From positions 1 through 64,000 of the forward strand of contig NZ_RAWE01000025.1 in assembly GCF_003611695.1 (NCBI RefSeq): a stretch of DNA of 64,000 nucleotides, written 5' to 3'. This document shows, one piece after another, positions 1 through 64,000 of the stretch (positions are counted from its first letter, which is position 1; every line of letters begins with the position of its first letter). The position numbers and the translations under genes were made by a program. A model generated the notes under the pieces. It did no database searches. It was not told the origin of the DNA and saw only the letters and a program-made list of their open reading frames with translations. Origin of the DNA: Corallococcus carmarthensis. Its GTDB lineage: Bacteria; Myxococcota; Myxococcia; Myxococcales; Myxococcaceae.

Positions 1-49
1 GGCCGGAGTCATGACGCTCGTCAAGGCGGGGAGAAGGACTGAAGGTTAG
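1..49 (+). CDS. Possible C-terminal end of an upstream gene (partial)
   Basis: A plus-strand frame is open from the window edge and stops with TAG at 47-49. It gives a basic tail of about 15 residues ending in RRTEG. A strong hairpin follows at 59-79, as expected after a gene end. The fragment is too short to identify and could be chance. Confidence 0.25.
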   Translation, partial: AGVMTLVKAGRRTEG

Positions 50-58
50 ACCGGGGGG

Positions 59-79
59 CGGGCGGGGTGAACCCGCCCG
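59..79. terminator. GC-rich hairpin between convergent gene ends
   Basis: An 8-bp perfect stem (CGGGCGGG pairing with CCCGCCCG) surrounds a 5-nt loop. It lies between the possible plus-strand gene end at 49 and the stop of the minus-strand TPR gene at 122. There is no T-tract, which is common in high-GC genomes. It could act in both directions. Confidence 0.4.
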
Positions 80-121
80 GGCCATCCCCCCGGGAACGGC
101 GGTGGTTCCTGGCCGCCCGCC

Positions 122-1174
122 CTACGGCGCGACGGGCGGGAGCGGCTCTGGCAGGGCAGGACCCGCCAGGTCGGCCCGGGCCACGCGGCCCACCCGCTCC
201 GCGTTGACGCGGGCCTGCACGTAGCGGGGCGACAGCCGGGTGGCGGCGGCGTAGGCGGCGCGGGCCTCCTCCAGCCGGCCCAGGCGCTCGCAGGCGACGC
301 CCAGGTTGTTCTGCACGTAGGCCACGTGGGGCAGCAGGCCCGCGGCCTGGGTGAGGACCTCCACGGCGCGGGCGTTGTCGTTGGCGCGCAGGTAGGCGAA
401 GCCCAGGTTGTTGAGCGCGTGGCCGTGCTCGGGGTCCAGGTGCACCGCCTGCTGGAAGCGCAGGATGGCGGAGGCCAGCTCATTGGCGCCCAGGTGCGCG
501 CGGCCGAGCACCTGGTACACCTCCGGGTCCTCCGGGTCGCGCAGGAGCGCCTCTTCCCCCACGGGGACGGCCTCCGCGAAGCGGCCCTCCGCCACCAGGA
601 GCCGCGCCTGCTGCACCAGCGCCCCGGCCTCACGGGACTCCGCCTGGCCCAGCCGGGCGTACGCGTCGATGGCGAGCTTCGTGTCTCCGGCCAGCCGGGC
701 CGTGCGAGCAAGCTGCGCCAGGGCGTCCGTGGCACCCGGGTCGTCGTGCAGCGCGCGCCGCAGCTCCGTCACGGCACCGGACAGGTCACCCAGGTCGCGC
801 AGCCCCAGCGCGCGGGCCACATGGTCCACCCGGCGGGCGTGCGTGTGCGGCAGCGCCAGGGCGTCACCGGGGACAGGGGCCTCCGCCGGAGCGGCCTCGT
901 CCATGAGGCGCGGGGCGGCCATCAGCGAGAGCTCGTGGCCCGGGGCCTCCAGCGGGAGGGTGGGAGCGGCGGCGACAGGGGCCGGGGCGGCGCGGGCCTC
1001 CACGGCGTGGGTGAGCCAGGGCTTGAGCAGGCGGGGCAGGGGGACGTCCTCCCAGGCGGCGAGCCCGAGGGCGGCGAGCGCCGCGGGGACGAGGGCCTTG
1101 CGAAGCGCGGGCGGCACGGTGAAGCGCCGGAAGGAGGCGGGGTGGCGGGACCGGGTGCGCGTCTTCGGGTTCAT
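122..1174 (-). CDS. Membrane-anchored TPR-repeat protein
   Basis: 350 aa. A basic N-terminus is followed by a hydrophobic stretch at about residues 28-42 that could anchor the protein. An Ala/Pro-rich linker follows, and then TPR motifs from about residue 130 to 330; these contain the typical G-x-Y/A pattern, for example NNLGFAYLRAND and NNLGVACERLGR. TPR arrays mediate protein-protein contacts, but no partner can be read from the sequence. The start at 1174 has a good ribosome site (GAGGGG, about 7 nt upstream). The gene is divergent from exonuclease III. The family assignment as TPR is firm; the role is unknown. Confidence 0.85.
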   Translation of the reverse strand: MNPKTRTRSRHPASFRRFTVPPALRKALVPAALAALGLAAWEDVPLPRLLKPWLTHAVEARAAPAPVAAAPTLPLEAPGHELSLMAAPRLMDEAAPAEAPVPGDALALPHTHARRVDHVARALGLRDLGDLSGAVTELRRALHDDPGATDALAQLARTARLAGDTKLAIDAYARLGQAESREAGALVQQARLLVAEGRFAEAVPVGEEALLRDPEDPEVYQVLGRAHLGANELASAILRFQQAVHLDPEHGHALNNLGFAYLRANDNARAVEVLTQAAGLLPHVAYVQNNLGVACERLGRLEEARAAYAAATRLSPRYVQARVNAERVGRVARADLAGPALPEPLPPVAP

Positions 1175-1384
1175 GGCAATCCCCTCGGGGCTGCTCTCAA
1201 GGACAGCGGCGGGCGCCGGGAGCGGCGGCCCGGGACCGCGGTGGTGGCGGCCCGGGACCTCCTATTGCGACCGGTGTGCCAAGGGACTTCCCCTGGGGAG
1301 GGGCCCGGGGTGTGTCCCTGGGGCCACAGGCGGGAGGGGAAAAGCGTGGCAGGGGCGTGGGCCGCGTGCGACGGTCCGCGCCGC

Positions 1385-2155
1385 ATGCGAATCGCGACCT
1401 GGAACGTGAACTCGGTGAGGGCCCGGCAGCAGCGGTTGGTCAACTGGCTGAAGAGCGCCCAACCCGACGTGCTGTGCCTGCAGGAGCTCAAGTGCACCGA
1501 CGCGGACTTCCCCTTCGACGCGGTGAAGGAGGCGGGCTACTTCGCCGCGGTGCACGGGCAGAAGACGTACAACGGCGTGGCCATCCTGGCGAAGACGGAG
1601 CCCACGGACGTGGTGCGCGGCCTGTCGGACGGGGTGGATGACACGCACGCGCGCTTCATCTCCGCGACGGTGAATGGCATCCGCGTGGTGAGCGCATACG
1701 CACCCAACGGGCAACAGGTGGACTCGCCCGCGTACGTCTACAAGCTGGAGTGGTACCGGCGCCTGAGGAACTACCTGGACACGCGCCACAAGCCGGACGA
1801 CCTGGTGGTGATGGGCGGGGACTGGAACATCGCGCCGGATCCCATCGACGTGTACGACGTGGCGCAGTGGGAAGGGCAGACGCTGTTCACCCTGCGCGAG
1901 CGGGACGCGCTCCAGCAGGTGTGCGCCTTTGGCCTGACGGACGCGTTCCGCAAGCTGCACCCGGACGTGCAGAAGTTCTCCTGGTGGGACTACCGGATGC
2001 TGATGTTCCCCAAGAACAAGGGCGTGCGCATCGACCACCTGTTCCTCACGGCGCCGCTGGTGCCCCGGCTCACGGCGTGTGACGTGGACCGCGAGGAGCG
2101 CAAGGGGCAGCAGCCGTCGGACCACGCGCCGGTGTGGCTGGAGTTGAAGGACTGA
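1385..2155 (+). CDS. xthA: Exodeoxyribonuclease III (AP endonuclease family)
   Basis: 256 aa, the usual length of the ExoIII/XthA family, which cuts abasic sites and has 3'-5' exonuclease activity in base-excision repair. The N-terminus MRIATWNVNS, the metal-binding Glu34 in LCLQELK, the YAPNG segment, the GGDWNIAP catalytic Asp/Asn and the C-terminal SDHAPVW are all present. The frame is open far upstream, but homology begins at this ATG, so it is taken as the start even though no clear ribosome site precedes it. The next gene, thrC, begins 14 nt after the stop, so the two are probably cotranscribed. Confidence 0.95.
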   Translation: MRIATWNVNSVRARQQRLVNWLKSAQPDVLCLQELKCTDADFPFDAVKEAGYFAAVHGQKTYNGVAILAKTEPTDVVRGLSDGVDDTHARFISATVNGIRVVSAYAPNGQQVDSPAYVYKLEWYRRLRNYLDTRHKPDDLVVMGGDWNIAPDPIDVYDVAQWEGQTLFTLRERDALQQVCAFGLTDAFRKLHPDVQKFSWWDYRMLMFPKNKGVRIDHLFLTAPLVPRLTACDVDREERKGQQPSDHAPVWLELKD

Positions 2156-2169
2156 GTAGAGTCGGAGGC

Positions 2170-3342
2170 ATGTCCGTCCTCCGACTTGAATGCACGAAGT
2201 GTGACCAGACGTTCGCGCCGGGCAGGGTGTGGAACCTGTGCACGGCGTGTCAGGCGCCGTTGTTCGCGTGCTACGACCTGGAGCGCGCGGCGCACACGTT
2301 GCGCAAGGAAGCGCTGCCCGGCCGTGAGCGTTCCATGTGGCGCTACCACGAGGTGCTGCCGGTGGACGACCCGGCGCACCGCCTGACGTTGGGTGAAGGC
2401 TTCACGCCGCTGCTCCCCGCGCCCCGGCTGGGCTCGTGGCTGGGATTGAAGCAGGTCCTGGTGAAGGACGAGAGCGGCAACCCCACGGGCTCCTTCAAGG
2501 CGCGAGGCCTGGCCGCCGCGGTGTCCATGGCGAAGGCCTTGGGCGCGAAGGCGGTGTGTCTGCCTTCCGCGGGGAACGCGGGCAGCGCGCTGGCGGCGTA
2601 CGCGGCGCGGGGCGGGCTGGAGGCGCACGTCTTCGTGCCGAAGGACATCGCGGCGCTGTTCCTGATGGAGACGCGGGCGTACGGCGCGCACGTGGAGACG
2701 GTGGAGGGGCTCATCTCCGACGCGGGCCGGGTGTGCGCGGGGCTGGCGAAGGAGCACGGCTGGTACGAGTGCGCCACGCTGAAGGAGCCCTACCGCGTCG
2801 AGGGCAAGAAGACGATGGGCTACGAGCTGGCGGAGCAGCTCGGGTGGACGCTGCCGGACGTCATCCTCTACCCGACGGGCGGGGGCACGGGGCTCATCGG
2901 GATGTGGAAGGCCTTCGAGGAGATGGAGGCGATGGGGCTCATCGGCGCGAAGCGGCCGCGCATGGTGGCGGTGCAGGCGGAGGGCTGCGCGCCCATCGTG
3001 AAGGCGCACGCGGAGGGCAAGCCGGACGCGCCCATGTGGCAGGGCGCGACGACGCACGCGCACGGTCTGCGGGTGCCCAAGGCGCTGGGGGACTTCCTCA
3101 TCCTGCGCGCGGTGAAGGACAGCCACGGCACGGCGGTGTCGGTGACGGAGGAGGAGATCGTCCAGGGCACGAAGGACATCGCCGCGGCGGAGGGCCTGTT
3201 CGTGGCGCCGGAGGGCGGCGCGTGCGTGGCGGCGCTCAAGAAGCTGCACGCCGCCGGGGACGTGAAGCCGGAGGAGACGGTGGTCGTGTTCAACACCGGT
3301 ACGGGCTTCAAGTACGTGGAGAACATGGCGCCCTTGTGGTGA
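2170..3342 (+). CDS. thrC: Threonine synthase
   Basis: 390 aa PLP enzyme that converts O-phosphohomoserine to threonine. The N-terminus carries two CxxC pairs (CTKC and CTAC), as in the zinc-ribbon-like start of this threonine synthase group. The PLP lysine is Lys110 in GNPTGSFKARG. A Gly-rich phosphate loop (PTGGGTGLIG) and a late NTGTGFK segment follow. I chose the ATG at 2170 because family similarity begins there; the GGAGG upstream is only 1 nt away, so the true initiation signal may be weaker. The gene follows xthA closely. Confidence 0.93.
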   Translation: MSVLRLECTKCDQTFAPGRVWNLCTACQAPLFACYDLERAAHTLRKEALPGRERSMWRYHEVLPVDDPAHRLTLGEGFTPLLPAPRLGSWLGLKQVLVKDESGNPTGSFKARGLAAAVSMAKALGAKAVCLPSAGNAGSALAAYAARGGLEAHVFVPKDIAALFLMETRAYGAHVETVEGLISDAGRVCAGLAKEHGWYECATLKEPYRVEGKKTMGYELAEQLGWTLPDVILYPTGGGTGLIGMWKAFEEMEAMGLIGAKRPRMVAVQAEGCAPIVKAHAEGKPDAPMWQGATTHAHGLRVPKALGDFLILRAVKDSHGTAVSVTEEEIVQGTKDIAAAEGLFVAPEGGACVAALKKLHAAGDVKPEETVVVFNTGTGFKYVENMAPLW

Positions 3343-3364
3343 GCGAAGGGTTCCTGGATGGCTG

Positions 3365-3384
3365 GGATTCAAGAATGAGAATCC
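3365..3384 (+). terminator. Hairpin after threonine synthase
   Basis: A 6-bp inner stem (GGATTC with GAATCC) is flanked by a further GGTTC/GAACC pairing at 3349-3353 and 3387-3391. It begins about 20 nt after the thrC stop, in a region of lower GC. It is a plausible rho-independent-like terminator without a T-tract. Confidence 0.4.
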
Positions 3385-3502
3385 AAGAACCTGGTTGGCG
3401 CGATGCAAAAGAGGTCATGTGTCGCAAGGCGTTGGCGCGGTGTGTTGGATGAAATCAAGATGTCTTGCTTGTCTTTGTGAGGGCGATTCGTACGATGAGT
3501 GA

Positions 3503-3757
3503 ATGCACTTCGTTCAGATCGAAATGGGCAACGAGCGGTTGGCCGAGAACGTGAAGTACACGGTGTTGGACAACAAGCTGGCCCGGTTTGTGACCATCGT
3601 GGGCAGCACCCGGAGCTTCACCGTCGAAAATGGCATCAAGGACACGAAGGCCTTCGTGGTGACCTTCCAGACGGAGCAGTTGGAGGAGATCAAGACGATG
3701 ATGACGGACCCGACGATGAGGGTCGCGACGATGGTGGCCTGGGAAATGTCGGCCTGA
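3503..3757 (+). CDS. Small hypothetical protein upstream of the toxin cassette
   Basis: 84 aa, not recognised. It has no signal peptide or membrane segment. It looks like a compact mixed alpha/beta domain, with alternating hydrophobic residues (LARFVTIVGS, AFVVTFQTEQL) and a Met-rich tail. It is followed after 1 nt by the next small gene, so the two form a pair. The ribosome site is weak. Position just upstream of the SitA/SitI pair makes a link possible, but neither small gene looks like a SitB lipoprotein. Confidence 0.55.
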   Translation: MHFVQIEMGNERLAENVKYTVLDNKLARFVTIVGSTRSFTVENGIKDTKAFVVTFQTEQLEEIKTMMTDPTMRVATMVAWEMSA

Positions 3758-3758
3758 G

Positions 3759-4031
3759 ATGAGCAGACCCCTGGGGCCGCCGCCGCGTCCGCCCGGAATG
3801 CCGCCCCCGCCGGAGGTTCCGGAGGTCGAACCGGTGGGGTCGGCGCACATGAAGCCGGACGGCACGCTGGAGCTCCGGATGTCCGCGCGCGGTCCCGGGG
3901 CCATCGCGGGAGAGGCGCTGTTCATCCTCAAGCCAGATAATCCCCGCTACGCCGGGGTGCTTGAGCACCTGGGCCCGATGGAGCCCGGTGGCTACGCGCG
4001 GGTGATGCCGTTTCCTCCGGGCGTGTTCTGA
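3759..4031 (+). CDS. Small Pro-rich hypothetical protein
   Basis: 90 aa, not recognised. The N-terminal 25 residues are very rich in Pro (PPPRPPGMPPPPEVP). The rest is a small globular segment with an ILKPDNPRYAGVLEHLGPMEPG core. There is no signal peptide. It begins 1 nt after the stop of the preceding gene and ends 25 nt before the SitA6-type lipoprotein gene, so all four genes could be one transcript. Confidence 0.55.
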   Translation: MSRPLGPPPRPPGMPPPPEVPEVEPVGSAHMKPDGTLELRMSARGPGAIAGEALFILKPDNPRYAGVLEHLGPMEPGGYARVMPFPPGVF

Positions 4032-4056
4032 CGGGGCGTTGATATGAAGGCGTGCG

Positions 4057-4704
4057 ATGCGAGCGCGCGCCTTCCTGCTGTTATCGGCACTCCTCGGTGG
4101 GTGCGCATCCGCCCCCTTGCCCGCGCTGGAGGACTGGGGCGCGGCGGAGGACGACGCCTGCAAGGGTGACGACCGGTGCGTGGCGCTGGTCTGCGCGGAT
4201 GACCTCTGCGGGCTCTATCGCTGCGAGGACACCGGTGTGTTGCTGGCCCGGGGAGGCATCCGGCCTCCCGTGTCGTCGGCGGCGCCCGGTTCAGGTCCCC
4301 GGCGCAACTGGGGCAGTGCCCAGTCCCTGCCGGGTGACCGCGACGCCATCTTCGTCATCCGCTGGTACAACCATCCCGCGCCAGCTCCGCCACCCGATGG
4401 TAGGAAGCCTTCAGGCTCTGGATGGGTTCGTCATCACCTCTACCCGCAGGATCCGAACCTCGCGATCTTCTTCAGGCGGCAAGGAGGTATCAACGTGCAT
4501 GACTTCACGATGATCATCCCCCGCGCGGAGCACGTGCGGCTGCATGGCGTGGGAGGACGGGGCGGCCGCTGGAATCAGGCGTGGCGCGACTTCGCTCGCA
4601 ACAACACCAGGGCCACCCCAAAGGAAATCCAGGACCAGCTGGCTCGGATGATCGTTGACTTCAACATCATGGGTCCCATTGTTCCGTACTACCAACTTCG
4701 CTAG
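4057..4704 (+). CDS. sitA: SitA6-type polymorphic toxin lipoprotein (TIGR02269-like)
   Basis: 215 aa. A lipoprotein signal with lipobox LLGGC puts the acylated Cys at residue 16. A short Cys-containing region (CKGDDRC, CADDLCGLYRC) follows. The C-terminal half has a histidine pattern (HH at 126-127, then GINVHD, EHVRLHG and WNQAWRDF) typical of the HNH-like toxin domain of Myxococcus paralogous lipoprotein family TIGR02269. From family knowledge, SitA lipoproteins are passed between kin by TraA/TraB outer-membrane exchange and kill siblings lacking the cognate SitI. Nuclease activity is inferred, not shown. The cognate immunity gene follows after 15 nt. No SitB-like lipoprotein is visible upstream. 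Confidence 0.8.
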   Translation: MRARAFLLLSALLGGCASAPLPALEDWGAAEDDACKGDDRCVALVCADDLCGLYRCEDTGVLLARGGIRPPVSSAAPGSGPRRNWGSAQSLPGDRDAIFVIRWYNHPAPAPPPDGRKPSGSGWVRHHLYPQDPNLAIFFRRQGGINVHDFTMIIPRAEHVRLHGVGGRGGRWNQAWRDFARNNTRATPKEIQDQLARMIVDFNIMGPIVPYYQLR

Positions 4705-4719
4705 GCGTCGGGAGGATCC

Positions 4720-5430
4720 GTGAGGTTCTTTGAAGTGAATCCTGCGGAAGGCCCGCGTTTCACTGGCTACATCAACGGCGTGCACAGATGGGGTCTGCCG
4801 GGGGGCCTCTGTCCCGTCTGTCATGCCAGTCCGGGCGGGTTGGGAGAGGCGTATCCCTCCGTGGATCTCTCAGGCTGGGCGCATCGGCAGGAACTTGTGG
4901 AGGCCAGACAAGTACCGCTCGAAGAGTATGAGCGATTGCGTGATCAGGTCCGGTCCCAGGTTCCCTTTGACGCCCCCTTATTCCCAGGTGCCGAGTTCGG
5001 GCCCCTCACCGGGAAGGCTTCCGGCAAGTGGGGAGCGATGCATCTTCCAGAACCCTGGACCCTGGTGATGCAGCGTGACGCGCTGGAGTGCATGCGTGGA
5101 GCGGGCATCGCGCTTCGTGCCAGCAAGATGGACTTGCGGTTCCTGGGCCGGACGGAAGTGGAGTTGCTGGAGATCGAGGTGCATCCCCGGGGCCGCGTCC
5201 ACGACAGTTGTTTCCCTGGCGGACGGGAACGCCCCTGCGAACGGTGTGGACGTCAGGGAGGCAGCTTTCCGGACGCGCCCATCCTGGACAGCCGTACCTT
5301 GCCCAAGGACCAGAACCTGTTCCGGCTGACGGACTACACGACCATCATTATCGCCACGGAGCGCTTCGTGGACGCCGTGAACCGCTTCGAGTTCGAAGGC
5401 GTCGTGTTCAAGGAAATCCCCGTCCTCTGA
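4720..5430 (+). CDS. sitI: SitI6-type double-CXXCG immunity protein (TIGR02264-like)
   Basis: 236 aa cytosolic protein, no signal peptide. Two Cys pairs that could bind a metal are present: CPVC at 31-34 and CERCG at 173-177. These mark the double-CXXCG paralogous family of Myxococcus, now known as SitI6-type immunity proteins. The first motif reads CPVCH rather than CxxCG. The gene directly follows the SitA6-type toxin, and the family is expected to neutralise that toxin in the cytoplasm. Its stop codon lies 1 nt from the stop of the convergent GH31 gene, so there is no room for a terminator between them. Confidence 0.8.
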   Translation: MRFFEVNPAEGPRFTGYINGVHRWGLPGGLCPVCHASPGGLGEAYPSVDLSGWAHRQELVEARQVPLEEYERLRDQVRSQVPFDAPLFPGAEFGPLTGKASGKWGAMHLPEPWTLVMQRDALECMRGAGIALRASKMDLRFLGRTEVELLEIEVHPRGRVHDSCFPGGRERPCERCGRQGGSFPDAPILDSRTLPKDQNLFRLTDYTTIIIATERFVDAVNRFEFEGVVFKEIPVL

Positions 5431-5431
5431 C

Positions 5432-7822
5432 CTACGGCCTCACGTCCAGCCGCGTCCAATCCGCGGCGACCTGGAGCTCCAGCACGCCGTTCTCGAAACG
5501 GTGTGCACGGACTCCCGTCACCTGTCGCACCGCTTTCAATCCATACACGCGGATCGTCTCCTCTGTCCGGACCCGAGAGAGCGTTCCCGTCTCGCTCCGC
5601 TCCAATCGCAGCACTCCATCTGTCACCCCGCCACGCAGCACCGTGAGCCGTGACTCGCCGTAGCCGTCGCCCGCGTCCTCGTAGAGCCGGCCGTGCACCT
5701 CCGTCGCCGCGTGCACGTGCCACTCCAGGTGCTGCCAGTTCGCGTCCGTGGTGTGCATCGCGGGCTGTGTCAGCGCCACCGCGCCTCCCGCGCGCAGCCA
5801 CACCGGCACCGTGTCCAGCGGCCCTTCCGCGATGACGTGCTGCCCACCCTCGCTCACGGCTCCCGTTCGCTCCAGCCCGGGCCACTCCATCCACGAACCC
5901 GCCGGCAGATACGCCAGACGTTTCGTCTGTCCGGGCCGCACCACCGGCGCCACCAGCAAGTCCCTCCCGAACAGGAACTGATCGAACGCACCCACCGCCT
6001 CCGAATCCCCAGGCGCCTCCATCACCAGGGGCCTGAGCGGCGCGAGCCCCGTCTCCGACGCCTCGTGCATCAGCGTGTACAACGTGGGCAGGAGCCGGTA
6101 CCGCCGCTCCAGCGCCGCGCGCGCCAGCGTCAGGTACGGCTCCCCATACCTCCACGGCTCCTGCGGCGCCGTGCCCTTGCCCGCGTGGTTGCGCATCAGC
6201 GGGTAGAACGTGCCCGTCTGCATCCAGCGCACCAGCAGCTCCCCATTCGCCCGGCCAATGAAGCCCGGGATGTCCACCCCCGTGAATGCCACCGCCGCCA
6301 GGCCCAATCCCATCAACATGGGCAGCGATGTCTCCAATTGCGTCCAGTGGCTGGAGTTGTCCCCCGTCCACACCGCCGAGTACCGCTGGATGCCCGCGAA
6401 CCCCGCCCGCGTCAGCAGGAACGGCCGGGCCTCCGGGCGCAGCTCGCGCAGGGACTCGAACGCGCCCTTCGCCATGCCCAGCGCGTAGACGTTGTGCACC
6501 TCCAGGTGCCGCTTGTCTCCGTGGCGCGCGTCGTAGGGCAGCGTGTTGCCCTCCACCCTGCCCACGCCCTCCGAACGCTCGCTCGACAGCGTGAGGATGC
6601 CCACGTCCGGCTGCACCGCGAAGCATGACGGCTCGTTCATGTCATTCCAGAACCCCGCCATGCCCAACGCCACGAAGTCGCGGTGCAGGCCTCCCCACCA
6701 GCGCTGCACCTCCGGCCGCGTCAGGTCCGGGAACACCGCGGGCCGGGGCCACACCTCGCCCACCAGCACGCCGCCCCGGTCGTAGCGCACCAGGTAGTCG
6801 CGCGCCTTCGCCTCCTCGTACACGCTCCAGCCCGCCTCCAGCTTCAAGGCCGGGTCGATGATGGGCACCAGCCGCACACCCTGCGCCGCCGCCTCGCGCA
6901 CCAGGCCCGCCGGATCCGGGTAGCGCGCCCCGTCCCAGGTCCAGACCTTGTACCCATCCATGTAATCAATATCCAAATACACGCAGTCCAGAGGCAGGCC
7001 CCGCTGCCGGTAACCCTGGATGACGCCCCGGATGTCCTCCGCGTTCTCGTAGCCCCAGCGGCTCTGCTGCGCGCCCAGGCTCCACAGCGGGGGCAGGGGC
7101 GGCCGCCCCGTCAACGCCGCGTACCGTCGCACCACGTCCGCCGGTCCCGGCCCCGCGAACAGGTAGCAGTCCAGCTCCGGCCCCCACGACTCCCACGTCA
7201 CCCGCGACGCGTCCGCGAGCGCCACGTCCACCTCCGAGCGCCAGGACTCGTCCAGGAAGAACCCCCACGCCACGCCCTCGCGCAGGCCCACGAAGAACGG
7301 GATGGATTGGTAGAGCGGATCCGTGTCCGGGTGGTGCGGCACCACGTCCGTGTTCCAGAACGTGAAGTGCATGCCGCGCTTGTCCAGCGGCCCCACCTTC
7401 TCGCCGAACCCCAGGTAGCGCTCCCCCGGCTGTGCCCGCAGCGCCAGCCGCGCCCGGTGACGGCTCATCGGATACGCGGCCTGCACCTCTCCGGACACGT
7501 CCACGCAGCGCGCCAGCTCCCGCCCCTGCGCGTCCCGGAAGCGCCAGGTCCCCGACTCCGCGTCCACCTCCAGGGACACGCCCTCCGCCGTCACGCGCAC
7601 GAGGTTGCCCTCGCGCTCCACCGTCAATGCGTGGCCTCCTTCCGCGACGACGGACCAGGAACGCTTGCCGGGCAGCTCGGGATGGAGGAAGCCGATCTCC
7701 GACGACACCGGCGCGTGCCGCAGCCGAAGCACTCCGGGCAGCGGACACGACACCTCCAGGACGGCATGCCGGCCGGACAGGCGCAGCCGGTAGGGTTCGA
7801 CGTGGGCGTCAGCGACGTGCAT
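5432..7822 (-). CDS. Glycoside hydrolase family 31 alpha-glucosidase
   Basis: 796 aa, a normal length for GH31. An N-terminal beta-sandwich is followed by the (beta/alpha)8 barrel with the catalytic nucleophile Asp394 in FWNDMNEP and the likely acid/base Asp in AVWTGDNSSHW. The C-terminal beta domains follow. It probably releases glucose or a related sugar from the non-reducing end of alpha-glucosides. No signal peptide is visible, so it is probably cytoplasmic. The frame is open another 34 codons upstream, but the ATG at 7822 fits the family start. It is divergent from a small Cys-containing gene 74 nt away. Confidence 0.93.
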   Translation of the reverse strand: MHVADAHVEPYRLRLSGRHAVLEVSCPLPGVLRLRHAPVSSEIGFLHPELPGKRSWSVVAEGGHALTVEREGNLVRVTAEGVSLEVDAESGTWRFRDAQGRELARCVDVSGEVQAAYPMSRHRARLALRAQPGERYLGFGEKVGPLDKRGMHFTFWNTDVVPHHPDTDPLYQSIPFFVGLREGVAWGFFLDESWRSEVDVALADASRVTWESWGPELDCYLFAGPGPADVVRRYAALTGRPPLPPLWSLGAQQSRWGYENAEDIRGVIQGYRQRGLPLDCVYLDIDYMDGYKVWTWDGARYPDPAGLVREAAAQGVRLVPIIDPALKLEAGWSVYEEAKARDYLVRYDRGGVLVGEVWPRPAVFPDLTRPEVQRWWGGLHRDFVALGMAGFWNDMNEPSCFAVQPDVGILTLSSERSEGVGRVEGNTLPYDARHGDKRHLEVHNVYALGMAKGAFESLRELRPEARPFLLTRAGFAGIQRYSAVWTGDNSSHWTQLETSLPMLMGLGLAAVAFTGVDIPGFIGRANGELLVRWMQTGTFYPLMRNHAGKGTAPQEPWRYGEPYLTLARAALERRYRLLPTLYTLMHEASETGLAPLRPLVMEAPGDSEAVGAFDQFLFGRDLLVAPVVRPGQTKRLAYLPAGSWMEWPGLERTGAVSEGGQHVIAEGPLDTVPVWLRAGGAVALTQPAMHTTDANWQHLEWHVHAATEVHGRLYEDAGDGYGESRLTVLRGGVTDGVLRLERSETGTLSRVRTEETIRVYGLKAVRQVTGVRAHRFENGVLELQVAADWTRLDVRP

Positions 7823-7896
7823 GCCTCGCAATCTAGGGAGCGCGCGCGGCCCGCACCCGCCTTTCCTTCCGGGCCCGTGCGATGCTGTCCACCGCC

Positions 7897-8088
7897 ATGA
7901 CGCCGCCCCCTGATCCGCTGCCATTCCCGGACAGCCTCTGCCACCGCTGCGCCGCGCCGCCGCGCTACGTCCAGACGCGGACCTCCACCTTCATCATGTG
8001 TCCGCTCCTGCCCCAGAAGTACGCGCCCCAGCCCGTGCGCGCGTGCTCCCTGTTCCGTCCCCTTGAGCCCGGCGCCGCGCCCGCGTAG
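7897..8088 (+). CDS. Small four-cysteine conserved protein
   Basis: 63 aa. A CHRC pair is followed by a block with RTSTFIMCP and then PVRACSLFRP, giving four cysteines in a C-x2-C ... C ... C layout that suggests a small metal-binding fold. I know similar short proteins from myxobacteria and other proteobacteria but no function. An in-frame ATG lies five codons upstream (7882). It is divergent from the GH31 gene, with only 74 nt between starts. Confidence 0.6.
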   Translation: MTPPPDPLPFPDSLCHRCAAPPRYVQTRTSTFIMCPLLPQKYAPQPVRACSLFRPLEPGAAPA

Positions 8089-8155
8089 CCCCCACCCGGG
8101 TCCAAAGGCGAGCAGGCAGCGGGGCAGGAAAGCCATTCCCCGAAAGGCATCCGTA

Positions 8156-8176
8156 CCTTTGCCTCACGCAAAGGAG
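8156..8176 (+). promoter_or_regulatory. Hairpin overlapping a strong ribosome-binding site
   Basis: CCTTTG at 8156-8161 pairs with CAAAGG at 8169-8174 around a 7-nt loop. The 3' arm contains most of the Shine-Dalgarno AAGGAG (8171-8176), 5 nt before the ATG at 8182. Folding would mask the ribosome site of the DUF5872 gene. The pairing is seen in the sequence; translational control is inference. Confidence 0.35.
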
Positions 8177-8181
8177 CCTTC

Positions 8182-8685
8182 ATGGCCACCCGACGGAAGA
8201 CCCCCGCTGCTCCCCGGCGCAGGCACGCCGCCGCCACACCCGCGAAGCGCGCGGCCCGCAAGAGCCACGCGTCCGCCAGTGGCAGCGGCCGGTATACGAA
8301 CCCCACCCTGCGCGAGCGCCTCAAGCAGCGCATCCTCCAGAGCGACAAGGGCGGCCGCGCGGGCCAGTGGAGCGCGCGCAAGGCCCAGCTCCTCGCCACG
8401 GAGTACAAGAAGGCCGGTGGCTGCTACCGGGGTTCCCGCGGCACCGCGCAGCGCCACCTGTCCGCCTGGACGAAGGAGGAGTGGGGCACCCAGGAGGGCG
8501 GCACCCGCGCCCGGCATGGCCGGACCACCGCGCGCTATCTTCCCAAGGAGGCCTGGGCCCACCTGAGCCCCGCTCAGAAGAGGGCCACCGAGCGCCGCAA
8601 GCGGGCAGGCTCCCGGGAGGGACGTCAGTTCGTCGCCAACACGCCCGCCGCACGCCGGGCGAGGAAGCAGGCCTCGAAGCGCTAG
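8182..8685 (+). CDS. Basic DUF5872-domain protein
   Basis: 167 aa, very rich in Arg, Lys and Ala, with a low-complexity basic N-terminus (residues 1-35). The core from about residue 37 has the pattern I associate with DUF5872: ERLKQRIL, GQWSARKAQLLATEYKKAGG, then ARYLPKEAWAHLSPAQKRATERRKR. The charge suggests nucleic-acid binding, but the role of the domain is not known to me. It has an ideal ribosome site (AAGGAG) that could be masked by a hairpin. Confidence 0.75.
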   Translation: MATRRKTPAAPRRRHAAATPAKRAARKSHASASGSGRYTNPTLRERLKQRILQSDKGGRAGQWSARKAQLLATEYKKAGGCYRGSRGTAQRHLSAWTKEEWGTQEGGTRARHGRTTARYLPKEAWAHLSPAQKRATERRKRAGSREGRQFVANTPAARRARKQASKR

Positions 8686-8814
8686 CCCGCGCTTCCAGGC
8701 CCTCCGTTCCGGAAGCGTGCGACAGCTCCCGCGAGGACGGCCCGCGCTCGTGGCATAGAGTGTGGACCTCCTGAACCCGGGAGCGCACACGCCCCCGGAG
8801 ACGGGGAGGACTTC

Positions 8815-10458
8815 ATGGACTGCGACTGGCTCATCATCGGCTCGGGGTTTGGCGGCAGCGTCAGCGCGTTGCGGCTCGTCGAGAAGGGCTATCGCGTGGT
8901 GATGCTGGAGAAGGGCCGGCGCCTCCAGGGCCAGGACTTCCCCAAGTCCAACTGGAACCTGAAGCGCTGGCTGTGGATGCCGCGGCTGGGGTGGCGCGGC
9001 CTCTTCAAGATGACCTTCTTCCGCCACGTCACCGTGCTGTCCGGCGTCGGCGTGGGCGGCGGCTCGCTCGTCTACGCGAACACGCTGCCCATCCCGAAGG
9101 ACGACTTCTTCGACGCCTCCTCCTGGGGCCACCTGGCGCCGTGGAAGGAGGAGCTCGCGCCGCACTACGTGACCGCGCGCCGCATGCTGGGCGCCACCGT
9201 CAACCCGCTCAACACCTTCCCCGACCAGGTGCTCAAGGAAGTGGGACAGGACCTGGGCCGCCCCGACTTCCAGCCCACCACCGTGGCCGTCTACTTCGGC
9301 GAGCCCGGCGTCACCGTGAAGGACCCCTACTTCAACGGCGAGGGCCCGGACCGCACCGGATGCAACGCGTGCGGCGGCTGCATGCTGGGCTGCCGCAACA
9401 ACGCCAAGAACACGCTCGACAAGAACTACCTCTACTTCGCGGAGAAGCGCGGCCTCACGCTCCACGCGGACACGGAGGTGACGTGGGTGCGCCCCCTGCC
9501 GGGGGGCGACGGCTACGAGGTGACGGCGAAGCAGGGCACCGGCTTCTTCAAGAAGACGCGCCGCTTCACCGCGAAGCACGTCATCTTCGCGGGTGGCGTG
9601 CTGGGCACCCTGGACCTGCTGCTCAAGCTCAAGGACGCCAAGGACGGACTGCCGGACCTCTCCGAGCGCGTGGGCGACGGTGTGCGCACCAACTCCGAGG
9701 CCCTCATCGGCATCGTCAGTGGCGGCAAGCAGAAGGACCGCGACCTGTCCCGGGGCATCGCCATCGGGTCCATCCTCCACACCGACGAACACTCGCACCT
9801 GGAGCCCGTGCGCTACCCGGAGGGCTCCGGCTTCTTCCGCCTGCTCATGGCCCCCCACGTCCCCGGCGCCACCGCGTGGACGCGCGTGGCCCGGTTGGTG
9901 GGGCTGCTCGTTCGCAGGCCCCTGCGCTTCCTCCAGGCGTGGTTCGTCCCGGACTTCGCGCGCCGCACGATGATCCTCCTGTACATGCGCACCATGGAGG
10001 GCCACCTGCGCATGCGCCGGGGCCGCGCGCTCACCACCGGCTTCCGCTCCGGCCTCACCACCGGCCTGCAAGAGGGTCCCGCGCCCACCGCGAACATGCC
10101 GGAGGCCTTCGACCTGGCGAAGCGCGTGTCCGACAAGCTGGATGGCTACCCCATGACCATGGTCAGCGAAACGCTCATGGGCATCCCCACCACCGCGCAC
10201 ATCCTGGGCGGCGCGTGCATGGGAGACTCTCCAAAGACAGGCGCCATCGACGCGCGCCACCGCTTGTATGGCTATGAGGGGCTGTATGTGGTGGATGGCG
10301 CGGCCATTTCCGCCAACCCGGGCGTCAATCCCTCTCTCACCATCACCGCGCTCGCGGAGCGCGCCATGACCTTCATCCCCGCCGCGCGCGAGCTGCCCCG
10401 GGGCGACACCGACGCGACGCTGGAAACACCTTCGCGCCCCCACGCCGCCGCGTCCTGA
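8815..10458 (+). CDS. GMC-family FAD oxidoreductase (cholesterol-oxidase-like)
   Basis: 547 aa. The N-terminal Rossmann motif IIGSGFGGS binds FAD. A GVGVGGGSLVYAN segment contacts the flavin, and a Cys cluster CNACGGCMLGC lies at about residues 183-193. The C-terminal segments HILGGACMGD and NPGVNPSLTITALAERA are typical of glucose-methanol-choline enzymes, and the overall arrangement resembles the mycobacterial-type cholesterol oxidase group. A hydroxylated substrate such as a sterol or another alcohol is likely but cannot be fixed. No signal peptide is present. The gene stands alone. Confidence 0.88.
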   Translation: MDCDWLIIGSGFGGSVSALRLVEKGYRVVMLEKGRRLQGQDFPKSNWNLKRWLWMPRLGWRGLFKMTFFRHVTVLSGVGVGGGSLVYANTLPIPKDDFFDASSWGHLAPWKEELAPHYVTARRMLGATVNPLNTFPDQVLKEVGQDLGRPDFQPTTVAVYFGEPGVTVKDPYFNGEGPDRTGCNACGGCMLGCRNNAKNTLDKNYLYFAEKRGLTLHADTEVTWVRPLPGGDGYEVTAKQGTGFFKKTRRFTAKHVIFAGGVLGTLDLLLKLKDAKDGLPDLSERVGDGVRTNSEALIGIVSGGKQKDRDLSRGIAIGSILHTDEHSHLEPVRYPEGSGFFRLLMAPHVPGATAWTRVARLVGLLVRRPLRFLQAWFVPDFARRTMILLYMRTMEGHLRMRRGRALTTGFRSGLTTGLQEGPAPTANMPEAFDLAKRVSDKLDGYPMTMVSETLMGIPTTAHILGGACMGDSPKTGAIDARHRLYGYEGLYVVDGAAISANPGVNPSLTITALAERAMTFIPAARELPRGDTDATLETPSRPHAAAS

Positions 10459-10797
10459 AAGTGCCCCGCGGGGCGTGTACGCGGCCGCCCCCTGTGCCCC
10501 CTTGGGACCTGGGGACAGCGCCCATTGGCCAGACGTGAGCGCGCGCCTCGTACTCCGGTCCCGGATGCGGCCGGTTCCGTGGACGCGGGGATAACCAGGA
10601 TGTCAATGTTGGCTGCGAATGCACGGGATGGCGTCACCCTGGCGCTGTCTCACACCGTCGGCGTGGGTGGGAGCCGGCAGTGTTCAAGCGCAGGCACTCC
10701 TTGTGCCCTCGGGCAGCATGGTTGGCTCATGGAGTTCCGTGTAGTTCATATTTTACAGGGTTAATCGCTTCCGCCACCATTCCGGTCGGGTGAAGAG
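10459..10797. other. 339-nt intergenic region with no supported gene
   Basis: It starts with a perfect palindrome GCCCCGCGGGGC at 10463-10474 just after the GMC stop, possibly part of its terminator. Near 10745-10765 the sequence becomes AT-richer upstream of the histidine kinase, a likely promoter zone, but no clear -35/-10 pair is seen. A 79-codon frame here lacks protein-like composition. Confidence 0.5.
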
Positions 10798-12252
10798 ATG
10801 ACTTCGTTCATGTCAGCCTTTTCCTTTCATGCTCCGGTGAATGTTTCTCAAGGTCTGGAAGGACGGGCGGCGGCGCTTCTGGCATTGCAGTTGCGCGAAT
10901 CGCGCAAGCGGGTGGATGGCCTTTTCACCTGGCTGATGCTGGGGCAGTGGGCGGCCGCGGTGCTGGTGGCGGTGTTCGTGTCTCCCTATGGCTGGGAAGG
11001 CAAGGTGCGCGCGCTGCACCTGCACGTGCAGACGGCGGTGCTCCTGGGGGCGGCGCTGAGCGTGTTCCCGGTGATGCTCACGCGCCTGCATCCGGGGGAG
11101 GCGCTGACGCGCCACGTGGTCGCGGTGAGCCAGATGCTCTGGTCCGCGCTGCTCATCCACCTGACGGGCGGCCGCATCGAGACGCACTTCCACATCTTCG
11201 GCTCGCTGGCGGTGTTGTCATTCTACCGCGACCCGAAGGTGCTGCTCACCGCCAGCCTGGCCATCGTCGTGGACCACTGCATGCGGGGCGCGCTGTGGCC
11301 GGAGTCCGTCTACGGCCAGCTGCATCCGGAGTGGTGGCGCTTCCTGGAGCATGCCTTCTGGGTGGCCGTCATCGACGCGGTGCTGCTCGTCGCCTGCCGG
11401 GACGCGCTGCGCGACCTGGGGGAGCGGGCCGGGCGCCAGGCCCTGACGGAGGCCGCCATCGAAGAGGAGCTGGCGCTGCGGGCGGGACAACTCGACGCCG
11501 CCGTGCGCGAGGTGCACGCCTTCCGCGACCATGCGGAGCGGATGGAGCGGCTGGCGTCGCTGGGACAGCTCACCGCCAGCGTCAGCCACGAGCTGCGCAA
11601 CCCGCTGGCCGCCGCGCGCACCGCGCATGCGTTCGTCCTGCGCCGCCTGCGCAAGGCGGAGGCCTATCCCACCGACCCGCGCATCCCGCGCTTCCTGGAC
11701 ATCATCGACCGGGAGCTGCAGGCGTGTTCGGTCATCATCTCCGACCTCCTGGACTACGCGAAGGGCCGGCCTCCGCGCCGCACGCCGTGTCCGCTCAAGC
11801 CACTGGTGGAGGAAGCCATCAGCGTGGTTCCCCGCCGCGAGGGCGTGCGCGTGAACAACCAGGTGCCGGATGGGCTGCCGGTGCCGCACCTGGACCGCGA
11901 ACAGTTCCGCCAGGTGCTGGTCAACCTCATCCAGAACGCGGTGGAGGCCATCCCGCCGGAGCGTTCCGGGACGGTCTGCGTGCACGCCGACGCGAGGGGC
12001 GACGGCGGCTGGAGCCTGCGCGTGACGGACGACGGGCCGGGCATCCCCGCGCCGCTCCTGGAGCGCATCTTCGAACCCATGTTCACCACCAAGCTGCGCG
12101 GCACCGGGCTGGGGCTCGCCATCGTGAAGAGCCTGGTGCAGGGACACGGCGCGCGCATCCAGGCGGAGAGCGACTTCGGCCACGGCTCGCGCTTCACAGT
12201 CCTCTTCCCGGACGCGTCTATTCAGGCGGCCGGGGCCGCGGCGCATCCCTGA
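10798..12252 (+). CDS. Membrane-bound sensor histidine kinase
   Basis: 484 aa. About six hydrophobic segments between residues 45 and 205 form a membrane sensor with HFHIFGSL and VDHCMRGALWPESVYG blocks, a layout I have seen repeatedly in myxobacterial kinases. The HisKA domain has the phospho-acceptor His264 in SVSHELRNPL. The HATPase domain shows the N-box NLIQNAVEA, DDGPGIP and GTGLGLAIV. No receiver follows and no response regulator is adjacent, so it is probably an orphan kinase. The gene ends 64 nt before a DUF2378 gene. Confidence 0.9.
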   Translation: MTSFMSAFSFHAPVNVSQGLEGRAAALLALQLRESRKRVDGLFTWLMLGQWAAAVLVAVFVSPYGWEGKVRALHLHVQTAVLLGAALSVFPVMLTRLHPGEALTRHVVAVSQMLWSALLIHLTGGRIETHFHIFGSLAVLSFYRDPKVLLTASLAIVVDHCMRGALWPESVYGQLHPEWWRFLEHAFWVAVIDAVLLVACRDALRDLGERAGRQALTEAAIEEELALRAGQLDAAVREVHAFRDHAERMERLASLGQLTASVSHELRNPLAAARTAHAFVLRRLRKAEAYPTDPRIPRFLDIIDRELQACSVIISDLLDYAKGRPPRRTPCPLKPLVEEAISVVPRREGVRVNNQVPDGLPVPHLDREQFRQVLVNLIQNAVEAIPPERSGTVCVHADARGDGGWSLRVTDDGPGIPAPLLERIFEPMFTTKLRGTGLGLAIVKSLVQGHGARIQAESDFGHGSRFTVLFPDASIQAAGAAAHP

Positions 12253-12316
12253 AACAGCAATCGCAGGTTGGCGAATCGCAAGTGGGGCGTGGGCCCACGC
12301 GAACACGGAGGTAGGC

Positions 12317-12988
12317 ATGCAGGCACAGGCGAAGCCGTATCCGGAGGCGGGCTCGGTGGAGGCGGACTGGGCGGTACGGCGCATGGCGGCGACGGAGCTG
12401 GACACCGCCCGGGGCATGTTCTTCCTGGGGGTGCTGGAGACGGTGCGCACCGGCGTGGGCGAGGAGGCGGTGGCCACGTGCCGGTCTGTCACCGACGAGC
12501 GCCGCTTCGTGGGCTTCTTCAACTATCCGGTGGCCAGCTTCCTCAAGCTGGCGCAGGTGGCGGCGCGGTTGCTGTCGCCCCGGTGGGGCGGGTTCGACGA
12601 GGCGTTGCGGCAGATGGGCATGCAGGCCACGCGCAGCTTCCTGGAGTCCGCGGTGGGCCGCACCTTCCTGCTCCTGGCCGCGGGCGACCCGCGCAAGCTC
12701 GTGACGAACCTGCCGTCCGGCTACCAGATGGCGGTGAGCTACGGGGAGCGCACCGTCGACTGGAAGGCAGAGGGGGACGCGCTGTTCGTCATGCGGCGCG
12801 ACTTCATGCCGGCGGCGTATCACGAGGGGGTGCTGCGCGAGGTGCTCACCATGGTGGGGGCCCGGAACCCACGCGTCCAGGGCCGCAAACTGGGGCTCCT
12901 GGACACCGAGTACCACATCACCTGGGAGGTGCCCGTCGTGCTGCCCGCGGGACCTCCCAAGGAGTCCCGCTGGAGGGTGTTCCAGTAG
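12317..12988 (+). CDS. DUF2378 (TIGR02265) myxobacterial paralogous protein
   Basis: 223 aa. The pattern fits the Myxococcus paralogous family TIGR02265/DUF2378: a start resembling DTARGMFFLGVLETVR, a mid segment with YPVASFLKLA and an RGFDEALRQMG-like stretch, and the end LDTEYHITWE. Family members resemble small ligand-binding or heme-NO-binding-like folds, but their role is unknown to me. The gene lies downstream of a histidine kinase on the same strand. A strong bidirectional hairpin follows. Confidence 0.8.
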   Translation: MQAQAKPYPEAGSVEADWAVRRMAATELDTARGMFFLGVLETVRTGVGEEAVATCRSVTDERRFVGFFNYPVASFLKLAQVAARLLSPRWGGFDEALRQMGMQATRSFLESAVGRTFLLLAAGDPRKLVTNLPSGYQMAVSYGERTVDWKAEGDALFVMRRDFMPAAYHEGVLREVLTMVGARNPRVQGRKLGLLDTEYHITWEVPVVLPAGPPKESRWRVFQ

Positions 12989-12995
12989 GGCGCGC

Positions 12996-13023
12996 GGGGA
13001 CCGGGAGTTGGGGCCCGGTCCCC
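12996..13023. terminator. Bidirectional hairpin between convergent genes
   Basis: A perfect 10-bp stem (GGGGACCGGG pairing with CCCGGTCCCC) encloses an 8-nt loop. It sits between the stops of the convergent DUF2378 gene (12988) and outer-membrane protein gene (13035), the ideal place for a shared terminator. Confidence 0.7.
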
Positions 13024-13034
13024 GTGAGGTCGGG

Positions 13035-13721
13035 TCAGAACGCCACGCCTGTCTGGATGAGCGGCGTCAAGCTGAAGCCGCCGTTGCCCGGCACGCCGGT
13101 GACGAAGAAGGGCAGGTCCAATTCCACGAACCACTTCAGGCCTTCGTTGATCGGGAAGCCCTTGTTGATGATGGGGACGAGGCCCAGGTTGAACGGGATG
13201 CCGGAGCCCACCTCCACGGCGGTGCGCAGGCCGCCGGAGAAGGGGCCAAAGTCATACACGACGCCCGGGTCCACGACGATGCTGGTGCTGGCGCTCGCGG
13301 GCGTGCCGTCGTTCTCGAAGGTCCAGCGCGTGAAGCCGATGAACTCGAAGTCGATGGACCACTTCTCGTTGAGCTTCACCGTCACGCCCGGCGCGATGCC
13401 CACGTTGAGGAAGTCCGCGAAGATGCCGGTGGTGCCCTCGTCGGTGAAGCTCACCAGCGGCACCACGAGCCCCCAGTGGCCACCCACGCGGGGCCAGGAC
13501 GGCGCCTCGCCGGAGCCGCCCGTGCCGGCCTCCGCCTTCGACTCGTGATGGTGGCCGTGGTTCCGGCCGTGATGGCTGTCGAGCAGCTGGACCCCGGGGT
13601 GTTCCTCCGGATCCGTTTCCGCGCCCGTGTCCGCGTTCGCCCCCCGCGGGGCGACGGCCACGAGCAGCGCGGCCATTCCACCCAGCCCGACCTTCCCCCT
13701 CCACCCCTTGCGGCCCACCAT
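13035..13721 (-). CDS. Secreted outer-membrane beta-barrel protein, unknown
   Basis: 228 aa. A signal peptide covers residues 1-30 (basic start, hydrophobic MAALLVAVAP, cut near GANA). A short His-rich stretch (HHGRNHGHHHE) could bind metal. The rest is alternating aromatic/hydrophobic strands (GHWGLVVPLVSF, WSIDFEFIGFTRW, LKWFVELDLPFFV) and ends with a C-terminal Phe, as outer-membrane barrels do. The ATG at 13721 is preceded by GGGAG at about 9 nt; an open frame further upstream overlaps the divergent dgt gene and is not used. No specific family was recognised. Confidence 0.75.
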   Translation of the reverse strand: MVGRKGWRGKVGLGGMAALLVAVAPRGANADTGAETDPEEHPGVQLLDSHHGRNHGHHHESKAEAGTGGSGEAPSWPRVGGHWGLVVPLVSFTDEGTTGIFADFLNVGIAPGVTVKLNEKWSIDFEFIGFTRWTFENDGTPASASTSIVVDPGVVYDFGPFSGGLRTAVEVGSGIPFNLGLVPIINKGFPINEGLKWFVELDLPFFVTGVPGNGGFSLTPLIQTGVAF

Positions 13722-13860
13722 GGCGCTGGCTCCCTGTGTGTCGTGAGAGGGGAGGGTGGGAAGCCCCGAGGGCCCCGCCAACCCTGATGGGACCCGGGGG
13801 CTGGCGCGCGTGTGTTTCCGGATGGCGCGGGAACTTGCGCCCCCGGTGCGCGGGAGCACG

Positions 13861-15351
13861 ATGCCGGGGCCCCCCTCGCACCGTGAGGTCTTCCGCGTGA
13901 GCCGCAGTGACAGTCTGGAACGGACGGAGCGCTGGCGGCGGCTGCTGTCGGACACCCGCGTCGGCTCGGGACCGCGCGCCGCGCGCCAAGAAGAGGCCGG
14001 GGCGGAGGCCACGCACCGGCAGCTCGACGAGCGCAATGACTACTCGCGCGACTACGACCGCATCGTGTTCTCCAGCGAGTTCCGCTGCCTGCACGACAAG
14101 ACGCAGGTGTTCCCCCTGTCGACGAGCGACTACACGCGCACGCGCCTCACGCACAGCATCGAGGCGTCGTGCGTGGGCCGTTCGCTGGGGCACCAGGCCG
14201 GACTGGGTTTGAAGGCGCAGGGCGTGGAGCTGGACCCTTCGCACCTGGGCACCATCGTGGCGGCGGCGTGCCTGGCGCATGACATTGGCAATCCGCCGTT
14301 CGGCCATTCGGGCGAGGCGGCCATCCAGCACTGGGTGAGCCAGCGGCTCGCGCCACCGGGGGAGGGGCGCAAGAGCCCGTTCGCGACGGAGGCCGAGTGG
14401 CGCGACCTGCGCGACTTCGAGGGCAACGCGCAGGGCTTCCGCATCCTCAACCGGCTCCAGTCGCGCGAGCGCCGGGGCGGGCTGCGCTACACCGCCGCGA
14501 CGCTGGGCGCGATGAGCAAGTACCCGCGCCCGTCCGTGCTGCCCGGCTCGCGGGCGAAGACGAAGGGCGTCGTGTCGGAGAAGAAGTTCGGTTACTTCCA
14601 GGACGACGTCGACCTGGCGCTGGAGGCCTACCGCGCCACGGACCTGCGGGAGCGCGAACCCGGCGTGTTCAGCCGCCACCCGCTGGCCTTCCTCGTCGAG
14701 GCGGCGGACGACATCTGCTACGCGGTCATCGACCTGGAGGACTCCGCGAAGCTGGGGCTCGTGCCCATGGAGCGCGCGTGCGAGCTGCTGGAGTCAGTGC
14801 TGCCGGAGCCTTCGGTCCGCAAGCCGCCCCGGCACCTGGAGACGCGGATGGCGCAGGCGCGGGCGAAGGCCATCGGGAAGCTCATCCCCCAGTGCGTGGA
14901 GGCCTTCGTGGAGCACGCGCTGGATCTGGAGGCGGGGCGCACGGAGACGTCGCTCACCGCGCTCAAGCCCGACGTGCGCGCCCGGCTGGAGGAGATCACC
15001 GACTTCACGCGCGAGCACGGCTACTGGAGCGAGCGCGTGCTCCAGATTGAGAGCGCGGGCTTCAAGACGCTGGGCGGCCTGCTGGACATGTTCGCCCTCT
15101 CCGTGGTGGCGGAGGCCCCCAACGCGGAGGAGAAGAAGCTGCGGCAGCTGCTGCCGCTGGAGTGCTTCCAGCGCCCGGAGTTCGCGGCGGCGGATGAAGC
15201 GGCGCAGAAGCCGCCCCGGCGGGACGAGGCCATCCAGCGGCTCACGCCGTACCAGCGGCTGCTGTGCGTGACGGACTACATCACCGGACTGTCGGACAGC
15301 CGCGCGGTGGAGCTCTACCAGCGCCTGTCCGGCATCCAGCTGCCCACGTAG
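13861..15351 (+). CDS. dgt: dGTP triphosphohydrolase (HD domain)
   Basis: 496 aa from the ATG at 13861, which has GGAG about 6 nt upstream; GTG at 13897 (VSRSDSLERTERW) is an alternative. The HD-domain metal site is visible as RTRLTHSIEASCVG and LAHDIGNPPFGHSGE. The segments DFEGNAQGFRILNRLQ and a long C-terminal helical region match dGTPases, which hydrolyse dNTPs to nucleoside and triphosphate and tune nucleotide pools. The gene is followed by a SRAP gene 76 nt downstream, so both serve DNA metabolism. Confidence 0.9.
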   Translation: MPGPPSHREVFRVSRSDSLERTERWRRLLSDTRVGSGPRAARQEEAGAEATHRQLDERNDYSRDYDRIVFSSEFRCLHDKTQVFPLSTSDYTRTRLTHSIEASCVGRSLGHQAGLGLKAQGVELDPSHLGTIVAAACLAHDIGNPPFGHSGEAAIQHWVSQRLAPPGEGRKSPFATEAEWRDLRDFEGNAQGFRILNRLQSRERRGGLRYTAATLGAMSKYPRPSVLPGSRAKTKGVVSEKKFGYFQDDVDLALEAYRATDLREREPGVFSRHPLAFLVEAADDICYAVIDLEDSAKLGLVPMERACELLESVLPEPSVRKPPRHLETRMAQARAKAIGKLIPQCVEAFVEHALDLEAGRTETSLTALKPDVRARLEEITDFTREHGYWSERVLQIESAGFKTLGGLLDMFALSVVAEAPNAEEKKLRQLLPLECFQRPEFAAADEAAQKPPRRDEAIQRLTPYQRLLCVTDYITGLSDSRAVELYQRLSGIQLPT

Positions 15352-15427
15352 CCCTCCACGTCCGGCCCCCCACCAGCCGGGCGCCTGGAACGTGCGAGCC
15401 CGGCCGCCGGGCGCTACGCTTCCGCCC

Positions 15428-16102
15428 ATGTGTGGCCGAGTCACCGTCCGGACCTCTCCCGCGCAGCTCGTCGCCGAGCTGGAGCTCGCGGGCGCGCGCG
15501 CGACGCTGGAGCGCGAGCGTTTCAACCTCTGTCCCACGCAGTTGTTGCCCGTGGTGCCCAACGACGGCGCGCGGCTCCTGGACGTGTTCCGCTGGGGGCT
15601 CATCCCGTCCTGGGCGAAGGACGCGTCCATTGGCAACAAGCTCATCAACGCGCGCGGGGAGACGGTGGCGGAGAAGCCCAGCTTCCGTTCGGCGTTGAAG
15701 CGCAGGCGGTGCCTGGTGGTGGTGGACGGCTGGTATGAGTGGAAGCAGTCCACGAAGCCCAAGACGCCGTACTTCTTCCACCACCGCGACGGGAAGCCGC
15801 TGGCGCTGGCGGGGCTCTGGGAGGAGTGGACGGCGCCGGACACCGGCGAGGTGCTGCGCACCTGCACCATCATCACCACGGGCCCCAACGCGCTGATGGC
15901 GCCCATCCACGACCGGATGCCCGTCATCCTGTCGCCGGAAGCCCAGGCCGTGTGGCTGCGCCCGGAGCCGCAGGAGGCTTCCGTCCTCCTTCCGCTGCTC
16001 GTCCCCGCGCCGGAAGCGCCGCTGGACGTCTACGAAGTGGCGCGCGGGGTGAATTCGCCCGCCAACGACAGCCCGGAGTGCGTGGCCCGCGTCGCGGCCT
16101 GA
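15428..16102 (+). CDS. SRAP-domain abasic-site protein (YedK/HMCES family)
   Basis: 224 aa, the usual size. The start MCGR gives the catalytic Cys2, which after removal of Met1 forms a thiazolidine crosslink with abasic sites in single-stranded DNA. Asn74 in INARGET, Glu104 in DGWYEW and His161 in PIHDRMPVIL correspond to the known active-site residues. These family features fix the start at 15428 despite an open frame upstream. The protein protects abasic sites at replication forks. Its stop is 10 nt from the stop of the convergent response regulator. Confidence 0.94.
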   Translation: MCGRVTVRTSPAQLVAELELAGARATLERERFNLCPTQLLPVVPNDGARLLDVFRWGLIPSWAKDASIGNKLINARGETVAEKPSFRSALKRRRCLVVVDGWYEWKQSTKPKTPYFFHHRDGKPLALAGLWEEWTAPDTGEVLRTCTIITTGPNALMAPIHDRMPVILSPEAQAVWLRPEPQEASVLLPLLVPAPEAPLDVYEVARGVNSPANDSPECVARVAA

Positions 16103-16112
16103 TCCAGGCCTG

Positions 16113-16511
16113 CTATCCCGCGGTGGAGTTCTCCTCCTCTCCTGGAGGCGGGCAGTAGGGCGCGACCGCCTCCTTGAACAGCTCCAGGTGCAGGGGCTTG
16201 TGGAGTGTCCCGACGACGCCGGCCATCTTGTCCGTCTGGAAGCTGGCGGTGAGCACGAAGACGGGCAGCCCGCACAGCGTCGCATCGTCGTTCATCCGGC
16301 GAAGGAAGCCGTGGCCGTCCATCACCGGCATCATCAAATCCAGCAGGACGATGCAGGGCTTGCGGCAAGAGGCCAGGGCCACGAGCCCCTCCTCTCCATT
16401 CGTCGCCGTCAGGACGGAGTAGCCTTCGAGCTCGAGGTACCGGGCCATCACTTCCAGCTCCGGCTCGTCATCGATGATGAGAATCAGGGGCGGGGTCGTC
16501 GCGTCGGGCAC
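16113..16511 (-). CDS. Single-domain response regulator
   Basis: 132 aa consisting of one receiver domain. The acidic pocket DDE is at 14-16, the phospho-acceptor Asp58 lies in LLDLMMP, the Thr/Ser switch is in VLTAS and the conserved Lys is in LHKPL. It has no output domain, so it would act by protein contact or as a phosphate shuttle. No kinase is adjacent, so the partner is unknown. A short acidic tail (PPPGEEENSTAG) follows the receiver. Confidence 0.92.
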   Translation of the reverse strand: MPDATTPPLILIIDDEPELEVMARYLELEGYSVLTATNGEEGLVALASCRKPCIVLLDLMMPVMDGHGFLRRMNDDATLCGLPVFVLTASFQTDKMAGVVGTLHKPLHLELFKEAVAPYCPPPGEEENSTAG

Positions 16512-16711
16512 GGCTCTCTCTTCCGTGTGTTCAAAGGAAAGCTAGGTCGCCCGAACGCCGCGCTGCCCAGGGTTCCATTGATTCCGGGCAGGCGGTTCCC
16601 ACTCCGGACAATGGGACAGGGGGTTGGCTGGCCGTCTGCCCTGAAACAGTGGCGCGGCGGCCGTGGACACTTCCTGGGTCCTCCCCAAAAAGCCCCCTAG
16701 GATTCGCCGTC

Positions 16712-17911
16712 ATGACGTCCTCCGACAGGGCCGTGCCGGGCAGGGGCAGGCGCATCGCCGCGGCCTCCGTCGCGGGGCTCGTCGTGCTGGCAGGATCCTG
16801 CCTGCTCGGAGCGGAGGCGTGGTTCCAGCGGAAGATCGAAGGTCCGCTGCGTCTCCACTCCGAGGCGCTCACCGCGAACGTGGAGGCCTACTGCGCGCAG
16901 GAGGCCGCGCTGGGCACCGACCCCTGGTTCCACGAAGGCCGGACGGAAGGGGACGCGGGCCTGCTGCTCAACGCGTGGCTGCCCTGGTCGCGCGACCTGA
17001 AGCAGGCGCCTCCCGAGGGCTCGCCGCTCGTCCTTCCCGAAGCGCTGCGCGACGAGGCCCTGGACCTGACGCAGGGCCGTTGGCTCACCGCGAACCTCGA
17101 CGTGTCCCGCCTGGACTTCGACTGGATGGTCCGGCTGCTGGCGTATGACCGGTGGGACCTGTTCAACGGCAGCCCCCTCAGCCAGGAGGGACGTTTCAAC
17201 TGGGTCGCCGGTGAAATCCCCGACCTCTTCCTGCTCCAGCGCTGGGCGAAGTTCCGCATGCTCCACGGCATGCGGACGGGCCACCCGGTGGAGGCCGCGC
17301 AGCAGGTGCGCCACCTGGCGTGGCTGAGCCTGCGCACGGACTCGCTCGCGGGCGGCTCCCTCGCCGTCAACCTGCTCGACATCGAGCGGCTGGCCCATGA
17401 CGCCATGGCTTCGCCCCCGGCGGACTGGACGCCCATGCCCGCCGGGCAGACGGCCCGGATGAACACCCTCCTGCTTTCAGGGCGGCTCTTCTCCACCCTC
17501 GCCGCGCCCCCGGAAGTCGCCCGCCAGGCCCGCCAGTGCGCCACGGCGGCGTTCCGGTGCATCGCACTGACGGAAGGGGCCTTCCTGGCACGGATGGTGG
17601 AACCCTTCGCGAACCCGCCCTTCGAGGATGCCTACGCCGCGCTCGACCAGGACCTGGCGCGGTCTGATTGTCCCACCGTCGCCGCGCATGAAGTCCGGAC
17701 TCGCGGTGTCACCTTGCTGGACCCGGAGTCAGGAATGCTCACCGCGACCCCTCGGGGGGCATGGCTCACCTGGGTCCCCGGCCGGTGGCTGCGCTCGCGC
17801 ATCGCCACGATGGTCGTCGCCATCTCCCGAGGAGACCTTCCACCGCTGGCTGAAAACAAAATGAAACATCCCGACCGCCTCCGCGGCCAGGCAGGCACTC
17901 CAACCCCCTGA
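16712..17911 (+). CDS. Membrane-anchored hypothetical protein
   Basis: 399 aa, not recognised. One transmembrane segment lies at about residues 13-32 (AAASVAGLVVLAGSCLLGAE) after a basic start, giving an N-in, periplasmic protein. The body is helical and rich in Trp and Leu (DPWFHEGR, NAWLPWSRDL, LLAYDRWDLFNG), with a final basic tail. No repeat or catalytic motif was found. The ATG at 16712 is chosen because the anchor begins just after it. A hairpin follows the gene. It may be a lineage-specific myxobacterial protein. Confidence 0.7.
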   Translation: MTSSDRAVPGRGRRIAAASVAGLVVLAGSCLLGAEAWFQRKIEGPLRLHSEALTANVEAYCAQEAALGTDPWFHEGRTEGDAGLLLNAWLPWSRDLKQAPPEGSPLVLPEALRDEALDLTQGRWLTANLDVSRLDFDWMVRLLAYDRWDLFNGSPLSQEGRFNWVAGEIPDLFLLQRWAKFRMLHGMRTGHPVEAAQQVRHLAWLSLRTDSLAGGSLAVNLLDIERLAHDAMASPPADWTPMPAGQTARMNTLLLSGRLFSTLAAPPEVARQARQCATAAFRCIALTEGAFLARMVEPFANPPFEDAYAALDQDLARSDCPTVAAHEVRTRGVTLLDPESGMLTATPRGAWLTWVPGRWLRSRIATMVVAISRGDLPPLAENKMKHPDRLRGQAGTPTP

Positions 17912-17956
17912 ATCGCCGTTCCCGAAGCGCCGGAAAAAGGCCTGCGCCTGCCCACC

Positions 17957-17974
17957 TCCACGGTTTTCCGTGGA
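17957..17974. terminator. Hairpin between the unknown membrane gene and the hybrid kinase
   Basis: A perfect 7-bp stem (TCCACGG with CCGTGGA) surrounds a TTTT loop. It lies 46 nt after the upstream stop and 55 nt before the start of the hybrid kinase. It could be a terminator or an operator for the kinase gene. Confidence 0.35.
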
Positions 17975-18028
17975 TGACATGGAACTGGCGCCTCGACTGA
18001 CCTACAGTTCTTGAACGGAGGGGGAAGT

Positions 18029-20764
18029 TTGCCCGAACTGCCACCCAGCGCGTATCCGGCCTTGTTCGAGCACACGCGAGATGGCGTGCTCGTCCTGGAC
18101 CCGACCCTGCGGGTCGTGGCCGTGAACCGCGCCGCGGAGGCGCTGCTGGGGCCCCGTGGCCTGGTGGTAGGGCAGGGCGTGGATCGCGTGCTGCCGGGCT
18201 GGACGCCTCCCCAGGTTTCTTCGCCGGACGGCGCCCCCCATGAGACGGATTGCCATGTGGGCCCGGTGCACCCGGTGCGGGTGCTGGCGGTGCCGCAGGA
18301 CGGCGGCTGGATGCTGATGCTCCGGGGCATGGACGCGGCGCAGGCGGCCGAGTCCATCCTCCGGCAGCAGAAGGAGTTCTTCGAGGCGGTGGTGAGCCAC
18401 AGCCCGGTGGCCATCGTCACCATCAGCCGCGACTTCGAGGTGCTGACCTGGAACCCCGCCGCGGAGCGGCTCTTCGGCTACACGCCGCAGGAGGCGCTGG
18501 GGCGCAACATCCTCAAGCTCGTGGCCAACGTGGACGACATCCGTCCGGAGGCCGAGGAGACGTCGCGCGAGGTGCTGCGCAAGGACCGCGTGCACGTCGT
18601 CACCAAGCGCGTGCGCAAGGACGGCACGGTGGTGGACGTGGAGCTGCGCGCGCTGCCGGTGACGGTGGCCGGCCAGTCCATGGGCTTCATCGCCATCTAC
18701 CACGACGTCACCGACCTCCAGCGGGCGCGCCAGTCCGCCGAGGACGCCAACCAGGCCAAGAGCCTGTTCCTGGCCACCGTGAGCCATGAAATCCGCACGC
18801 CGATGAACGCCATCATCGGCATGGCGGGGCTGCTCATGGACACGGCGCTCACGCCCGAGCAGCGCGACTTCGCGTCCACCATCCGCCAGAGCGGGGACGC
18901 GCTGTTGGGGCTGCTCAACGACATGCTGGACTTCTCCAAGATCGAAGCCGGCCGGGTCGAACTGGAGCAGCAGCCCTTCAACCTGCGCCAGTGCGTGGAG
19001 TCCGTGCTGGACCTGCTCGCCATGCGCGCGAGCGAGAAGTCCCTGGACCTGGGCTACCACGTCACCGACGAGACGCCCGTCACCGTGGTGGGCGACGGCG
19101 CGCGCCTGCGGCAGGTGCTGCTCAACCTGGTGGGCAACGCGGTGAAGTTCACCGAGCGCGGCGGGGTGTCCATCTCCGTGGACACGCCCCGTCAGCCGCT
19201 GGCGCCGGGCGGCCTCTTCGAGCTGCACTTCGCGGTGCAGGACACCGGCCTGGGCATCACCGAGGCCGCGCGCGGCGGCCTGTTCCAGCCCTTCAACCAG
19301 CTGGATGAATCCGTGTCACGGCGCTACGGCGGCACGGGCCTGGGGCTCGCCATCAGCAAGCGGCTGGTGGAGGCGATGGGCGGGCGGCTGTGGATGGAGA
19401 GCGAGGGGGTCCCAGGCAAGGGCGCCACGTTCCACTTCACGTTCCAGGCGCGCGAGGCCCCGCGCAGCGCGGACGCCCTGCGCCCGGACGCGCTCAAGCT
19501 GCACGGCCGGCGCGTGCTGGTGGTGGATGACAACGCCATCAACCGCAAGCTGCTGGGCCGCCAGCTGGCCGCGTGGGGGATGGCCATCGTGGAGGTGGGC
19601 TCCGGCGCGGAGGCGCTGTCGAAGCTGGAGTCAGGGGCCCGCTTCGACCTGGCCATCCTGGACCACCGCATGCCGCTGATGGACGGCCCCACGCTGGCGG
19701 CGCACATCCGCCAGCAGCGCGACGCGCGCGAGCTGCCCCTGCTGTTGCTCACGTCGTATGATCAGCGCGACGCGCAGCCGCCCGGCCTGTTCACCGCGGT
19801 GCTGCCGCGGCCGGTGAAGGCGTCGCAGCTGCACGACGCGCTGATGACGTGCCTGGCCCAGGACCTCATCTCCGCGCGGCCCCTGCCCGTCGCGCCCGCG
19901 CCCGCCACGCGCGAGCGCTCCGTGTTCAACTCGCGCCCCGGCGAACAGATGCCGCTGCGCATCCTGCTGGTGGAGGACAACCCCACCAACCAGAAGCTGG
20001 CGCTGCTGGTGCTGGACCGGCTGGGCTACCCGGCGGACACCGCGAACAACGGCCGCGAGGGTCTCAATCTCCTGGCCCGCAAGCGCTACGACGTCGTGCT
20101 GATGGACGTCCAGATGCCGGAGCTGGACGGCCTGGAGACGACGCGCCAGCTGCGCAAGGACCTTCCCCTCAGTGATCAGCCGTGGGTCATCGCCATGACG
20201 GCCAACGCGATGACGGCGGACCGGCGTGAATGCCTGGACGCGGGCATGGATGACTTCCTCAGCAAGCCCATCCGCGTGGAGGAGCTCATCTCCGCGCTGC
20301 GCCGCTCCTGGGAGCGCCTGCCGCGCGAATCCGGCGCGGCCCCCATCCGCGCGCCGGAGGCTCCCCGCATGGGCGCCCCGCGCATCCGGGGGCTGGAGGC
20401 GGGCGCGCTGGACCGGCTGTGGCAGTCATTGGACGGACAGGTGGAGCGGATGCTCCCGGAGCTCGTCGACACCGCGCTGGAGAGCATGCCCCGGCTGATG
20501 GACGACGCGCGGGGGGCGCTCGCGCGCGGCGAATTGGAGAACCTGGCCAGGGCCGCGCACACGCTCAAGTCCAACGCGGCCTACTTCGGGGCGGCCACCC
20601 TGGAGTCGCTGTGCTGGGACATCGAGCAGCGCGCGGACGCCCGGGTGATGGAGGGGCTGGAGCCGCTCGTCGCCCACTGCCAGGAGGCGCTGGACGAAAG
20701 CCGCCGGCTCCTGGAGCAGCTCAAGGGCACCGTGGCGTCCGGACCGCGGCCTGACGCCTTCTAG
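18029..20764 (+). CDS. Hybrid sensor histidine kinase, PAS-PAS-HisKA-HATPase-REC-REC-HPt
   Basis: 911 aa soluble multistep phosphorelay protein. Two PAS-like domains occupy about residues 10-115 and 120-235. HisKA carries His253 (TVSHEIRTPMN), and the HATPase has NLVGNAVKFTE and GTGLGLAIS. Receiver 1 has Asp545 in LDHRMP and receiver 2 has Asp693 in MDVQMP. A C-terminal HPt domain has His844 in AHTLKSN. The start is TTG at 18029: GGAGGGGG at 18018-18025 is a very strong ribosome site only if translation starts there, because an upstream in-frame TTG at 18011 precedes it. The last 4 nt overlap the stop of the convergent Hsp70 gene. Confidence 0.93.
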   Translation: MPELPPSAYPALFEHTRDGVLVLDPTLRVVAVNRAAEALLGPRGLVVGQGVDRVLPGWTPPQVSSPDGAPHETDCHVGPVHPVRVLAVPQDGGWMLMLRGMDAAQAAESILRQQKEFFEAVVSHSPVAIVTISRDFEVLTWNPAAERLFGYTPQEALGRNILKLVANVDDIRPEAEETSREVLRKDRVHVVTKRVRKDGTVVDVELRALPVTVAGQSMGFIAIYHDVTDLQRARQSAEDANQAKSLFLATVSHEIRTPMNAIIGMAGLLMDTALTPEQRDFASTIRQSGDALLGLLNDMLDFSKIEAGRVELEQQPFNLRQCVESVLDLLAMRASEKSLDLGYHVTDETPVTVVGDGARLRQVLLNLVGNAVKFTERGGVSISVDTPRQPLAPGGLFELHFAVQDTGLGITEAARGGLFQPFNQLDESVSRRYGGTGLGLAISKRLVEAMGGRLWMESEGVPGKGATFHFTFQAREAPRSADALRPDALKLHGRRVLVVDDNAINRKLLGRQLAAWGMAIVEVGSGAEALSKLESGARFDLAILDHRMPLMDGPTLAAHIRQQRDARELPLLLLTSYDQRDAQPPGLFTAVLPRPVKASQLHDALMTCLAQDLISARPLPVAPAPATRERSVFNSRPGEQMPLRILLVEDNPTNQKLALLVLDRLGYPADTANNGREGLNLLARKRYDVVLMDVQMPELDGLETTRQLRKDLPLSDQPWVIAMTANAMTADRRECLDAGMDDFLSKPIRVEELISALRRSWERLPRESGAAPIRAPEAPRMGAPRIRGLEAGALDRLWQSLDGQVERMLPELVDTALESMPRLMDDARGALARGELENLARAAHTLKSNAAYFGAATLESLCWDIEQRADARVMEGLEPLVAHCQEALDESRRLLEQLKGTVASGPRPDAF

Positions 20765-22278
20765 GCGCGTTGGGGCGCGTTCGGGTCGCTGATGGTGAGC
20801 GGCTGACGGCGTCCGTCCTTCGCGACGAGGCTGGCGGTGAGGGCGAAGTCCGGCCCCATGCGCAGCTCCAGCGTGGTGGGGCCCGGGTGGGCCACGCGCC
20901 AGTCCGGTTCAATGCGCACGGTGCCCAAGAGCTCGCGCTCCACGGTGGTGCGGTCCAGCGCTTCGAAGAGCGCCACCGGCACGGGGCCGGGCCAGGGCGG
21001 CAGTTCCAGGTCCACGCTGCGCGTGCCGGGCACGGGCGTGTTGGCGGGGAGCACCTCGTGCTGGCCGCCGCCGGGCACCATGGCGCCAATGGGCATGGGC
21101 ACCACGTCCGACAGGCCGCTGATGCCGCGCGCCAGGTTGCGCCCCAGGATGGCCGCGCCCACGGCCACGCCCAACTCCGGGTGCACCTCCTTGTCCGACG
21201 ACAGCTTCTTGAAGTGGGCCAGGCGCTTGCGGATGGCGGGCATGCGCGTCTGGCCGCCCACCATCACCAGCTCGTCGATGGCGTCCGGCTTCATGCCCGC
21301 CTTCTCCAGCACGTCGTCGCACGCGGCGGCGGTGCGCTCGATGAGCTGGAACACCATGGCCTCCATCCGCTCGCGGGTGAGCGTGACGTTGAAGTCCACG
21401 AAGGCGCCGTCCTTCTGGGTGATGCAGGGGATGCGCAGCGGGACGGACGTGCCGCTGGAGAGCGCCATCTTCGCGGACTCGGCGGCGAACACCAGGCGCT
21501 GCATCACGACCTTGTTGCCGCGCAGGTCGATGCCGTGCTGCTTCTGGAAGTCGTCCACCAGCGCTTCGACGATGGCCTCGTCGAAGTTGGCGCCGCCCAG
21601 GAACGCGTCGCCGCCGGTGGCCAGCACCTTCACCACGCGGTTCTGCACGGACATGAGCGTGACGTCGAAGGTGCCGCCGCCCAGGTCGAACACCATCACC
21701 GTCTGCTCGGGGTTGCGCAGGTTGGCGTAGTAGAGCGCCGCGGCGGTGGGCTCGTTGACGATGGCGCGCACGCGCAGCCCCGCCTTCTCCGCGGCGTGGC
21801 GGATGGCCTCGCGCTGGCGGATGGTGGCGTGCGCGGGCACGGTGAGCACGCACTCCTCGAACCGGGCCCCGGCCGCGTGCGTGGCCAGCGTGTTGAGGTG
21901 CTTGAGGATGAAGTGCGCCACGTCGATGAGCGGCGTCACCTTGCCGTACACCTCCACGGCGGTGTAGCCATCCGGGCCCTCCACCAATTCGAAGGCGAAG
22001 CGGTTGCGGTGGCGCGCCACGTATTCGGACTGGAAGCGGCGGCCCAGGAAGCGCTTGGCGCCGAAGATGGTGTGGCGCGGGTCGTCGATGATCTGCCGCC
22101 GCGCCGCGGGGCCGACGATGGCCTTGTCGCCCGCGTGGAACCACGCGATGGAGGGCAGCGTGAGGCTCTTCTCCGCGATGGGCACCACGCGCAGCTTGTT
22201 CGCCTTGTCGAAAAAGGCCGCCGCGGTGTTGGTGGTCCCGAAGTCGATGCCGAGGATGGGGGCGGCGCTCGTGCTCAT
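20761..22278 (-). CDS. Short Hsp70-family protein
   Basis: 505 aa. The actin-like ATPase domain is clear: GIDFGTTNT at the start, NEPTAAALYY, the phosphate loop VFDLGGGTFDVTL, and VGGQTRMPAI. It is about 130 residues shorter than DnaK. The C-terminal part keeps only a reduced beta region (PVPGTRSVDLELPPWPG ...) without the helical lid, as in HscC-like or other specialised Hsp70s. The start at 22278 (MSTSAAP) is preferred over an ATG four codons upstream. It lies 70 nt downstream of the DUF47 gene on the same strand, so it could be the last gene of that operon. Confidence 0.88.
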   Translation of the reverse strand: MSTSAAPILGIDFGTTNTAAAFFDKANKLRVVPIAEKSLTLPSIAWFHAGDKAIVGPAARRQIIDDPRHTIFGAKRFLGRRFQSEYVARHRNRFAFELVEGPDGYTAVEVYGKVTPLIDVAHFILKHLNTLATHAAGARFEECVLTVPAHATIRQREAIRHAAEKAGLRVRAIVNEPTAAALYYANLRNPEQTVMVFDLGGGTFDVTLMSVQNRVVKVLATGGDAFLGGANFDEAIVEALVDDFQKQHGIDLRGNKVVMQRLVFAAESAKMALSSGTSVPLRIPCITQKDGAFVDFNVTLTRERMEAMVFQLIERTAAACDDVLEKAGMKPDAIDELVMVGGQTRMPAIRKRLAHFKKLSSDKEVHPELGVAVGAAILGRNLARGISGLSDVVPMPIGAMVPGGGQHEVLPANTPVPGTRSVDLELPPWPGPVPVALFEALDRTTVERELLGTVRIEPDWRVAHPGPTTLELRMGPDFALTASLVAKDGRRQPLTISDPNAPQRA

Positions 22279-22348
22279 GAGAGGCCCCATCCTCGCACGA
22301 CCCGCGCGTCAGGGCACCCGGTGGGGGGTGGACTCCGGGACAGTGCCT

Positions 22349-22975
22349 CTAGGAGTGCTCCAGGACGACCCCCTCCACCACCTGGACCACGTCCACGCAC
22401 CGGTCGAGGGCCGTCTCCAGCAGGTCGTAGACCCCCTTCCACTTCATGACCGTGAGTGGGGGCAGGTCGCCGCGGAAGAGGCGGCCCAGGCCCGTGCCCA
22501 GCACCGTGTCTGCCTGGCCTCGCAGCCTCCGGAGCGCTTCACACCCCGTGAGGATGCGCTCGGGCTGCTTGATGGCGCGCAGGCACGTCACCACGTCGCG
22601 GACCTGTTCGGCGCACAGCATCAGCAGCCGCGCCAGCTCCGTGGCCTCCGGCAGGCACTCCGGCAGCTCGTACGCGTGCAGTCGCGAGCCAGCGGCGTGC
22701 GCGAGGTCCAGCACCCCGTCGATGCGGGACACGAGCGCGTGGATGTGGATGCGCTCGAAGGGGGTGATGAACTCGCGGTGGAGCCGGGTGAAGGCGGCCT
22801 TCGCCACCGCGTCGCCCCGGTGCTCCACGGCCTGGAGCGCCCGGACCCGGTCGCCCACGTCCCGGTAGTCGCTGAAGAGCGCGTGCAACAGGCGCGTGCC
22901 CTCCAGCGTGGTGGTGCACTGCGCGTCGAAGTCGTCGAAGAAGCCGTCCGACCTTGGCATCAGTCGCTGCAACAT
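22349..22975 (-). CDS. DUF47/PhoU-like family protein
   Basis: 208 aa all-helical protein. Blocks such as FFDDFDAQCTTTLEG, EHRGDAVAKAAFTRLHREFITPFERIHIHALVSRIDGVLD and a C-terminal VYDLLETALDRCVDV match the DUF47 (UPF0111) family, which is structurally related to PhoU and is usually linked to Pit-type phosphate transporters. No Pit gene is adjacent here. Instead it follows the DUF4956 gene by 31 nt as the apparent last or second-last gene of the CotH/VTC operon. This supports a phosphate theme for that operon. Confidence 0.88.
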   Translation of the reverse strand: MLQRLMPRSDGFFDDFDAQCTTTLEGTRLLHALFSDYRDVGDRVRALQAVEHRGDAVAKAAFTRLHREFITPFERIHIHALVSRIDGVLDLAHAAGSRLHAYELPECLPEATELARLLMLCAEQVRDVVTCLRAIKQPERILTGCEALRRLRGQADTVLGTGLGRLFRGDLPPLTVMKWKGVYDLLETALDRCVDVVQVVEGVVLEHS

Positions 22976-23006
22976 GGGGGCTCCAGGCGCGGTGGGGGGA
23001 GGGGGC

Positions 23007-23675
23007 CTACTCGGGGTCGATGGAGGCTCCGCGCACGCCGGGCAGCGCGCCGCGCAGCTTCTCCAGGAGGAGGAAGGTGTCGGTGTGCTCCGGCACTGGC
23101 AGCTCCACCACGGCGGTGCCGCCCGGGGTGGCGTGGGCCTGCTCCAGGGTGAGCACGCGCGAATCGGGGTGCAGCAGGCGCAAGGGAGGCAGGGCGGCGC
23201 CCAGGTCCTCCACGTCCAGGGAGAGCTTCAGCCGCTGCGGGTGGCGCTGGAGGGTGGAGTCCAGCGCGAGCAGCACGGCCCCGAAGAACAGCGTGGCGCA
23301 CACGGCGATGGGGAATGCGCCCAGGCCGCAGGCCATGCCCACGCCAATCATCACGAACATCACCGCCGCGTCGCGTGAGTCCTTGATGCCGGAGCGGAAG
23401 CGGATGAAGCCGCCCAGGCCCACCAGTCCGAAGGCGCGCGACATGCTGTCGCCAATCACCGTGGACATCACCGCCCCCGCGATGGCGATGAGCAGCTGGG
23501 TGTGCATGGTCTCCTGCGCCATCACCGGCGCGCGCGGCATCCACCGCCGCCACGGCCGGAAGGCCAGCAGCGAGCCCAGCACCAGCGCGAAACCCAGCCG
23601 CTCCAGCACCTCCAGGAGCGGCAGCCCGTGCACGGACGCCTGCGCGCCCGCGTTGAAGACATCATGCGACGCCAT
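23007..23675 (-). CDS. DUF4956 / MgtC-like membrane protein
   Basis: 222 aa. Three or four membrane helices lie in the first half (about residues 25-42, 57-75, 98-135). The block GLVGLGGFIRFRSGIKDSRDAAVMFVMIGVGMACGLGAF is the DUF4956 hallmark and resembles MgtC/SapB. A soluble alpha/beta domain of about 80 residues follows (LLHPDSRVLTLEQ ... TFLLLEKLRGALPGV). DUF4956 genes often sit beside VTC polyphosphate polymerase and CotH genes in bacteria, as here. The first 14 nt overlap the end of the upstream kinase-repeat gene, so translation is probably coupled. Confidence 0.87.
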   Translation of the reverse strand: MASHDVFNAGAQASVHGLPLLEVLERLGFALVLGSLLAFRPWRRWMPRAPVMAQETMHTQLLIAIAGAVMSTVIGDSMSRAFGLVGLGGFIRFRSGIKDSRDAAVMFVMIGVGMACGLGAFPIAVCATLFFGAVLLALDSTLQRHPQRLKLSLDVEDLGAALPPLRLLHPDSRVLTLEQAHATPGGTAVVELPVPEHTDTFLLLEKLRGALPGVRGASIDPE

Positions 23676-25344
23676 GGCGAGGCTCCTCTTCCAGCTGCGA
23701 GGCCGTCCGCGCCGCCTGGCGCAGGAGGGCGAAGTCGTGGGGGTGACGTTCCAACAGCTCCAGCGTGAGGGCCTGGCCTCGCGCCGTCGCGGCGAGGAGG
23801 CCCAGGCTCTTCACGGTGGCGGAGGGCCAGGTGTCCGCGAGCACCGTGCGCAGCCTCCACGCGGCGGGCACGTCCATGCCGGTGAGCGAGTCCAGCACCT
23901 CCTCGCACGCCACGCCGAACGTCTCGCGCAGCTTCCACGCGGCGGGCACGTCCAGCCCGGTGAGCGAGCCGATGACCGCCTTGGGCGCGCGCGCCGCGTG
24001 CTGTTCGCGAAGGGCCCAGGCGCGGGGGCTGTCCAGGCCCTCCAACGAGCGCAGCACGGCGTCCGGTGCCACGGCCATCGCGCGCTCGCGCCACTCCCAC
24101 GCCCGCTCGCTGTCCACGCCCCGCAGCGAGCGGCACAGCGCCCGGGCCACGCCCTCGTCCGCGAAGGCCGCGTCGCCGCCGCGCGAGGACAGCCACCGCC
24201 AGCGCTCGTCCCAGGCCCGCGCGCTGTCCAGGCCGGAGAGCGACACCATCACCGGCTCCGGCGCGGTACGTGACAGCCGGTCGCGCATGAGCCAGGCGCG
24301 CTCGGAATCCAAACCCGTGAGCGACGCGGCCACGGCCTCCGGGGCCCGTGCCTCCCACCGCTCGCGCAGGTGCCAGGCTTCCGGCGTGTCGCTGGCGTCG
24401 TCGGTGAGGGACGCGAGCACGTGCTCGGGCGCGGCGGCCTCCAACCGGTGGCGCCATTCCCACGCCGCGGGGTGGGTGAGGCCAGCGAGCCCATGGGCGA
24501 TGAGCTCCGGGCATCGCTCCGCCAGCAGCGCGCGGCGCGCCTCGACGTCCTGTCCCTCCATGCCCGCGAGGAACCACGCGGCGAGGCCCGGCTCGTCCAC
24601 GGTCCAGCCATCCAGCCGGGCCAGGAACCGGCCGCGCGCCTCCGGCAGCGAGCGCACCGGGACGGTGGGGCGCGTCAGGCCCGCGTGGAAGAGGGGCGCT
24701 TCACCGCGGCGCGCGCGCAGCACGTCCTCCACCAGCCGCGTCACCTGCTCGTCCAGGGGCACGTCGGTGTTCTCGATGATGCTCCAGCGCTCCGGGCTCG
24801 CGACGGCCAGGGAGCGGTAGCCGGCGCGCAGGCGGGCCTGGAGGCCGGTGCCGGTGAGCCCCTTGCGCGACGGCGTGGAGCGGTCCTTCGCCAGCAGCTT
24901 GGACGCGCGGCGGCGGGCGCGGGCGATGGCGGGATCCACGTCGATGAGGAAGACGCGGTCCGGGTGCAGTCCGCGCTGGCAGGTATCCAGCACGGGCCGC
25001 ACCTCCGCTTCCGGCAGGCCCCGGCCGAAGCGGGCCAGCACCTCCGCGGTGTAGAGGAAGCGGTCGGCGATGACGACGTCGTGCTCCGCCAGCGCCGGCC
25101 GCGTCACCTCCTCCAGGAGCTGCGCCTCGCGCGCCGCGTACAGCAGCAGCTCCGCCACGGGGGTGAGCGCCAGGTGCAGCGGGTCGCGCGTGAAGCGCCG
25201 CAGCCCCTCCGACACGGGCGAGGCCAGCCGGCCGTCCTCGCGCACGTGGCGCACGGTGAGCCCGGCCCGGCGCAGCTCGCGCGCCACCCGGTTGGACAGC
25301 GTCGTCTTGCCCGACCCGTCGATTCCCTCGAACACGATGAACAT
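23662..25344 (-). CDS. tmk: Thymidylate-kinase-like protein fused to a tandem-repeat domain
   Basis: 560 aa, more than twice the normal dTMP kinase (about 210). Residues 1-215 carry the P-loop GIDGSGKTT (7-15), the VVIADRFLY DR motif and a basic LID-like region RARRRASKLLAKDRS. From about residue 250 to 515 there are about eight repeats of roughly 27 residues with consensus SLtGLDS.rAW..R......AP.aV, a two-helix pattern centred on an invariant Trp. I do not recognise the repeat family. ATG overlaps the stop of the porin gene by 1 nt, and the end overlaps the DUF4956 gene by 14 nt. Whether it makes dTDP or phosphorylates something else in this phosphate-linked operon is open. Confidence 0.85.
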   Translation of the reverse strand: MFIVFEGIDGSGKTTLSNRVARELRRAGLTVRHVREDGRLASPVSEGLRRFTRDPLHLALTPVAELLLYAAREAQLLEEVTRPALAEHDVVIADRFLYTAEVLARFGRGLPEAEVRPVLDTCQRGLHPDRVFLIDVDPAIARARRRASKLLAKDRSTPSRKGLTGTGLQARLRAGYRSLAVASPERWSIIENTDVPLDEQVTRLVEDVLRARRGEAPLFHAGLTRPTVPVRSLPEARGRFLARLDGWTVDEPGLAAWFLAGMEGQDVEARRALLAERCPELIAHGLAGLTHPAAWEWRHRLEAAAPEHVLASLTDDASDTPEAWHLRERWEARAPEAVAASLTGLDSERAWLMRDRLSRTAPEPVMVSLSGLDSARAWDERWRWLSSRGGDAAFADEGVARALCRSLRGVDSERAWEWRERAMAVAPDAVLRSLEGLDSPRAWALREQHAARAPKAVIGSLTGLDVPAAWKLRETFGVACEEVLDSLTGMDVPAAWRLRTVLADTWPSATVKSLGLLAATARGQALTLELLERHPHDFALLRQAARTASQLEEEPRHGVA

Positions 25345-26525
25345 CAGAAGGCGACCTCCATCTGCAGCAGCACGGCCTTGCGTGAAGCCAGGTTGTCCTC
25401 CAGGGACGTGACGACGGCGGGCACGGCGTCACCGGCCTTCCGCACCTCCGCCTGGGCCTGGAGGCGCCAGTGGCGGAACTGGCCGACGTTCAGGCCCAGC
25501 GCGCCCTCCCACACCAGGTCCTGGTGGAGCGTGCGGTCCGGATCCAACGCGGACAGCATCACGAAGGGCTCCACGAACAGCGCGCCCCGTGTCCCTCCGC
25601 CAATGCGCCAGCCGGTCAGCGCCCGCGCGGTGAGGAAGGGGCCCTCCAGGCCGGTGAGCAGCTCGGTGCGGCCCACCAGCACCTCGCCCCAGGTGCGCAG
25701 CGCGCCGCGCCCGATGGGCAGCTCGTGCTGGACGTCCAGTCCCGCCGTCCAGCCGGTGTGCGAGCCGCCGTCGATGGCGCCCGCGGGCTGGAGGAGCGCG
25801 GAGGCGCCCAGCTCCACGGTGCCCAGCGTGAGCGTGCCCCGGAAGGCAGGCACCACGCCCAGCCCCTTGGACAGGTCCACCTTGCCGGTGTCGTTGCCCG
25901 TCTGCCACACGCCCGCGCGCAGCTTCAGGTCCACCGCGCAGTCCTTGCACTTCCACTCCAGCTGGGCGCCGGGCCTGCGGCCGGTGAGCACCAGCGCGTC
26001 GCGCAGCACGTCCCGCAGGAGGCCCCGGCGCGCGAGCGGCAGCGACCGGGAGGATTCCAGCTCGATGAGTGACAGGGGGACCTTGAACTGGCCCGCGCGA
26101 ATGGCGAAGCCACGGGGCAGGTCCAGCCAGACGTAGGCGTCCTTGAGGCCGTCCTGCACGTCGAACTCGACCACCGCCTTGATCTTCTTCTTGAAGCGGT
26201 AGGTGGCCTCCAGGCGCGTCGCCGGCAATGACAGCCGTCCGGACCAGACCTTGTCCGGACGCGAGTCCACCGTCTCCCGCACCGACAGCCGGCCTCCCAC
26301 CTCGATGACGCCTGAGCCCGCGGGGAGCCGCACGGTGGGCGGTGGAAGGTCCGCTCCCGTGTCGTCGTCCGGCGGAGGCGGCTCGGCCACGGGGGTGGAA
26401 GGCGGCTCCGGCAGGGACTGCGCGGAGGGCGGAGGCGCGTCCGCGGGAGGGGCGGTGTCCGCTTGCCGCGCGTTCGCGGACGCGCAGAGCAGCAGTAAGG
26501 TCAGCAGCAGCCCGCGTGCGGGCAT
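25344..26525 (-). CDS. Outer-membrane porin resembling phosphate-selective OprO/OprP
   Basis: 393 aa. The signal peptide is at 1-19 (GLLLTLLLLCASANA). A Pro-rich linker follows (APPADAPPPSAQ, PPSTPVAEPPPPDDD), and then a barrel with strands such as RLEATYRFKKKIKAVVEFDVQDG and RGFAIRAGQFKVPLSLIELESSRSL, the latter typical of the OprO/OprP group. The C-terminal residue is Phe. The ATG at 26525 is chosen for the signal peptide; an open frame further upstream overlaps the VTC gene. It lies 61 nt after the VTC gene, and its TGA shares one base with the ATG of the next gene. Phosphate or polyphosphate passage is inferred from family and context. Confidence 0.78.
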   Translation of the reverse strand: MPARGLLLTLLLLCASANARQADTAPPADAPPPSAQSLPEPPSTPVAEPPPPDDDTGADLPPPTVRLPAGSGVIEVGGRLSVRETVDSRPDKVWSGRLSLPATRLEATYRFKKKIKAVVEFDVQDGLKDAYVWLDLPRGFAIRAGQFKVPLSLIELESSRSLPLARRGLLRDVLRDALVLTGRRPGAQLEWKCKDCAVDLKLRAGVWQTGNDTGKVDLSKGLGVVPAFRGTLTLGTVELGASALLQPAGAIDGGSHTGWTAGLDVQHELPIGRGALRTWGEVLVGRTELLTGLEGPFLTARALTGWRIGGGTRGALFVEPFVMLSALDPDRTLHQDLVWEGALGLNVGQFRHWRLQAQAEVRKAGDAVPAVVTSLEDNLASRKAVLLQMEVAF

Positions 26526-26586
26526 GGCACGGCCAGAAGGGGGGCGGAGTCTGGGTGGCACGGGAGGGGGATTCCTTAGGGGGGAT

Positions 26587-27354
26587 TCACTTCGTGGGAC
26601 GCGCGCCGTCCAGGAGCGCGTGCATGCCCTGCTCGAACTTCGAGGCGGCCGTCTCATGGGACGACAGCCCCCACAGCGCTTGCTCCAGCCAGGAGGGAGT
26701 GTCGCGCTTCCACTTCACCTCCACGACGGTCGCGGGCGGCGCCCGGCCCACGAGCCGCGTGGGGGCCGCGACCGCCGCGGCAGCGGGCGTGTCCGGTGGC
26801 TGCGCGAACACCAGCCCTTCATCCAGCGTGATGCGCACGTCGCAAGACACCGTGGCCAGCGTGGTCCGCCGGTACCACGCGGTGAGCCAGGGCCGCACCG
26901 GCATGAGGCTCGCCTGTCGCAGGAGCCGCGCGGCGGCGCCCTCCAGCGGCAGGGGCTGGCCCGTGAGGATCGCCCGGGCCTCCGGTTCGGTGAGGGACAG
27001 CCGGACCTTGGTGCGCCGCTCGCCGTGGTTGCGCTTCAGCTCCAGGAAGCGCGTCCCCGTCAGCACCGGCGCCTCCGCGAGGTGGGCCGCGCCCGCGTAC
27101 TCCCGCAGGCGCAGCCGCTCCGCCTGGCCCGAATGACACGTGCCCAGGAAATCCAGGCCCTCGGTGTCCAGGTAGGTCGTGCGCGTGTAGGCCACGGGAA
27201 GGCCCGGGTCGTAGAGGTGGCGGGACGTCCAACCCTGGATGGCGCTCAGGAAGGCCGCCAGCGCGTCACGCGACGGTTGGAAGCGCCGCTCCCGGTCCTG
27301 CTCCGCGCAAGGCGCGGGCCTGTCCTCGTCCTGCACCCGGGCCGTCGCGCTCAT
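26587..27354 (-). CDS. VTC-domain polyphosphate polymerase family protein
   Basis: 255 aa, the size of the catalytic VTC (triphosphate tunnel metalloenzyme) domain. Segments that line the tunnel can be followed: ERRFQ, YTRTTYLDTEGLDFL, RLRLREY, FLELKRNHGERRTKVRLSL, CDVRITLDEGL and TVVEVKWK. These supply the alternating Arg/Lys and Glu residues that bind phosphate chains and metal. Family members make polyphosphate from ATP. It starts with ATG overlapping the CotH stop (ATGA). Eukaryotic VTC complexes act at membranes; here the DUF4956 protein of the same operon is the likely membrane partner (inference). Confidence 0.85.
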   Translation of the reverse strand: MSATARVQDEDRPAPCAEQDRERRFQPSRDALAAFLSAIQGWTSRHLYDPGLPVAYTRTTYLDTEGLDFLGTCHSGQAERLRLREYAGAAHLAEAPVLTGTRFLELKRNHGERRTKVRLSLTEPEARAILTGQPLPLEGAAARLLRQASLMPVRPWLTAWYRRTTLATVSCDVRITLDEGLVFAQPPDTPAAAAVAAPTRLVGRAPPATVVEVKWKRDTPSWLEQALWGLSSHETAASKFEQGMHALLDGARPTK

Positions 27355-28955
27355 GGGCTCGTACCGAAGGCCGCGTGCACCTCGGCCTGTCGCTTCGTCG
27401 CGAAGTCCACCAGGCCGTTGGCGCCGGTGAGCGCCTCCTGGAACGCCTGCGGGCTGCTCAGGAACGTGAAGCCCGCCTGCTCCGCGTTCTCACCCACCAC
27501 CCACGGGGTGACGAGCGCGTGCTCCTCGCGGAAGCGCGCCTCCAGGGGACCGGGGGCGAGCAGGCCGTCCACGGCCTCCAGCGCGTACTTCTCGTAGACG
27601 GGCCGGTAGGTGGGGTCGTCCATCAGGTAGCGGATGAGCGGCCAGGTCGCGTCCACCGACTCCTGCGAGAGCGACGTGGCGCGCATGCCGTCCTGGAACG
27701 ACCGGTCATGGTCCCACGTCACCCAGTGCAGCCGGCCGTTCTCCCCCGGATGCGAATACAGGAGGTAGTTGTGGGCCATGCCCCCGTACGCATCCCAGTT
27801 CTCGATGACGGTGTTGTAGGCCAGCCACTTGAGGAAGCCGTCCACGTCCAGCGTCGCCTCCAGCCGCGAGCGCCACGCGACGGAGTCCGCGCGGTCCGAA
27901 TTGAGCGCGGTGATGAGCGCCTGCACGCTGCCCCAGCCCGCCGCCTCCGCCGCCTTGTTGTCCGGCTCGAAGGAGGCCTCGTCGAAGGTCTGGAGCCGCG
28001 CGCCGGTGCCGTCCGCCTCGTAGATCGGACCGCTGTCGTCGCCGAAGGAGCGCTCGAGCAGCGGATCCCCCGGATCCTCCGCCAGCGTGTAGAGGCCCCA
28101 GTACTGGGGGCCGTCGCCGTGGTCCAGGTAGACGGCCGCGAAGGCGGTGTAGCTGGCCGGGACGCCCGCCTCGCGGAACAGGTCCGTGGCCACCTTGTTG
28201 CGGACGAGCGACGCGTCCGCCACCGCGTTGGACAGCGACAGCTTGCCGAAGCCGTAGAAGTGCTGGCCCTCGATTTCAGGGTGCGCATCCTCGAACTTGT
28301 CGAAGTTGAAGCGCAGCGGCATCTTGCCCACGCCGCTCCGCCACGCCTGGGACAGCGACGAGTTGCCCTTGTAGCGAAGCCCCACGTGGTTCCATGACTT
28401 GCCCTCGAACTTCACCGTCGCGGGCACGTACACCGGCGTGTTGGGGAGGAGGTCGCCCGCGCCACCGCCGCCCGGATCCAGCCCGCCGCCGTCGGGACGT
28501 CCGCCGGGGCCTCCACCGCCCATCGTCGGCAGGCACGCGAGCGCGCCGCCCATGGGGGACGTGGCGCAGGTGCTGGTGAAGGTGGTTCCGTTGAAGGTGA
28601 CGGTGCAGGCCTCACCGGCCGCCTTGCCCACGCACGCGGCCTCGAACTCCGCGGGGAATCCCCCGCCACCCCCCAGGCCACCGTCCGGAGGCCCACCGGG
28701 TCCGACGCCTCCACCCGCGCCGAACTCGCCGAGCATGGATGTCATGTCGTCCTGCATCGTCGTCCAGTCCTCGGATGTGACGACGATGTCCAGGCGCTGC
28801 ACCTTTCCCTTGGGAAAGACGACGTCGTAGGCCGGTGGAGCGTTCTTCCCGTGCGAGGCGTCGGTCCAGGTGTCGGGGCGGTCGCTGCCACAGGCGCCAA
28901 GGACGAACGCCAACAACGCGAAGGCGCCGGACAGGCGCGGACGAGGCAAGGCCAT
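27351..28955 (-). CDS. CotH-kinase-family lipoprotein with 4-Cys insertion
   Basis: 534 aa. The lipoprotein signal ALLAFVLGACGS places the acyl Cys at residue 21. The CotH domain shows LDIVVTSEDW near the start, VGLRYKGNSSL, KLSLSNAVADASLVRNKVA, NWDAYGGMAHNYLLY and the metal-binding VTWDHDRSF. CotH proteins are atypical kinases that phosphorylate proteins. Between about residues 78 and 165 is an insert: two Gly/Pro-rich linkers enclosing a four-Cys module (ACVGKAAGEACTV ... STCATSP ... LACLP). It is the first gene of the operon; its TGA overlaps the ATG of the VTC gene. The start at 28955 is chosen for the signal peptide. Confidence 0.87.
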   Translation of the reverse strand: MALPRPRLSGAFALLAFVLGACGSDRPDTWTDASHGKNAPPAYDVVFPKGKVQRLDIVVTSEDWTTMQDDMTSMLGEFGAGGGVGPGGPPDGGLGGGGGFPAEFEAACVGKAAGEACTVTFNGTTFTSTCATSPMGGALACLPTMGGGGPGGRPDGGGLDPGGGGAGDLLPNTPVYVPATVKFEGKSWNHVGLRYKGNSSLSQAWRSGVGKMPLRFNFDKFEDAHPEIEGQHFYGFGKLSLSNAVADASLVRNKVATDLFREAGVPASYTAFAAVYLDHGDGPQYWGLYTLAEDPGDPLLERSFGDDSGPIYEADGTGARLQTFDEASFEPDNKAAEAAGWGSVQALITALNSDRADSVAWRSRLEATLDVDGFLKWLAYNTVIENWDAYGGMAHNYLLYSHPGENGRLHWVTWDHDRSFQDGMRATSLSQESVDATWPLIRYLMDDPTYRPVYEKYALEAVDGLLAPGPLEARFREEHALVTPWVVGENAEQAGFTFLSSPQAFQEALTGANGLVDFATKRQAEVHAAFGTSP

Positions 28956-28986
28956 GGGTATCCCTTTTCGGGTGCGGGGGTTCACG

Positions 28987-29016
28987 GCCACGGCGGAGCG
29001 GGGTCTCCGCCGTGGC
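28987..29016 (-). terminator. 12-bp-stem hairpin in the CotH operon leader
   Basis: GCCACGGCGGAG at 28987-28998 pairs perfectly with CTCCGCCGTGGC at 29005-29016 around a 6-nt loop. It is 31 nt upstream of the CotH start. It could terminate transcripts from the GIY-YIG gene, or act as a leader structure or operator for the CotH operon. There is no T-tract on either side. Confidence 0.45.
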
Positions 29017-29040
29017 ACTGCGATTGCGGACCTTGAAGGG

Positions 29041-29072
29041 CGGACGTGACTTCTTCGTTACACGGACGTGAC
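29041..29072 (-). promoter_or_regulatory. 11-bp-spaced direct repeats resembling a Pho box
   Basis: Read on the minus strand, 29072 to 29041 gives GTCACGTCCGT, GTAACGAAGAA and GTCACGTCCG in tandem. The outer units are identical over 10 nt with a 22-nt period, and the middle unit keeps GTnACG at the 11-nt phase. PhoB/PhoP operators are tandem 11-nt repeats of this kind. It lies 86-117 nt upstream of the CotH start, a normal activator position. The repeat is seen; PhoP binding is inferred from spacing and from the phosphate-linked genes. Confidence 0.4.
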
Positions 29073-29123
29073 GGATTGTTTCCGGATTCGTCACTGGACG
29101 CTTCGCGCGAGGCGCGAAAGGCC

Positions 29124-29504
29124 TCAGGGGCCGGGCGGTGGATTGTAGCCGGCGTCGCCGTAGGGCTTCAGGCGCTCCAGCCACATCTCCTCCAGCACCT
29201 TCAACTCCTCCAGGGGCGGAGGGCCGCCGGGCTCCTCACGGGGTGGCAGCTTGTCCAGCACCTCGAAGGAGAAGGATGCCTCGCCGTAGCGCTCCCAGTC
29301 CGCCTGCAATTCGGGGACGCGGTGCATGCGCTGGGCGAACTCGAACCGGATGCGGTTGAACATCGCGGTCAGGTTGAGGGCGTGGTGCACGAAGAGCTTG
29401 CCGTTGGCGTGGCAGCGGATGGCGTAGATGCCCATGGGCACCTCCGCTTCCTTGTACGCGCGCTTGCGTTCGGCGCGGGACGCGCGCGAGTCGTCACCGG
29501 ACAT
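29124..29504 (-). CDS. GIY-YIG nuclease-family protein
   Basis: 126 aa. The N-terminus is charged, followed by GIYAIRCHANGKLFV at about residues 25-39, which matches the first strands of a GIY-YIG fold, then LNLTAMFNRIRFEF. A late EEMWLERLKPYGDAGYN supplies the expected Glu and the NPP end. The YIG half is replaced by AIR, and the usual Gly-Ser/Arg after FV is HHA, so catalytic activity is uncertain. The start overlaps the end of the upstream gene by 11 nt, so the pair is coupled. Confidence 0.7.
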   Translation of the reverse strand: MSGDDSRASRAERKRAYKEAEVPMGIYAIRCHANGKLFVHHALNLTAMFNRIRFEFAQRMHRVPELQADWERYGEASFSFEVLDKLPPREEPGGPPPLEELKVLEEMWLERLKPYGDAGYNPPPGP

Positions 29505-30063
29505 GGTGGCCTCCGTAGCCCAGCGCGACGAGCTTCGCTTCCAGCCGCTCCTTCGCGGCCACGTCGCGGGGGCGCACCCAGTCGCGGCCCATGCGTTCCC
29601 AGTCCGCGTCCCTCGGGTCGGCTCCCAGCGCCTGGACGAAGTCGGCCTCGCAGACGAAGCACTGGTCGCGGAAGGGGAAGAGGAAGCCGCCCTGCGCCTC
29701 CAGCGACTGCGCGGCCTCCGCGTAGGTGGAGAACCACCGGTTGAGGAACACGGCCTGGACCTTCTGGAAGAAGGCGCGCGGGTCCAGCTTTCGCGCACCG
29801 CCCTCCAGGGCCTGCTTCAGGTCCGCCCAGGTGGCGTGGCCGGCCTCCCGCGCGATGACGGCGAGCCCGTGTTTGTGTTGCACGGTGTCCCGGCGCGCGA
29901 GCACCTCGCCCAGGGGCAGGGCCGCGAAGAAGGGCAGGGCGCGCATCCGCTCCGCGGCGCGCGTGGCGCGGGCGGCGTCGGACGAGTCCAGGTCCTTGAT
30001 GAGCAGGGACGCGCGGACCTTGTATTCATGAAGTGTGACGGGGAGGGTGCTGCCGGTTCCCAT
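29494..30063 (-). CDS. Conserved hypothetical protein paired with GIY-YIG gene
   Basis: 189 aa, cytosolic and mainly helical, not assigned. Recognisable stretches are LHEYKVRASLLIKDLDSSDAARATRAAERMRALP, which reads as a DNA- or RNA-associated helical start, and REAGHATWADLKQALEGG. The segment FLFPFRDQCFVCEADFVQALGADP contains two Cys. The ATG at 30063 has GGAGG 7 nt upstream, which sets the start. It overlaps the GIY-YIG gene by 11 nt. Confidence 0.7.
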   Translation of the reverse strand: MGTGSTLPVTLHEYKVRASLLIKDLDSSDAARATRAAERMRALPFFAALPLGEVLARRDTVQHKHGLAVIAREAGHATWADLKQALEGGARKLDPRAFFQKVQAVFLNRWFSTYAEAAQSLEAQGGFLFPFRDQCFVCEADFVQALGADPRDADWERMGRDWVRPRDVAAKERLEAKLVALGYGGHHVR

Positions 30064-30260
30064 GACGAATCCTCCGGTGCTGGCCCTCACCCGTTGGGGG
30101 ACCGTGGAAGGACTGCATCGGGAGTCTGGCGACAGCGGGTGAAGCGAGGGTGACGTCGTCTTTCCGGGCGGCGGGCACCCCTCGGCACCCGTGGACGCAA
30201 TAGACCAGACGCCTCGCGCGGGCGTCAACGCGGCCGGAGGCGTGCGGCCAGGAGGGCGCC

Positions 30261-31721
<1,461 letters not shown>

Positions 31722-31792
31722 GGGCAAACCGCTCACACTCTCACGGAAATAATCGGGGCTTCAAGGGTCTCGTGTTGCCCGGAAGGCTGGGG

Positions 31793-31808
31793 AAAAGACA
31801 AATCTTTT
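31793..31808. promoter_or_regulatory. Palindrome in the crdA-crdB divergent region
   Basis: AAAAGA and TCTTTT form a perfect 6-4-6 inverted repeat in a local AT-rich patch midway between the two divergent starts. Its right arm overlaps the putative -35 of the crdB promoter, so a regulator bound here could control both directions. Function is inferred from position. Confidence 0.35.
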
Positions 31809-31836
31809 GACTCTCCCCTGTGGGTCCGACTACACG
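31807..31836 (+). promoter_or_regulatory. Possible sigma-70-type promoter for crdB and the che3 genes
   Basis: TTGACT at 31807-31812 is followed after 18 nt by TACACG at 31831-31836, about 60 nt before the crdB start. The -35 is good, the -10 is weak. No -24/-12 sigma-54 element was seen in this interval. Confidence 0.3.
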
Positions 31837-31897
31837 CGACAGCCTTGGCCCGCCCCCTGTGGGCCTCTCTTTTCCCGTGGTTGCTGTCGGAGGAATG

Positions 31898-32647
31898 ATG
31901 CGTCGGATTTCGCTTTGGGCCGGGTTGGCCCTCGCCGTGGCCGTGATGACCGGGTGCCCGCCCACCTACCCCAAGTGCAACAACGACGAGCAGTGCCAGG
32001 AGAAGGGCGAGGTCTGCGTCCAGGGCCAGTGCCAGGAGTGCGCGACGGACGCGAACTGCCGTGAAGGCTTCACCTGCCAGGCCAACAAGTGCGCGCCCAA
32101 GCCGCCCGAGTGCACCACGGACGCGGCCTGTGGCACCGGCCGCATCTGCGAGGCCGGCAAGTGCGCCGAGGCCCAGTGCAAGGACGACTCCGCGTGCAAC
32201 GGTGGCAAGTGCCAGGCCGGCCGCTGCCAGGCCCCCAAGGACACCTGCACCGCCAGCACCGACTGCGGTGAGGGCCAGGAGTGCCAGTCCGGCAAGTGCG
32301 TGACGTCGGACGCCTCCTCGCGCTGCGACTACTCGCCGGTGCGCTTCGGCTTCAACGAGTCCACCCTGGACTCCAGCGCGCAGTCGCGCCTGGGTGACCT
32401 GGCCGCCTGCATCAAGGCCAGCCAGGGCAAGATCACCCTGGGCGGCCACGCGGACGAGCGCGGCACGGAGGAGTACAACCTCCAGCTGTCCAACCGCCGC
32501 GCCGCGGCCGTGAAGCGCTACCTGGTCGACCTGGGCGTGCCGGGCAACCGGCTGTCCACGGTGGGCTATGGTGAGACCCGCCCGGTGTCCAGCGCGGCCA
32601 CCGAGGAAGGCTGGTCGGAGAACCGCCGCGTGGAGTTCCAGCGCTAG
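31898..32647 (+). CDS. crdB: Cys-rich OmpA/Pal-type lipoprotein CrdB
   Basis: 249 aa. The lipobox VMTGC puts the acyl Cys at residue 20. Residues 28-145 are four or five short Cys repeats (CNNDEQCQEKGEVCVQGQC, CATDANCREGFTCQANKC and so on). A C-terminal OmpA domain binds peptidoglycan (GGHADERGTEEYNLQLSNRRA, GYGETRP). Two ATGs are adjacent; the second (31898) has the better spacing from GGAGG and is used. It heads the che3 cluster, as crdB does in M. xanthus, suggesting an envelope-linked input to the chemosensory array. Confidence 0.88.
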   Translation: MRRISLWAGLALAVAVMTGCPPTYPKCNNDEQCQEKGEVCVQGQCQECATDANCREGFTCQANKCAPKPPECTTDAACGTGRICEAGKCAEAQCKDDSACNGGKCQAGRCQAPKDTCTASTDCGEGQECQSGKCVTSDASSRCDYSPVRFGFNESTLDSSAQSRLGDLAACIKASQGKITLGGHADERGTEEYNLQLSNRRAAAVKRYLVDLGVPGNRLSTVGYGETRPVSSAATEEGWSENRRVEFQR

Positions 32648-32670
32648 TTCTGGGGTAGGCTCTGGGGCGC

Positions 32671-33105
32671 ATGGCCGCCCTAGAGTCGGAAACACGCCAG
32701 TCCTATCTCGTCTTCGCGTGTGGAAGCAGTTGGTACGCGGTGCCCGCGGAAGCCGCGGCGGAGGTCGTCACCTTCCCCGAGCTGACGCGGGTACCGGGTT
32801 CCCCGCCCCACCTGTTGGGTGTGTTCGCGCACCGGGGTGAAGTCATCCCCGTCGTGGACATGAGCCTGCTGGTGGGCGGGGTTACCGCCGGGTCCCGCCG
32901 CGCCGTCCTGGTGCGGCTGTCCCGCGGCACCCTGGCCCTCACCGCCAGCAGCGTCGCCGGCGTGTCCGCCCTCATGGGCGCGCTGGAGCCGCTGGGCCCC
33001 TCTGGAGTGCACGTCCACCTGCGCGGCCCCGTGAAGAGCGGCTCGCGCGACGTGGCCGTCATCGACCCGGAAGGCCTCTTCGACCACCTCAGCCAGGGCG
33101 GCTAG
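32671..33105 (+). CDS. cheW3: CheW-type coupling protein
   Basis: 144 aa, one CheW domain that links receptors to the CheA kinase. The SH3-like fold pattern is clear: YLVFACGSSWYAVPAEAAAEVV, PHLLGVFAHRGEVIPVVDMSLLVG and AVLVRLSRGTLALTASSVAGV. It follows crdB by 23 nt and is followed after 5 nt by a second CheW-like gene. The position in a che3-type cluster supports the name. Confidence 0.9.
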   Translation: MAALESETRQSYLVFACGSSWYAVPAEAAAEVVTFPELTRVPGSPPHLLGVFAHRGEVIPVVDMSLLVGGVTAGSRRAVLVRLSRGTLALTASSVAGVSALMGALEPLGPSGVHVHLRGPVKSGSRDVAVIDPEGLFDHLSQGG

Positions 33106-33110
33106 CCCGC

Positions 33111-33479
33111 ATGCTTCCCGCAGGCCGGGTCGAGGGGACGCTCCTGTGCCACGTGGGGCCGCACCGCATCGCCTTCGAGGCGGGCGAGGTGGCCTCCATC
33201 GCCGCGCCGGACGCGGGCGCCGTGTCCGCCCACCGGGCCTTCCAGGACTCCGGGGGCTTCCAGCGCGTGCTCGTGACGGCCGCCGGGGAGACGGTGGGCG
33301 TGGACGGGCTGGAGATCGACTCGGAGGTGCTGTCGGTGCTGCCGCCCTCGCCGGTGGTGGCGGGCGCTTCCGGGGGCAGCCTGCGCGGCTTCGTCATCAC
33401 CCGCGGGGTGCTCTGGCCGCTGCTGCGCCTGGACGGCTTCCAGCGCTACCTGCGCGGGCTGGACGGGGAGGGCGCATGA
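33111..33479 (+). CDS. Divergent CheW-like protein of the che3 cluster
   Basis: 122 aa. The start GTLLCHVGPHRIAFEAGEVASI resembles the first strands of a CheW domain, and GSLRGFVITRGVLWPLLRLDGF resembles a later one, but the middle is shortened and diverged. It ends with ATGA overlapping the start of mcp3A. It may be a specialised adaptor or competitor of CheW3, and may correspond to an accessory che3 gene of M. xanthus (I recall a protein named CrdC, but cannot confirm it is this one). Confidence 0.7.
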   Translation: MLPAGRVEGTLLCHVGPHRIAFEAGEVASIAAPDAGAVSAHRAFQDSGGFQRVLVTAAGETVGVDGLEIDSEVLSVLPPSPVVAGASGGSLRGFVITRGVLWPLLRLDGFQRYLRGLDGEGA

Positions 33480-35317
33480 CGCCGCCGCCGGAGCTTCGCT
33501 CCCTGGGCCGCTGGACGACGCGGCCGCGCATCACGGGCAGCTGCCTGGGCGTGGGGCTCGCGTTCCTCCACATCCACCTGTCGCACACGCTGCCGGAGGC
33601 GGGGCGCACGCCGCTGTCGGGGCTGATGTTCTGCGCGCTCGCGCTGTTCATCAGCGTGGGGTACGCGCGCGACACGCGGGCCCTGCGCACGCTGTTCGCG
33701 CTGGGCGAAGGCCGGCTGCCCGTCACGTCGGAGCACCTGCTGGTGGCGGTCCAGGAGGTGGCGGCCATCCCCGGCCGGAGCTTCTGGTTCGTGATGCAGG
33801 GCTGGCTGGGCGGCACGCTGACGGTGGCGCTGACCTTCCCCCTGCTGGCGCACGTGCCGTGGACGGAGTCCCTGCGCGTGACGGTGCTGGGGCTGTCCAT
33901 CGGCCCCTTGAGCGCGATGCTCGTCTACCTGATGGTGGTGCGCCGCGCCCGGGCCACGCTGGAGCAGCTGGTGTCGCGGGGCCCGTCGCCGCTGGAGGTG
34001 CTGGCCGCGCTGCCGCCCCGGCGCATGCACATCCGCCGCCGGCTGGTGGTGTTCACCGCCATCGCGGTCCTGAGCCCGTCGCTCTTCATCCTGGACGTGG
34101 CCTTCACGCGCACGGTGACGGTGGTGGACGCGTGGGGCCAGGCCAAGACGCCCGCCGAACGCACGGAGGTGATGGCGCGGGCGCGCAACGGCGGGGGCCC
34201 GCCGCTGGGGCTCGTCGCGGGGCTCGTCACGCTGCTCATCCTGGGCACCGCGGCGCTCGCGGGCACGGCGCTGTCGGAGCCCCTGCGCGCCATCACCGAG
34301 GACGCGACGCGCATCGCGCGCGGGGAGGTGCGGCCCCCACGCGTCATCCACGCCGAGGACGAGGTGTGGGCCACCTCCGCGGCCTTCACCCAGATGCAGG
34401 TGCAGCTGGTGCAGGCCCTGTCGCAGCTCAAGCGGGCGGGCATTCAAATCTCCTCCACCACGGAGCAGCTGGTGGCCACCAGCACGGAGCAGGAGGTGGG
34501 CGCGGACGAGCAGGCCGGGGCGCTCAACGCCACCAGCGCCACCACGGAGGAGCTGGCCCGGTCCGCGCAGCAGATCGCCGACAACGCGGAGTCCGTGTCC
34601 ACCATCGCGGAGACGACCTTCGGCGCGGCGCAGTCCGGCCAGCGCGGCGCCACCGCCTTCCTGGGCGCCATGCAGCGCATGAAGGAGGACAACGAGGCCA
34701 TCGCGGACGCGGTGGTGCGCCTCAACAAGCGCGTGCAGCAGATTGGCAAGGTGGTGGAGTTCATCAACGAGATCGCCGACAAGTCCGACCTGCTGGCGCT
34801 CAACGCGGAGCTGGAGGGCACCAAGGCGGGCGAGGTGGGGCGGGGCTTCTCGCTGGTGGCGGCGGAGATGCGAAGGCTGGCGGAGAACGTCATCCGCTCC
34901 ACGAAGGAGATTGAAGGCCTCATCGGGGAGATCCGCGACGCGACCAACGGCGCGGTGATGGCCACGGAAGCGGGCCTGAAGACGACGGAGCTGGGCACGC
35001 TGCTGGCGGCGCAGGTGGACGACAGCCTGGGGCTCATCCTGGAGCTGGCGCGGCAGACGTCGCACGCGGTGCGCAGCATCTCGCTGGCGACGCTGCAGCA
35101 GCAGACGGGCACGGATCAGCTCGCGGCGGCCATGGGGGACATCCTGCGCGTCACCGAGCAGAACGCCGCGGCCACCAAGCAGATGGTGGCGGCCAACGCG
35201 GACCTGTCCGCCCTGGCGGCGGACCTGCAGCACGTGGTGCAGCGCTTCCACGTCGAGCCCCCCGGCGGCGAACCCACCGGTACCCCCGGTTCGCCCCCTG
35301 CGTCGGGAGGTGGGTGA
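33476..35317 (+). CDS. mcp3A: Methyl-accepting chemotaxis protein Mcp3A
   Basis: 613 aa. Several membrane helices lie in the first 270 residues, without a large periplasmic domain, so sensing is probably in or at the membrane. A HAMP-like region (SEPLRAITEDATRIARGEV) precedes a long cytoplasmic coiled coil. The signalling tip reads DLLALNAELEGTKAGEVGRGFSLVAAEMRRLAENV. The ATG overlaps the preceding TGA. The gene is paralogous to mcp3B, with identical DNA over the tip. In M. xanthus the Che3 receptors act on developmental gene expression rather than motility. Confidence 0.9.
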   Translation: MTPPPELRSLGRWTTRPRITGSCLGVGLAFLHIHLSHTLPEAGRTPLSGLMFCALALFISVGYARDTRALRTLFALGEGRLPVTSEHLLVAVQEVAAIPGRSFWFVMQGWLGGTLTVALTFPLLAHVPWTESLRVTVLGLSIGPLSAMLVYLMVVRRARATLEQLVSRGPSPLEVLAALPPRRMHIRRRLVVFTAIAVLSPSLFILDVAFTRTVTVVDAWGQAKTPAERTEVMARARNGGGPPLGLVAGLVTLLILGTAALAGTALSEPLRAITEDATRIARGEVRPPRVIHAEDEVWATSAAFTQMQVQLVQALSQLKRAGIQISSTTEQLVATSTEQEVGADEQAGALNATSATTEELARSAQQIADNAESVSTIAETTFGAAQSGQRGATAFLGAMQRMKEDNEAIADAVVRLNKRVQQIGKVVEFINEIADKSDLLALNAELEGTKAGEVGRGFSLVAAEMRRLAENVIRSTKEIEGLIGEIRDATNGAVMATEAGLKTTELGTLLAAQVDDSLGLILELARQTSHAVRSISLATLQQQTGTDQLAAAMGDILRVTEQNAAATKQMVAANADLSALAADLQHVVQRFHVEPPGGEPTGTPGSPPASGGG

Positions 35318-35318
35318 C

Positions 35319-37142
35319 ATGGCCCTCCCTTCGCGCGAGGCCCCCCGGCGGGCCGCCTTCAGCCGGCAGTTGATGGCGCCCATCCCGCTGGCGAACCTGG
35401 TGGGCTCCACGCTGGGGCTGCACTTCGCGTCGCTCGTGGTGGGCGACAAGCTGGTGCAGCGGCTGGGCATGCTCGTGGTGCTGGTGGTGGGCGTGAGCGC
35501 GCTGCACATGCTCCTGGGCGTGGGCGTGTCCCTGCGCCGCTTCCCCCGGCTGCGGGCCCTGGAGCGCGGGGAGCTGTCTCCCACGCCCGAGCACCTGGCG
35601 CTGGTGGTGGGCGAGGTGGCGCGCGCGCCGGGCGAGGCGTTCTTCGGCTCACTGGCGTTGTGGGGGCTGACCACGGGCGTGGTGGCGACGGCGCTCTGGT
35701 CGTGGATGGGGCTGGAGGGAAACATCACCCTGCGGGTCGCGTGGCTGGGGGCGCTGTTCGGCCCGCTCACGTCGCTGCTCGTGTATGGGCTCGTCACGCT
35801 GAGGGCGCGGCGCGGCGTGCTGTGGGTGGCTGAGCAGGGGCTGACGCATGCGCAGGTCATCGCCGCGCTGCCCCGGCGCTCGCGCATCCGCGCGCGGCTG
35901 GTGGCCTTCACCGCCATCTGCGTGCTGACGCCCGCGGTGATGTGCGCGCAGGTCGTGACGGCGCTGACGGACCGGGTCTTCTCCCAGCTGGAGAGAAACA
36001 GCCTGGACGCGCAGGGCGCGCTGGTGGACGCGCTTCGGCTGGACGCGTTCACGGCCAGCGTGCTCCTGGGCGCGGTGGTGTTCGGCCTGGCGCTCGCCAC
36101 GGCGTATCTGGGCGGGACGTTGCTGGGGCGGCCCATGCGGGAGTTGTCCGGCGAGGCGCGCCGCATCGCCGCGGGCGACCTGGCCAGCCCCCGGCTGGTG
36201 CCCGCGGAGGACGAGGTGTGGGCGGTGTCCGCGGCCTTCACCACGATGCGCACGCACCTGGCGGACGTGCTCTCGGAGTTGCAGCGCGCGGGCTCGCAGA
36301 TTTCGGCCACCACGGAGGAGATCCTCAGCACCTCCGGGCGCTACGAGGCGGGCGCCGCGGAGCAGGCCAGCAGCCTGGATGAGACGAGCGCCACCACGGA
36401 GGAGCTGGCGCGCTCGGCGAAGCAGATCGCGGACAACGCGAGCTCGGTGGCGGAGATCGCCCAGCGCACGCTGGCGGCGGCCCAGGGCGGGCAGCGCAGC
36501 GCGGAGTCCTTCCTGGGGGCCATGTCGCGCATGCGGCAGGACAACCAGGCCATTGGTTCGGCGGTGGCGCGGCTCAACAAGCGCGTGCAGCAGATTGGGA
36601 AGATCGTCGAGTTCATCAACGGCGTCGCGGACAAGTCCGACCTGCTGGCGCTCAACGCGGAGCTGGAGGGCACCAAGGCGGGCGAGGTGGGGCGGGGCTT
36701 CTCGCTGGTGGCGGCGGAGATGCGCCGGCTGGCGGAGAACGTGCTGGAGTCCACGAAGGAGATTGAAGGGCTCATCGAAGAGGTGCGCGAGGCCTCCGCC
36801 GCGGCGGTGACGGTGACGGGCGGCGGGGTGCGCGCGGTGGAGACGGGGACGGGGCTCGCGGAGCAGGTGTCCGAATCGCTCCGGCAGATCGTCAGCCTGG
36901 CGGGGCAGACGTCGGACGCGGTGCGGATCATCTCCCGGTCCACGCAGCAGCAGCAGGCGGGCACGGATCAGCTCGCGGACACGATGGCGGACATCCTGCG
37001 CATCACCCAGCAGAGCCTCAACGCGACGAAGCAGGTGGGCGCGGCGAACGGGGACCTGTTGGGACTGGCGCAGGACCTGCGCGGCGTGGTGGAGCGCTTC
37101 CAGATCCACCAGGCGACCTTGCGCAAGGGGGGCGGCGGGTGA
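35319..37142 (+). CDS. mcp3B: Methyl-accepting chemotaxis protein Mcp3B
   Basis: 607 aa, same layout as Mcp3A: membrane helices up to about residue 265, HAMP-like GRPMRELSGEARRIAAGDL, then a coiled-coil signalling domain with the tip DLLALNAELEGTKAGEVGRG. The ATG at 35319 has GGGAGG 8 nt upstream and follows the mcp3A stop by 1 nt. The stop overlaps the GTG start of cheA3 (GTGA). The two receptors probably arose by tandem duplication and may form mixed arrays. Confidence 0.9.
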   Translation: MALPSREAPRRAAFSRQLMAPIPLANLVGSTLGLHFASLVVGDKLVQRLGMLVVLVVGVSALHMLLGVGVSLRRFPRLRALERGELSPTPEHLALVVGEVARAPGEAFFGSLALWGLTTGVVATALWSWMGLEGNITLRVAWLGALFGPLTSLLVYGLVTLRARRGVLWVAEQGLTHAQVIAALPRRSRIRARLVAFTAICVLTPAVMCAQVVTALTDRVFSQLERNSLDAQGALVDALRLDAFTASVLLGAVVFGLALATAYLGGTLLGRPMRELSGEARRIAAGDLASPRLVPAEDEVWAVSAAFTTMRTHLADVLSELQRAGSQISATTEEILSTSGRYEAGAAEQASSLDETSATTEELARSAKQIADNASSVAEIAQRTLAAAQGGQRSAESFLGAMSRMRQDNQAIGSAVARLNKRVQQIGKIVEFINGVADKSDLLALNAELEGTKAGEVGRGFSLVAAEMRRLAENVLESTKEIEGLIEEVREASAAAVTVTGGGVRAVETGTGLAEQVSESLRQIVSLAGQTSDAVRIISRSTQQQQAGTDQLADTMADILRITQQSLNATKQVGAANGDLLGLAQDLRGVVERFQIHQATLRKGGGG

Positions 37143-39700
37143 ACCCCAGCGAACGGCTCCTCAAGCAGTTCCGCGACCTGGTCACGGTCCGTCTGGAGCG
37201 CATCAACCGCTCCCTGATGGAGCTGGAGTCCGGGGGCAACCTGGAGGCCGGGCAGCGGGTGCTGCGCGAGCTGCACGGGCTCAAGGGCGAGGCCCGGATG
37301 ATGGGCTTCAGCGAGATCAACACGCTCGCGCACGAAATGGAGGAGCTGGTCCGGTGCGCGGAGCCGCAGCGCTACCGCCTGTCGCCGGAGTCGACCGACG
37401 CGCTGCTCGCCACGGCGGACACGGTGCTCGCGCTGTCGGGCGCGCTCCAGGCGGGAGAGCCGCTGCTGGCGGTGGAGACGCTGGTGGCGACGCTGCAGCA
37501 GCGGGGCGTCGTGGAGTCCGCGCGTCCGGGTGGAGCCTCCCGCCCGGAGGAGGGCGGCCGGGCCGCGAAGGGGGAGGGGGCGTCGCATCTCATCGTGACG
37601 GACCGCCGTGAGCCGTCGGGGGCCGTGGTCGTCCCCGCGCGCTGGGGCACGCCCGTATCGCGCCAGGACGCGCCTGCTGGCGCCGCATCCCCGGGAACCG
37701 CCGCATCGCAGTTCCTCGCCACGGCCCTCCGCTCGGAGCCGGCCGGGAGTTCGGCGGGAACTCACGGAGACGGCGCCGCACCGGGCTCGCACGGTTCGCA
37801 CCTGGGAGGTCCGGCCACCGGAGGCTCGGGCCATTCACACCTCGTCGCGCCGGTGCCGGGAAGCCCGGCGGGTTCGCCCCTCGCCCATTCCACGGCGTCC
37901 CCGGGTCCGCTGCCCGGCACGCGGATGGTCGACACCTCGCGCGCGCGCCCTTCCTCCAGCCCCGCGCAGAAGCCCGGCACCGGTGCGGTGCGCACCGGCG
38001 ATGTCCGCATGGACACGGCCGTGCGCATCGGCGTGGCCAGCCTGGACATGCTCACCAGCGCGGTCACCAACCTGGGGCAGGTGGCCCGCCGCCGCGAGCT
38101 GGCCACCGCGCGCCGCCTGGAGCTCGTGCGCGAATTGAGCGAACTGGCCCGCGCCGCGGAGGACCTGGGCCCCGCGGGCGTGGCGCTCGCCGAACGGCTG
38201 GGCCGCGCCAAGGAGGTGGCCGCCACCCTGCACCGCGAGGCCAAGCTGCTCGCCAACGCGGAGCTGCGCGACCTGGATCAGGTGTCGGAGGAGATCCAGG
38301 GCCTGCGCATGCTGCCCCTCTCCGTCCTCTTCGAGCCCTACCCCCGCATGGTCCGCGACCTCGCGCGGGAGCTGGGCAAGGAGGTGGAGCTGGTCGTGGA
38401 CGGTGAGGACACCCGCGCGGACCGCTCCGTCGTGGAGGCCCTGCGCGAACCCCTCATGCACCTGGTCCGCAACGCGCTGGACCACGGCCTGGAGACGCGC
38501 GTGGACCGCGTCGCCTCCGGCAAGCACCCCCGGGGCTGTCTCACCCTGCGCGCCGCCCGCGAGGGCAGCCGGATCATCCTGCGCGTGGAGGACGACGGCG
38601 CCGGCATGGACCCCGCGCTCCTGCGGCGCGTGGCCGTGCGCCGGGGCATGCTGGACGAACCCGCCGCCAACGCCCTGTCCGACGCCGCCGCGCGCGACCT
38701 CGTCTTCCTGCCCGGCTTCACCTCGCGCGAAGTGGTCACCGACCTGTCAGGTCGGGGCGTGGGGCTGGATGCCGTGCGTACGTCCCTCCAGGCCCTGGGC
38801 GGCGACGTGGGCGTGGAGTCCGCGCCCGGCTGGGGCACCATCTTCACCCTGCGCGTCCCGGTGTCCCTCACCGTGGCGCCCCTGCTCTTCGTCCAGGTGT
38901 TCGACGAGACGCTCGCCTTGAGCGCCGTCCACGTCTCCCGCGCCCTCAAGGTGGACGCCTCGGAGGTGGGAGAGGTCGCCGGCCGTCCCACCCTGCGGAT
39001 GGAGGGCCGCGTGCTGCCCTTCGCCTCGCTGGCGTCGCTGCTGGGACATGCCCCCGAGCGCCCGGCCCGGGAGGGCGAGCTGGTCCTGGTGGTGAAGGGC
39101 CAGGGCATGGAGGCCGCACTGGCGGTGGATCGGGTGCTGGAGGAGCGCGTCCAGGCCATCCTCCCGTTGAAGGGCATCCTCGCGCGCTTCACGCACCTCA
39201 CCGGGGCGACGTCGCTCGCGGACGGGCGGCTGGCCATGGTGCTGTCCGCGGCCGCGCTGGCGGCGGGCGTGCACGGCACCGTGCCCCTGAAGCTCGCCCG
39301 TCCCCCGGTGCGAGCGCCCGCGCCGCGCCGCCGCCGCATCCTCGTGGTGGACGACTCGCCCCTCACCCGCGAGCTGGTGGCCAACCTGCTGGAGGCGGTG
39401 GGGTACGACACCCTCCGGGCGGCGGATGGCCCCTCGGCGCTGGAGCAGCTGGGGGAGGAGGGCCCCCCGGTGGAGCTGGTGGTCACCGACCTGGAGATGC
39501 CGGAGATGGACGGCGTGGAGCTCACCCGGCGTCTGAAGGCCGACCCGGGCCGGGGCCGCCTGCCCGTCGTCATCCTCACCACCCGGGGAGGGGAGGCGGA
39601 CCGGGCGCGTGGGCTGGCGGCCGGAGCGGACGGCTACATCACCAAGGGCGACCTCGTCCGGCAGGACCTGGTGGACGTCGTAGGGCGTCTGCTGGGCTGA
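37139..39700 (+). CDS. cheA3: CheA kinase with C-terminal receiver (CheA-CheY hybrid)
   Basis: 853 aa. The HPt domain has His46 in RELHGLKGEARMMG. Residues of about 125-285 are a low-complexity Gly/Ser/Pro/Ala linker without a recognisable P2 domain. Dimerisation helices follow (about 290-400), then the ATPase with LVRNALDHGLETR, DDGAGMD and GRGVGLDAVR, a CheW-like P5 domain, and a receiver with Asp784 in VTDLEMP. Start is GTG at 37139, overlapping the mcp3B stop. With the receiver fused to the kinase, as in FrzE, phosphate may be passed internally or drained before reaching CrdA (inference). Confidence 0.93.
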   Translation: MNPSERLLKQFRDLVTVRLERINRSLMELESGGNLEAGQRVLRELHGLKGEARMMGFSEINTLAHEMEELVRCAEPQRYRLSPESTDALLATADTVLALSGALQAGEPLLAVETLVATLQQRGVVESARPGGASRPEEGGRAAKGEGASHLIVTDRREPSGAVVVPARWGTPVSRQDAPAGAASPGTAASQFLATALRSEPAGSSAGTHGDGAAPGSHGSHLGGPATGGSGHSHLVAPVPGSPAGSPLAHSTASPGPLPGTRMVDTSRARPSSSPAQKPGTGAVRTGDVRMDTAVRIGVASLDMLTSAVTNLGQVARRRELATARRLELVRELSELARAAEDLGPAGVALAERLGRAKEVAATLHREAKLLANAELRDLDQVSEEIQGLRMLPLSVLFEPYPRMVRDLARELGKEVELVVDGEDTRADRSVVEALREPLMHLVRNALDHGLETRVDRVASGKHPRGCLTLRAAREGSRIILRVEDDGAGMDPALLRRVAVRRGMLDEPAANALSDAAARDLVFLPGFTSREVVTDLSGRGVGLDAVRTSLQALGGDVGVESAPGWGTIFTLRVPVSLTVAPLLFVQVFDETLALSAVHVSRALKVDASEVGEVAGRPTLRMEGRVLPFASLASLLGHAPERPAREGELVLVVKGQGMEAALAVDRVLEERVQAILPLKGILARFTHLTGATSLADGRLAMVLSAAALAAGVHGTVPLKLARPPVRAPAPRRRRILVVDDSPLTRELVANLLEAVGYDTLRAADGPSALEQLGEEGPPVELVVTDLEMPEMDGVELTRRLKADPGRGRLPVVILTTRGGEADRARGLAAGADGYITKGDLVRQDLVDVVGRLLG

Positions 39701-39769
39701 AGTCGCTTGAGGCCCGGGGGCCCCTCGCATTGCTATACTCCCGCGGCGCGTACGGGGTATTGAACGGTC

Positions 39770-40828
39770 ATGGGCAAGAAAGTGTCGGTGCTGGTGGTGG
39801 ATGACTCGGTCATCTGCCGCCAGCTCATCAGCGCCGCGTTGAGCGACGACCCGGACATCCAGGTCGTTGGCACCGCCGCGAACGGCCAGGAGGCCGTTGC
39901 CCTCACGAAGGAGCTGCGTCCCCACGTCATCACCATGGACGTGGACATGCCCGTCATGGACGGGCTCACGGCCGTGGAGCACATCATGGCCGAGGTCCCC
40001 ACGCCCATCCTGGTGCTGACGGGAGATCCGCGCTCGCAGGCCCCCGCGCTGACGTACCGCGCGCTGGAGCTGGGCGCGCTGGCGCTGCAGATCAAGCCCT
40101 CCATCGACGCGGGGCCGGAGGCGTGGAACCTCACCAAGGAGGTGAAGCTCATCTCCTCCGTGCGCGTCATCCGTCACGTGCGAGGCCAGAAGCGCGGCCC
40201 GCCGGGGACGCCCCACGTTCCGGTCGCGGTGCTGCCCGCGGCCTCCATGGGCATCGTCGCGGTGGCCGCCAGCACGGGCGGCCCGCAGGTGCTCTACCGG
40301 ATGCTGTCGGAGCTGCCGGCGGACTTCCCGGCGCCCATCGTCATCGTCCAGCACATCAACGCCGCCTTCTCCGAGTCGCTGGCCAGCTGGCTCGCCAACG
40401 CGAGCAAGCTGAAGGTCCGGCTCGCGGTGGACGGCGACACGCTGGCGCCGGGGCTGGTGCTGGTGGCGCCGCCGGATCAGCACATGGTCGTGCCCGTGAG
40501 AGGCCGCGTGACGCTCAAGGCCGGCGTGGAACGCGACGGGCACATGCCCAGCGGCACCGTGCTGCTGGAGAGCGTGTCGAAGGCCTATGGCCGGCGCGCG
40601 GTGGGCGTGGTGCTCACCGGCATGGGCGCGGACGGGGCGGACGGGCTCCTGGCCATCAAGCAGGGCGGTGGCCTGGCGCTGGCGCAGAACGAGGAGTCCT
40701 GCGTGGTGTTCGGCATGCCGGGCGCGGCGGTGGAGCGCAAGGCGGTGGATCACCTCATCCACGGCGATGACGTCGCCGCCACCCTGGCGCGGCTGGCGCG
40801 CGGAGAGTCGTTGGCCCTCAGCCGCTGA
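39770..40828 (+). CDS. cheB3: CheB receptor methylesterase/response regulator
   Basis: 352 aa. The N-terminal receiver has Asp57 in TMDVDMP. The C-terminal methylesterase has catalytic Ser168 in AASTGGPQ, His195 in QHINAAF and Asp288 in GMGADGADG. It removes methyl groups from receptor glutamates, here presumably those of Mcp3A and Mcp3B. It begins 69 nt after cheA3 and ends 10 nt before cheR3. Confidence 0.94.
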
Positions 40829-40838
40829 CCGTCGAGCG

Positions 40839-42086
40839 ATGACGTCCTCCTCCGAGCGCTGGGCTCCCGTCCACGCCTGGCTCCAGGCGCACACGGGCAT
40901 GGCGCTCAGCGGAGCCCAGCGGCGGCGGCTGGACGCACGGCTGGAGGCGTTGGGACACGGTGGAAGCCCGGCGCAGCTGGCGGTGCACCTGCGCACCCCG
41001 GCGGGCGCGGCGGACCTGGCCCGGCTGGTGGACGCGGTGGCGGTGCACACGTCGGAGGTGTTCCGGGACGAGGTGCAGCTCACCGCCTTCCGCGAGCACG
41101 TGCTGTCGCCGCGGATCCAGCGCTCGAAGACGCCGCTGCGAGTGTGGAGCGCGGGCTGCGCGGCGGGCGAGGAGGTCGCCACGCTGCTCCTGCTCATGGC
41201 GCAGGAGGGAGCCGACCCCGCCAGCCGCGTGCTGGGCACGGACATCTCCGAACAGGTGCTCACCCGGGCGCGCGAGCTGAGCTTCCCGGCGGATGCGCTC
41301 CGGCGCGTGCCGGAGGGGCCGCGCGCGCGCTACTTCGCGCCGAAGGGCCGGCGGCACGCGTTGGTGGAGTCGCTGCGCGCGCAGGCGGAGTTCCGGCGCC
41401 ACAACCTGATGGATGCGCCCTACCCGGAGGCCTTCGGGGGCGGCGGGTTCGACGTCATCTTCTGCCGCAACGTCCTCATCTACTTCACCCCGGACGCCTT
41501 CCAGCGCACGGTGCGCAGCCTGGGTGAAAGGCTCGCGCCCGGTGGGGTGCTGGTGCTGTCCGCCGCGGAGCCCCTGCTCCAGGTGCCTCCGGAGCTGCGG
41601 CTCCTGCCCAGCGAGCACGCGTTCTTCTACGTGCGCGAGGACGCCGCGCCCGTGGAGACGCCCCGGCCGAAGCGGGACTCCGGCCGGTTCCCGAGCATCG
41701 CCGGGCCCGCCGCGCCGAAGCCGGACGCGCCGGCCTCGAAGCCGGATGCGCCCGCACCCCCGGACGAGGCCTCGATGGCGGAGGCGGACTGGCTCTTCTC
41801 GTGCGTGCTCGACGGGGCCTCCACGGGGGTTCCGGACGAGAAGTCGGAGCACGACCTGCGCCGGTGCCTGGACCTGGATCCGGACCATGTCGCCGCCCGC
41901 TACCTGCTGGGGCTGCTGCTGGAGCAGTGCGGCCAGCCCGGCGCGGCCCTGGAGGCGTACCGCCGGGCCCTGCGGGCGGTGGATTCGGGGCGGGCGCGGC
42001 CAGTGCCCTTCTTCCTCAACCTGGCCCGGCTCCGGGTGGCCTGCGCCCGGGCCGTGGAGCGGCTGGCGCCAGAGGGGCCGCGCTGA
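40839..42086 (+). CDS. cheR3: CheR receptor methyltransferase with C-terminal TPR extension
   Basis: 415 aa. The CheR N-domain and SAM-binding fold are seen as VAVHTSEVFRDEVQ, VWSAGCAAGEEVATL, GTDISEQVLTRARE and FDVIFCRNVLIYF. A Pro/Ala-rich linker (about residues 270-320) leads to a short helical TPR-like C-terminus (AARYLLGLLLEQCGQPGAALEAYRRAL). TPR-bearing CheR proteins such as FrzF use the extension to control site choice. The ATG at 40839 follows the cheB3 stop by 10 nt. This is the last gene of the che3 cluster. Confidence 0.92.
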   Translation: MTSSSERWAPVHAWLQAHTGMALSGAQRRRLDARLEALGHGGSPAQLAVHLRTPAGAADLARLVDAVAVHTSEVFRDEVQLTAFREHVLSPRIQRSKTPLRVWSAGCAAGEEVATLLLLMAQEGADPASRVLGTDISEQVLTRARELSFPADALRRVPEGPRARYFAPKGRRHALVESLRAQAEFRRHNLMDAPYPEAFGGGGFDVIFCRNVLIYFTPDAFQRTVRSLGERLAPGGVLVLSAAEPLLQVPPELRLLPSEHAFFYVREDAAPVETPRPKRDSGRFPSIAGPAAPKPDAPASKPDAPAPPDEASMAEADWLFSCVLDGASTGVPDEKSEHDLRRCLDLDPDHVAARYLLGLLLEQCGQPGAALEAYRRALRAVDSGRARPVPFFLNLARLRVACARAVERLAPEGPR

Positions 42087-42192
42087 GGGCAGGGGGTGGG
42101 CCGCCCGCCCGGCCTGCGTGCGGTCCGGAGGGGGGCGGGCAGTGGAAACAGAAGCGGCGCGCGGGGCGCTTTGGACCTAGGATGCGCGGCCC

Positions 42193-43062
42193 ATGCGCAG
42201 GCTCGTGCTCTTCGCCCTGTTGACCGCCGCCGTTCCCGGCTGTTTCTACCCCGCCGACCGCGGCCGTGCCCTTGAAGCCAAGGTGGACCGGCTGGGCGCG
42301 GACAACGCCCGGATGGCCACGGAGCTGAAGGAGGCGCGCGACCAGCTCGCCGCCACCCAGCCGAAGATCGACGAGAAGGTCGCCCAGGTGACCCAGGCCC
42401 TGCAGAGCCTGGACACCGCCGCGCGCCGCAAGGACGCGGACATCGGCGTGCAGTTCCAGAAGACGGTGGAGGACCTGGCGCAGCTGCGCGGCCAGGTGGA
42501 GACGTACCTCTACAAGATTGGCGAGCTGGAGGCCGCGCTCGGCAAGAGCACGGAAGAAACGAACCAGCGGCTCCTGGCGCTCCAGGGCACGGAGGCGGTG
42601 AAGGAGGCCGAGGCCAAGAAGAAGGCCGAGGAGCTCCAGCGCCCCACGGACAAGAAGGAGTTCCTGGCGCTCGCGCAGGAGAAGGCGAAGGCCGGCGACA
42701 CGCTGGTCGCGCGCCAGCTCTACAACGAGTTCGTGAAGAAGTGGGCCAAGGACGCGCTCGTGGGCGAGGCGCACTTCGGCCTGGGCGAGACCTACTTCAC
42801 CGAGTCCAAGTGCCGCGAGGCCCTCTTCGAGTACGGCAAGGTGGTGCAGGACTTCGCGAAGACGGCGTCCGCGCCGGACGCGTACCTGCGCTCCTCCGAG
42901 TGCTTCCAGAAGCTGAAGATGAAGGAGGAGTCGAAGCTGGCGCTGGAGGAGCTGGTGAAGAGCTACCCCAAGTCTGACGCGGCCAAGACGGCGAAGACGA
43001 AGCTGGTGGAGCTGGACAAGAAGCCCGCGCCCGCCCCGGCCCCGAAGAAGGCGAAGAAGTGA
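42193..43062 (+). CDS. Coiled-coil/TPR lipoprotein of the CpoB/YbgF type
   Basis: 289 aa. The lipobox AVPGC puts the acyl Cys at residue 17. Residues 25-140 form a long coiled coil (LEAKVDRLGADNARMATELKE and following). Residues 155-275 hold TPR units typical of YbgF/CpoB, which works with Tol-Pal at the division site (AREKAKAGD-like start, GEAHFGLGETYFTESKCREALFEYGKVV). The C-terminus is a Lys/Pro/Ala tail. Its TGA overlaps the GTG start of the following UGA-containing gene, so the two are translationally coupled. Confidence 0.83.
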   Translation: MRRLVLFALLTAAVPGCFYPADRGRALEAKVDRLGADNARMATELKEARDQLAATQPKIDEKVAQVTQALQSLDTAARRKDADIGVQFQKTVEDLAQLRGQVETYLYKIGELEAALGKSTEETNQRLLALQGTEAVKEAEAKKKAEELQRPTDKKEFLALAQEKAKAGDTLVARQLYNEFVKKWAKDALVGEAHFGLGETYFTESKCREALFEYGKVVQDFAKTASAPDAYLRSSECFQKLKMKEESKLALEELVKSYPKSDAAKTAKTKLVELDKKPAPAPAPKKAKK

Positions 43063-44210
43063 GCCCCCGCGCGCCCCGGCTCGCCGCGCTGGCGCTGCTG
43101 CTGCTCCTGCCGATGGTGGCGGGGGCCGCGCCGAAGAAGCTCGTGCTGCTCTTCACCGGAGACAATGGGGGCGAAATCGCCCCCTGTGGTTGACGACACA
43201 ACCCGTCTGGCGGTCTGGCCAGACGAAAGACGGTCCTGACGCAGGAGCGCGCCAAGGGCGTGCCGGTGCTCGCACTGGACGCTGGCAACGCGCTCTTCAA
43301 GACCCTGGCGGACGGCCAGGATCCGGCGGCGAAGCCTCGCGCGGAGCTGCTCCTGGAGCAGCTGGACGCGCAGGGCTACGCGGCGATGGCCGTGGGCCAG
43401 CGCGACCTCGTGCTGGGCGTGGACTTCCTGAAGAAGAAGACCAAGGGCACGAAGCTGAAGCTCGTGTCCGCGAACCTCGTGGACGCGAAGGGGCAGCCGC
43501 TCTTTCCCGCCTCGGTGGTGACGACAGTGGGCGGGCTGAAGGTGGGCATCGTCGGCGTGTCCCCGGCGTCGGCGGACCCCAAGGCCCCGGCTGGGAGCTC
43601 GGACGGCACGGCCTTCCTGCCCGAGGGCGTCCGGGGCCTGCCGGTGGCGCCCGCGGTGACCGCGGAGGTGAAGCGCCTGCGCCAGAAGGAGCAGGTGCAG
43701 CTGGTGGTGTTGCTCGCGGCGGTGCCCTACGTGGAGGCCGTGAAGCTGGCCCAGGGCGCCGAGGGTGTGGACTTCGTGGTGCAGTCGCACGACGGCCGGG
43801 GCGTGGGCATGGCGCAGCGCCAGGGCGTGTCCACGCTGGTGCCCCCCGGGGAGCGGGGCCGCCAGGTCGCGAAGCTGGAGGTGTCCGTGGACGGCACGGG
43901 CCCCTTCGCCGACCTGTCCGAGGCGAACCGCGCCCGGGAGAGCCAGCGCATGGTGGAGGCGAACATCGCGCGCGTGCAGGAGCGCCTGAAGGCGGAGAAG
44001 AACGAGGACACGCGCCGCTCGCTCCAGGAGACGCTCGCCTCCTTCGAATCCCGGCGTGATGCCCTGGCCCGCACGGCGGAGGCGCAGGGCCCGGCGACAG
44101 GGCGCACCTACCTGCTGACGTACCTGCAGCTGGGCACGGACGTGGCGTCGGATGCCGCCGTGCAGAAGCAGGTGGAGCGCGTCGAGCCGCCCGGCTCCGC
44201 GGGTCACTGA
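43059..44210 (+). CDS. Candidate secreted selenoprotein, UshA/5'-nucleotidase-like, in-frame UGA
   Basis: 383 aa if the single in-frame TGA at 43191-43193 is read as selenocysteine (U45). Start is GTG at 43059, overlapping the previous stop. The signal peptide is at 1-23 (ALALLLLLPMVAGA). The mature start LVLLFTGDNGGEIAPCGU is followed by RHNPSGGLARRKTVL. Related metallophosphatase-like proteins read PCGC...NPxGG..RR here, so U replaces the second Cys. The rest follows the UshA-like calcineurin fold (VLALDAGNALF, YAAMAVGQRDLVLG, GIVGVSPAS). A coiled coil of about 60 residues lies near the end. The frame is intact on both sides of the UGA and a SECIS-like hairpin follows, so I do not call it a pseudogene. 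Without selenocysteine it would end at 44 aa. Confidence 0.75.
43191..43225 (+). promoter_or_regulatory. UGA codon plus bacterial SECIS-like hairpin
   Basis: UGA at 43191-43193 is followed by 10 nt, then a perfect 8-bp stem (5' arm CGTCTGGC at 43204-43211, 3' arm GCCAGACG at 43218-43225) with the 6-nt loop GGTCTG. Counting the U of UGA as 1, the loop G and U fall at positions 23 and 24, where, as I recall it, the E. coli fdhF element has the G and U that SelB contacts; its loop also contains GGUCU. The fdhF bulged U17 is not present here. SelB-dependent decoding is inferred. Confidence 0.75.
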
Positions 44211-44530
44211 GCGACCGTGCGCGGAGCCAACCCCATCCATCCTGGGATGGGGGCTGAAACGCCTGTTTCATTCGCCCTGTCGCGGGATGTGCCACGCCTG
44301 TTCCAGCCCTGCTGGAGAGCAGGCAGGCCCGGCGGCATGGAACGCATGGCAGGTCGCTGTTCGACCGAATAATGTGATCCGCAGGTTTCTGGCCTCCCCC
44401 ACGCCGCTCGGATGACGAGTGGCAGGCCGCGCGTGATCGACAACTGCTGACACTGACCCGAGGGCCGTGCGTCCGGAGTTCCGGGCGTCCTTCCAGGGCC
44501 GTGTCGCGTCCAGAGTGCGGAGTCAATCCG
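44211..44530. other. 320-nt intergenic region upstream of the NRPS gene
   Basis: It contains two hairpins just after the candidate selenoprotein gene (44231-44252 and 44256-44269). An AT-richer patch near 44368-44373 (AATAAT) could be a -10 element but lacks a convincing -35. The NRPS ribosome site GGAG lies at 44519-44522. It marks the likely left boundary of the biosynthetic cluster. Confidence 0.5.
44231..44252 (+). terminator. Hairpin terminator after the candidate selenoprotein gene
   Basis: CCCCATCC pairs perfectly with GGATGGGG around a 6-nt loop, 20 nt after the stop at 44210. A second small hairpin (GAAAC with GTTTC) follows at 44256-44269. Confidence 0.5.
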
Positions 44531-47500
44531 ATGAGCAGCAGCAGTGATCTGTCGAAGCGAATCGCGAGCCTCTCCCCGGAGAAGCGCGCGGAGCTGCTGA
44601 AGAAGATGGCCGCGCAGAAGCAGGCGGCGGGGACTCCGGCGCGGGGGGCGTTCCCGCTGAGGGACCGGTCGCGGCCGGCGGAGCTGTCGTTCGCGCAGCA
44701 GCGGCTGTGGATTCTCGATCAGCTTGAGTCCGGTAGCGCGCTCTACAACGTGCCTGTCGCGGTCCGGTTGGAGGGCGTGCTGGACGTGGGGGTGCTGGAG
44801 CGCGCGCTGCGCGAAGTGGTGCGCCGTCACGAGTCACTGCGCACGACGTTCCACGCGGACGAAGCGGGGCCGGTGCAGCGCATCTCCGACGTGCCGGTGC
44901 TGGAGCTGGAGCACGCCGACGTCACGGCGGTGTCCGCCGGCGCGCGCGAGGCGGAGGCCTGGCGTCAGGTGGAATCCGGGGCGCAGCGGCCGTTCGACCT
45001 GGCCCGTGGTCCGCTGATGCGGGCGCTGCTGGTGAAGCTGGGGGAGACGGATCACCTGTTGATGGTGGTGCTGCACCACATCGTGTCGGACGGGTGGTCG
45101 CTGGGCGTGCTGGTGCGCGAAGTGGCGGTGCTCTACGGGGTGTTCGCGCAGGGGCAGCCGTCGCCGCTGCCGGAGCTGGCCATCCAGTACGCGGACTACG
45201 CGGTATGGCAGCGCGACGTCCTGCGGGGATCGATGCTGGACAAGCAGCTGGGGTACTGGCGCGAACAGCTGCGCGGCGCGCCGCCCGCGTTGGAGCTGAT
45301 GACGGACAAGCCCCGGCCGGCGGTGAGTGCCTTCCGGGGAGCACGCAAGCCAGTCCAGTGGCCCCGGGCGCTGACGGAGTCGCTGAAGACGCTGGGGCAG
45401 CAGGAGGGCGCCACGCTCTTCACGGTGCTGCTCGCGGGCTGGCAGGCGGTGCTCGCGCGCTACGCGGGGCAGGACGACGTGAGCGTGGGCACGCCGATGG
45501 CGGGCCGGACGCGCTCGGAGCTGGAGGGGCTCATCGGCGTGTTCGTGAACACGCTGGTGATGCGCGCCCGGTTCGCGCCGGGGATGACGTTCCGGGCGTT
45601 GCTGCGCCAGGTGCGTGAAGCGCAGGTGGGCGCGACGGATCACCAGGACCTGCCCTTCGAGCAGCTCGTGGAGGCCGTGCAGCCCGTGCGTGACCTGGGG
45701 CGCAGTCCGTTGTTCCAGGTGATGTTCGTGCTGCAGAACGCGCCGCGCGGCCCGATGGCGCTCCAGGCGTTGAAGCTCCAGCCGCTGGAGCTGGAGACGC
45801 GCACGGCGAAGTTCGACCTGCTGATGCAGCTGGCGGAGACGGACGAAGGCCTGCGCGGCTACCTGGAATACGACGTGGATCTCTTCCTTCCGCGCACGGT
45901 GGAGCGGATGGTGGACCACCTGCGCGTTCTCCTGGAGGGAGTGATCGCCCGGCCCGACGAGCAGGTGGATCGGCTGCCACTGCTGGTGGAGGCGGAGCGC
46001 AAGCAGCTGCTGGTGGAGTGGAACGAGACGAAGCCCGAGGCGCTGGTGGGCTTCGGGATGCACTCGGCGTTCGAAGCGCAGGTGAAGAAGACGCCGGAGT
46101 CCGTGGCGGTCGTCTTCGGGGCGCGCACGCTGACGTTCGGACAGCTCGACCGCCAGGCGAACCAGCTGGCGCGGCACCTGGTGAGGCAGGGAGTAAAGCC
46201 GGAGGCCCGGGTGGGCCTGTACGTGGAGCGCTCGGAAGCGATGGTGGTGGCGCTGCTGGCCATCCTGAAGACGGGAGCCAGCTACGTGCCGCTGGACCCG
46301 TCGTTCCCTCCGGAGCGGCTGGCGTACATGCGGGACGACAGCGGGATGGCGGTGCTGGTGACACAGCAGTCACTGCGCGCAGGCCTGGAGTCGTCGACGA
46401 CGAAGGTGGTGTCGCTGGACGGGGACGCGGACGTCTACGGGCGCGAGGATTCGTCCCCGTTGGGCGTGGAAGTGGCGTCGGAGTCGGTGGCGTACGTCAT
46501 CTACACGTCGGGAACGACGGGACGCCCGAAGGGCGTGCAGGTGCCGCACGGGGCGGTGGCGCGTTTCCTCTCCGCGATGGCGCAAGCACCGGGCCTGAAG
46601 GCGCAGGACGTGCTGGTGGCGGTGACGACGCTGTCGTTCGACATCGCGGTGCTGGAGCTGCTTCTGCCGCTGTCGGTGGGAGCGAAGGTGGTGGTGGCGC
46701 CGCGCGAGACGGCGGTGGACGGCAAGAAGCTGAGCGCGCTGCTGGAGGCGAGTGCAGCGACGGTGCTCCAGGCAACGCCGAGCACGTGGAGGCTGCTGCT
46801 GGAGGCAGGGTGGAAGGGCGCGGGAGTGAAGGCGCTGACGGGCGGCGAAGCCCTGCCCAGAGAGTTGGCGAAGGCGCTGCGGGAGCGCTGCGCTTCGGTG
46901 TGGAACGTGTACGGCCCGACGGAGACGACGGTCTGGTCGACGGCGTACGAGGTGGAGGAAGGCGTGGGCCCGGTGCCCATCGGTCGCCCCATCGCGGGCA
47001 CGCGCGTCTACGTGCTGGACGTGTCGCTGCAACCTGTCCCCGTAGGAGTGCCTGGCGAGCTGTACATCGCGGGTGAGGGCGTGACGCGAGGCTACCTGGG
47101 GCGACCGGAGCTGACGGCGGAGAGGTTCCTGCCGGAAGTGAATGGCGCCACGGGCAGCCGGATGTACCGCACGGGAGACCGTGTGCGGTGGCACGCGGAC
47201 GGGACGCTGGAATACGTCAACCGGGCGGACAACCAGGTGAAGGTGCGTGGCTACCGCATCGAGCTGGGCGAAATCGAAGCGGTGCTACGGCAGCAGGAAG
47301 AAGTGCGCGACGCGGCGGTGGTGGTGAGGGGAGAGGGCGCGGAAGCACGGCTGGTGGGCTACGTGGTGGGGAAGCCCGGGCAGAAGGTGGAAGCGGGCCC
47401 GCTGCGAGAGCGGCTGCGGGTGAAGCTGCCAGAGTACATGGTGCCGCCGGTCCTCCAGGTGCTGGAGGCGATGCCGCTGACGCCGAACGGGAAGGTGGAC

Positions 47501-47800
47501 CGCAAGGCGCTGCCCGCGGTGGAAGCCGTGGCGGCCACCTCGCGCGAGTACGAAGCGCCGAGGAACGAAGTCGAGAAGACGCTGGCGGGCATCTGGGCCG
47601 AAGTGCTGCGGGTGCCGCGAGTCGGAGTGAAGGACAGCTTCTTCGAGCTGGGTGGGCACTCGCTGATGGCGATGCGCGTGGTCTCCCGGATCCGCGAGGA
47701 GCTGGGTGTGGAGCTGCCGCTGCGCGCGCTCTTCGAAGCCACCACGGTGGAGGCCCTCGCCGGCCGACTGGCGAAGGGAGGCCGGACGGCGGCTCCCGCG
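44531..47800 (+). other. NRPS module 1 (C-A-T), predicted Gly
   Basis: C domain motif 1 at 44684 and HHIVSDG at 45074. The A domain runs from about 46058, with [11 protein letters not shown] at 46502 and NGKVDRKAL at 47486. The T-domain Ser codon is at 47660. The specificity residues I align are D-I-L-Q-L-G-V-V-W-K, close to the known glycine code DILQLGLIWK. That a C domain opens the first module means either an acyl starter or a donor on another protein. Confidence 0.8.
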
Positions 47801-50800
47801 CTGGTCCGCATCCCGCGCGAAGCGCCGCTGGAGTTGTCTTTCGCGCAGCAGCGGCTGTGGTTCCTCGACCAGCTGGAGCCGGGCAGCCCGCTCTACAACA
47901 TTCCGGTCGCGATGCGGCTGGAGGGCGCGCTGAACCTGGGCGTCTTGAAGCTCGCGCTGCGCGAAGTGGTGCGCCGGCACGAAGCGCTGCGCACGACCTT
48001 CGCGGAAGGGGCCACGGGGCCGGTGCAGCTCATCCACTCGCGGTTGGAGTTGCCGCTGGTGGAGCAGGACGTCACCGATGAGCCTGTTGGGGCGCGTGAG
48101 GCTTCAGCGTTGCGTCTGCTGGAGGAAGAGGCGCAGCGTCCCTTTGAACTCGCCAAGGGTCCCCTGATCCGCGGGACGGTGGTGAAGCTGGGGGAGACGG
48201 ACCACCTGCTGATGGTGGTGCTGCACCACATCGTTTCGGACGGCTGGTCGTTGGACGTTTTGGTGCGGGAAGTAGCGCTCCTCTACGGTGCCTATGTCGA
48301 AGACCGTTCGTCGCCGCTGCCGGAGTTGCCCATCCAGTACGCGGACTACGCGGCGTGGCAGCGCGACTGGTTCCAGGGAGGCTTGCAGGCCCGGCAGCTG
48401 GCGTACTGGCGCGAACAGCTTCGCGGCGCGCCGCCCGCGCTGGAGTTGATGACGGACAAGCCCCGTCCGGCCGTGCGCGGCTTCCGTGGCGCGCGCCAGG
48501 CAATCCACTGGCCGCGTGAGCTGACGGAGTCGCTGAAGGCGCTGGGGAAGCAGGAGGGCACCACGCTCTTCGCGGTGTTGCTCGCGGGTTGGCAGACGGT
48601 GCTCGCGCGCTACTCCGGGCAGGATGATGTGAGCGTGGGCTCGCCGATGGCGGGGCGTCCGCGCTCGGAGTTGGAGGGGCTCATTGGCGTGTTCGTGAAC
48701 ACGCTGGTGCTGCGCGCCCGGTTCGTACCGGGGATGACGTTCCGCGCACTGCTGCGGCAGATGGGTGAGACGGTCCTGGGCGCGATGGAGCACCAGGAGC
48801 TGCCCTTCGAGCGGCTGGTGGAAGCGCTCCAGCCCGTGCGCGACATGGCACGCAGCCCGCTGTTCCAGGCGATGTTCGTCCTGCAGAACGCGGCGCAGGG
48901 CACGTTGTCGGTGCCGGGCTTGAAGTTGCGCGCATTGGATCCGGACACGCGCACGGCCAAGTTCGACCTGTTGATGCAGGTGTCCGAAGGCGAGCAGGGC
49001 CTGCGTGGCTACCTGGAGTACGACGCGGACCTGTTCGCCGCGCCGACGATGGAGCGGATGGTGGCGCACCTGCGCGTGCTCCTGGAGGACGCGGTCGCAC
49101 GCACGGACACCGCCGTGGATGCGCTGCCGATGCTGACGCAGCAGGAGCGCAAGCAGTTGCTGGTGGAGTGGAACGAGACGAAGCCCGAGGCGCTGGTGGG
49201 CTTCGGGATGCACTCGGCGTTCGAAGCGCAGGCGAGGAAGACGCCGGAGTCGGTGGCGGTCGTCTTCGAGGGCCGCGAGCTGGGGTACGCGGCGCTGGAA
49301 GCGAAGGCGAACCAGCTGGCGCGGCACCTGGTGAAGCAGGGAGTGAAGCCGGAGGCCCGGGTGGGCCTGTACGTGGAGCGCTCGGAAGCGATGGTGGTAG
49401 CGCTCTTGGCCATCCTGAAGACAGGGGCCAGCTACGTGCCGCTGGACCCGTCGTTCCCACCGGAGCGGCTGGCGTACATGCGGGACGACAGCGGGATGGC
49501 GGTGCTGGTGACACAGCAGTCACTGCGAGCCGGGCTGGAGTCGCCGACGACGAAGGTGGTGTCGCTGGACGGGGACGCGGACGTCTACGGGCATGAGGAT
49601 TCGTCCCCGTTGGGCGTGGAAGTGGCGTCGGAGTCGGTGGCGTACGTCATCTACACGTCGGGAACGACAGGACGCCCGAAGGGCGTGCAGGTGCCGCATG
49701 GGGCCGTGGCGCGCTTCCTGTCCGCGATGGCGCAAGCACCGGGCCTGAAGGCGCAGGACGTGTTGGTAGCGGTGACGACGCTGTCCTTCGACATCGCGGT
49801 GTTGGAGTTGCTGCTGCCGCTGTCGGTGGGGGCGAAGGTGGTGGTGGCACCGCGCGAGACGGCGGTGGACGGCAAGAGGCTGAGCGCGCTGCTGGAGGCG
49901 AGCGGCGCGACGGTGCTCCAGGCAACGCCGAGCACGTGGCGGCTGCTGCTGGAGGCAGGGTGGAAGGGCGCGGGAGTGAAGGCGCTGACGGGCGGCGAAG
50001 CCCTGCCCAGAGAGTTGGCGAAGGCGCTGCGGGAGCGCTGCGCTTCGGTGTGGAACGTGTACGGCCCGACGGAGACGACAGTCTGGTCGACGGCGCACGA
50101 AGTGGAAGAGGGCGTGGGCCCGGTGCCGATTGGTCGCCCCATCGCGGGCACGCGCGTCTACGTGCTGGACGCGTCGCTGCAACCCGTCCCGGTAGGTGTC
50201 CCCGGCGAGCTGTACATCGCGGGTGAGGGCGTGACGCGGGGCTACCTGGGGCGCCCTGAGTTGACGGCGGAGCGCTTCGTGCCGGAGGCGCACGGTGAGG
50301 TGGCGGGAGCGCGGATGTACCGGACGGGAGACCGCGTGCGGTGGCACGCGGACGGGACGCTGGAATACGTCAACCGGGCGGACAACCAGGTGAAGGTGCG
50401 TGGCTACCGCATCGAGCTGGGCGAAATCGAAGCGGTGCTGCGGCAGCAGGAAGAAGTGCGCGACGCGGCGGTGGTGGTGAGGGGAGAGGGCGCGGAAGCA
50501 CGGCTGGTGGGCTACGTGGTGGGGAAGCCCGGGCAGAAGGTGGAAGCGGGCCCGCTGCGAGAGCGGCTGCGGGTGAAGCTGCCAGAGTACATGGTGCCGC
50601 CGGTCCTCCAGGTGCTGGAGGCGATGCCGCTGACGCCGAACGGGAAGGTGGACCGCAAGGCGCTGCCCGCGGTGGAAGCCGTGGCGGCCACCTCGCGCGA
50701 GTACGAAGCGCCGAGGAACGAAGTCGAGAAGACGCTGGCGGGCATCTGGGCCGAAGTGCTGCGGGTGCCGCGAGTCGGAGTGAAGGACAGCTTCTTCGAG

Positions 50801-53800
50801 CTGGGTGGGCACTCGCTGATGGCGATGCGCGTGGTCTCCCGGATCCGCGAGGAGCTGGGTGTGGAGCTGCCGCTGCGCATGCTCTTCGAAGCCACCACGG
50901 TGGAGGCCCTGGCCACCCGTCTGGACAAGGCGAAGCACACGACGACTCGAGCCCTCCGGCGGGCGTCGGGTGATACATCACGTCCGCTGTCGTTCGCGCA
51001 GCAGCGGTTGTGGTTCATCGATCAGCTGGAGCCGGGCAGCCCGCTCTACAACATCCCGGTCGCGGTGCGGCTGGATGGCATGCTGAACGTTGGCGTGATG
51101 GAGCGCGCGCTGCGAGAGGTGGTGCGCCGGCACGAAGTGCTGCGCACGACCTTCGTGGATGGCGATTCCGGCCCGGTACAGCAGGTCTGGCCGGAGGTCG
51201 GTTTGTCGCTCGGCGTGCGCGACCTGTCCGAGTGCACCGAGGAGGAACAGGCGTCCCTGGCCCGGGCGAGGATCGAGCAGGAGGTTCTTCGTCCCTTCGA
51301 CCTGGCGAACGGGCCACTGCTGCGCGCACTGCTGCTGAACCTGGGGGAGCGCAGGCACGTTCTCGTGGTGACGGTGCACCACATCGTCTCGGACGGCTGG
51401 TCGACGGGGGTGTTCGTCAATGAGGTGAGCGCGCTCTACGCGGCCTTCACCCAGGGGCTCCCGTCTCCGTTGCCGGAACTGCCGGTGCAGTACGCCGACT
51501 ACGCGGTGTGGCAGCGCGACTGGTTGCAGGGCGAGGTCCTGCAACAGGAAGTGGACTACTGGAAGCAGAAGCTCACGGGGGCGCCTCCGGTGCTGGAGCT
51601 CCCCACGGATCATCCGCGGCCCGCGGTGCGAGGCAACGCCGGTGCCCTCCACCGGTTCAGCCTCCAGGAACCCCTGGTCCAGAGCCTGCGCGCGCTGGCC
51701 CAACAGGAAGGGGCCTCGCTGTACATGGTGTTGCTGGCGGGTTGGCAGGCGCTGTTGTCGCGCTACTCCGGGCAGCAGGACGTCAGCGTGGGCTCGCCTG
51801 TCGCGGGTCGCACGCAGGCGGAGACGGAAAGCCTCATCGGCTTCTTCGTCAACACGCTGGTGATGCGCACGGACCTGTCGGACGCGCCGGACTTCCTCCA
51901 CCTGTTGCGCCGGGTGAAGCAGGGCGCCCTGGAGGCCTTCGAGCACCAGCACATCCCCTTCGAGAAGCTGGTGGAGGTGCTCCATCCCGAGCGAAGCCGC
52001 AGCCACACGCCGATCATCCAATCCATGTTCGCCCTGCAGAACGTGCCTGCCGGTGAGGCCAACCTGCCGGGCGTGAAGCTCTCGTTGCTGGAGCTGGAGA
52101 GCAGGACGTCCAAGTTCGACCTGAGCCTCTTCTTCCTGGAGAAGGCCCAGGGCCTGACCGGTGTGATCGAGTACAGCACCGAGCTGTTCGAAGAACCTTC
52201 CGTGCGACGCATGAGCGAACACCTGCGCGTGATGCTCGAGGGCGCGGTCGCGCGGCCTGCGGACCCGGTGATGCGGCTGCCGCTGACGGATGATGCGGAG
52301 CGCCGTCAGCTGCTGGTCGAATGGAACCGGACCGGAACACTGCTTGCGCGCACCACCTCCGTACATGGCCTCTTCGAGGCACAGGCGCGGAAGACGCCGG
52401 ACGCAGTGGCGCTGAAGTCCGCGACACACGGAGACACCCTGACGTACGGGGCGCTGGAGGCGAAGGCGAACCAGCTGGCGCACCACCTGAGCGGGCTGGG
52501 AGTGAAGCGAGGCACGCGAGTGGGCGTGTACGTGGAGCGCTCGTTGGAGATGGTGGTGGGGGTGCTGGCCATCCTGAAGGCCGGCGGTGCGTACGTGCCG
52601 GTGGACCGCAACTACCCGGCGGAGCGCATCGCGCTGATGCTGGAGGACGCGGGTGTCGAAGTGACGCTGACGCAGCAGTCGTTGGTGGAGAAGCTGCCTG
52701 CGAGCGCGGGCCGTCCGCTGGCGTTGGACACGGCGTGGAGCGAAGTCGCCCGTCAGCCTCAGTCGTCGCCGCGGGTGGAAGTGAGCGCGGAGGACCTGGC
52801 GTACGTGATGTTCACGTCGGGAAGCACGGGCCGTCCGAAGGGCGTGTGCATCCCGCACCGGGGCATCACGCGGCTGGTGGTGGGCAACGGCTTCCTGCGC
52901 TTCGGGCCAGAGGAAGTCTGGCTGCAACTGGCGCCAGTGGCCTTCGACGCGTCGACGCTGGAGCTGTGGGGCGCGCTGCTGCACGGGGCGAAGCTGGTGC
53001 TGGCGCCGCCGCACGCGTTGACGCTGGAGGAGCTGGGCACGCTGCTGAAGCAGGAGCGCATCAGCGCGCTGTGGCTGACGGCGGCGCTGTACGAGCAGAT
53101 GGCGCTGCACCAGGTGGAAGCGCTGGCAGGAGTGTCGCAGGTGCTGGCGGGCGGTGACGTGCTGCCGGCCCAGCGCGTGCGGGAGCACCTGAAGCACCTG
53201 CCGCAAGGCGCGGTGCTGGTGAACGGCTACGGCCCGACGGAGAACACCACGTTCTCCGCCACGCACACGCTGACGCGTGACACGTCGCTCACGGCCTCGG
53301 TGCCCATCGGCAAGCCGATTGGAAACTCGACGGCGTACGTGCTGGACGCGCACGGAGACGTGGCAGGCGTGGGTGTACCGGGAGAGCTGTACGTGGGAGG
53401 CGAAGGCCTGGCGTGGGGTTACCTCAACCGTGCGGACCTCACGGCGGAGCGCTTCGTGCCGGATGGCTTCAGCACGCAGCCCGGAGCGCGGCTGTACCGC
53501 ACGGGAGACAAGGCGCGGTGGAAGGAGGACGGCACGCTGGAGTTCCTGGGCCGCACCGACTTCCAGGTGAAGGTGCGCGGTTTCCGTATCGAGCTGGCCG
53601 AGGTGGAGGGCGCTCTTGCCCAGCATCCCCATGTGGCGGAAGCCGCGGTGGTGGTGCGCGAGGTGGGCGGGGACAAGCGGCTCGTCGCATACATCGTCGC
53701 GAAGCCAGGCCAGAACATCGACCCGAAGGCCGTGGAGTTGGAGCTGCGCAAGGGCCTGCCGGAGTACATGGTGCCGTCGGCCATTGGCGTGCTCGCCGCG

Positions 53801-56800
53801 CTGCCGCTCAGCGCCAACGGCAAGGTGGACCGCAAGGCGCTGATCGCGCTGGACGTGCCGCGGTCAGAGACGCGTTACGAGGCGCCTCGCACGACGACGG
53901 AGGTCCGTCTGGCGGCCATCTGGGCCGAGCTGCTGCGCATCTCCCAGGTGGGTCGGCAGGACGATTTCTTCTCGCTGGGAGGCCACTCGCTGCTGGCGAC
54001 GCAGGTGGCGTCACGCCTTCGCTCGGAGCTGGGCGTGGAGCTGCCGCTGAGCGCGTTGTTCGCGGCTTCGACGTTGGAGTCGTTCGCCCGGCGGGTGGAG
54101 GAAGCCACCCGTTCGGACGCGAAGGCCCTGGTGCGTGTGCCGGGCGCCGGACCGCGTCCGCTGTCGTTCGCGCAGCAGCGGTTGTGGTTCATCGATCAAC
54201 TGGAGCCGGGCACGGCGCTCTACAACGTGCCCGTGGTGGTGCGGTTGGAAGGCAGCCTGCGTCCAGCGGTGCTGGAGCAGGTCCTGCGGGAAATCTCGCG
54301 CCGCCATGAGGCCTTGCGGACGACGTTCGTCGAGGACGCGGGCCAGACGATCCAGCGCATCCACTCGGAGCCGGACCTGCCGTTGGAAGTGGTGGACCTC
54401 CAGGGCTTCGACTCGTCCCAGAGGGAGGCGGAGGCCCTCCGTCGGGTCGAGCAGGAGATGGTGAAGCCGTTCGACCTGCGCAAGGGTCCCCTGTCCCGAG
54501 CCATGCTGGTGAAGCTGGGCGCGCAGGAGCACGTGCTGTCGCTCACGATGCACCACATCGTGTCGGACGGCTGGTCGTTGGGCGTGTTGGTGCGCGAGGT
54601 GAGCGCGCTGTACTCGGCGTTCGCGGAAGGGCGCTCGTCGCCGCTGCCAGAGCTGTCCGTGCAGTACGCGGACTACGCGGTATGGCAGCAGCAGACCCTG
54701 CGGGGCGAGGTGTTGCAGCGCGAAGTGGAGCACTGGAAGCGCGCGCTGGCGGGGGCGCCGCCGGTGCTGGAGTTGCCTACGGACCGGCCGCGTCCGGCGG
54801 TGCGAGGCAACACGGGAGCCGTGCAACGGTTCCTCTGGCCGCGAGAGTTCGAGCAGTCCCTGCGAGCCCTGGGGCAGCGCGAAGGTGCATCGCTCTACAT
54901 GGTGTTGCTGGCGGGGTGGCAGGTGTTGATGGCCCGCTACTCGGGGCAGACGGACATCAGCGTGGGCTCGCCCATCGCGGGCCGCACACGCGCGGAGGTG
55001 GAAGGGCTCATCGGATTCTTCGTCAACACGCTGGTGCTGCGCGCCCAGGTGGAGGGCGATCAGTCCTTCCAGGCCCTGCTCAAGCAGGTGCGGGGGACGG
55101 TGCTCGACGCGTACGAGCACCAGGAAGTGCCGTTCGAGAAGCTGGTGGAAGCGTTGCAGCCGGAGCGCAGCCTCAGCCACACGCCGTTGTTCCAGACCCT
55201 CCTGGCCCTCCAGAACGTCCCCATGGGTGAAGTGGCCCTGTCGGGCCTGACCCTGAAGCCGGTGGACTTCGAGGGCCGCACATCGAAGTTCGACGTGAGC
55301 GTCTTCTTCACGGAGACCCCGCAGGGGTTGAGCGGAGCGGTGGAGTACAGCACCGACCTGTTCAACGCCGGAACCGTACGCCGCATGGTGGAGCATCTGC
55401 GCGTGCTGTTGGAGGGCGTGCTGGCCCACCCCGAGACACGCGTCGAACGGCTGCCCTTGCTGGACGAGGGCGAGCGAAGCCAGCTGCTGGAGCAGTGGGC
55501 TCGTGCACAAGGCGAACACCCGGGCACTGACGCGGTGCACGCGCGCTTCGAAGCCCAGGCGCGAAAGACGCCGGACGCAGTGGCGCTGACGCTCGGGGGA
55601 GGGGAGGGGACCCTGACGTACGGGGCGCTGGACGCGAAGGCGAACCAGCTGGCGCACCACCTGCGCGAGTTGGGAGTGAAGCGAGGCACGCGAGTGGGCG
55701 TGTACGTGGAGCGCTCGTTGGAGATGGTGGTGGGGCTGCTGGCCATCCTGAAGGCCGGCGGTGCGTACGTGCCGGTGGACCGCAACTACCCGGCGGAGCG
55801 CATCGCGCTGATGCTGGAGGACGCGGGCGTCGAAGTGACGCTGACGCAGCAGTCGCTGGTGGAGAAGCTGCCTGCGAGCGCGGGCCGGCCGCTGGCGCTG
55901 GACACGGTGTGGAGCGAAGTCGCTCGTCAGCCAGTGACAGCGCCACGGGTGGAAGTGAGCGCGGAAGACCTGGCGTACGTGATGTTCACGTCGGGAAGCA
56001 CGGGCCGTCCGAAGGGCGTGTGCATCCCGCACCGGGGCATTACGCGGCTGGTGATGGGCAATGGCTTCCTGCGCTTCGGGCCTGAAGAGGTGTGGCTGCA
56101 ACTGGCGCCAGTGGCCTTCGACGCCTCGACGCTGGAGCTGTGGGGCGCGCTGCTGCACGGGGCGAAGCTGGTGCTGGCGCCGCCGCACGCGCTGACGCTG
56201 GAGGAACTGGGCACGCTGCTGACGCAGGAGCGCATCAGCGCGCTATGGCTGACGGCGGCGCTGTACGAGCAGATGGCGCTGCACCAGGTGGAAGCACTGG
56301 CAGGAGTGTCGCAGGTGCTGGCGGGAGGCGACGTGCTGCCGGCCCAGCGCGTGCGGGAGCACCTGAAGCACCTGCCGCAAGGCGCGGTGCTGGTGAACGG
56401 CTACGGCCCGACGGAGAACACCACGTTCTCCGCCACGCACACGCTGACGCGTGACACGTCGCTCACGGCCTCGGTGCCCATCGGCAAGCCGATTGGAAAC
56501 TCGACGGCGTACGTGCTGGACGCGCGCGGAGACGTCGCGGGCGTGGGTGTACCGGGAGAGCTGTACGTGGGAGGCGAAGGCCTGGCGTGGGGTTACCTCA
56601 ACCGTGCGGACCTCACGGCGGAGCGCTTCGTTCCCAACGCCTTCAGCACGCAGCCCGGAGCGCGTCTGTACCGCACGGGAGACAAGGCGCGGTGGAAGGA
56701 GGACGGCACGCTGGAGTTCCTGGGCCGCACCGACTTCCAGGTGAAGGTGCGTGGCTTCCGCATCGAACTGGGAGAAATCGAAACCGCGCTCCTGCGCCAG

Positions 56801-59800
56801 CAGGGCATCGCGGAAGCCACGGTGGTGGTGCGCGAGGTGGGCGGGGACAAGCGGCTCGTCGCGTATCTCGTCGCGAAGCCGGGCCAGAACATCGACCCGA
56901 AGGCGGTGGAGACGGAGCTGCGCAAGGGCCTGCCGGAGTACATGGTGCCGTCGGCCATCGGCGTGCTCGCCGCGCTGCCGCTCAGCGCCAACGGCAAGGT
57001 GGACCGCAAGGCCTTGCCGGAGCTTGAAGCGGTCCGCTCGGAGCGCGAGTACGAAGCGCCGCGCACGGAGACGGAAGCGAAGCTGGCGGCCATCTGGGCG
57101 GAGGTGCTGCGGGTTCCCCAGGTGGGCGTGAAGGACGACTTCTTCGCGTTGGGCGGCCACTCGCTGCTGGCGACACAGGTGGCGTCGCGGATCCGCACGG
57201 GGTTGGGCGTGGAGTTGCCGCTGCGCGCGTTGTTCGAAGCGCCCACTGTGGAGGCGCTCGCTCGCCGGTTGGAGAAGACCGCGCGCGCGAACGTGACGGC
57301 GATGGGACTGGTGCGGGGCACCGCAGCCCCGTTGCTTTCCTTCGCGCAGCAGCGGTTGTGGTTCATCGATCAGCTGGAGCCGGGCACTGCGCTCTACAAC
57401 GTGCCCGTGGCGGTGCGGCTGGAAGGCACGCTGCGCCAGGACATCCTGGAGCGGGCATTGCGCGAAGTGACGCGGCGCCATGAGGCGTTGCGGACGACCT
57501 TCGCGGAAGAGAACGGCCAACCCATCCAGGTCATCCACCCGGAAATCAGCCTGAACCTGGAACAGGTGGAGGTCTCCGGCGCGGACACGCAGGAGCGGGA
57601 GGCCCAGGCGCGGCAGCGGATCACGCAGGAAATCCTGAAGCCCTTCGACCTGCTGCGCGGCCCGTTGTTCCGGGCGTTGCTGGTGAAGCTGGAGGAGCAG
57701 CACCATGTGCTCGTCGTCACGATGCACCACATCGTGTCGGACGGCTGGTCGCTGAGCGTGCTCGTGCGCGAGGTGAGCGCGCTCTACACGGCGTTCGCGG
57801 AAGGCCGTGTGTCGCCCTTGCCGGAGTTGCCGGTGCAGTACGTGGACTACGCGCTCTGGCAGCGGCAGGAGTTGCAGGGCGAAGCGCTCCAGCGGGAGGT
57901 GGACTACTGGAAGCGGAAGCTCTCCGGCGCGGCGCCCGTGCTGGAACTGCCCACGGATCATCCCCGCCCGGCGGTACGCGGCAACGCGGGTGCATCCCAG
58001 TCCTTCCTCTGGCCGGCGGCGTTCGCCCAGGGACTTCGTGACCTGGCGACGCGCGAGGGCGCCTCGCTGTACATGGTGCTGCTGGCGGGCTGGCAGGCCG
58101 TGTTGTCGAGGTACTCGGGGCAGGAGGACATCAGCATCGGTTCGCCCATCGCGGGCCGCACGCGCGCGGAGGTCGAAGGGCTCATCGGCTTCTTCGTCAA
58201 CACGCTGGTGTTGCGGACGCACGTGGAGGGCGGCGCGTCCTTCCGTGCCCTGTTGAAGCAGGTGCGCGAGACGGTCTTGGAGGCGCAGGAGCACCAGCAG
58301 GTGCCGTTCGAGAAGCTGGTGGAGGCACTCCAGCCCGAACGTGACCGGAGCCAGACGCCGCTGTTCCAGGCCCTCCTGGCGCTCCAGAACCTGCCCACGG
58401 GGGAGGCCCGGCTGCCCGGGCTGACCCTCAAGTCGGTGGACCTGGAAGGCAGGACGGCGAAGTTCGACCTGAGCATCTTCTTCGAGGAGCGGCCCAGGGG
58501 CCTGGGCGTCTTCATCGAGTACGGCACGGACCTGTTCGAGGCCGCCACCGTGCGCCGCATGGTGGAGCACCTGCGCGTGCTGTTGGAGGGCGTGCTGGCC
58601 CACCCCGAGACACGCGTCGAACGGCTGCCCCTGCTGGACGAGGGCGAGCGAAGCCAGCTGCTGGAGCAGTGGGCTCGTGCACAAGGCGAACACCCGGGCA
58701 CTGACGCGGTGCACGCGCGCTTCGAAGCCCAGGCGCGGAAGACGCCGGACGCAGTGGCGCTGAAGTCCGCGACACACGGAGACACCCTGACGTACGGGGC
58801 GCTGGAGGCGAAGGCGAACCAGCTGGCGCACCACCTGAGCGGGCTGGGAGTGAAGCGAGGCACGCGAGTGGGCGTGTACGTGGAGCGCTCGTTGGAGATG
58901 GTGGTGGGGGGGCTGGCCATCCTGAAGGCCGGCGGTGCGTACGTGCCGGTGGACCGCAACTACCCGGCGGAGCGCATCGCGCTGATGCTGGAGGACGCGG
59001 GCGTCGAAGTGACGCTGACGCAGCAGTCGCTGGTGGAGAAGCTGCCTGCGAGCGCGGGCCGGCCGCTGGCGCTGGACACGGTGTGGAGCGAAGTCGCTCG
59101 TCAGCCAGTGACAGCGCCACGGGTGGAAGTGAGCGCGGAAGACCTGGCGTACGTGATGTTCACGTCGGGAAGCACGGGCCGTCCGAAGGGCGTGTGCATC
59201 CCGCACCGGGGCATCACGCGGCTGGTGGTGGGCAATGACTTCCTGCGTTTCGGGCCTGAAGAGGTGTGGCTGCAACTGGCGCCGGTGGCCTTCGACGCCT
59301 CGACGTTGGAACTCTGGGGTGCGCTGCTGCACGGGGCGAAGCTGGTGCTGGCGCCGCCGCATGCGCTGACGCTGGAGGAACTGGGCACGCTGCTGAAGCA
59401 GGAGCGCATCAGCGCGCTGTGGCTGACGGCGGCGCTGTACGAGCAGATGGCGCTGCACCAGGTGGAGGCGCTGGCAGGAGTGTCGCAGGTACTGGCGGGA
59501 GGCGACGTGCTGCCGGCCCAGCGCGTGCGGGAGCACCTGAAGCACCTGCCGCAAGGCGCGGTGCTGGTGAACGGCTACGGCCCGACGGAGAACACCACGT
59601 TCTCCGCTACGCACACGTTGACGAACGCGAGCACGGTCGGGAAGTCAGTGCCCATCGGCAAGCCGATTGGGAACTCGACGGCGTACGTGCTGGACGCGCG
59701 CGGAGACGTCGCGGGCGTGGGTGTGCCGGGAGAGCTGTACGTGGGAGGCGAAGGCCTGGCGTGGGGCTACCTCAACCGTGCGGACCTCACGGCGGAGCGC

Positions 59801-62800
59801 TTCGTTCCCAACGGCTTCAGCACGCAGCCCGGAGCGCGGCTGTACCGCACGGGAGACAAGGCGCGGTGGAAGGAGGACGGCACGCTGGAGTTCCTGGGCC
59901 GCACCGACTTCCAGGTGAAGGTGCGTGGCTTCCGCATCGAGCCAGGCGAAGTGGAAGCGGCGCTCCTGAAGCTGGAGGGCATCGCGGAAGCCACGGTGGT
60001 GGTGCGCGAAGTGGGCGGGGACAAGCGGCTCGTCGCGTACCTCGTCGCGAAGCCGGGGCAGACCATCGACCCGAAGGCGGTGGAGACGGAGCTGCGCAAG
60101 GGCCTGCCGGAGTACATGGTGCCGTCGGCCATCGGCGTGCTCGCCGCGCTGCCGCTCAGCGCCAACGGCAAGGTGGACCGCAAGGCCTTGCCGGAGCTTG
60201 AAGCGGTCCGCTCGGAGCGCGAGTACGAAGCGCCGCGCACGGAGACGGAAGCGAAGCTGGCGGCCATCTGGGCGGAGGTGCTGCGGGTTCCCCAGGTGGG
60301 CGTGAAAGACGACTTCTTCGCGTTGGGCGGCCACTCGCTGCTGGCGACACAGGTGGCGTCGCGGATCCGCACGGGGTTGGGCGCGGAGCTGCCGCTGCGC
60401 GCCCTGTTCGAAGCCCCCACCCTCGAGGCCCTGTCCCAGCGGGTGGAGAAGGCCGGCCGCGCCGAGACTTCGGTCCTGGGATACGTGCCCACGGGTGTCG
60501 CACCGCCGCTTTCCTTCGCGCAGCAGCGGTTGTGGTTCATCGAGCAGATGGAGCCCGGAACGGCGCTCTACAACGTGCCCGTGGCGGTGCGGCTGGAGGG
60601 CTCGCTGGACGTGGGCGCCCTGGAGCGCTCCCTGCAAGAGGTCGTGCGCCGGCATGAGTCCCTGCGCACGACGTTCACGGAGCACGATGGCCAGGCCATC
60701 CAGGTCATCCATCCCTCCCTGTCGCTGGAACTGGAGCAGGTGGACCTGCGGACCTTCGACGCCGCCCACCGCGCGGCCGAAGCCCGCCGGCAGGCTGAAC
60801 AGGAGATGATGCGTCCCTTCGACCTGGGACGCGGGCCCTTGATTCGCACACGCTTGTTCGCGCTCTCGGAGCGCGAACACATCCTGGTCGTCACGATGCA
60901 CCACATCGTGTCGGACGGCTGGTCGCTGGGCGTGCTCGTGCGTGAGATGGGCGCGCTCTACGCGGCCTTCTCGACGGGCAGCCCGTCGTCCCTGCCAGAG
61001 CTGCCCATGCAGTACGCGCGCTACGCCGCGTGGCAGCGCGGTTGGCTCCAGGGGGACGCGCTGGCGCGGCAGGTCGGTTACTGGAAGCAGAAGCTCTCCG
61101 GCGCGCCGCCGGTGCTGGAGCTGCCCACGGACCGTCCGCGCCTTCCGCAAAGGGCCATCGCGGGAGCGACGCACGCCTTCCCCCTGTCCCAGCGGCTGAC
61201 CGAAGGCCTCAATGCCCTGGCCCAGCGCGAGGGCGCATCGCTGTACATGGTGCTGCTCGCCGGGTGGCAGGTGCTGATGGCGCGCTACTCCGGGCAGACG
61301 GACATCAGCGTGGGTTCGCCCATCGCGGGCCGCACGCGCTCGGAGCTCGAAGGACTCATCGGCTTCTTCGTCAACACGCTGGTGCTGCGCGCGAACGTGG
61401 AGGACCGCCTGTCGTTCCGCGAGCTGCTCGCCCAGGTGCGCGACACGGTGCTGGACGCGTACGAGCACCAGGAGGTGCCGTTCGAGAAGCTCGTGGAGGT
61501 TCTCCAGCCGGAGCGCAGCCTCAGCCATACGCCGCTCTTCCAGACGATGCTCGCCCTGCAGAACGTACCCATGGGCGAGCTGCGGCTGCCGGACCTGGCC
61601 CTCAAGCCGGTGGACGCGGAGAGCCCCATCGCGAAGTTCGACCTGAGCGTGACGCTCATGGAAGGGCCCCGCGGCCTCACGGGCCTCCTGGAGTACAGTA
61701 CGGAGCTGTTCGACGCGGGCACCGTGCAGCGGATGGTCACGCATTGGACCCTGCTCCTCGAAGGCGCGGTGGAGCGACCGGACACGCACGTGTCCCGCCT
61801 GCCCATGCTGACCGCCGCCGAGCGCCGCGAGATGCTGGTGGAGTGGAACGCCACGCGGGCGCCGTTCCCCGAAGCGTGCATGCATTCGCTCTTCGAGGAG
61901 CAGGTCCGTCGCGCGCCAGAGGCCGTGGCTGCTGTCTTCGAGGGAGCGCAACTGACCTATGCGCAACTGGATGCGCGCGCCAATCAGCTCGCCCATGCCC
62001 TGCGCCGTCGTGGCGTGGGTCCGGAAGTCCGCGTCGCACTCAGTGTCGAGCGCTCCCTCGACATCGTCATCGGCCTGCTCGGCATTCTGAAGGCCGGTGG
62101 CGCCTGGGTGCCCGTGGATCCGCTCCTTCCCCGTGAGCGCCTGGCCTTCATGCTGGAGGACAGTGCAGCGCAGGTGCTGGTCACCCAGCAACCCCTGGTG
62201 GACCGCTTCCCGGAAGCGCTGCATGCGCGCGCGCTCTGCCTGGACACCGCGCGCGACGCTCTCGCCGCGGAGCAGACGGATGCGCCCGTCACGGGCGTGA
62301 CGCCCGCGAACATGGCGTACCTGCTCTACACCTCGGGTAGCACGGGGACCCCGAAGGGCACGGCGGTGGAGCACCGTGGTGTGGCCAACCTGGTCACCCA
62401 CGAAGCGGTGGCGTACGGCATCGGCCCTGGCAGCCGCGTGCTTCAGTTCGCCAGCCTCAGCTTCGACCTGTCGGTGGAGGAGATCTTCACCACGCTCTGC
62501 AACGGCGCCATGCTGGTGCTCGCACCGCTGGAGAAGTTGATGCCGGGCGCGCCGCTACCCGTGCTGCTGCGTGAGCAGGAGTTGAGCGTCGTCAGCCTCA
62601 CCCCCGCGGCGCTGGCGGCCACGTCCCCCGAGGGGCTGCCCCACGTGCGCACCGTCATCTCCGGCGGTGAGGCCCTGCCCGCGGACGTCGTCGCGCGTTG
62701 GGCTCCGGGGCGGCGCTTGCTCAATTCGTATGGCCCGACGGAAGCCACCGTCATCGCCACCCTGGGCGAGGTGGTGGCGGATGGGAACGTGCCGTCCATT

Positions 62801-64000
62801 GGCAAGCCGCTGGCGAACGTGCGCGTCTACGTGCTCGGCCCGCAAGGGCAGCCGGTGCCCGTGGGCGTGCGCGGTGAGTTGCACATCGGTGGCGTGGGCG
62901 TGGCGCGTGGGTACGCGGGACGTCCGGGACTCACCGCCGAGCGCTTCGTGCCGGACGCCTTCTCTGGTGAAGAGGGCGCCCGCCTCTACCGTACGGGCGA
63001 CGTCGTGCGCTGGCGTGCGGACGGCCAGCTGGACTTCGTCGGCCGCATTGACTCCCAGGTGAAGGTGCGCGGCTTCCGCATCGAGCTGGGCGAGGTCGAA
63101 GCCGCGCTGGCGCGGCAGCCGGACGTGAGCGAGGCCGTGGTGCTGGTGCGGGGTGAGGGCGCCGACAAGCGGCTCGTGGGCTACGTCGTGGCGAAGGAAG
63201 GCCACGCGCTGGACGTGGAGACGCTGCGCACGGGCCTGCGTCAGGGGATTCCGGAGTACATGGTCCCCTCGGTGCTGATGGTGCTGGACGCCCTGCCGCT
63301 CAACGCGAACGGCAAGGTGGACCGCCGCGCGCTGCCGGAGCCGGAGGCGGCCCACGTGAGCGGTGCCTACGTGGCTCCGCGCACCGTGACGGAGGCGAAG
63401 CTCGCGGCCATCTGGGCGGACGTGCTGCGCCTGGAGCGCGTGGGCGTGAAGGACAACTTCTTCGCGCTGGGCGGCCACTCACTGCTGGCGACGCAGGTGG
63501 TGTCGCGCATCCGCATGTCGCTGGGCGTGGAGATGCCGCTGCGCCTGCTGTTCGAGGCGCCGACGGTGGAGGCGCTGGCGCAACGGCTCTCGCAGCTGGA
63601 ACGCTCCGGCGTGCCGATGCTGAGCGCCGGGATGCGTCCCGCGTCGCTGCCCCTGTCCTTCGCGCAGCAGCGGTTGTGGTTCATCGACCAGTTGGAGCCG
63701 GGCAGCTCGCTCTACAACGTGCCCACCCTGGTGCGGTTGGAGGGCGACCTGGATGCGGGGGCGCTGGAGCAGTCCCTGCGTGAGCTCGTGCAACGGCACG
63801 AAGCCCTGCGCACGACGTTCGAAGAGGAGGCAGGGCGGCCCGTCCAGCGTATCCACGCGTCCGTGGACGTGCCGTTGAACACGGTGGACCTCACGGCCTC
63901 CGGGGCCGAGCGGGAGGAAGCGGCCCGGCACCGGGTGCTGGAGGAGATGGCGAAGCCCTTCGACCTGATGAAGGGGCCGCTCCTGCGGGCGCTGCTGCTG
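44531..64000 (+). CDS. Giant multimodular NRPS (partial, runs off window)
   Basis: At least 6,490 codons in one frame. Every core motif checked, from the first C domain to the window end, is in this frame. The start ATG at 44531 has GGAG 8 nt upstream. An N-terminal helical segment (about 50 residues, [23 protein letters not shown]) may be a docking region. Order: six complete C-A-T modules and the start of a seventh C. All six complete C domains have HHIVSDG, and all T domains have GGHSL with the phosphopantetheine Ser. No epimerisation, methylation, ketosynthase or thioesterase domain is seen so far. Adenylation codes read by eye suggest Gly, Gly, Val, Val, Val and one unassigned residue. 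The product is a peptide, possibly N-acylated if the first C is a starter type. No known cluster was recognised. Confidence 0.95.
47801..50950 (+). other. NRPS module 2 (C-A-T), predicted Gly
   Basis: C domain from 47834, HHIVSDG at 48224. A domain from about 49208, [11 protein letters not shown] at 49652, NGKVDRKAL at 50639. T-domain Ser at 50813. The code is the same as in module 1 (DILQLGVVWK). The A-T DNA is nearly identical to module 1: the segment from about 47188 to 47740 recurs at +3153 with very few changes. Confidence 0.8.
50951..54124 (+). other. NRPS module 3 (C-A-T), predicted Val
   Basis: C domain from 50987, HHIVSDG at 51377. A domain from about 52361, [11 protein letters not shown] at 52811, NGKVDRKAL at 53816. 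T-domain Ser at 53987. The code D-A-L-W-L-G-G-T-F-K fits valine (compare DAFWIGGTFK). It is the first of three modules of exactly 3,174 nt. Confidence 0.8.
54125..57298 (+). other. NRPS module 4 (C-A-T), predicted Val
   Basis: C domain from 54161, HHIVSDG at 54551. A domain from about 55535, [11 protein letters not shown] at 55985. T-domain Ser at 57161. The code is the same as in module 3. All motifs lie exactly 3,174 nt after those of module 3. Confidence 0.8.
57299..60472 (+). other. NRPS module 5 (C-A-T), predicted Val, mosaic of modules 3 and 4
   Basis: C domain from 57335, HHIVSDG at 57725. A domain from about 58709, [11 protein letters not shown] at 59159. T-domain Ser at 60335. The code is the same as in modules 3 and 4. 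The C-A linker matches module 4, the first A-domain segment ([17 protein letters not shown]) matches module 3, and the next ([12 protein letters not shown]) matches module 4 again. Confidence 0.8.
60473..63616 (+). other. NRPS module 6 (C-A-T), substrate unassigned
   Basis: C domain from 60509, HHIVSDG at 60899. A domain from about 61880, [11 protein letters not shown] at 62327, NGKVDRRAL at 63308. T-domain Ser at 63479. The code I align is D-L-E-S-I-G-S-V-I-K, which I cannot match to a known substrate. The A domain clearly differs from those of modules 1-5, so it has a separate origin. Confidence 0.78.
63617..64000 (+). other. NRPS module 7, start of C domain (partial)
   Basis: The first C motif [10 protein letters not shown] begins at 63653, followed by ALRTTF and RPFDL-like segments ([17 protein letters not shown]). 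The window ends before the HHxxxDG motif, so the type of this C domain and the rest of the module cannot be seen. Confidence 0.85.

Follow-up and report, generated by a model that had tools for sequence, protein, structure and literature searches.

A cassette of VTC, kinase and porin genes is conserved together across many soil myxobacteria, and its probable role is to produce phosphate chains and deal with them at the cell envelope. One copy lies in the window analysed here, a 64,000-nucleotide stretch of DNA from Corallococcus carmarthensis. The distinctive part of the module is a fusion of a thymidylate kinase (TMK) domain to helical repeats, referred to below as TMKrep. An earlier note on this DNA overlooked that distinctiveness, as well as a further copy of the module elsewhere in this genome and a link to Pel genes in relatives. 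The best reading of these genes, which we hold tentatively and with somewhat less than even confidence, is that they form a conserved trans-envelope phosphate-polymer module.

The locus lies on the minus strand (20761-28955) and contains seven genes. In order along that strand they are: a CotH-family kinase, predicted to be a lipoprotein from its LGAC lipobox (27351-28955; Pfam CotH, 1.5e-56); a VTC-domain protein, predicted to be a polyphosphate polymerase (26587-27354; Pfam VTC, 2.5e-17); a 16-strand outer-membrane porin of the Porin_O_P family (25344-26525; partial Pfam match, 2.8e-8); TMKrep, with its TMK-fold domain in residues 1-215 followed by 27-residue helical repeats (23662-25344; Pfam Thymidylate_kin, 1.4e-20, N-terminal part only); a DUF4956 membrane protein related to MgtC (23007-23675; Pfam DUF4956, 7.8e-10, with an MgtC match of 3.4e-5 that falls below the cut-off); an accessory DUF47/PhoU-like gene (22349-22975; Pfam DUF47/PhoU_div, 6.3e-14); and an Hsp70-like gene from which most of the C-terminal part is absent (20761-22278; Pfam HSP70, 9.6e-104, profile positions 1-418 of 599). 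Re-measured junctions agree with the earlier account of six minus-strand genes here: CotH and VTC overlap by 4 nt, porin and TMKrep by 1 nt, and TMKrep and DUF4956 by 14 nt. Gaps of 61, 31 and 70 nt separate VTC from porin, DUF4956 from DUF47 and DUF47 from Hsp70, respectively; the first is the loosest core junction, and the start codon of the porin is uncertain. A promoter scan of the locus found no sigma-70-type site, and a terminator scan returned terminator-like sites at the level of shuffled sequence.

A search with a TMKrep profile across 195 Myxococcota genomes gave matches in two score classes and placed TMKrep in 75 of the genomes, where it almost always adjoins DUF4956, VTC and porin genes. 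The 55 loci retrieved, in which genes were called with a codon-usage model trained on the window genes, display two layouts: type A, that of the window, with the order CotH-VTC-porin-TMKrep-DUF4956 (22 loci); and type B, with the order porin-VTC-TMKrep-DUF4956-lipoprotein-phosphoesterase. The two layouts are paralogous, and the genome of the window (a 10.8 Mb assembly) has both, its type B copy being divergent and located on another contig (locus L118:1-8465). Counting all loci, some of which end at contig ends, TMKrep and DUF4956 are present in all 22 type A loci, CotH and porin in 21 each, and VTC in 20, all of which also have CotH and DUF4956; the 34 type B or related loci have TMKrep in 34, DUF4956 in 33, and VTC and porin in 32 each. 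The 1-nt overlap of porin and TMKrep is repeated in every type A locus that has both genes. Across the 195 genomes, TMKrep and DUF4956 occur together in 74, TMKrep alone in 1, DUF4956 alone in 36 and neither in 84 (Fisher p ~7e-25, a value that ignores relatedness). The unit is kept, in its two layouts, in Myxococcaceae, Archangium-type, Anaeromyxobacter-like and Polyangia/Kofleriaceae genomes. In the TMKrep tree the type A proteins form one clade (support 100/100), and the closest neighbours of the window's protein are one genome of the same genus and one Corallococcus.

That these genes recur in one order across 22 type A loci is beyond chance, and this survey of gene neighbourhoods in Myxococcota bears out the conserved gene unit that had been proposed. 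It could be argued that the genes are unrelated neighbours whose order reflects recent common descent only, since all of them are on the minus strand, as are several neighbouring genes. That reading, to which we give almost no credence, is already contradicted by two divergent layouts in which the four core genes are kept, overlaps included, across several families.

The boundary of the module is narrower than was first suggested. DUF47, which the earlier note had counted as a member, is found in five of 22 type A loci and in none of the 34 type B loci, and it comes and goes, since the Corallococcus sister locus L003 gave no tblastn match to it. The Hsp70-like gene, put forward as a possible member, is found in three of 22 type A loci and no type B locus, is a neighbour in Corallococcus only, and probably lies outside the unit. 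Both are lineage-specific, and their distribution led us to reject them as core members.

For the VTC protein, a single-sequence search against the PDB gave chance matches only, and a family profile was required to detect the yeast Vtc4 structure 3g3q (E 2.8e-14). In an alignment where one fragmentary outside locus has gaps, all VTC proteins of the module keep equivalents of Vtc4 R264, K281, R361, R373, E426, K428, S457 and K458. The equivalent of R266 is Arg in type A proteins and Lys in most others of the module, and the position of K200 holds Arg in 18 of the 20 type A sequences, the window's included; for K200, K281, R361, R373, K428, S457 and K458 we use what we take to be the numbering of the Vtc4 site. 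The window's VTC thus has the equivalents of R264, R266 and E426 together with the basic tunnel residues, and is a predicted polyphosphate polymerase with the Vtc4 active site. Changes at R264, R266 or E426 inactivate yeast VTC, an enzyme that couples making the polymer to moving it across the membrane (PMC9911596). The window's protein differs from the yeast complex in having neither an SPX domain nor fused membrane helices, and its membrane partner would be a different protein, DUF4956. The suggestion that the operon polymerises phosphate therefore stands as a predicted activity, the active site being kept; our literature search did not find polymerase activity for a bacterial VTC.

TMKrep has a true TMK fold with a changed acceptor site, according to its AlphaFold2 model (pLDDT 87) and alignments. 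Residues 1-215 of the model match TMK structures, including 4edh (Z 21.5, rmsd 2.3 over 198 residues) and 5x7j, and retain the P-loop and DR motif. The C-terminal part, by contrast with thymidylate kinase itself, adds helical repeats with a period of 27 residues by autocorrelation, for which no Pfam match was found. One could instead take the protein for a kinase acting on dTMP or in nucleotide salvage whose operon placement is incidental, and both the fold and an NCBIfam dTMP_kinase score just above the cut-off would fit. We regard this as very unlikely, however, because a separate housekeeping TMK is encoded on another contig of the same genome, because TMKrep and DUF4956 co-occur so tightly, and because the aligned fusion proteins, compared with the Tth enzyme and others, do not conserve the thymidine-site residues: the DR of the canonical ADRAxH motif is replaced by R(E/D), giving R(E/D)AQ, and the Tyr of AYQG is replaced by Leu. 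The presence of the other TMK led us to reject a housekeeping role. TMKrep was also considered as a PPK2 and rejected, PF03976 being absent from its Pfam matches at E 0.1 and from its contig in a PPK2 search of its own genome. In a scan of genome contigs, which had limited sensitivity, full-length fusions were found only in Myxococcota and in one metagenome-assembled genome (MAG) labelled Proteobacteria.

Two further proteins of the type A unit are predicted to lie in the cell envelope. The CotH protein, a predicted lipoprotein with a catalytic motif, matches the CotH structure 5jd9 (E 7.5e-11), with which its NWDxY..HNY and WDHD motifs align. The type A CotH proteins of L095, L096, L097, L098, L100 and L102 have WDHN for WDHD, and their activity is possibly altered. 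The porin is modelled by AlphaFold2 as a 16-strand barrel (pLDDT 70) and matches the Porin_O_P family profile. Its top Foldseek match is OprP, of the OprP/OprO phosphate porins (2o4v, 4rjw), but at approximately 14% identity and with a Z of 23.0 tied with chitoporin and OmpF-like porins. Its phosphate selectivity is therefore putative, and the suggestion that the operon brings phosphate in is not supported.

The same match, and the family assignment, speak in favour of the phosphate uptake and storage system envisaged in the earlier note, in which the porin imports phosphate, VTC stores it and DUF47 exerts control. DUF47 in some loci and transporter genes in relatives also point that way: in Archangium (L004) DUF4956 is followed by DUF47 and a PiT phosphate transporter, PiT not being adjacent to DUF47 in the window, and a Polyangia arrangement reads porin-TMKrep-lipoprotein-VTC-Na/Pi cotransporter. 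We nevertheless consider uptake and storage unlikely, given the tie with general porins, the distribution of DUF47 and a lipoprotein kinase that is left unexplained. In addition, the genome already encodes the storage enzymes PPK1 and two PPK2, so that a VTC polymerase dedicated to storage would be redundant, although this is a weak argument. The broader label of a phosphate/polyphosphate system fares better, in that phosphate transporters or phosphatases accompany the module in several relatives, type B loci for instance carrying a PKD protein of the Metallophos/Pur_ac_phosph (purple-acid-phosphatase-like) type; phosphate import, protein phosphorylation by CotH in this setting and the membership of DUF47 and Hsp70 are the parts that find no support.

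Links to phosphate and links to glycans both recur among the relatives. CotH, VTC, DUF4956 and DUF4832 are known as accessory genes of Gram-positive pel operons, where they may modify or regulate the polysaccharide (PMC7112168, PMC12345266), and CotH, VTC and DUF4956 are adjacent in those operons as they are here. Two Kofleriaceae-like MAGs have PelF, PelG, DUF4956 and TMKrep consecutively (L007:6392-11725, L010:341-4638), and in L007 VTC adjoins DUF4832. Type A TMKrep proteins join Polyangia and these two pel-linked loci in the tree (96/90), a grouping that is unsure as long branches meet there, and in a quick VTC tree the type A proteins are sister to that of L007. Moreover, CotH and DUF4956-like mutants of Streptococcus intermedius changed in Pel level while retaining aggregation (PMC12345266). 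The module may therefore be a surface-glycan accessory system that modifies or regulates an exopolysaccharide, its phosphate chemistry serving that end. We see this as possible, if on the unlikely side. The genome of the window has no PelG and hence no beside-pel context, so its module, unlike the Gram-positive one, does not flank a pelDEADAFG operon; PelG scores above the cut-off in only 6 of 195 genomes of the phylum; and the type A and type B core loci examined with Pfam have no adjacent glycan synthase. The myxobacterial version also differs from the Gram-positive one in its outer-membrane porin, its TMKrep and its Gram-negative envelope.

The trans-envelope phosphate-polymer reading draws on DUF4956 loci without TMKrep. 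One family of these has the order porin-CotH-CotH-like-VTC-DUF4956, and another the order PPDK_N lipoprotein-VTC-DUF4956-HlyD-OEP. In the latter, a lipoprotein that carries the ATP-binding domain of pyruvate phosphate dikinase lies beside VTC-DUF4956 (L149:9823-11850, L150:2638-4692, L159:5621-7642; domains assigned by Pfam in the first two and by sequence similarity in L159); together with HlyD and OEP genes it takes the place that CotH and porin have in other loci. The recurrent set thus comprises VTC in the cytosol, DUF4956 in the membrane, a phosphotransferase or phosphatase outside the cytoplasm and a channel in the outer membrane. Several points count against this reading: the literature search found no polymerase activity for a bacterial VTC; the type A loci L092 (VTC and CotH missing) and L095 (VTC and porin missing) keep TMKrep-DUF4956, and therefore this pair may work without a local VTC; and in S. 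intermedius aggregation persisted after VTC deletion, with no Pel change noted (PMC12345266).

The conserved unit, the VTC active site, the TMK fold with its altered acceptor site, the porin barrel and the CotH motif can be read in the sequences, and we infer the polymer made, its direction, its coupling and the functional links among the proteins as follows. VTC, working on the inner face of the inner membrane, would build polyphosphate from the gamma-phosphate of ATP, and DUF4956, as its membrane partner, would pass or couple the chain outward; by analogy with yeast VTC, synthesis may be coupled to inner-membrane transfer. The porin would let through phosphate or short chains. The CotH lipoprotein of type A would use, or be served by, a phosphate pool outside the cytoplasm, a pool that the phosphoesterase of type B may recover. 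TMKrep would be a cytosolic nucleotide-binding partner that probably phosphorylates an acceptor other than dTMP, or gates the VTC-DUF4956 unit. A bolder version, which we think improbable, is that VTC-DUF4956 is a polyphosphate synthesis-and-export machine. It would supply phosphoryl groups outside the cytoplasm, where ATP is unavailable, to kinases that differ in fold, namely CotH or the PPDK-like lipoprotein, with a porin or OEP channel in the outer membrane and TMKrep as nucleotide-responsive controller.

The porin and TMKrep version of CotH-VTC-DUF4956 appears to be new, as no paper on it was found in a literature search covering few subscription journals. The NELoc-2 locus of Clostridium perfringens is similar in that its VTC genes are accompanied by CotH, a HEAT-repeat gene and a glycosyltransferase (PMC2879425, PMC11677781), but it belongs to another organism and, by its published description, has another gene order. 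VTC and DUF4956 proteins occur widely in bacteria and await characterisation. The compact recurrent set described here, which includes a pore of the outer membrane, a secreted kinase and the new fusion of kinase and repeats, supplies concrete partners for them in genetically tractable myxobacteria, and bears on two questions: whether bacteria make or export polyphosphate by a VTC route, and what serves as the phosphoryl donor of secreted kinases.

Elsewhere in the window, the plus strand carries a DUF2378 protein adjoining a histidine kinase (12317-12985), a chemosensory cluster of two MCPs, a CheA-type kinase, CheB and CheR (33146-42083), and a reading frame of 6500 codons that runs off the window (44501-64000), the first 2000 residues of which contain NRPS condensation, AMP-binding and carrier domains.

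Follow-up and report, generated by a model that had tools for sequence, protein, structure and literature searches.

A thymidylate kinase-like domain fused to a 27-residue tandem repeat and linked to VTC and DUF4956 genes in Myxococcota

Why should a protein that resembles a thymidylate kinase (TMK) lie in an operon with CotH and VTC genes, and is dTMP still its substrate? The question is raised by a 64,000-nucleotide stretch of DNA from Corallococcus carmarthensis (contig NZ_RAWE01000025.1, here called the window), in which an open reading frame of 560 codons' worth of protein (560 aa) occupies exactly positions 23662-25344 of the minus strand. Its N-terminal part, residues ~1-215 (24700..25344, minus strand), is a TMK-type P-loop kinase domain, as judged by comparison of its columns with ordinary TMKs and by the Pfam Thymidylate_kin model (PF02223), which matches residues 5-153 with E=1.4e-20 and 74.2 bits, above the curated cut-off of 27. 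The NCBIfam dTMP-kinase model (TIGR00041, cut-off 83.25 bits) gives 86.6 bits for the window protein and 85-99 bits for the set formed with nine further fusions, all nine of nine scanned lying above the cut-off; with this model the ordinary tmk of the genome reaches 163 bits. Relatives of the kinase part in the PDB are TMKs, and its motifs comprise the P-loop GIDGSGKTT, a DRF motif and the basic LID SRKGLTGTG. The remainder, residues ~266-544 (23713..24549, minus strand), carries 9-10 copies of a 27-residue repeat, defined by autocorrelation, a repeat HMM, and register and column frequencies. A fusion of a dTMP-kinase fold to a repeat had been proposed in an earlier note made from the letters alone, and the Pfam match and the 27-residue periodicity bear it out. 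A homologue in Corallococcus sp. AS-1-6 shares 95% identity with the fusion protein over its length.

The gene block around the fusion, all on the minus strand, begins with a CotH-type kinase (27351..29018; PF08757, E=1.5e-56) and continues with a VTC-domain protein related to yeast Vtc4, a polyphosphate polymerase (26587..27354; PF09359, E=2.5e-17), an outer-membrane porin of the phosphate-selective O/P family (25344..26525; PF07396, E=2.8e-8; signal peptide recognised by eye, inner start putative), the fusion itself and a DUF4956/MgtC-like membrane protein (23007..23675; PF16316, E=7.8e-10; MgtC, E=3.4e-5). The CotH and VTC genes overlap by ATGA, the porin stop and the fusion start by TGATG, and the fusion end and the DUF4956 start by 14 bases; such overlapping or nearly overlapping genes are as expected of one operon. 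The CotH/VTC operon context described earlier is real in the window by these Pfam matches, and it is conserved in relatives. The next gene downstream encodes a phosphate-related PhoU_div (DUF47) protein (22349..22975, minus strand; PF01865, E=6.3e-14) and is a conserved neighbour in some relatives only. Upstream of CotH, 29124-29798 (minus strand) encodes a 224-aa protein with a below-cut-off match to group I intron endonucleases (TIGR01453, E=2.6e-5). Phosphate is a recurring theme among the neighbours, with VTC, the O/P porin and PhoU_div in the window, and a Na/Pi cotransporter and a purple-acid-phosphatase-like gene in relatives. In one relative (L116:10356-12999) the genes after the operon encode an unknown protein and a PKD-domain phosphoesterase that resembles purple acid phosphatases. 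The VTC family profile matches yeast Vtc4 at 6e-14 with the tunnel residues conserved, and twenty residues are invariant in all 12 VTC proteins of fusion loci, including Arg, Lys and Glu positions that align with Vtc4.

Of 195 Myxococcota genomes searched across the phylum, 75 carry the fusion. There are two groups: the window type occurs in 22 genomes, all of which also carry a second, more widespread type. Of the 98 fusion matches, 90 are preceded on their own strand by a VTC gene, at a distance of 42-55 bp (70 matches) or of 1.16-1.34 kb with the porin between (20 matches). Fusion and VTC co-occur by genome (70/5/24/96; Fisher p=8e-26, uncorrected for phylogeny and counted over related genomes). 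Among the remaining eight matches, two are fragments that lie at contig ends or belong to a broken copy, another two have their matching VTC on a separate contig, and for at least one of the eight the VTC gene fell short of the search cut-off; for the G032 copy, where the search gave no VTC, a direct scan found one. Window-type fusion and matching VTC lie on different contigs in L131 (G126:C112) and in G101:C7, and the operon may be split in these two genomes. The partner genes persist although their order varies across lineages, from CotH-VTC-porin-fusion-DUF4956 and porin-VTC-fusion-DUF4956 to porin-fusion-VTC-Na/Pi cotransporter (metagenome assemblies L010 and L011) and PelF-PelG-DUF4956-fusion. 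The last order, with PelF (PF11997), PelG (PF16933), DUF4956 and the fusion in a row, is found in Myxococcales UBA2376 (L009:3392-8722) and Kofleriaceae MAG_26 (L012:269-4640), and no VTC was detected near the fusion in either. All fusion kinases fall into a single clade (100/100) that has a stem of 1.69 changes per column and is distinct from the short TMKs of their hosts, and the grouping of this clade with other bacterial TMKs has moderate support only. In a scan of a genome collection, which reaches close relatives only, full-length fusions appeared solely in records labelled Myxococcota and in one MAG labelled just Proteobacteria (L011).

The active site bears on whether dTMP is still the acceptor. 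In M. tuberculosis TMK, Asp9 contacts the ribose and Arg95 the phosphate and base, Phe70 stacks on the thymine, Arg74 and Asn100 hydrogen-bond to it, and Tyr103 is nearby (PMC3619541). A MAFFT alignment of 44 distinct fusions, read against this published list of contacts for one enzyme, shows the P-loop (Walker) Lys, Asp9, Arg49 and Arg95 to be invariant in all 44, and the LID Arg/Lys are likewise invariant. ATP binding and sugar-phosphate chemistry therefore look intact, and the catalytic residues suggest an active phosphotransferase. The thymine contacts are replaced: the Arg74 position is Glu or Asp, the Tyr103 position Leu or His, and the Asn100/Ser position Ala, Gln or Pro in 44/44, while the Phe70 position is Tyr or Asn in 43 and Phe in one. 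At these positions the ordinary short TMKs of the phylum have retained Arg, Tyr-Gln and Phe/Tyr. The LID of the fusions is longer than in the short TMKs, reads RKGLxGxG in every one of the 44 and has a mean net charge of +8.1, against +2.3 for 41 short TMKs. The altered base site and the basic LID point to a changed acceptor, probably a more acidic one, and the best reading of the residues is a TMK-derived enzyme that would no longer use dTMP. The earlier suggestion that this protein is not devoted to routine dTTP synthesis is supported by the loss of the thymine-contact residues; the regulatory or assembly role proposed with it is only conjectural. Counting against a non-dTMP acceptor, the fusions still fall just above the NCBI dTMP-kinase cut-off.

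Self-similarity within the C-terminal part of the window protein peaks at exactly 27 residues (mean BLOSUM62 +0.18 vs -0.32 for the best of 1000 shuffles), and a repeat model trained on relatives with the window protein left out recovers nine copies, eight at 9.7-32.8 bits and one at 3.1, where the best of 200 shuffled sequences reached 7.1 bits. A tenth, degenerate copy follows the nine by eye. The repeat noticed earlier was thus correctly seen, but the estimate of about eight copies in the C-terminal 270 residues, at 250-515, was too low in number and misplaced in span. Eight copies in 44 homologues give a consensus of approximately D-S-P/E-R-A-W-A-L-R-E-R-L...A-P-E-A-V-L-x-S-L-x-G-L. Over the same eight copies x 44 homologues, the most conserved residues are Arg at position 9 (99%), Ala 5 (84%), Trp 6 (79%), Leu 24 (71%), Leu 8 (70%) and Val 20 (67%), and Asp also ranks high, after the Arg and the Ala-Trp pair; the AW pair that had been called invariant along with GLDS is indeed well conserved, but the most invariant residue is the Arg. 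An insertion of about 11 residues in one copy, also reported before, is real and follows residue ~390, where successive copies start at 373 and 411 (27+11), and a second copy has two extra residues. Each unit has a Pro near its middle, Asp-Ser breaks at its ends and amphipathic stretches on either side, which suggests two short helices per unit, and a two-helix solenoid or helical scaffold is the most likely fold.

The repeat had been described as unfamiliar, and neither Pfam nor NCBIfam offers a credible model for it: when the region was scanned by itself, and within the window protein and nine relatives, these two collections gave only scattered weak matches. Membership of a known family such as HEAT or Sel1, named in the earlier note as what would speak against novelty, was looked for by genome-wide searches and hhalign and was not found for either of these two. 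HEAT_2 has 95 matches in the genome and Sel1 eight, none of them on the fusion gene, and hhalign with 44 homologues gave 0.1% for each. A weak profile match to FliG in the PDB, over residues ~277-430 (E 0.02-0.05), could at best hint at an ARM-like fold. The helical repeats of the FliG middle domain and the MgtE N-domain resemble the fusion in their Leu/Pro spacing, but the kinship did not stand up in hhalign, which with 44 homologues gave 3% for FliG and 0.3% for MgtE_N. In the window copy the repeat domain has an acidic net charge of -11, and in most copies it is acidic or neutral, so polyphosphate binding by the repeat itself is unlikely. The idea of the repeat as a polyphosphate-binding Arg ladder is weakened accordingly, and the conserved Arg is as likely to be structural.

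Taken together, the most economical reading, to which a probability of roughly 0.55 is assigned, is that the fusion is a TMK-derived phosphotransferase with an acceptor other than dTMP, docked by its repeat scaffold to a VTC/DUF4956 phosphate-polymer machine, as the phosphate theme among its neighbours suggests. A thymidylate kinase would have been recruited early in the Myxococcota, losing its thymine-recognition site, gaining a basic LID and being joined to the 27-residue repeat. The fusion would act in the cytoplasm with the Vtc4-like VTC polymerase and the membrane protein DUF4956, where a phosphate-containing polymer would be made or moved, and the O/P-type porin would serve the outer membrane. 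The kinase domain would bind ATP at its P-loop and pass phosphate to or from the acceptor, for which the candidates are the end of a polyphosphate chain, a different nucleotide, or a phosphorylated lipid or sugar, while the repeat would dock the kinase on partner proteins. A narrower version, in which the phosphate moves to or from the polyphosphate, or other phospho-polymer, of a bacterial VTC polymerase and a new solenoid repeat is the adaptor, is a tentative proposal and on balance an unlikely one. The genome also holds PPK1 and two PPK2 genes, the latter at other loci according to a search of the genome itself, and VTC may therefore serve a purpose other than bulk polyphosphate synthesis. 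Furthermore, the Pel genes beside the fusions in L009 and L012 argue against polyphosphate as the polymer and point to exopolysaccharide, and a copy in G157 that sits beside unrelated genes, with neither VTC nor DUF4956 adjoining, also counts against the most economical reading.

The Pel connection has a precedent, as the CotH-VTC-DUF4956 trio is reported beside Gram-positive Pel clusters (PMC7112168). The likeness lies in the neighbours, CotH, a polyphosphate polymerase (VTC) and DUF4956, and in the two assemblies with PelF and PelG by DUF4956 and the fusion. In contrast, the excerpted text of that report mentions no TMK-like kinase, and the myxobacterial loci add the porin and the fusion. 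Beyond this suggested link to Pel polysaccharide, the literature search found no function for the VTC-CotH-DUF4956 trio, and it returned no paper on a kinase-repeat fusion.

Rather unlikely is the alternative in which the kinase fold serves as a sensor or switch, binding nucleotide or polyphosphate with no turnover while the repeat relays its state to VTC/DUF4956 or Pel proteins. It would suit a long scaffold that is always attached (no convincing kinase-free repeat was found in 195 Myxococcota genomes, bar marginal partial matches, and none in plasmids or phages), the altered acceptor site, and the position of PelF, PelG and DUF4956 ahead of the fusion in L009 and L012; however, invariance of the P-loop, Asp9, Arg95 and LID Arg/Lys usually reflects catalysis.

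A special case of the preferred phosphotransferase reading, equally hard to favour, is a PPK2-like enzyme arisen anew that would move phosphate between polyphosphate and a nucleotide. PPK2 (PF03976) has ancestry and fold in common with TMKs and holds polyphosphate by basic lid residues (PMC8776046), and the fusion resembles it in its TMK-like fold, its strongly basic LID and its phosphate-polymer context beside VTC. At the sequence level, however, the fusion lacks a match to the family, PF03976 being absent among the families listed at E<=10 in a Pfam scan of ten fusions, and two ordinary PPK2 genes are already present elsewhere in the genome.

The search for TMK-type genes elsewhere in the genome bears on the housekeeping role. 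The set comprises a short 218-aa tmk on contig C344 (E=1.6e-42), the window fusion, a second fusion on C237 and a remote dNK-like gene. The second fusion shares 41% identity with the first and has its own operon with porin, VTC and DUF4956 (L002/L115, the latter being C237:1-8465). A second, normal tmk, which the earlier note had proposed to look for, is therefore present, and the fusion is not the sole tmk of the genome. The short protein carries the usual thymine motifs, and its Walker A Lys is replaced by Thr (GLDGAGTTTQ; L001:1456-2112, C344:48157-48723). The same change is found in 35 of 41 sampled Myxococcota short TMKs, fusion-free genomes included. In fusion-free genomes this variant has no other strong TMK match beside it, so it presumably works by itself, and the idea that the short tmk is dead and replaced by the fusion was rejected. 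When 15 other fusion genomes were checked, 13 were seen to have an ordinary short tmk; as to the two exceptions, G157 carries a further TMK-like gene, and the G110 assembly is fragmented and 93% complete. A functional spare dTMP kinase, or a broad dNMP kinase, feeding dTTP or another NDP and merely localised by its repeat, could explain why all ten fusions scanned pass the NCBIfam cut-off and why an intact P-loop might be useful beside the Lys-to-Thr tmk, but it is improbable given the altered thymine contacts in every fusion, the far higher score of the ordinary tmk, the presumed self-sufficiency of the Lys-to-Thr enzyme, and a VTC linkage that a housekeeping role leaves unexplained.

With bacterial Tmk (PF02223/TIGR00041) the fusion shares the P-loop, the DR(F/Y) motif, the catalytic Asp and Arg and the overall domain, whereas the replaced thymine contacts, basic RKGLxGxG LID, repeat domain, VTC linkage and separate tmk in the genome distinguish it. 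There is a naming trap here, in that the thymine site is gone yet the NCBI dTMP-kinase cut-off is passed, and several 'tmk' genes per genome may be annotated automatically. If the narrower version, with a chain made by VTC as donor or acceptor, is true, TMK-fold enzymes would have entered phosphate-polymer chemistry by a further, independent route besides the earlier one of PPK2, and bacterial VTC/CotH/DUF4956 systems would have a subunit that has so far escaped notice. The 27-residue repeat would count as a new domain family. Conserved and, to judge from its residues, apparently catalytic, the fusion offers a handle on the VTC-CotH-DUF4956 system in culturable myxobacteria.
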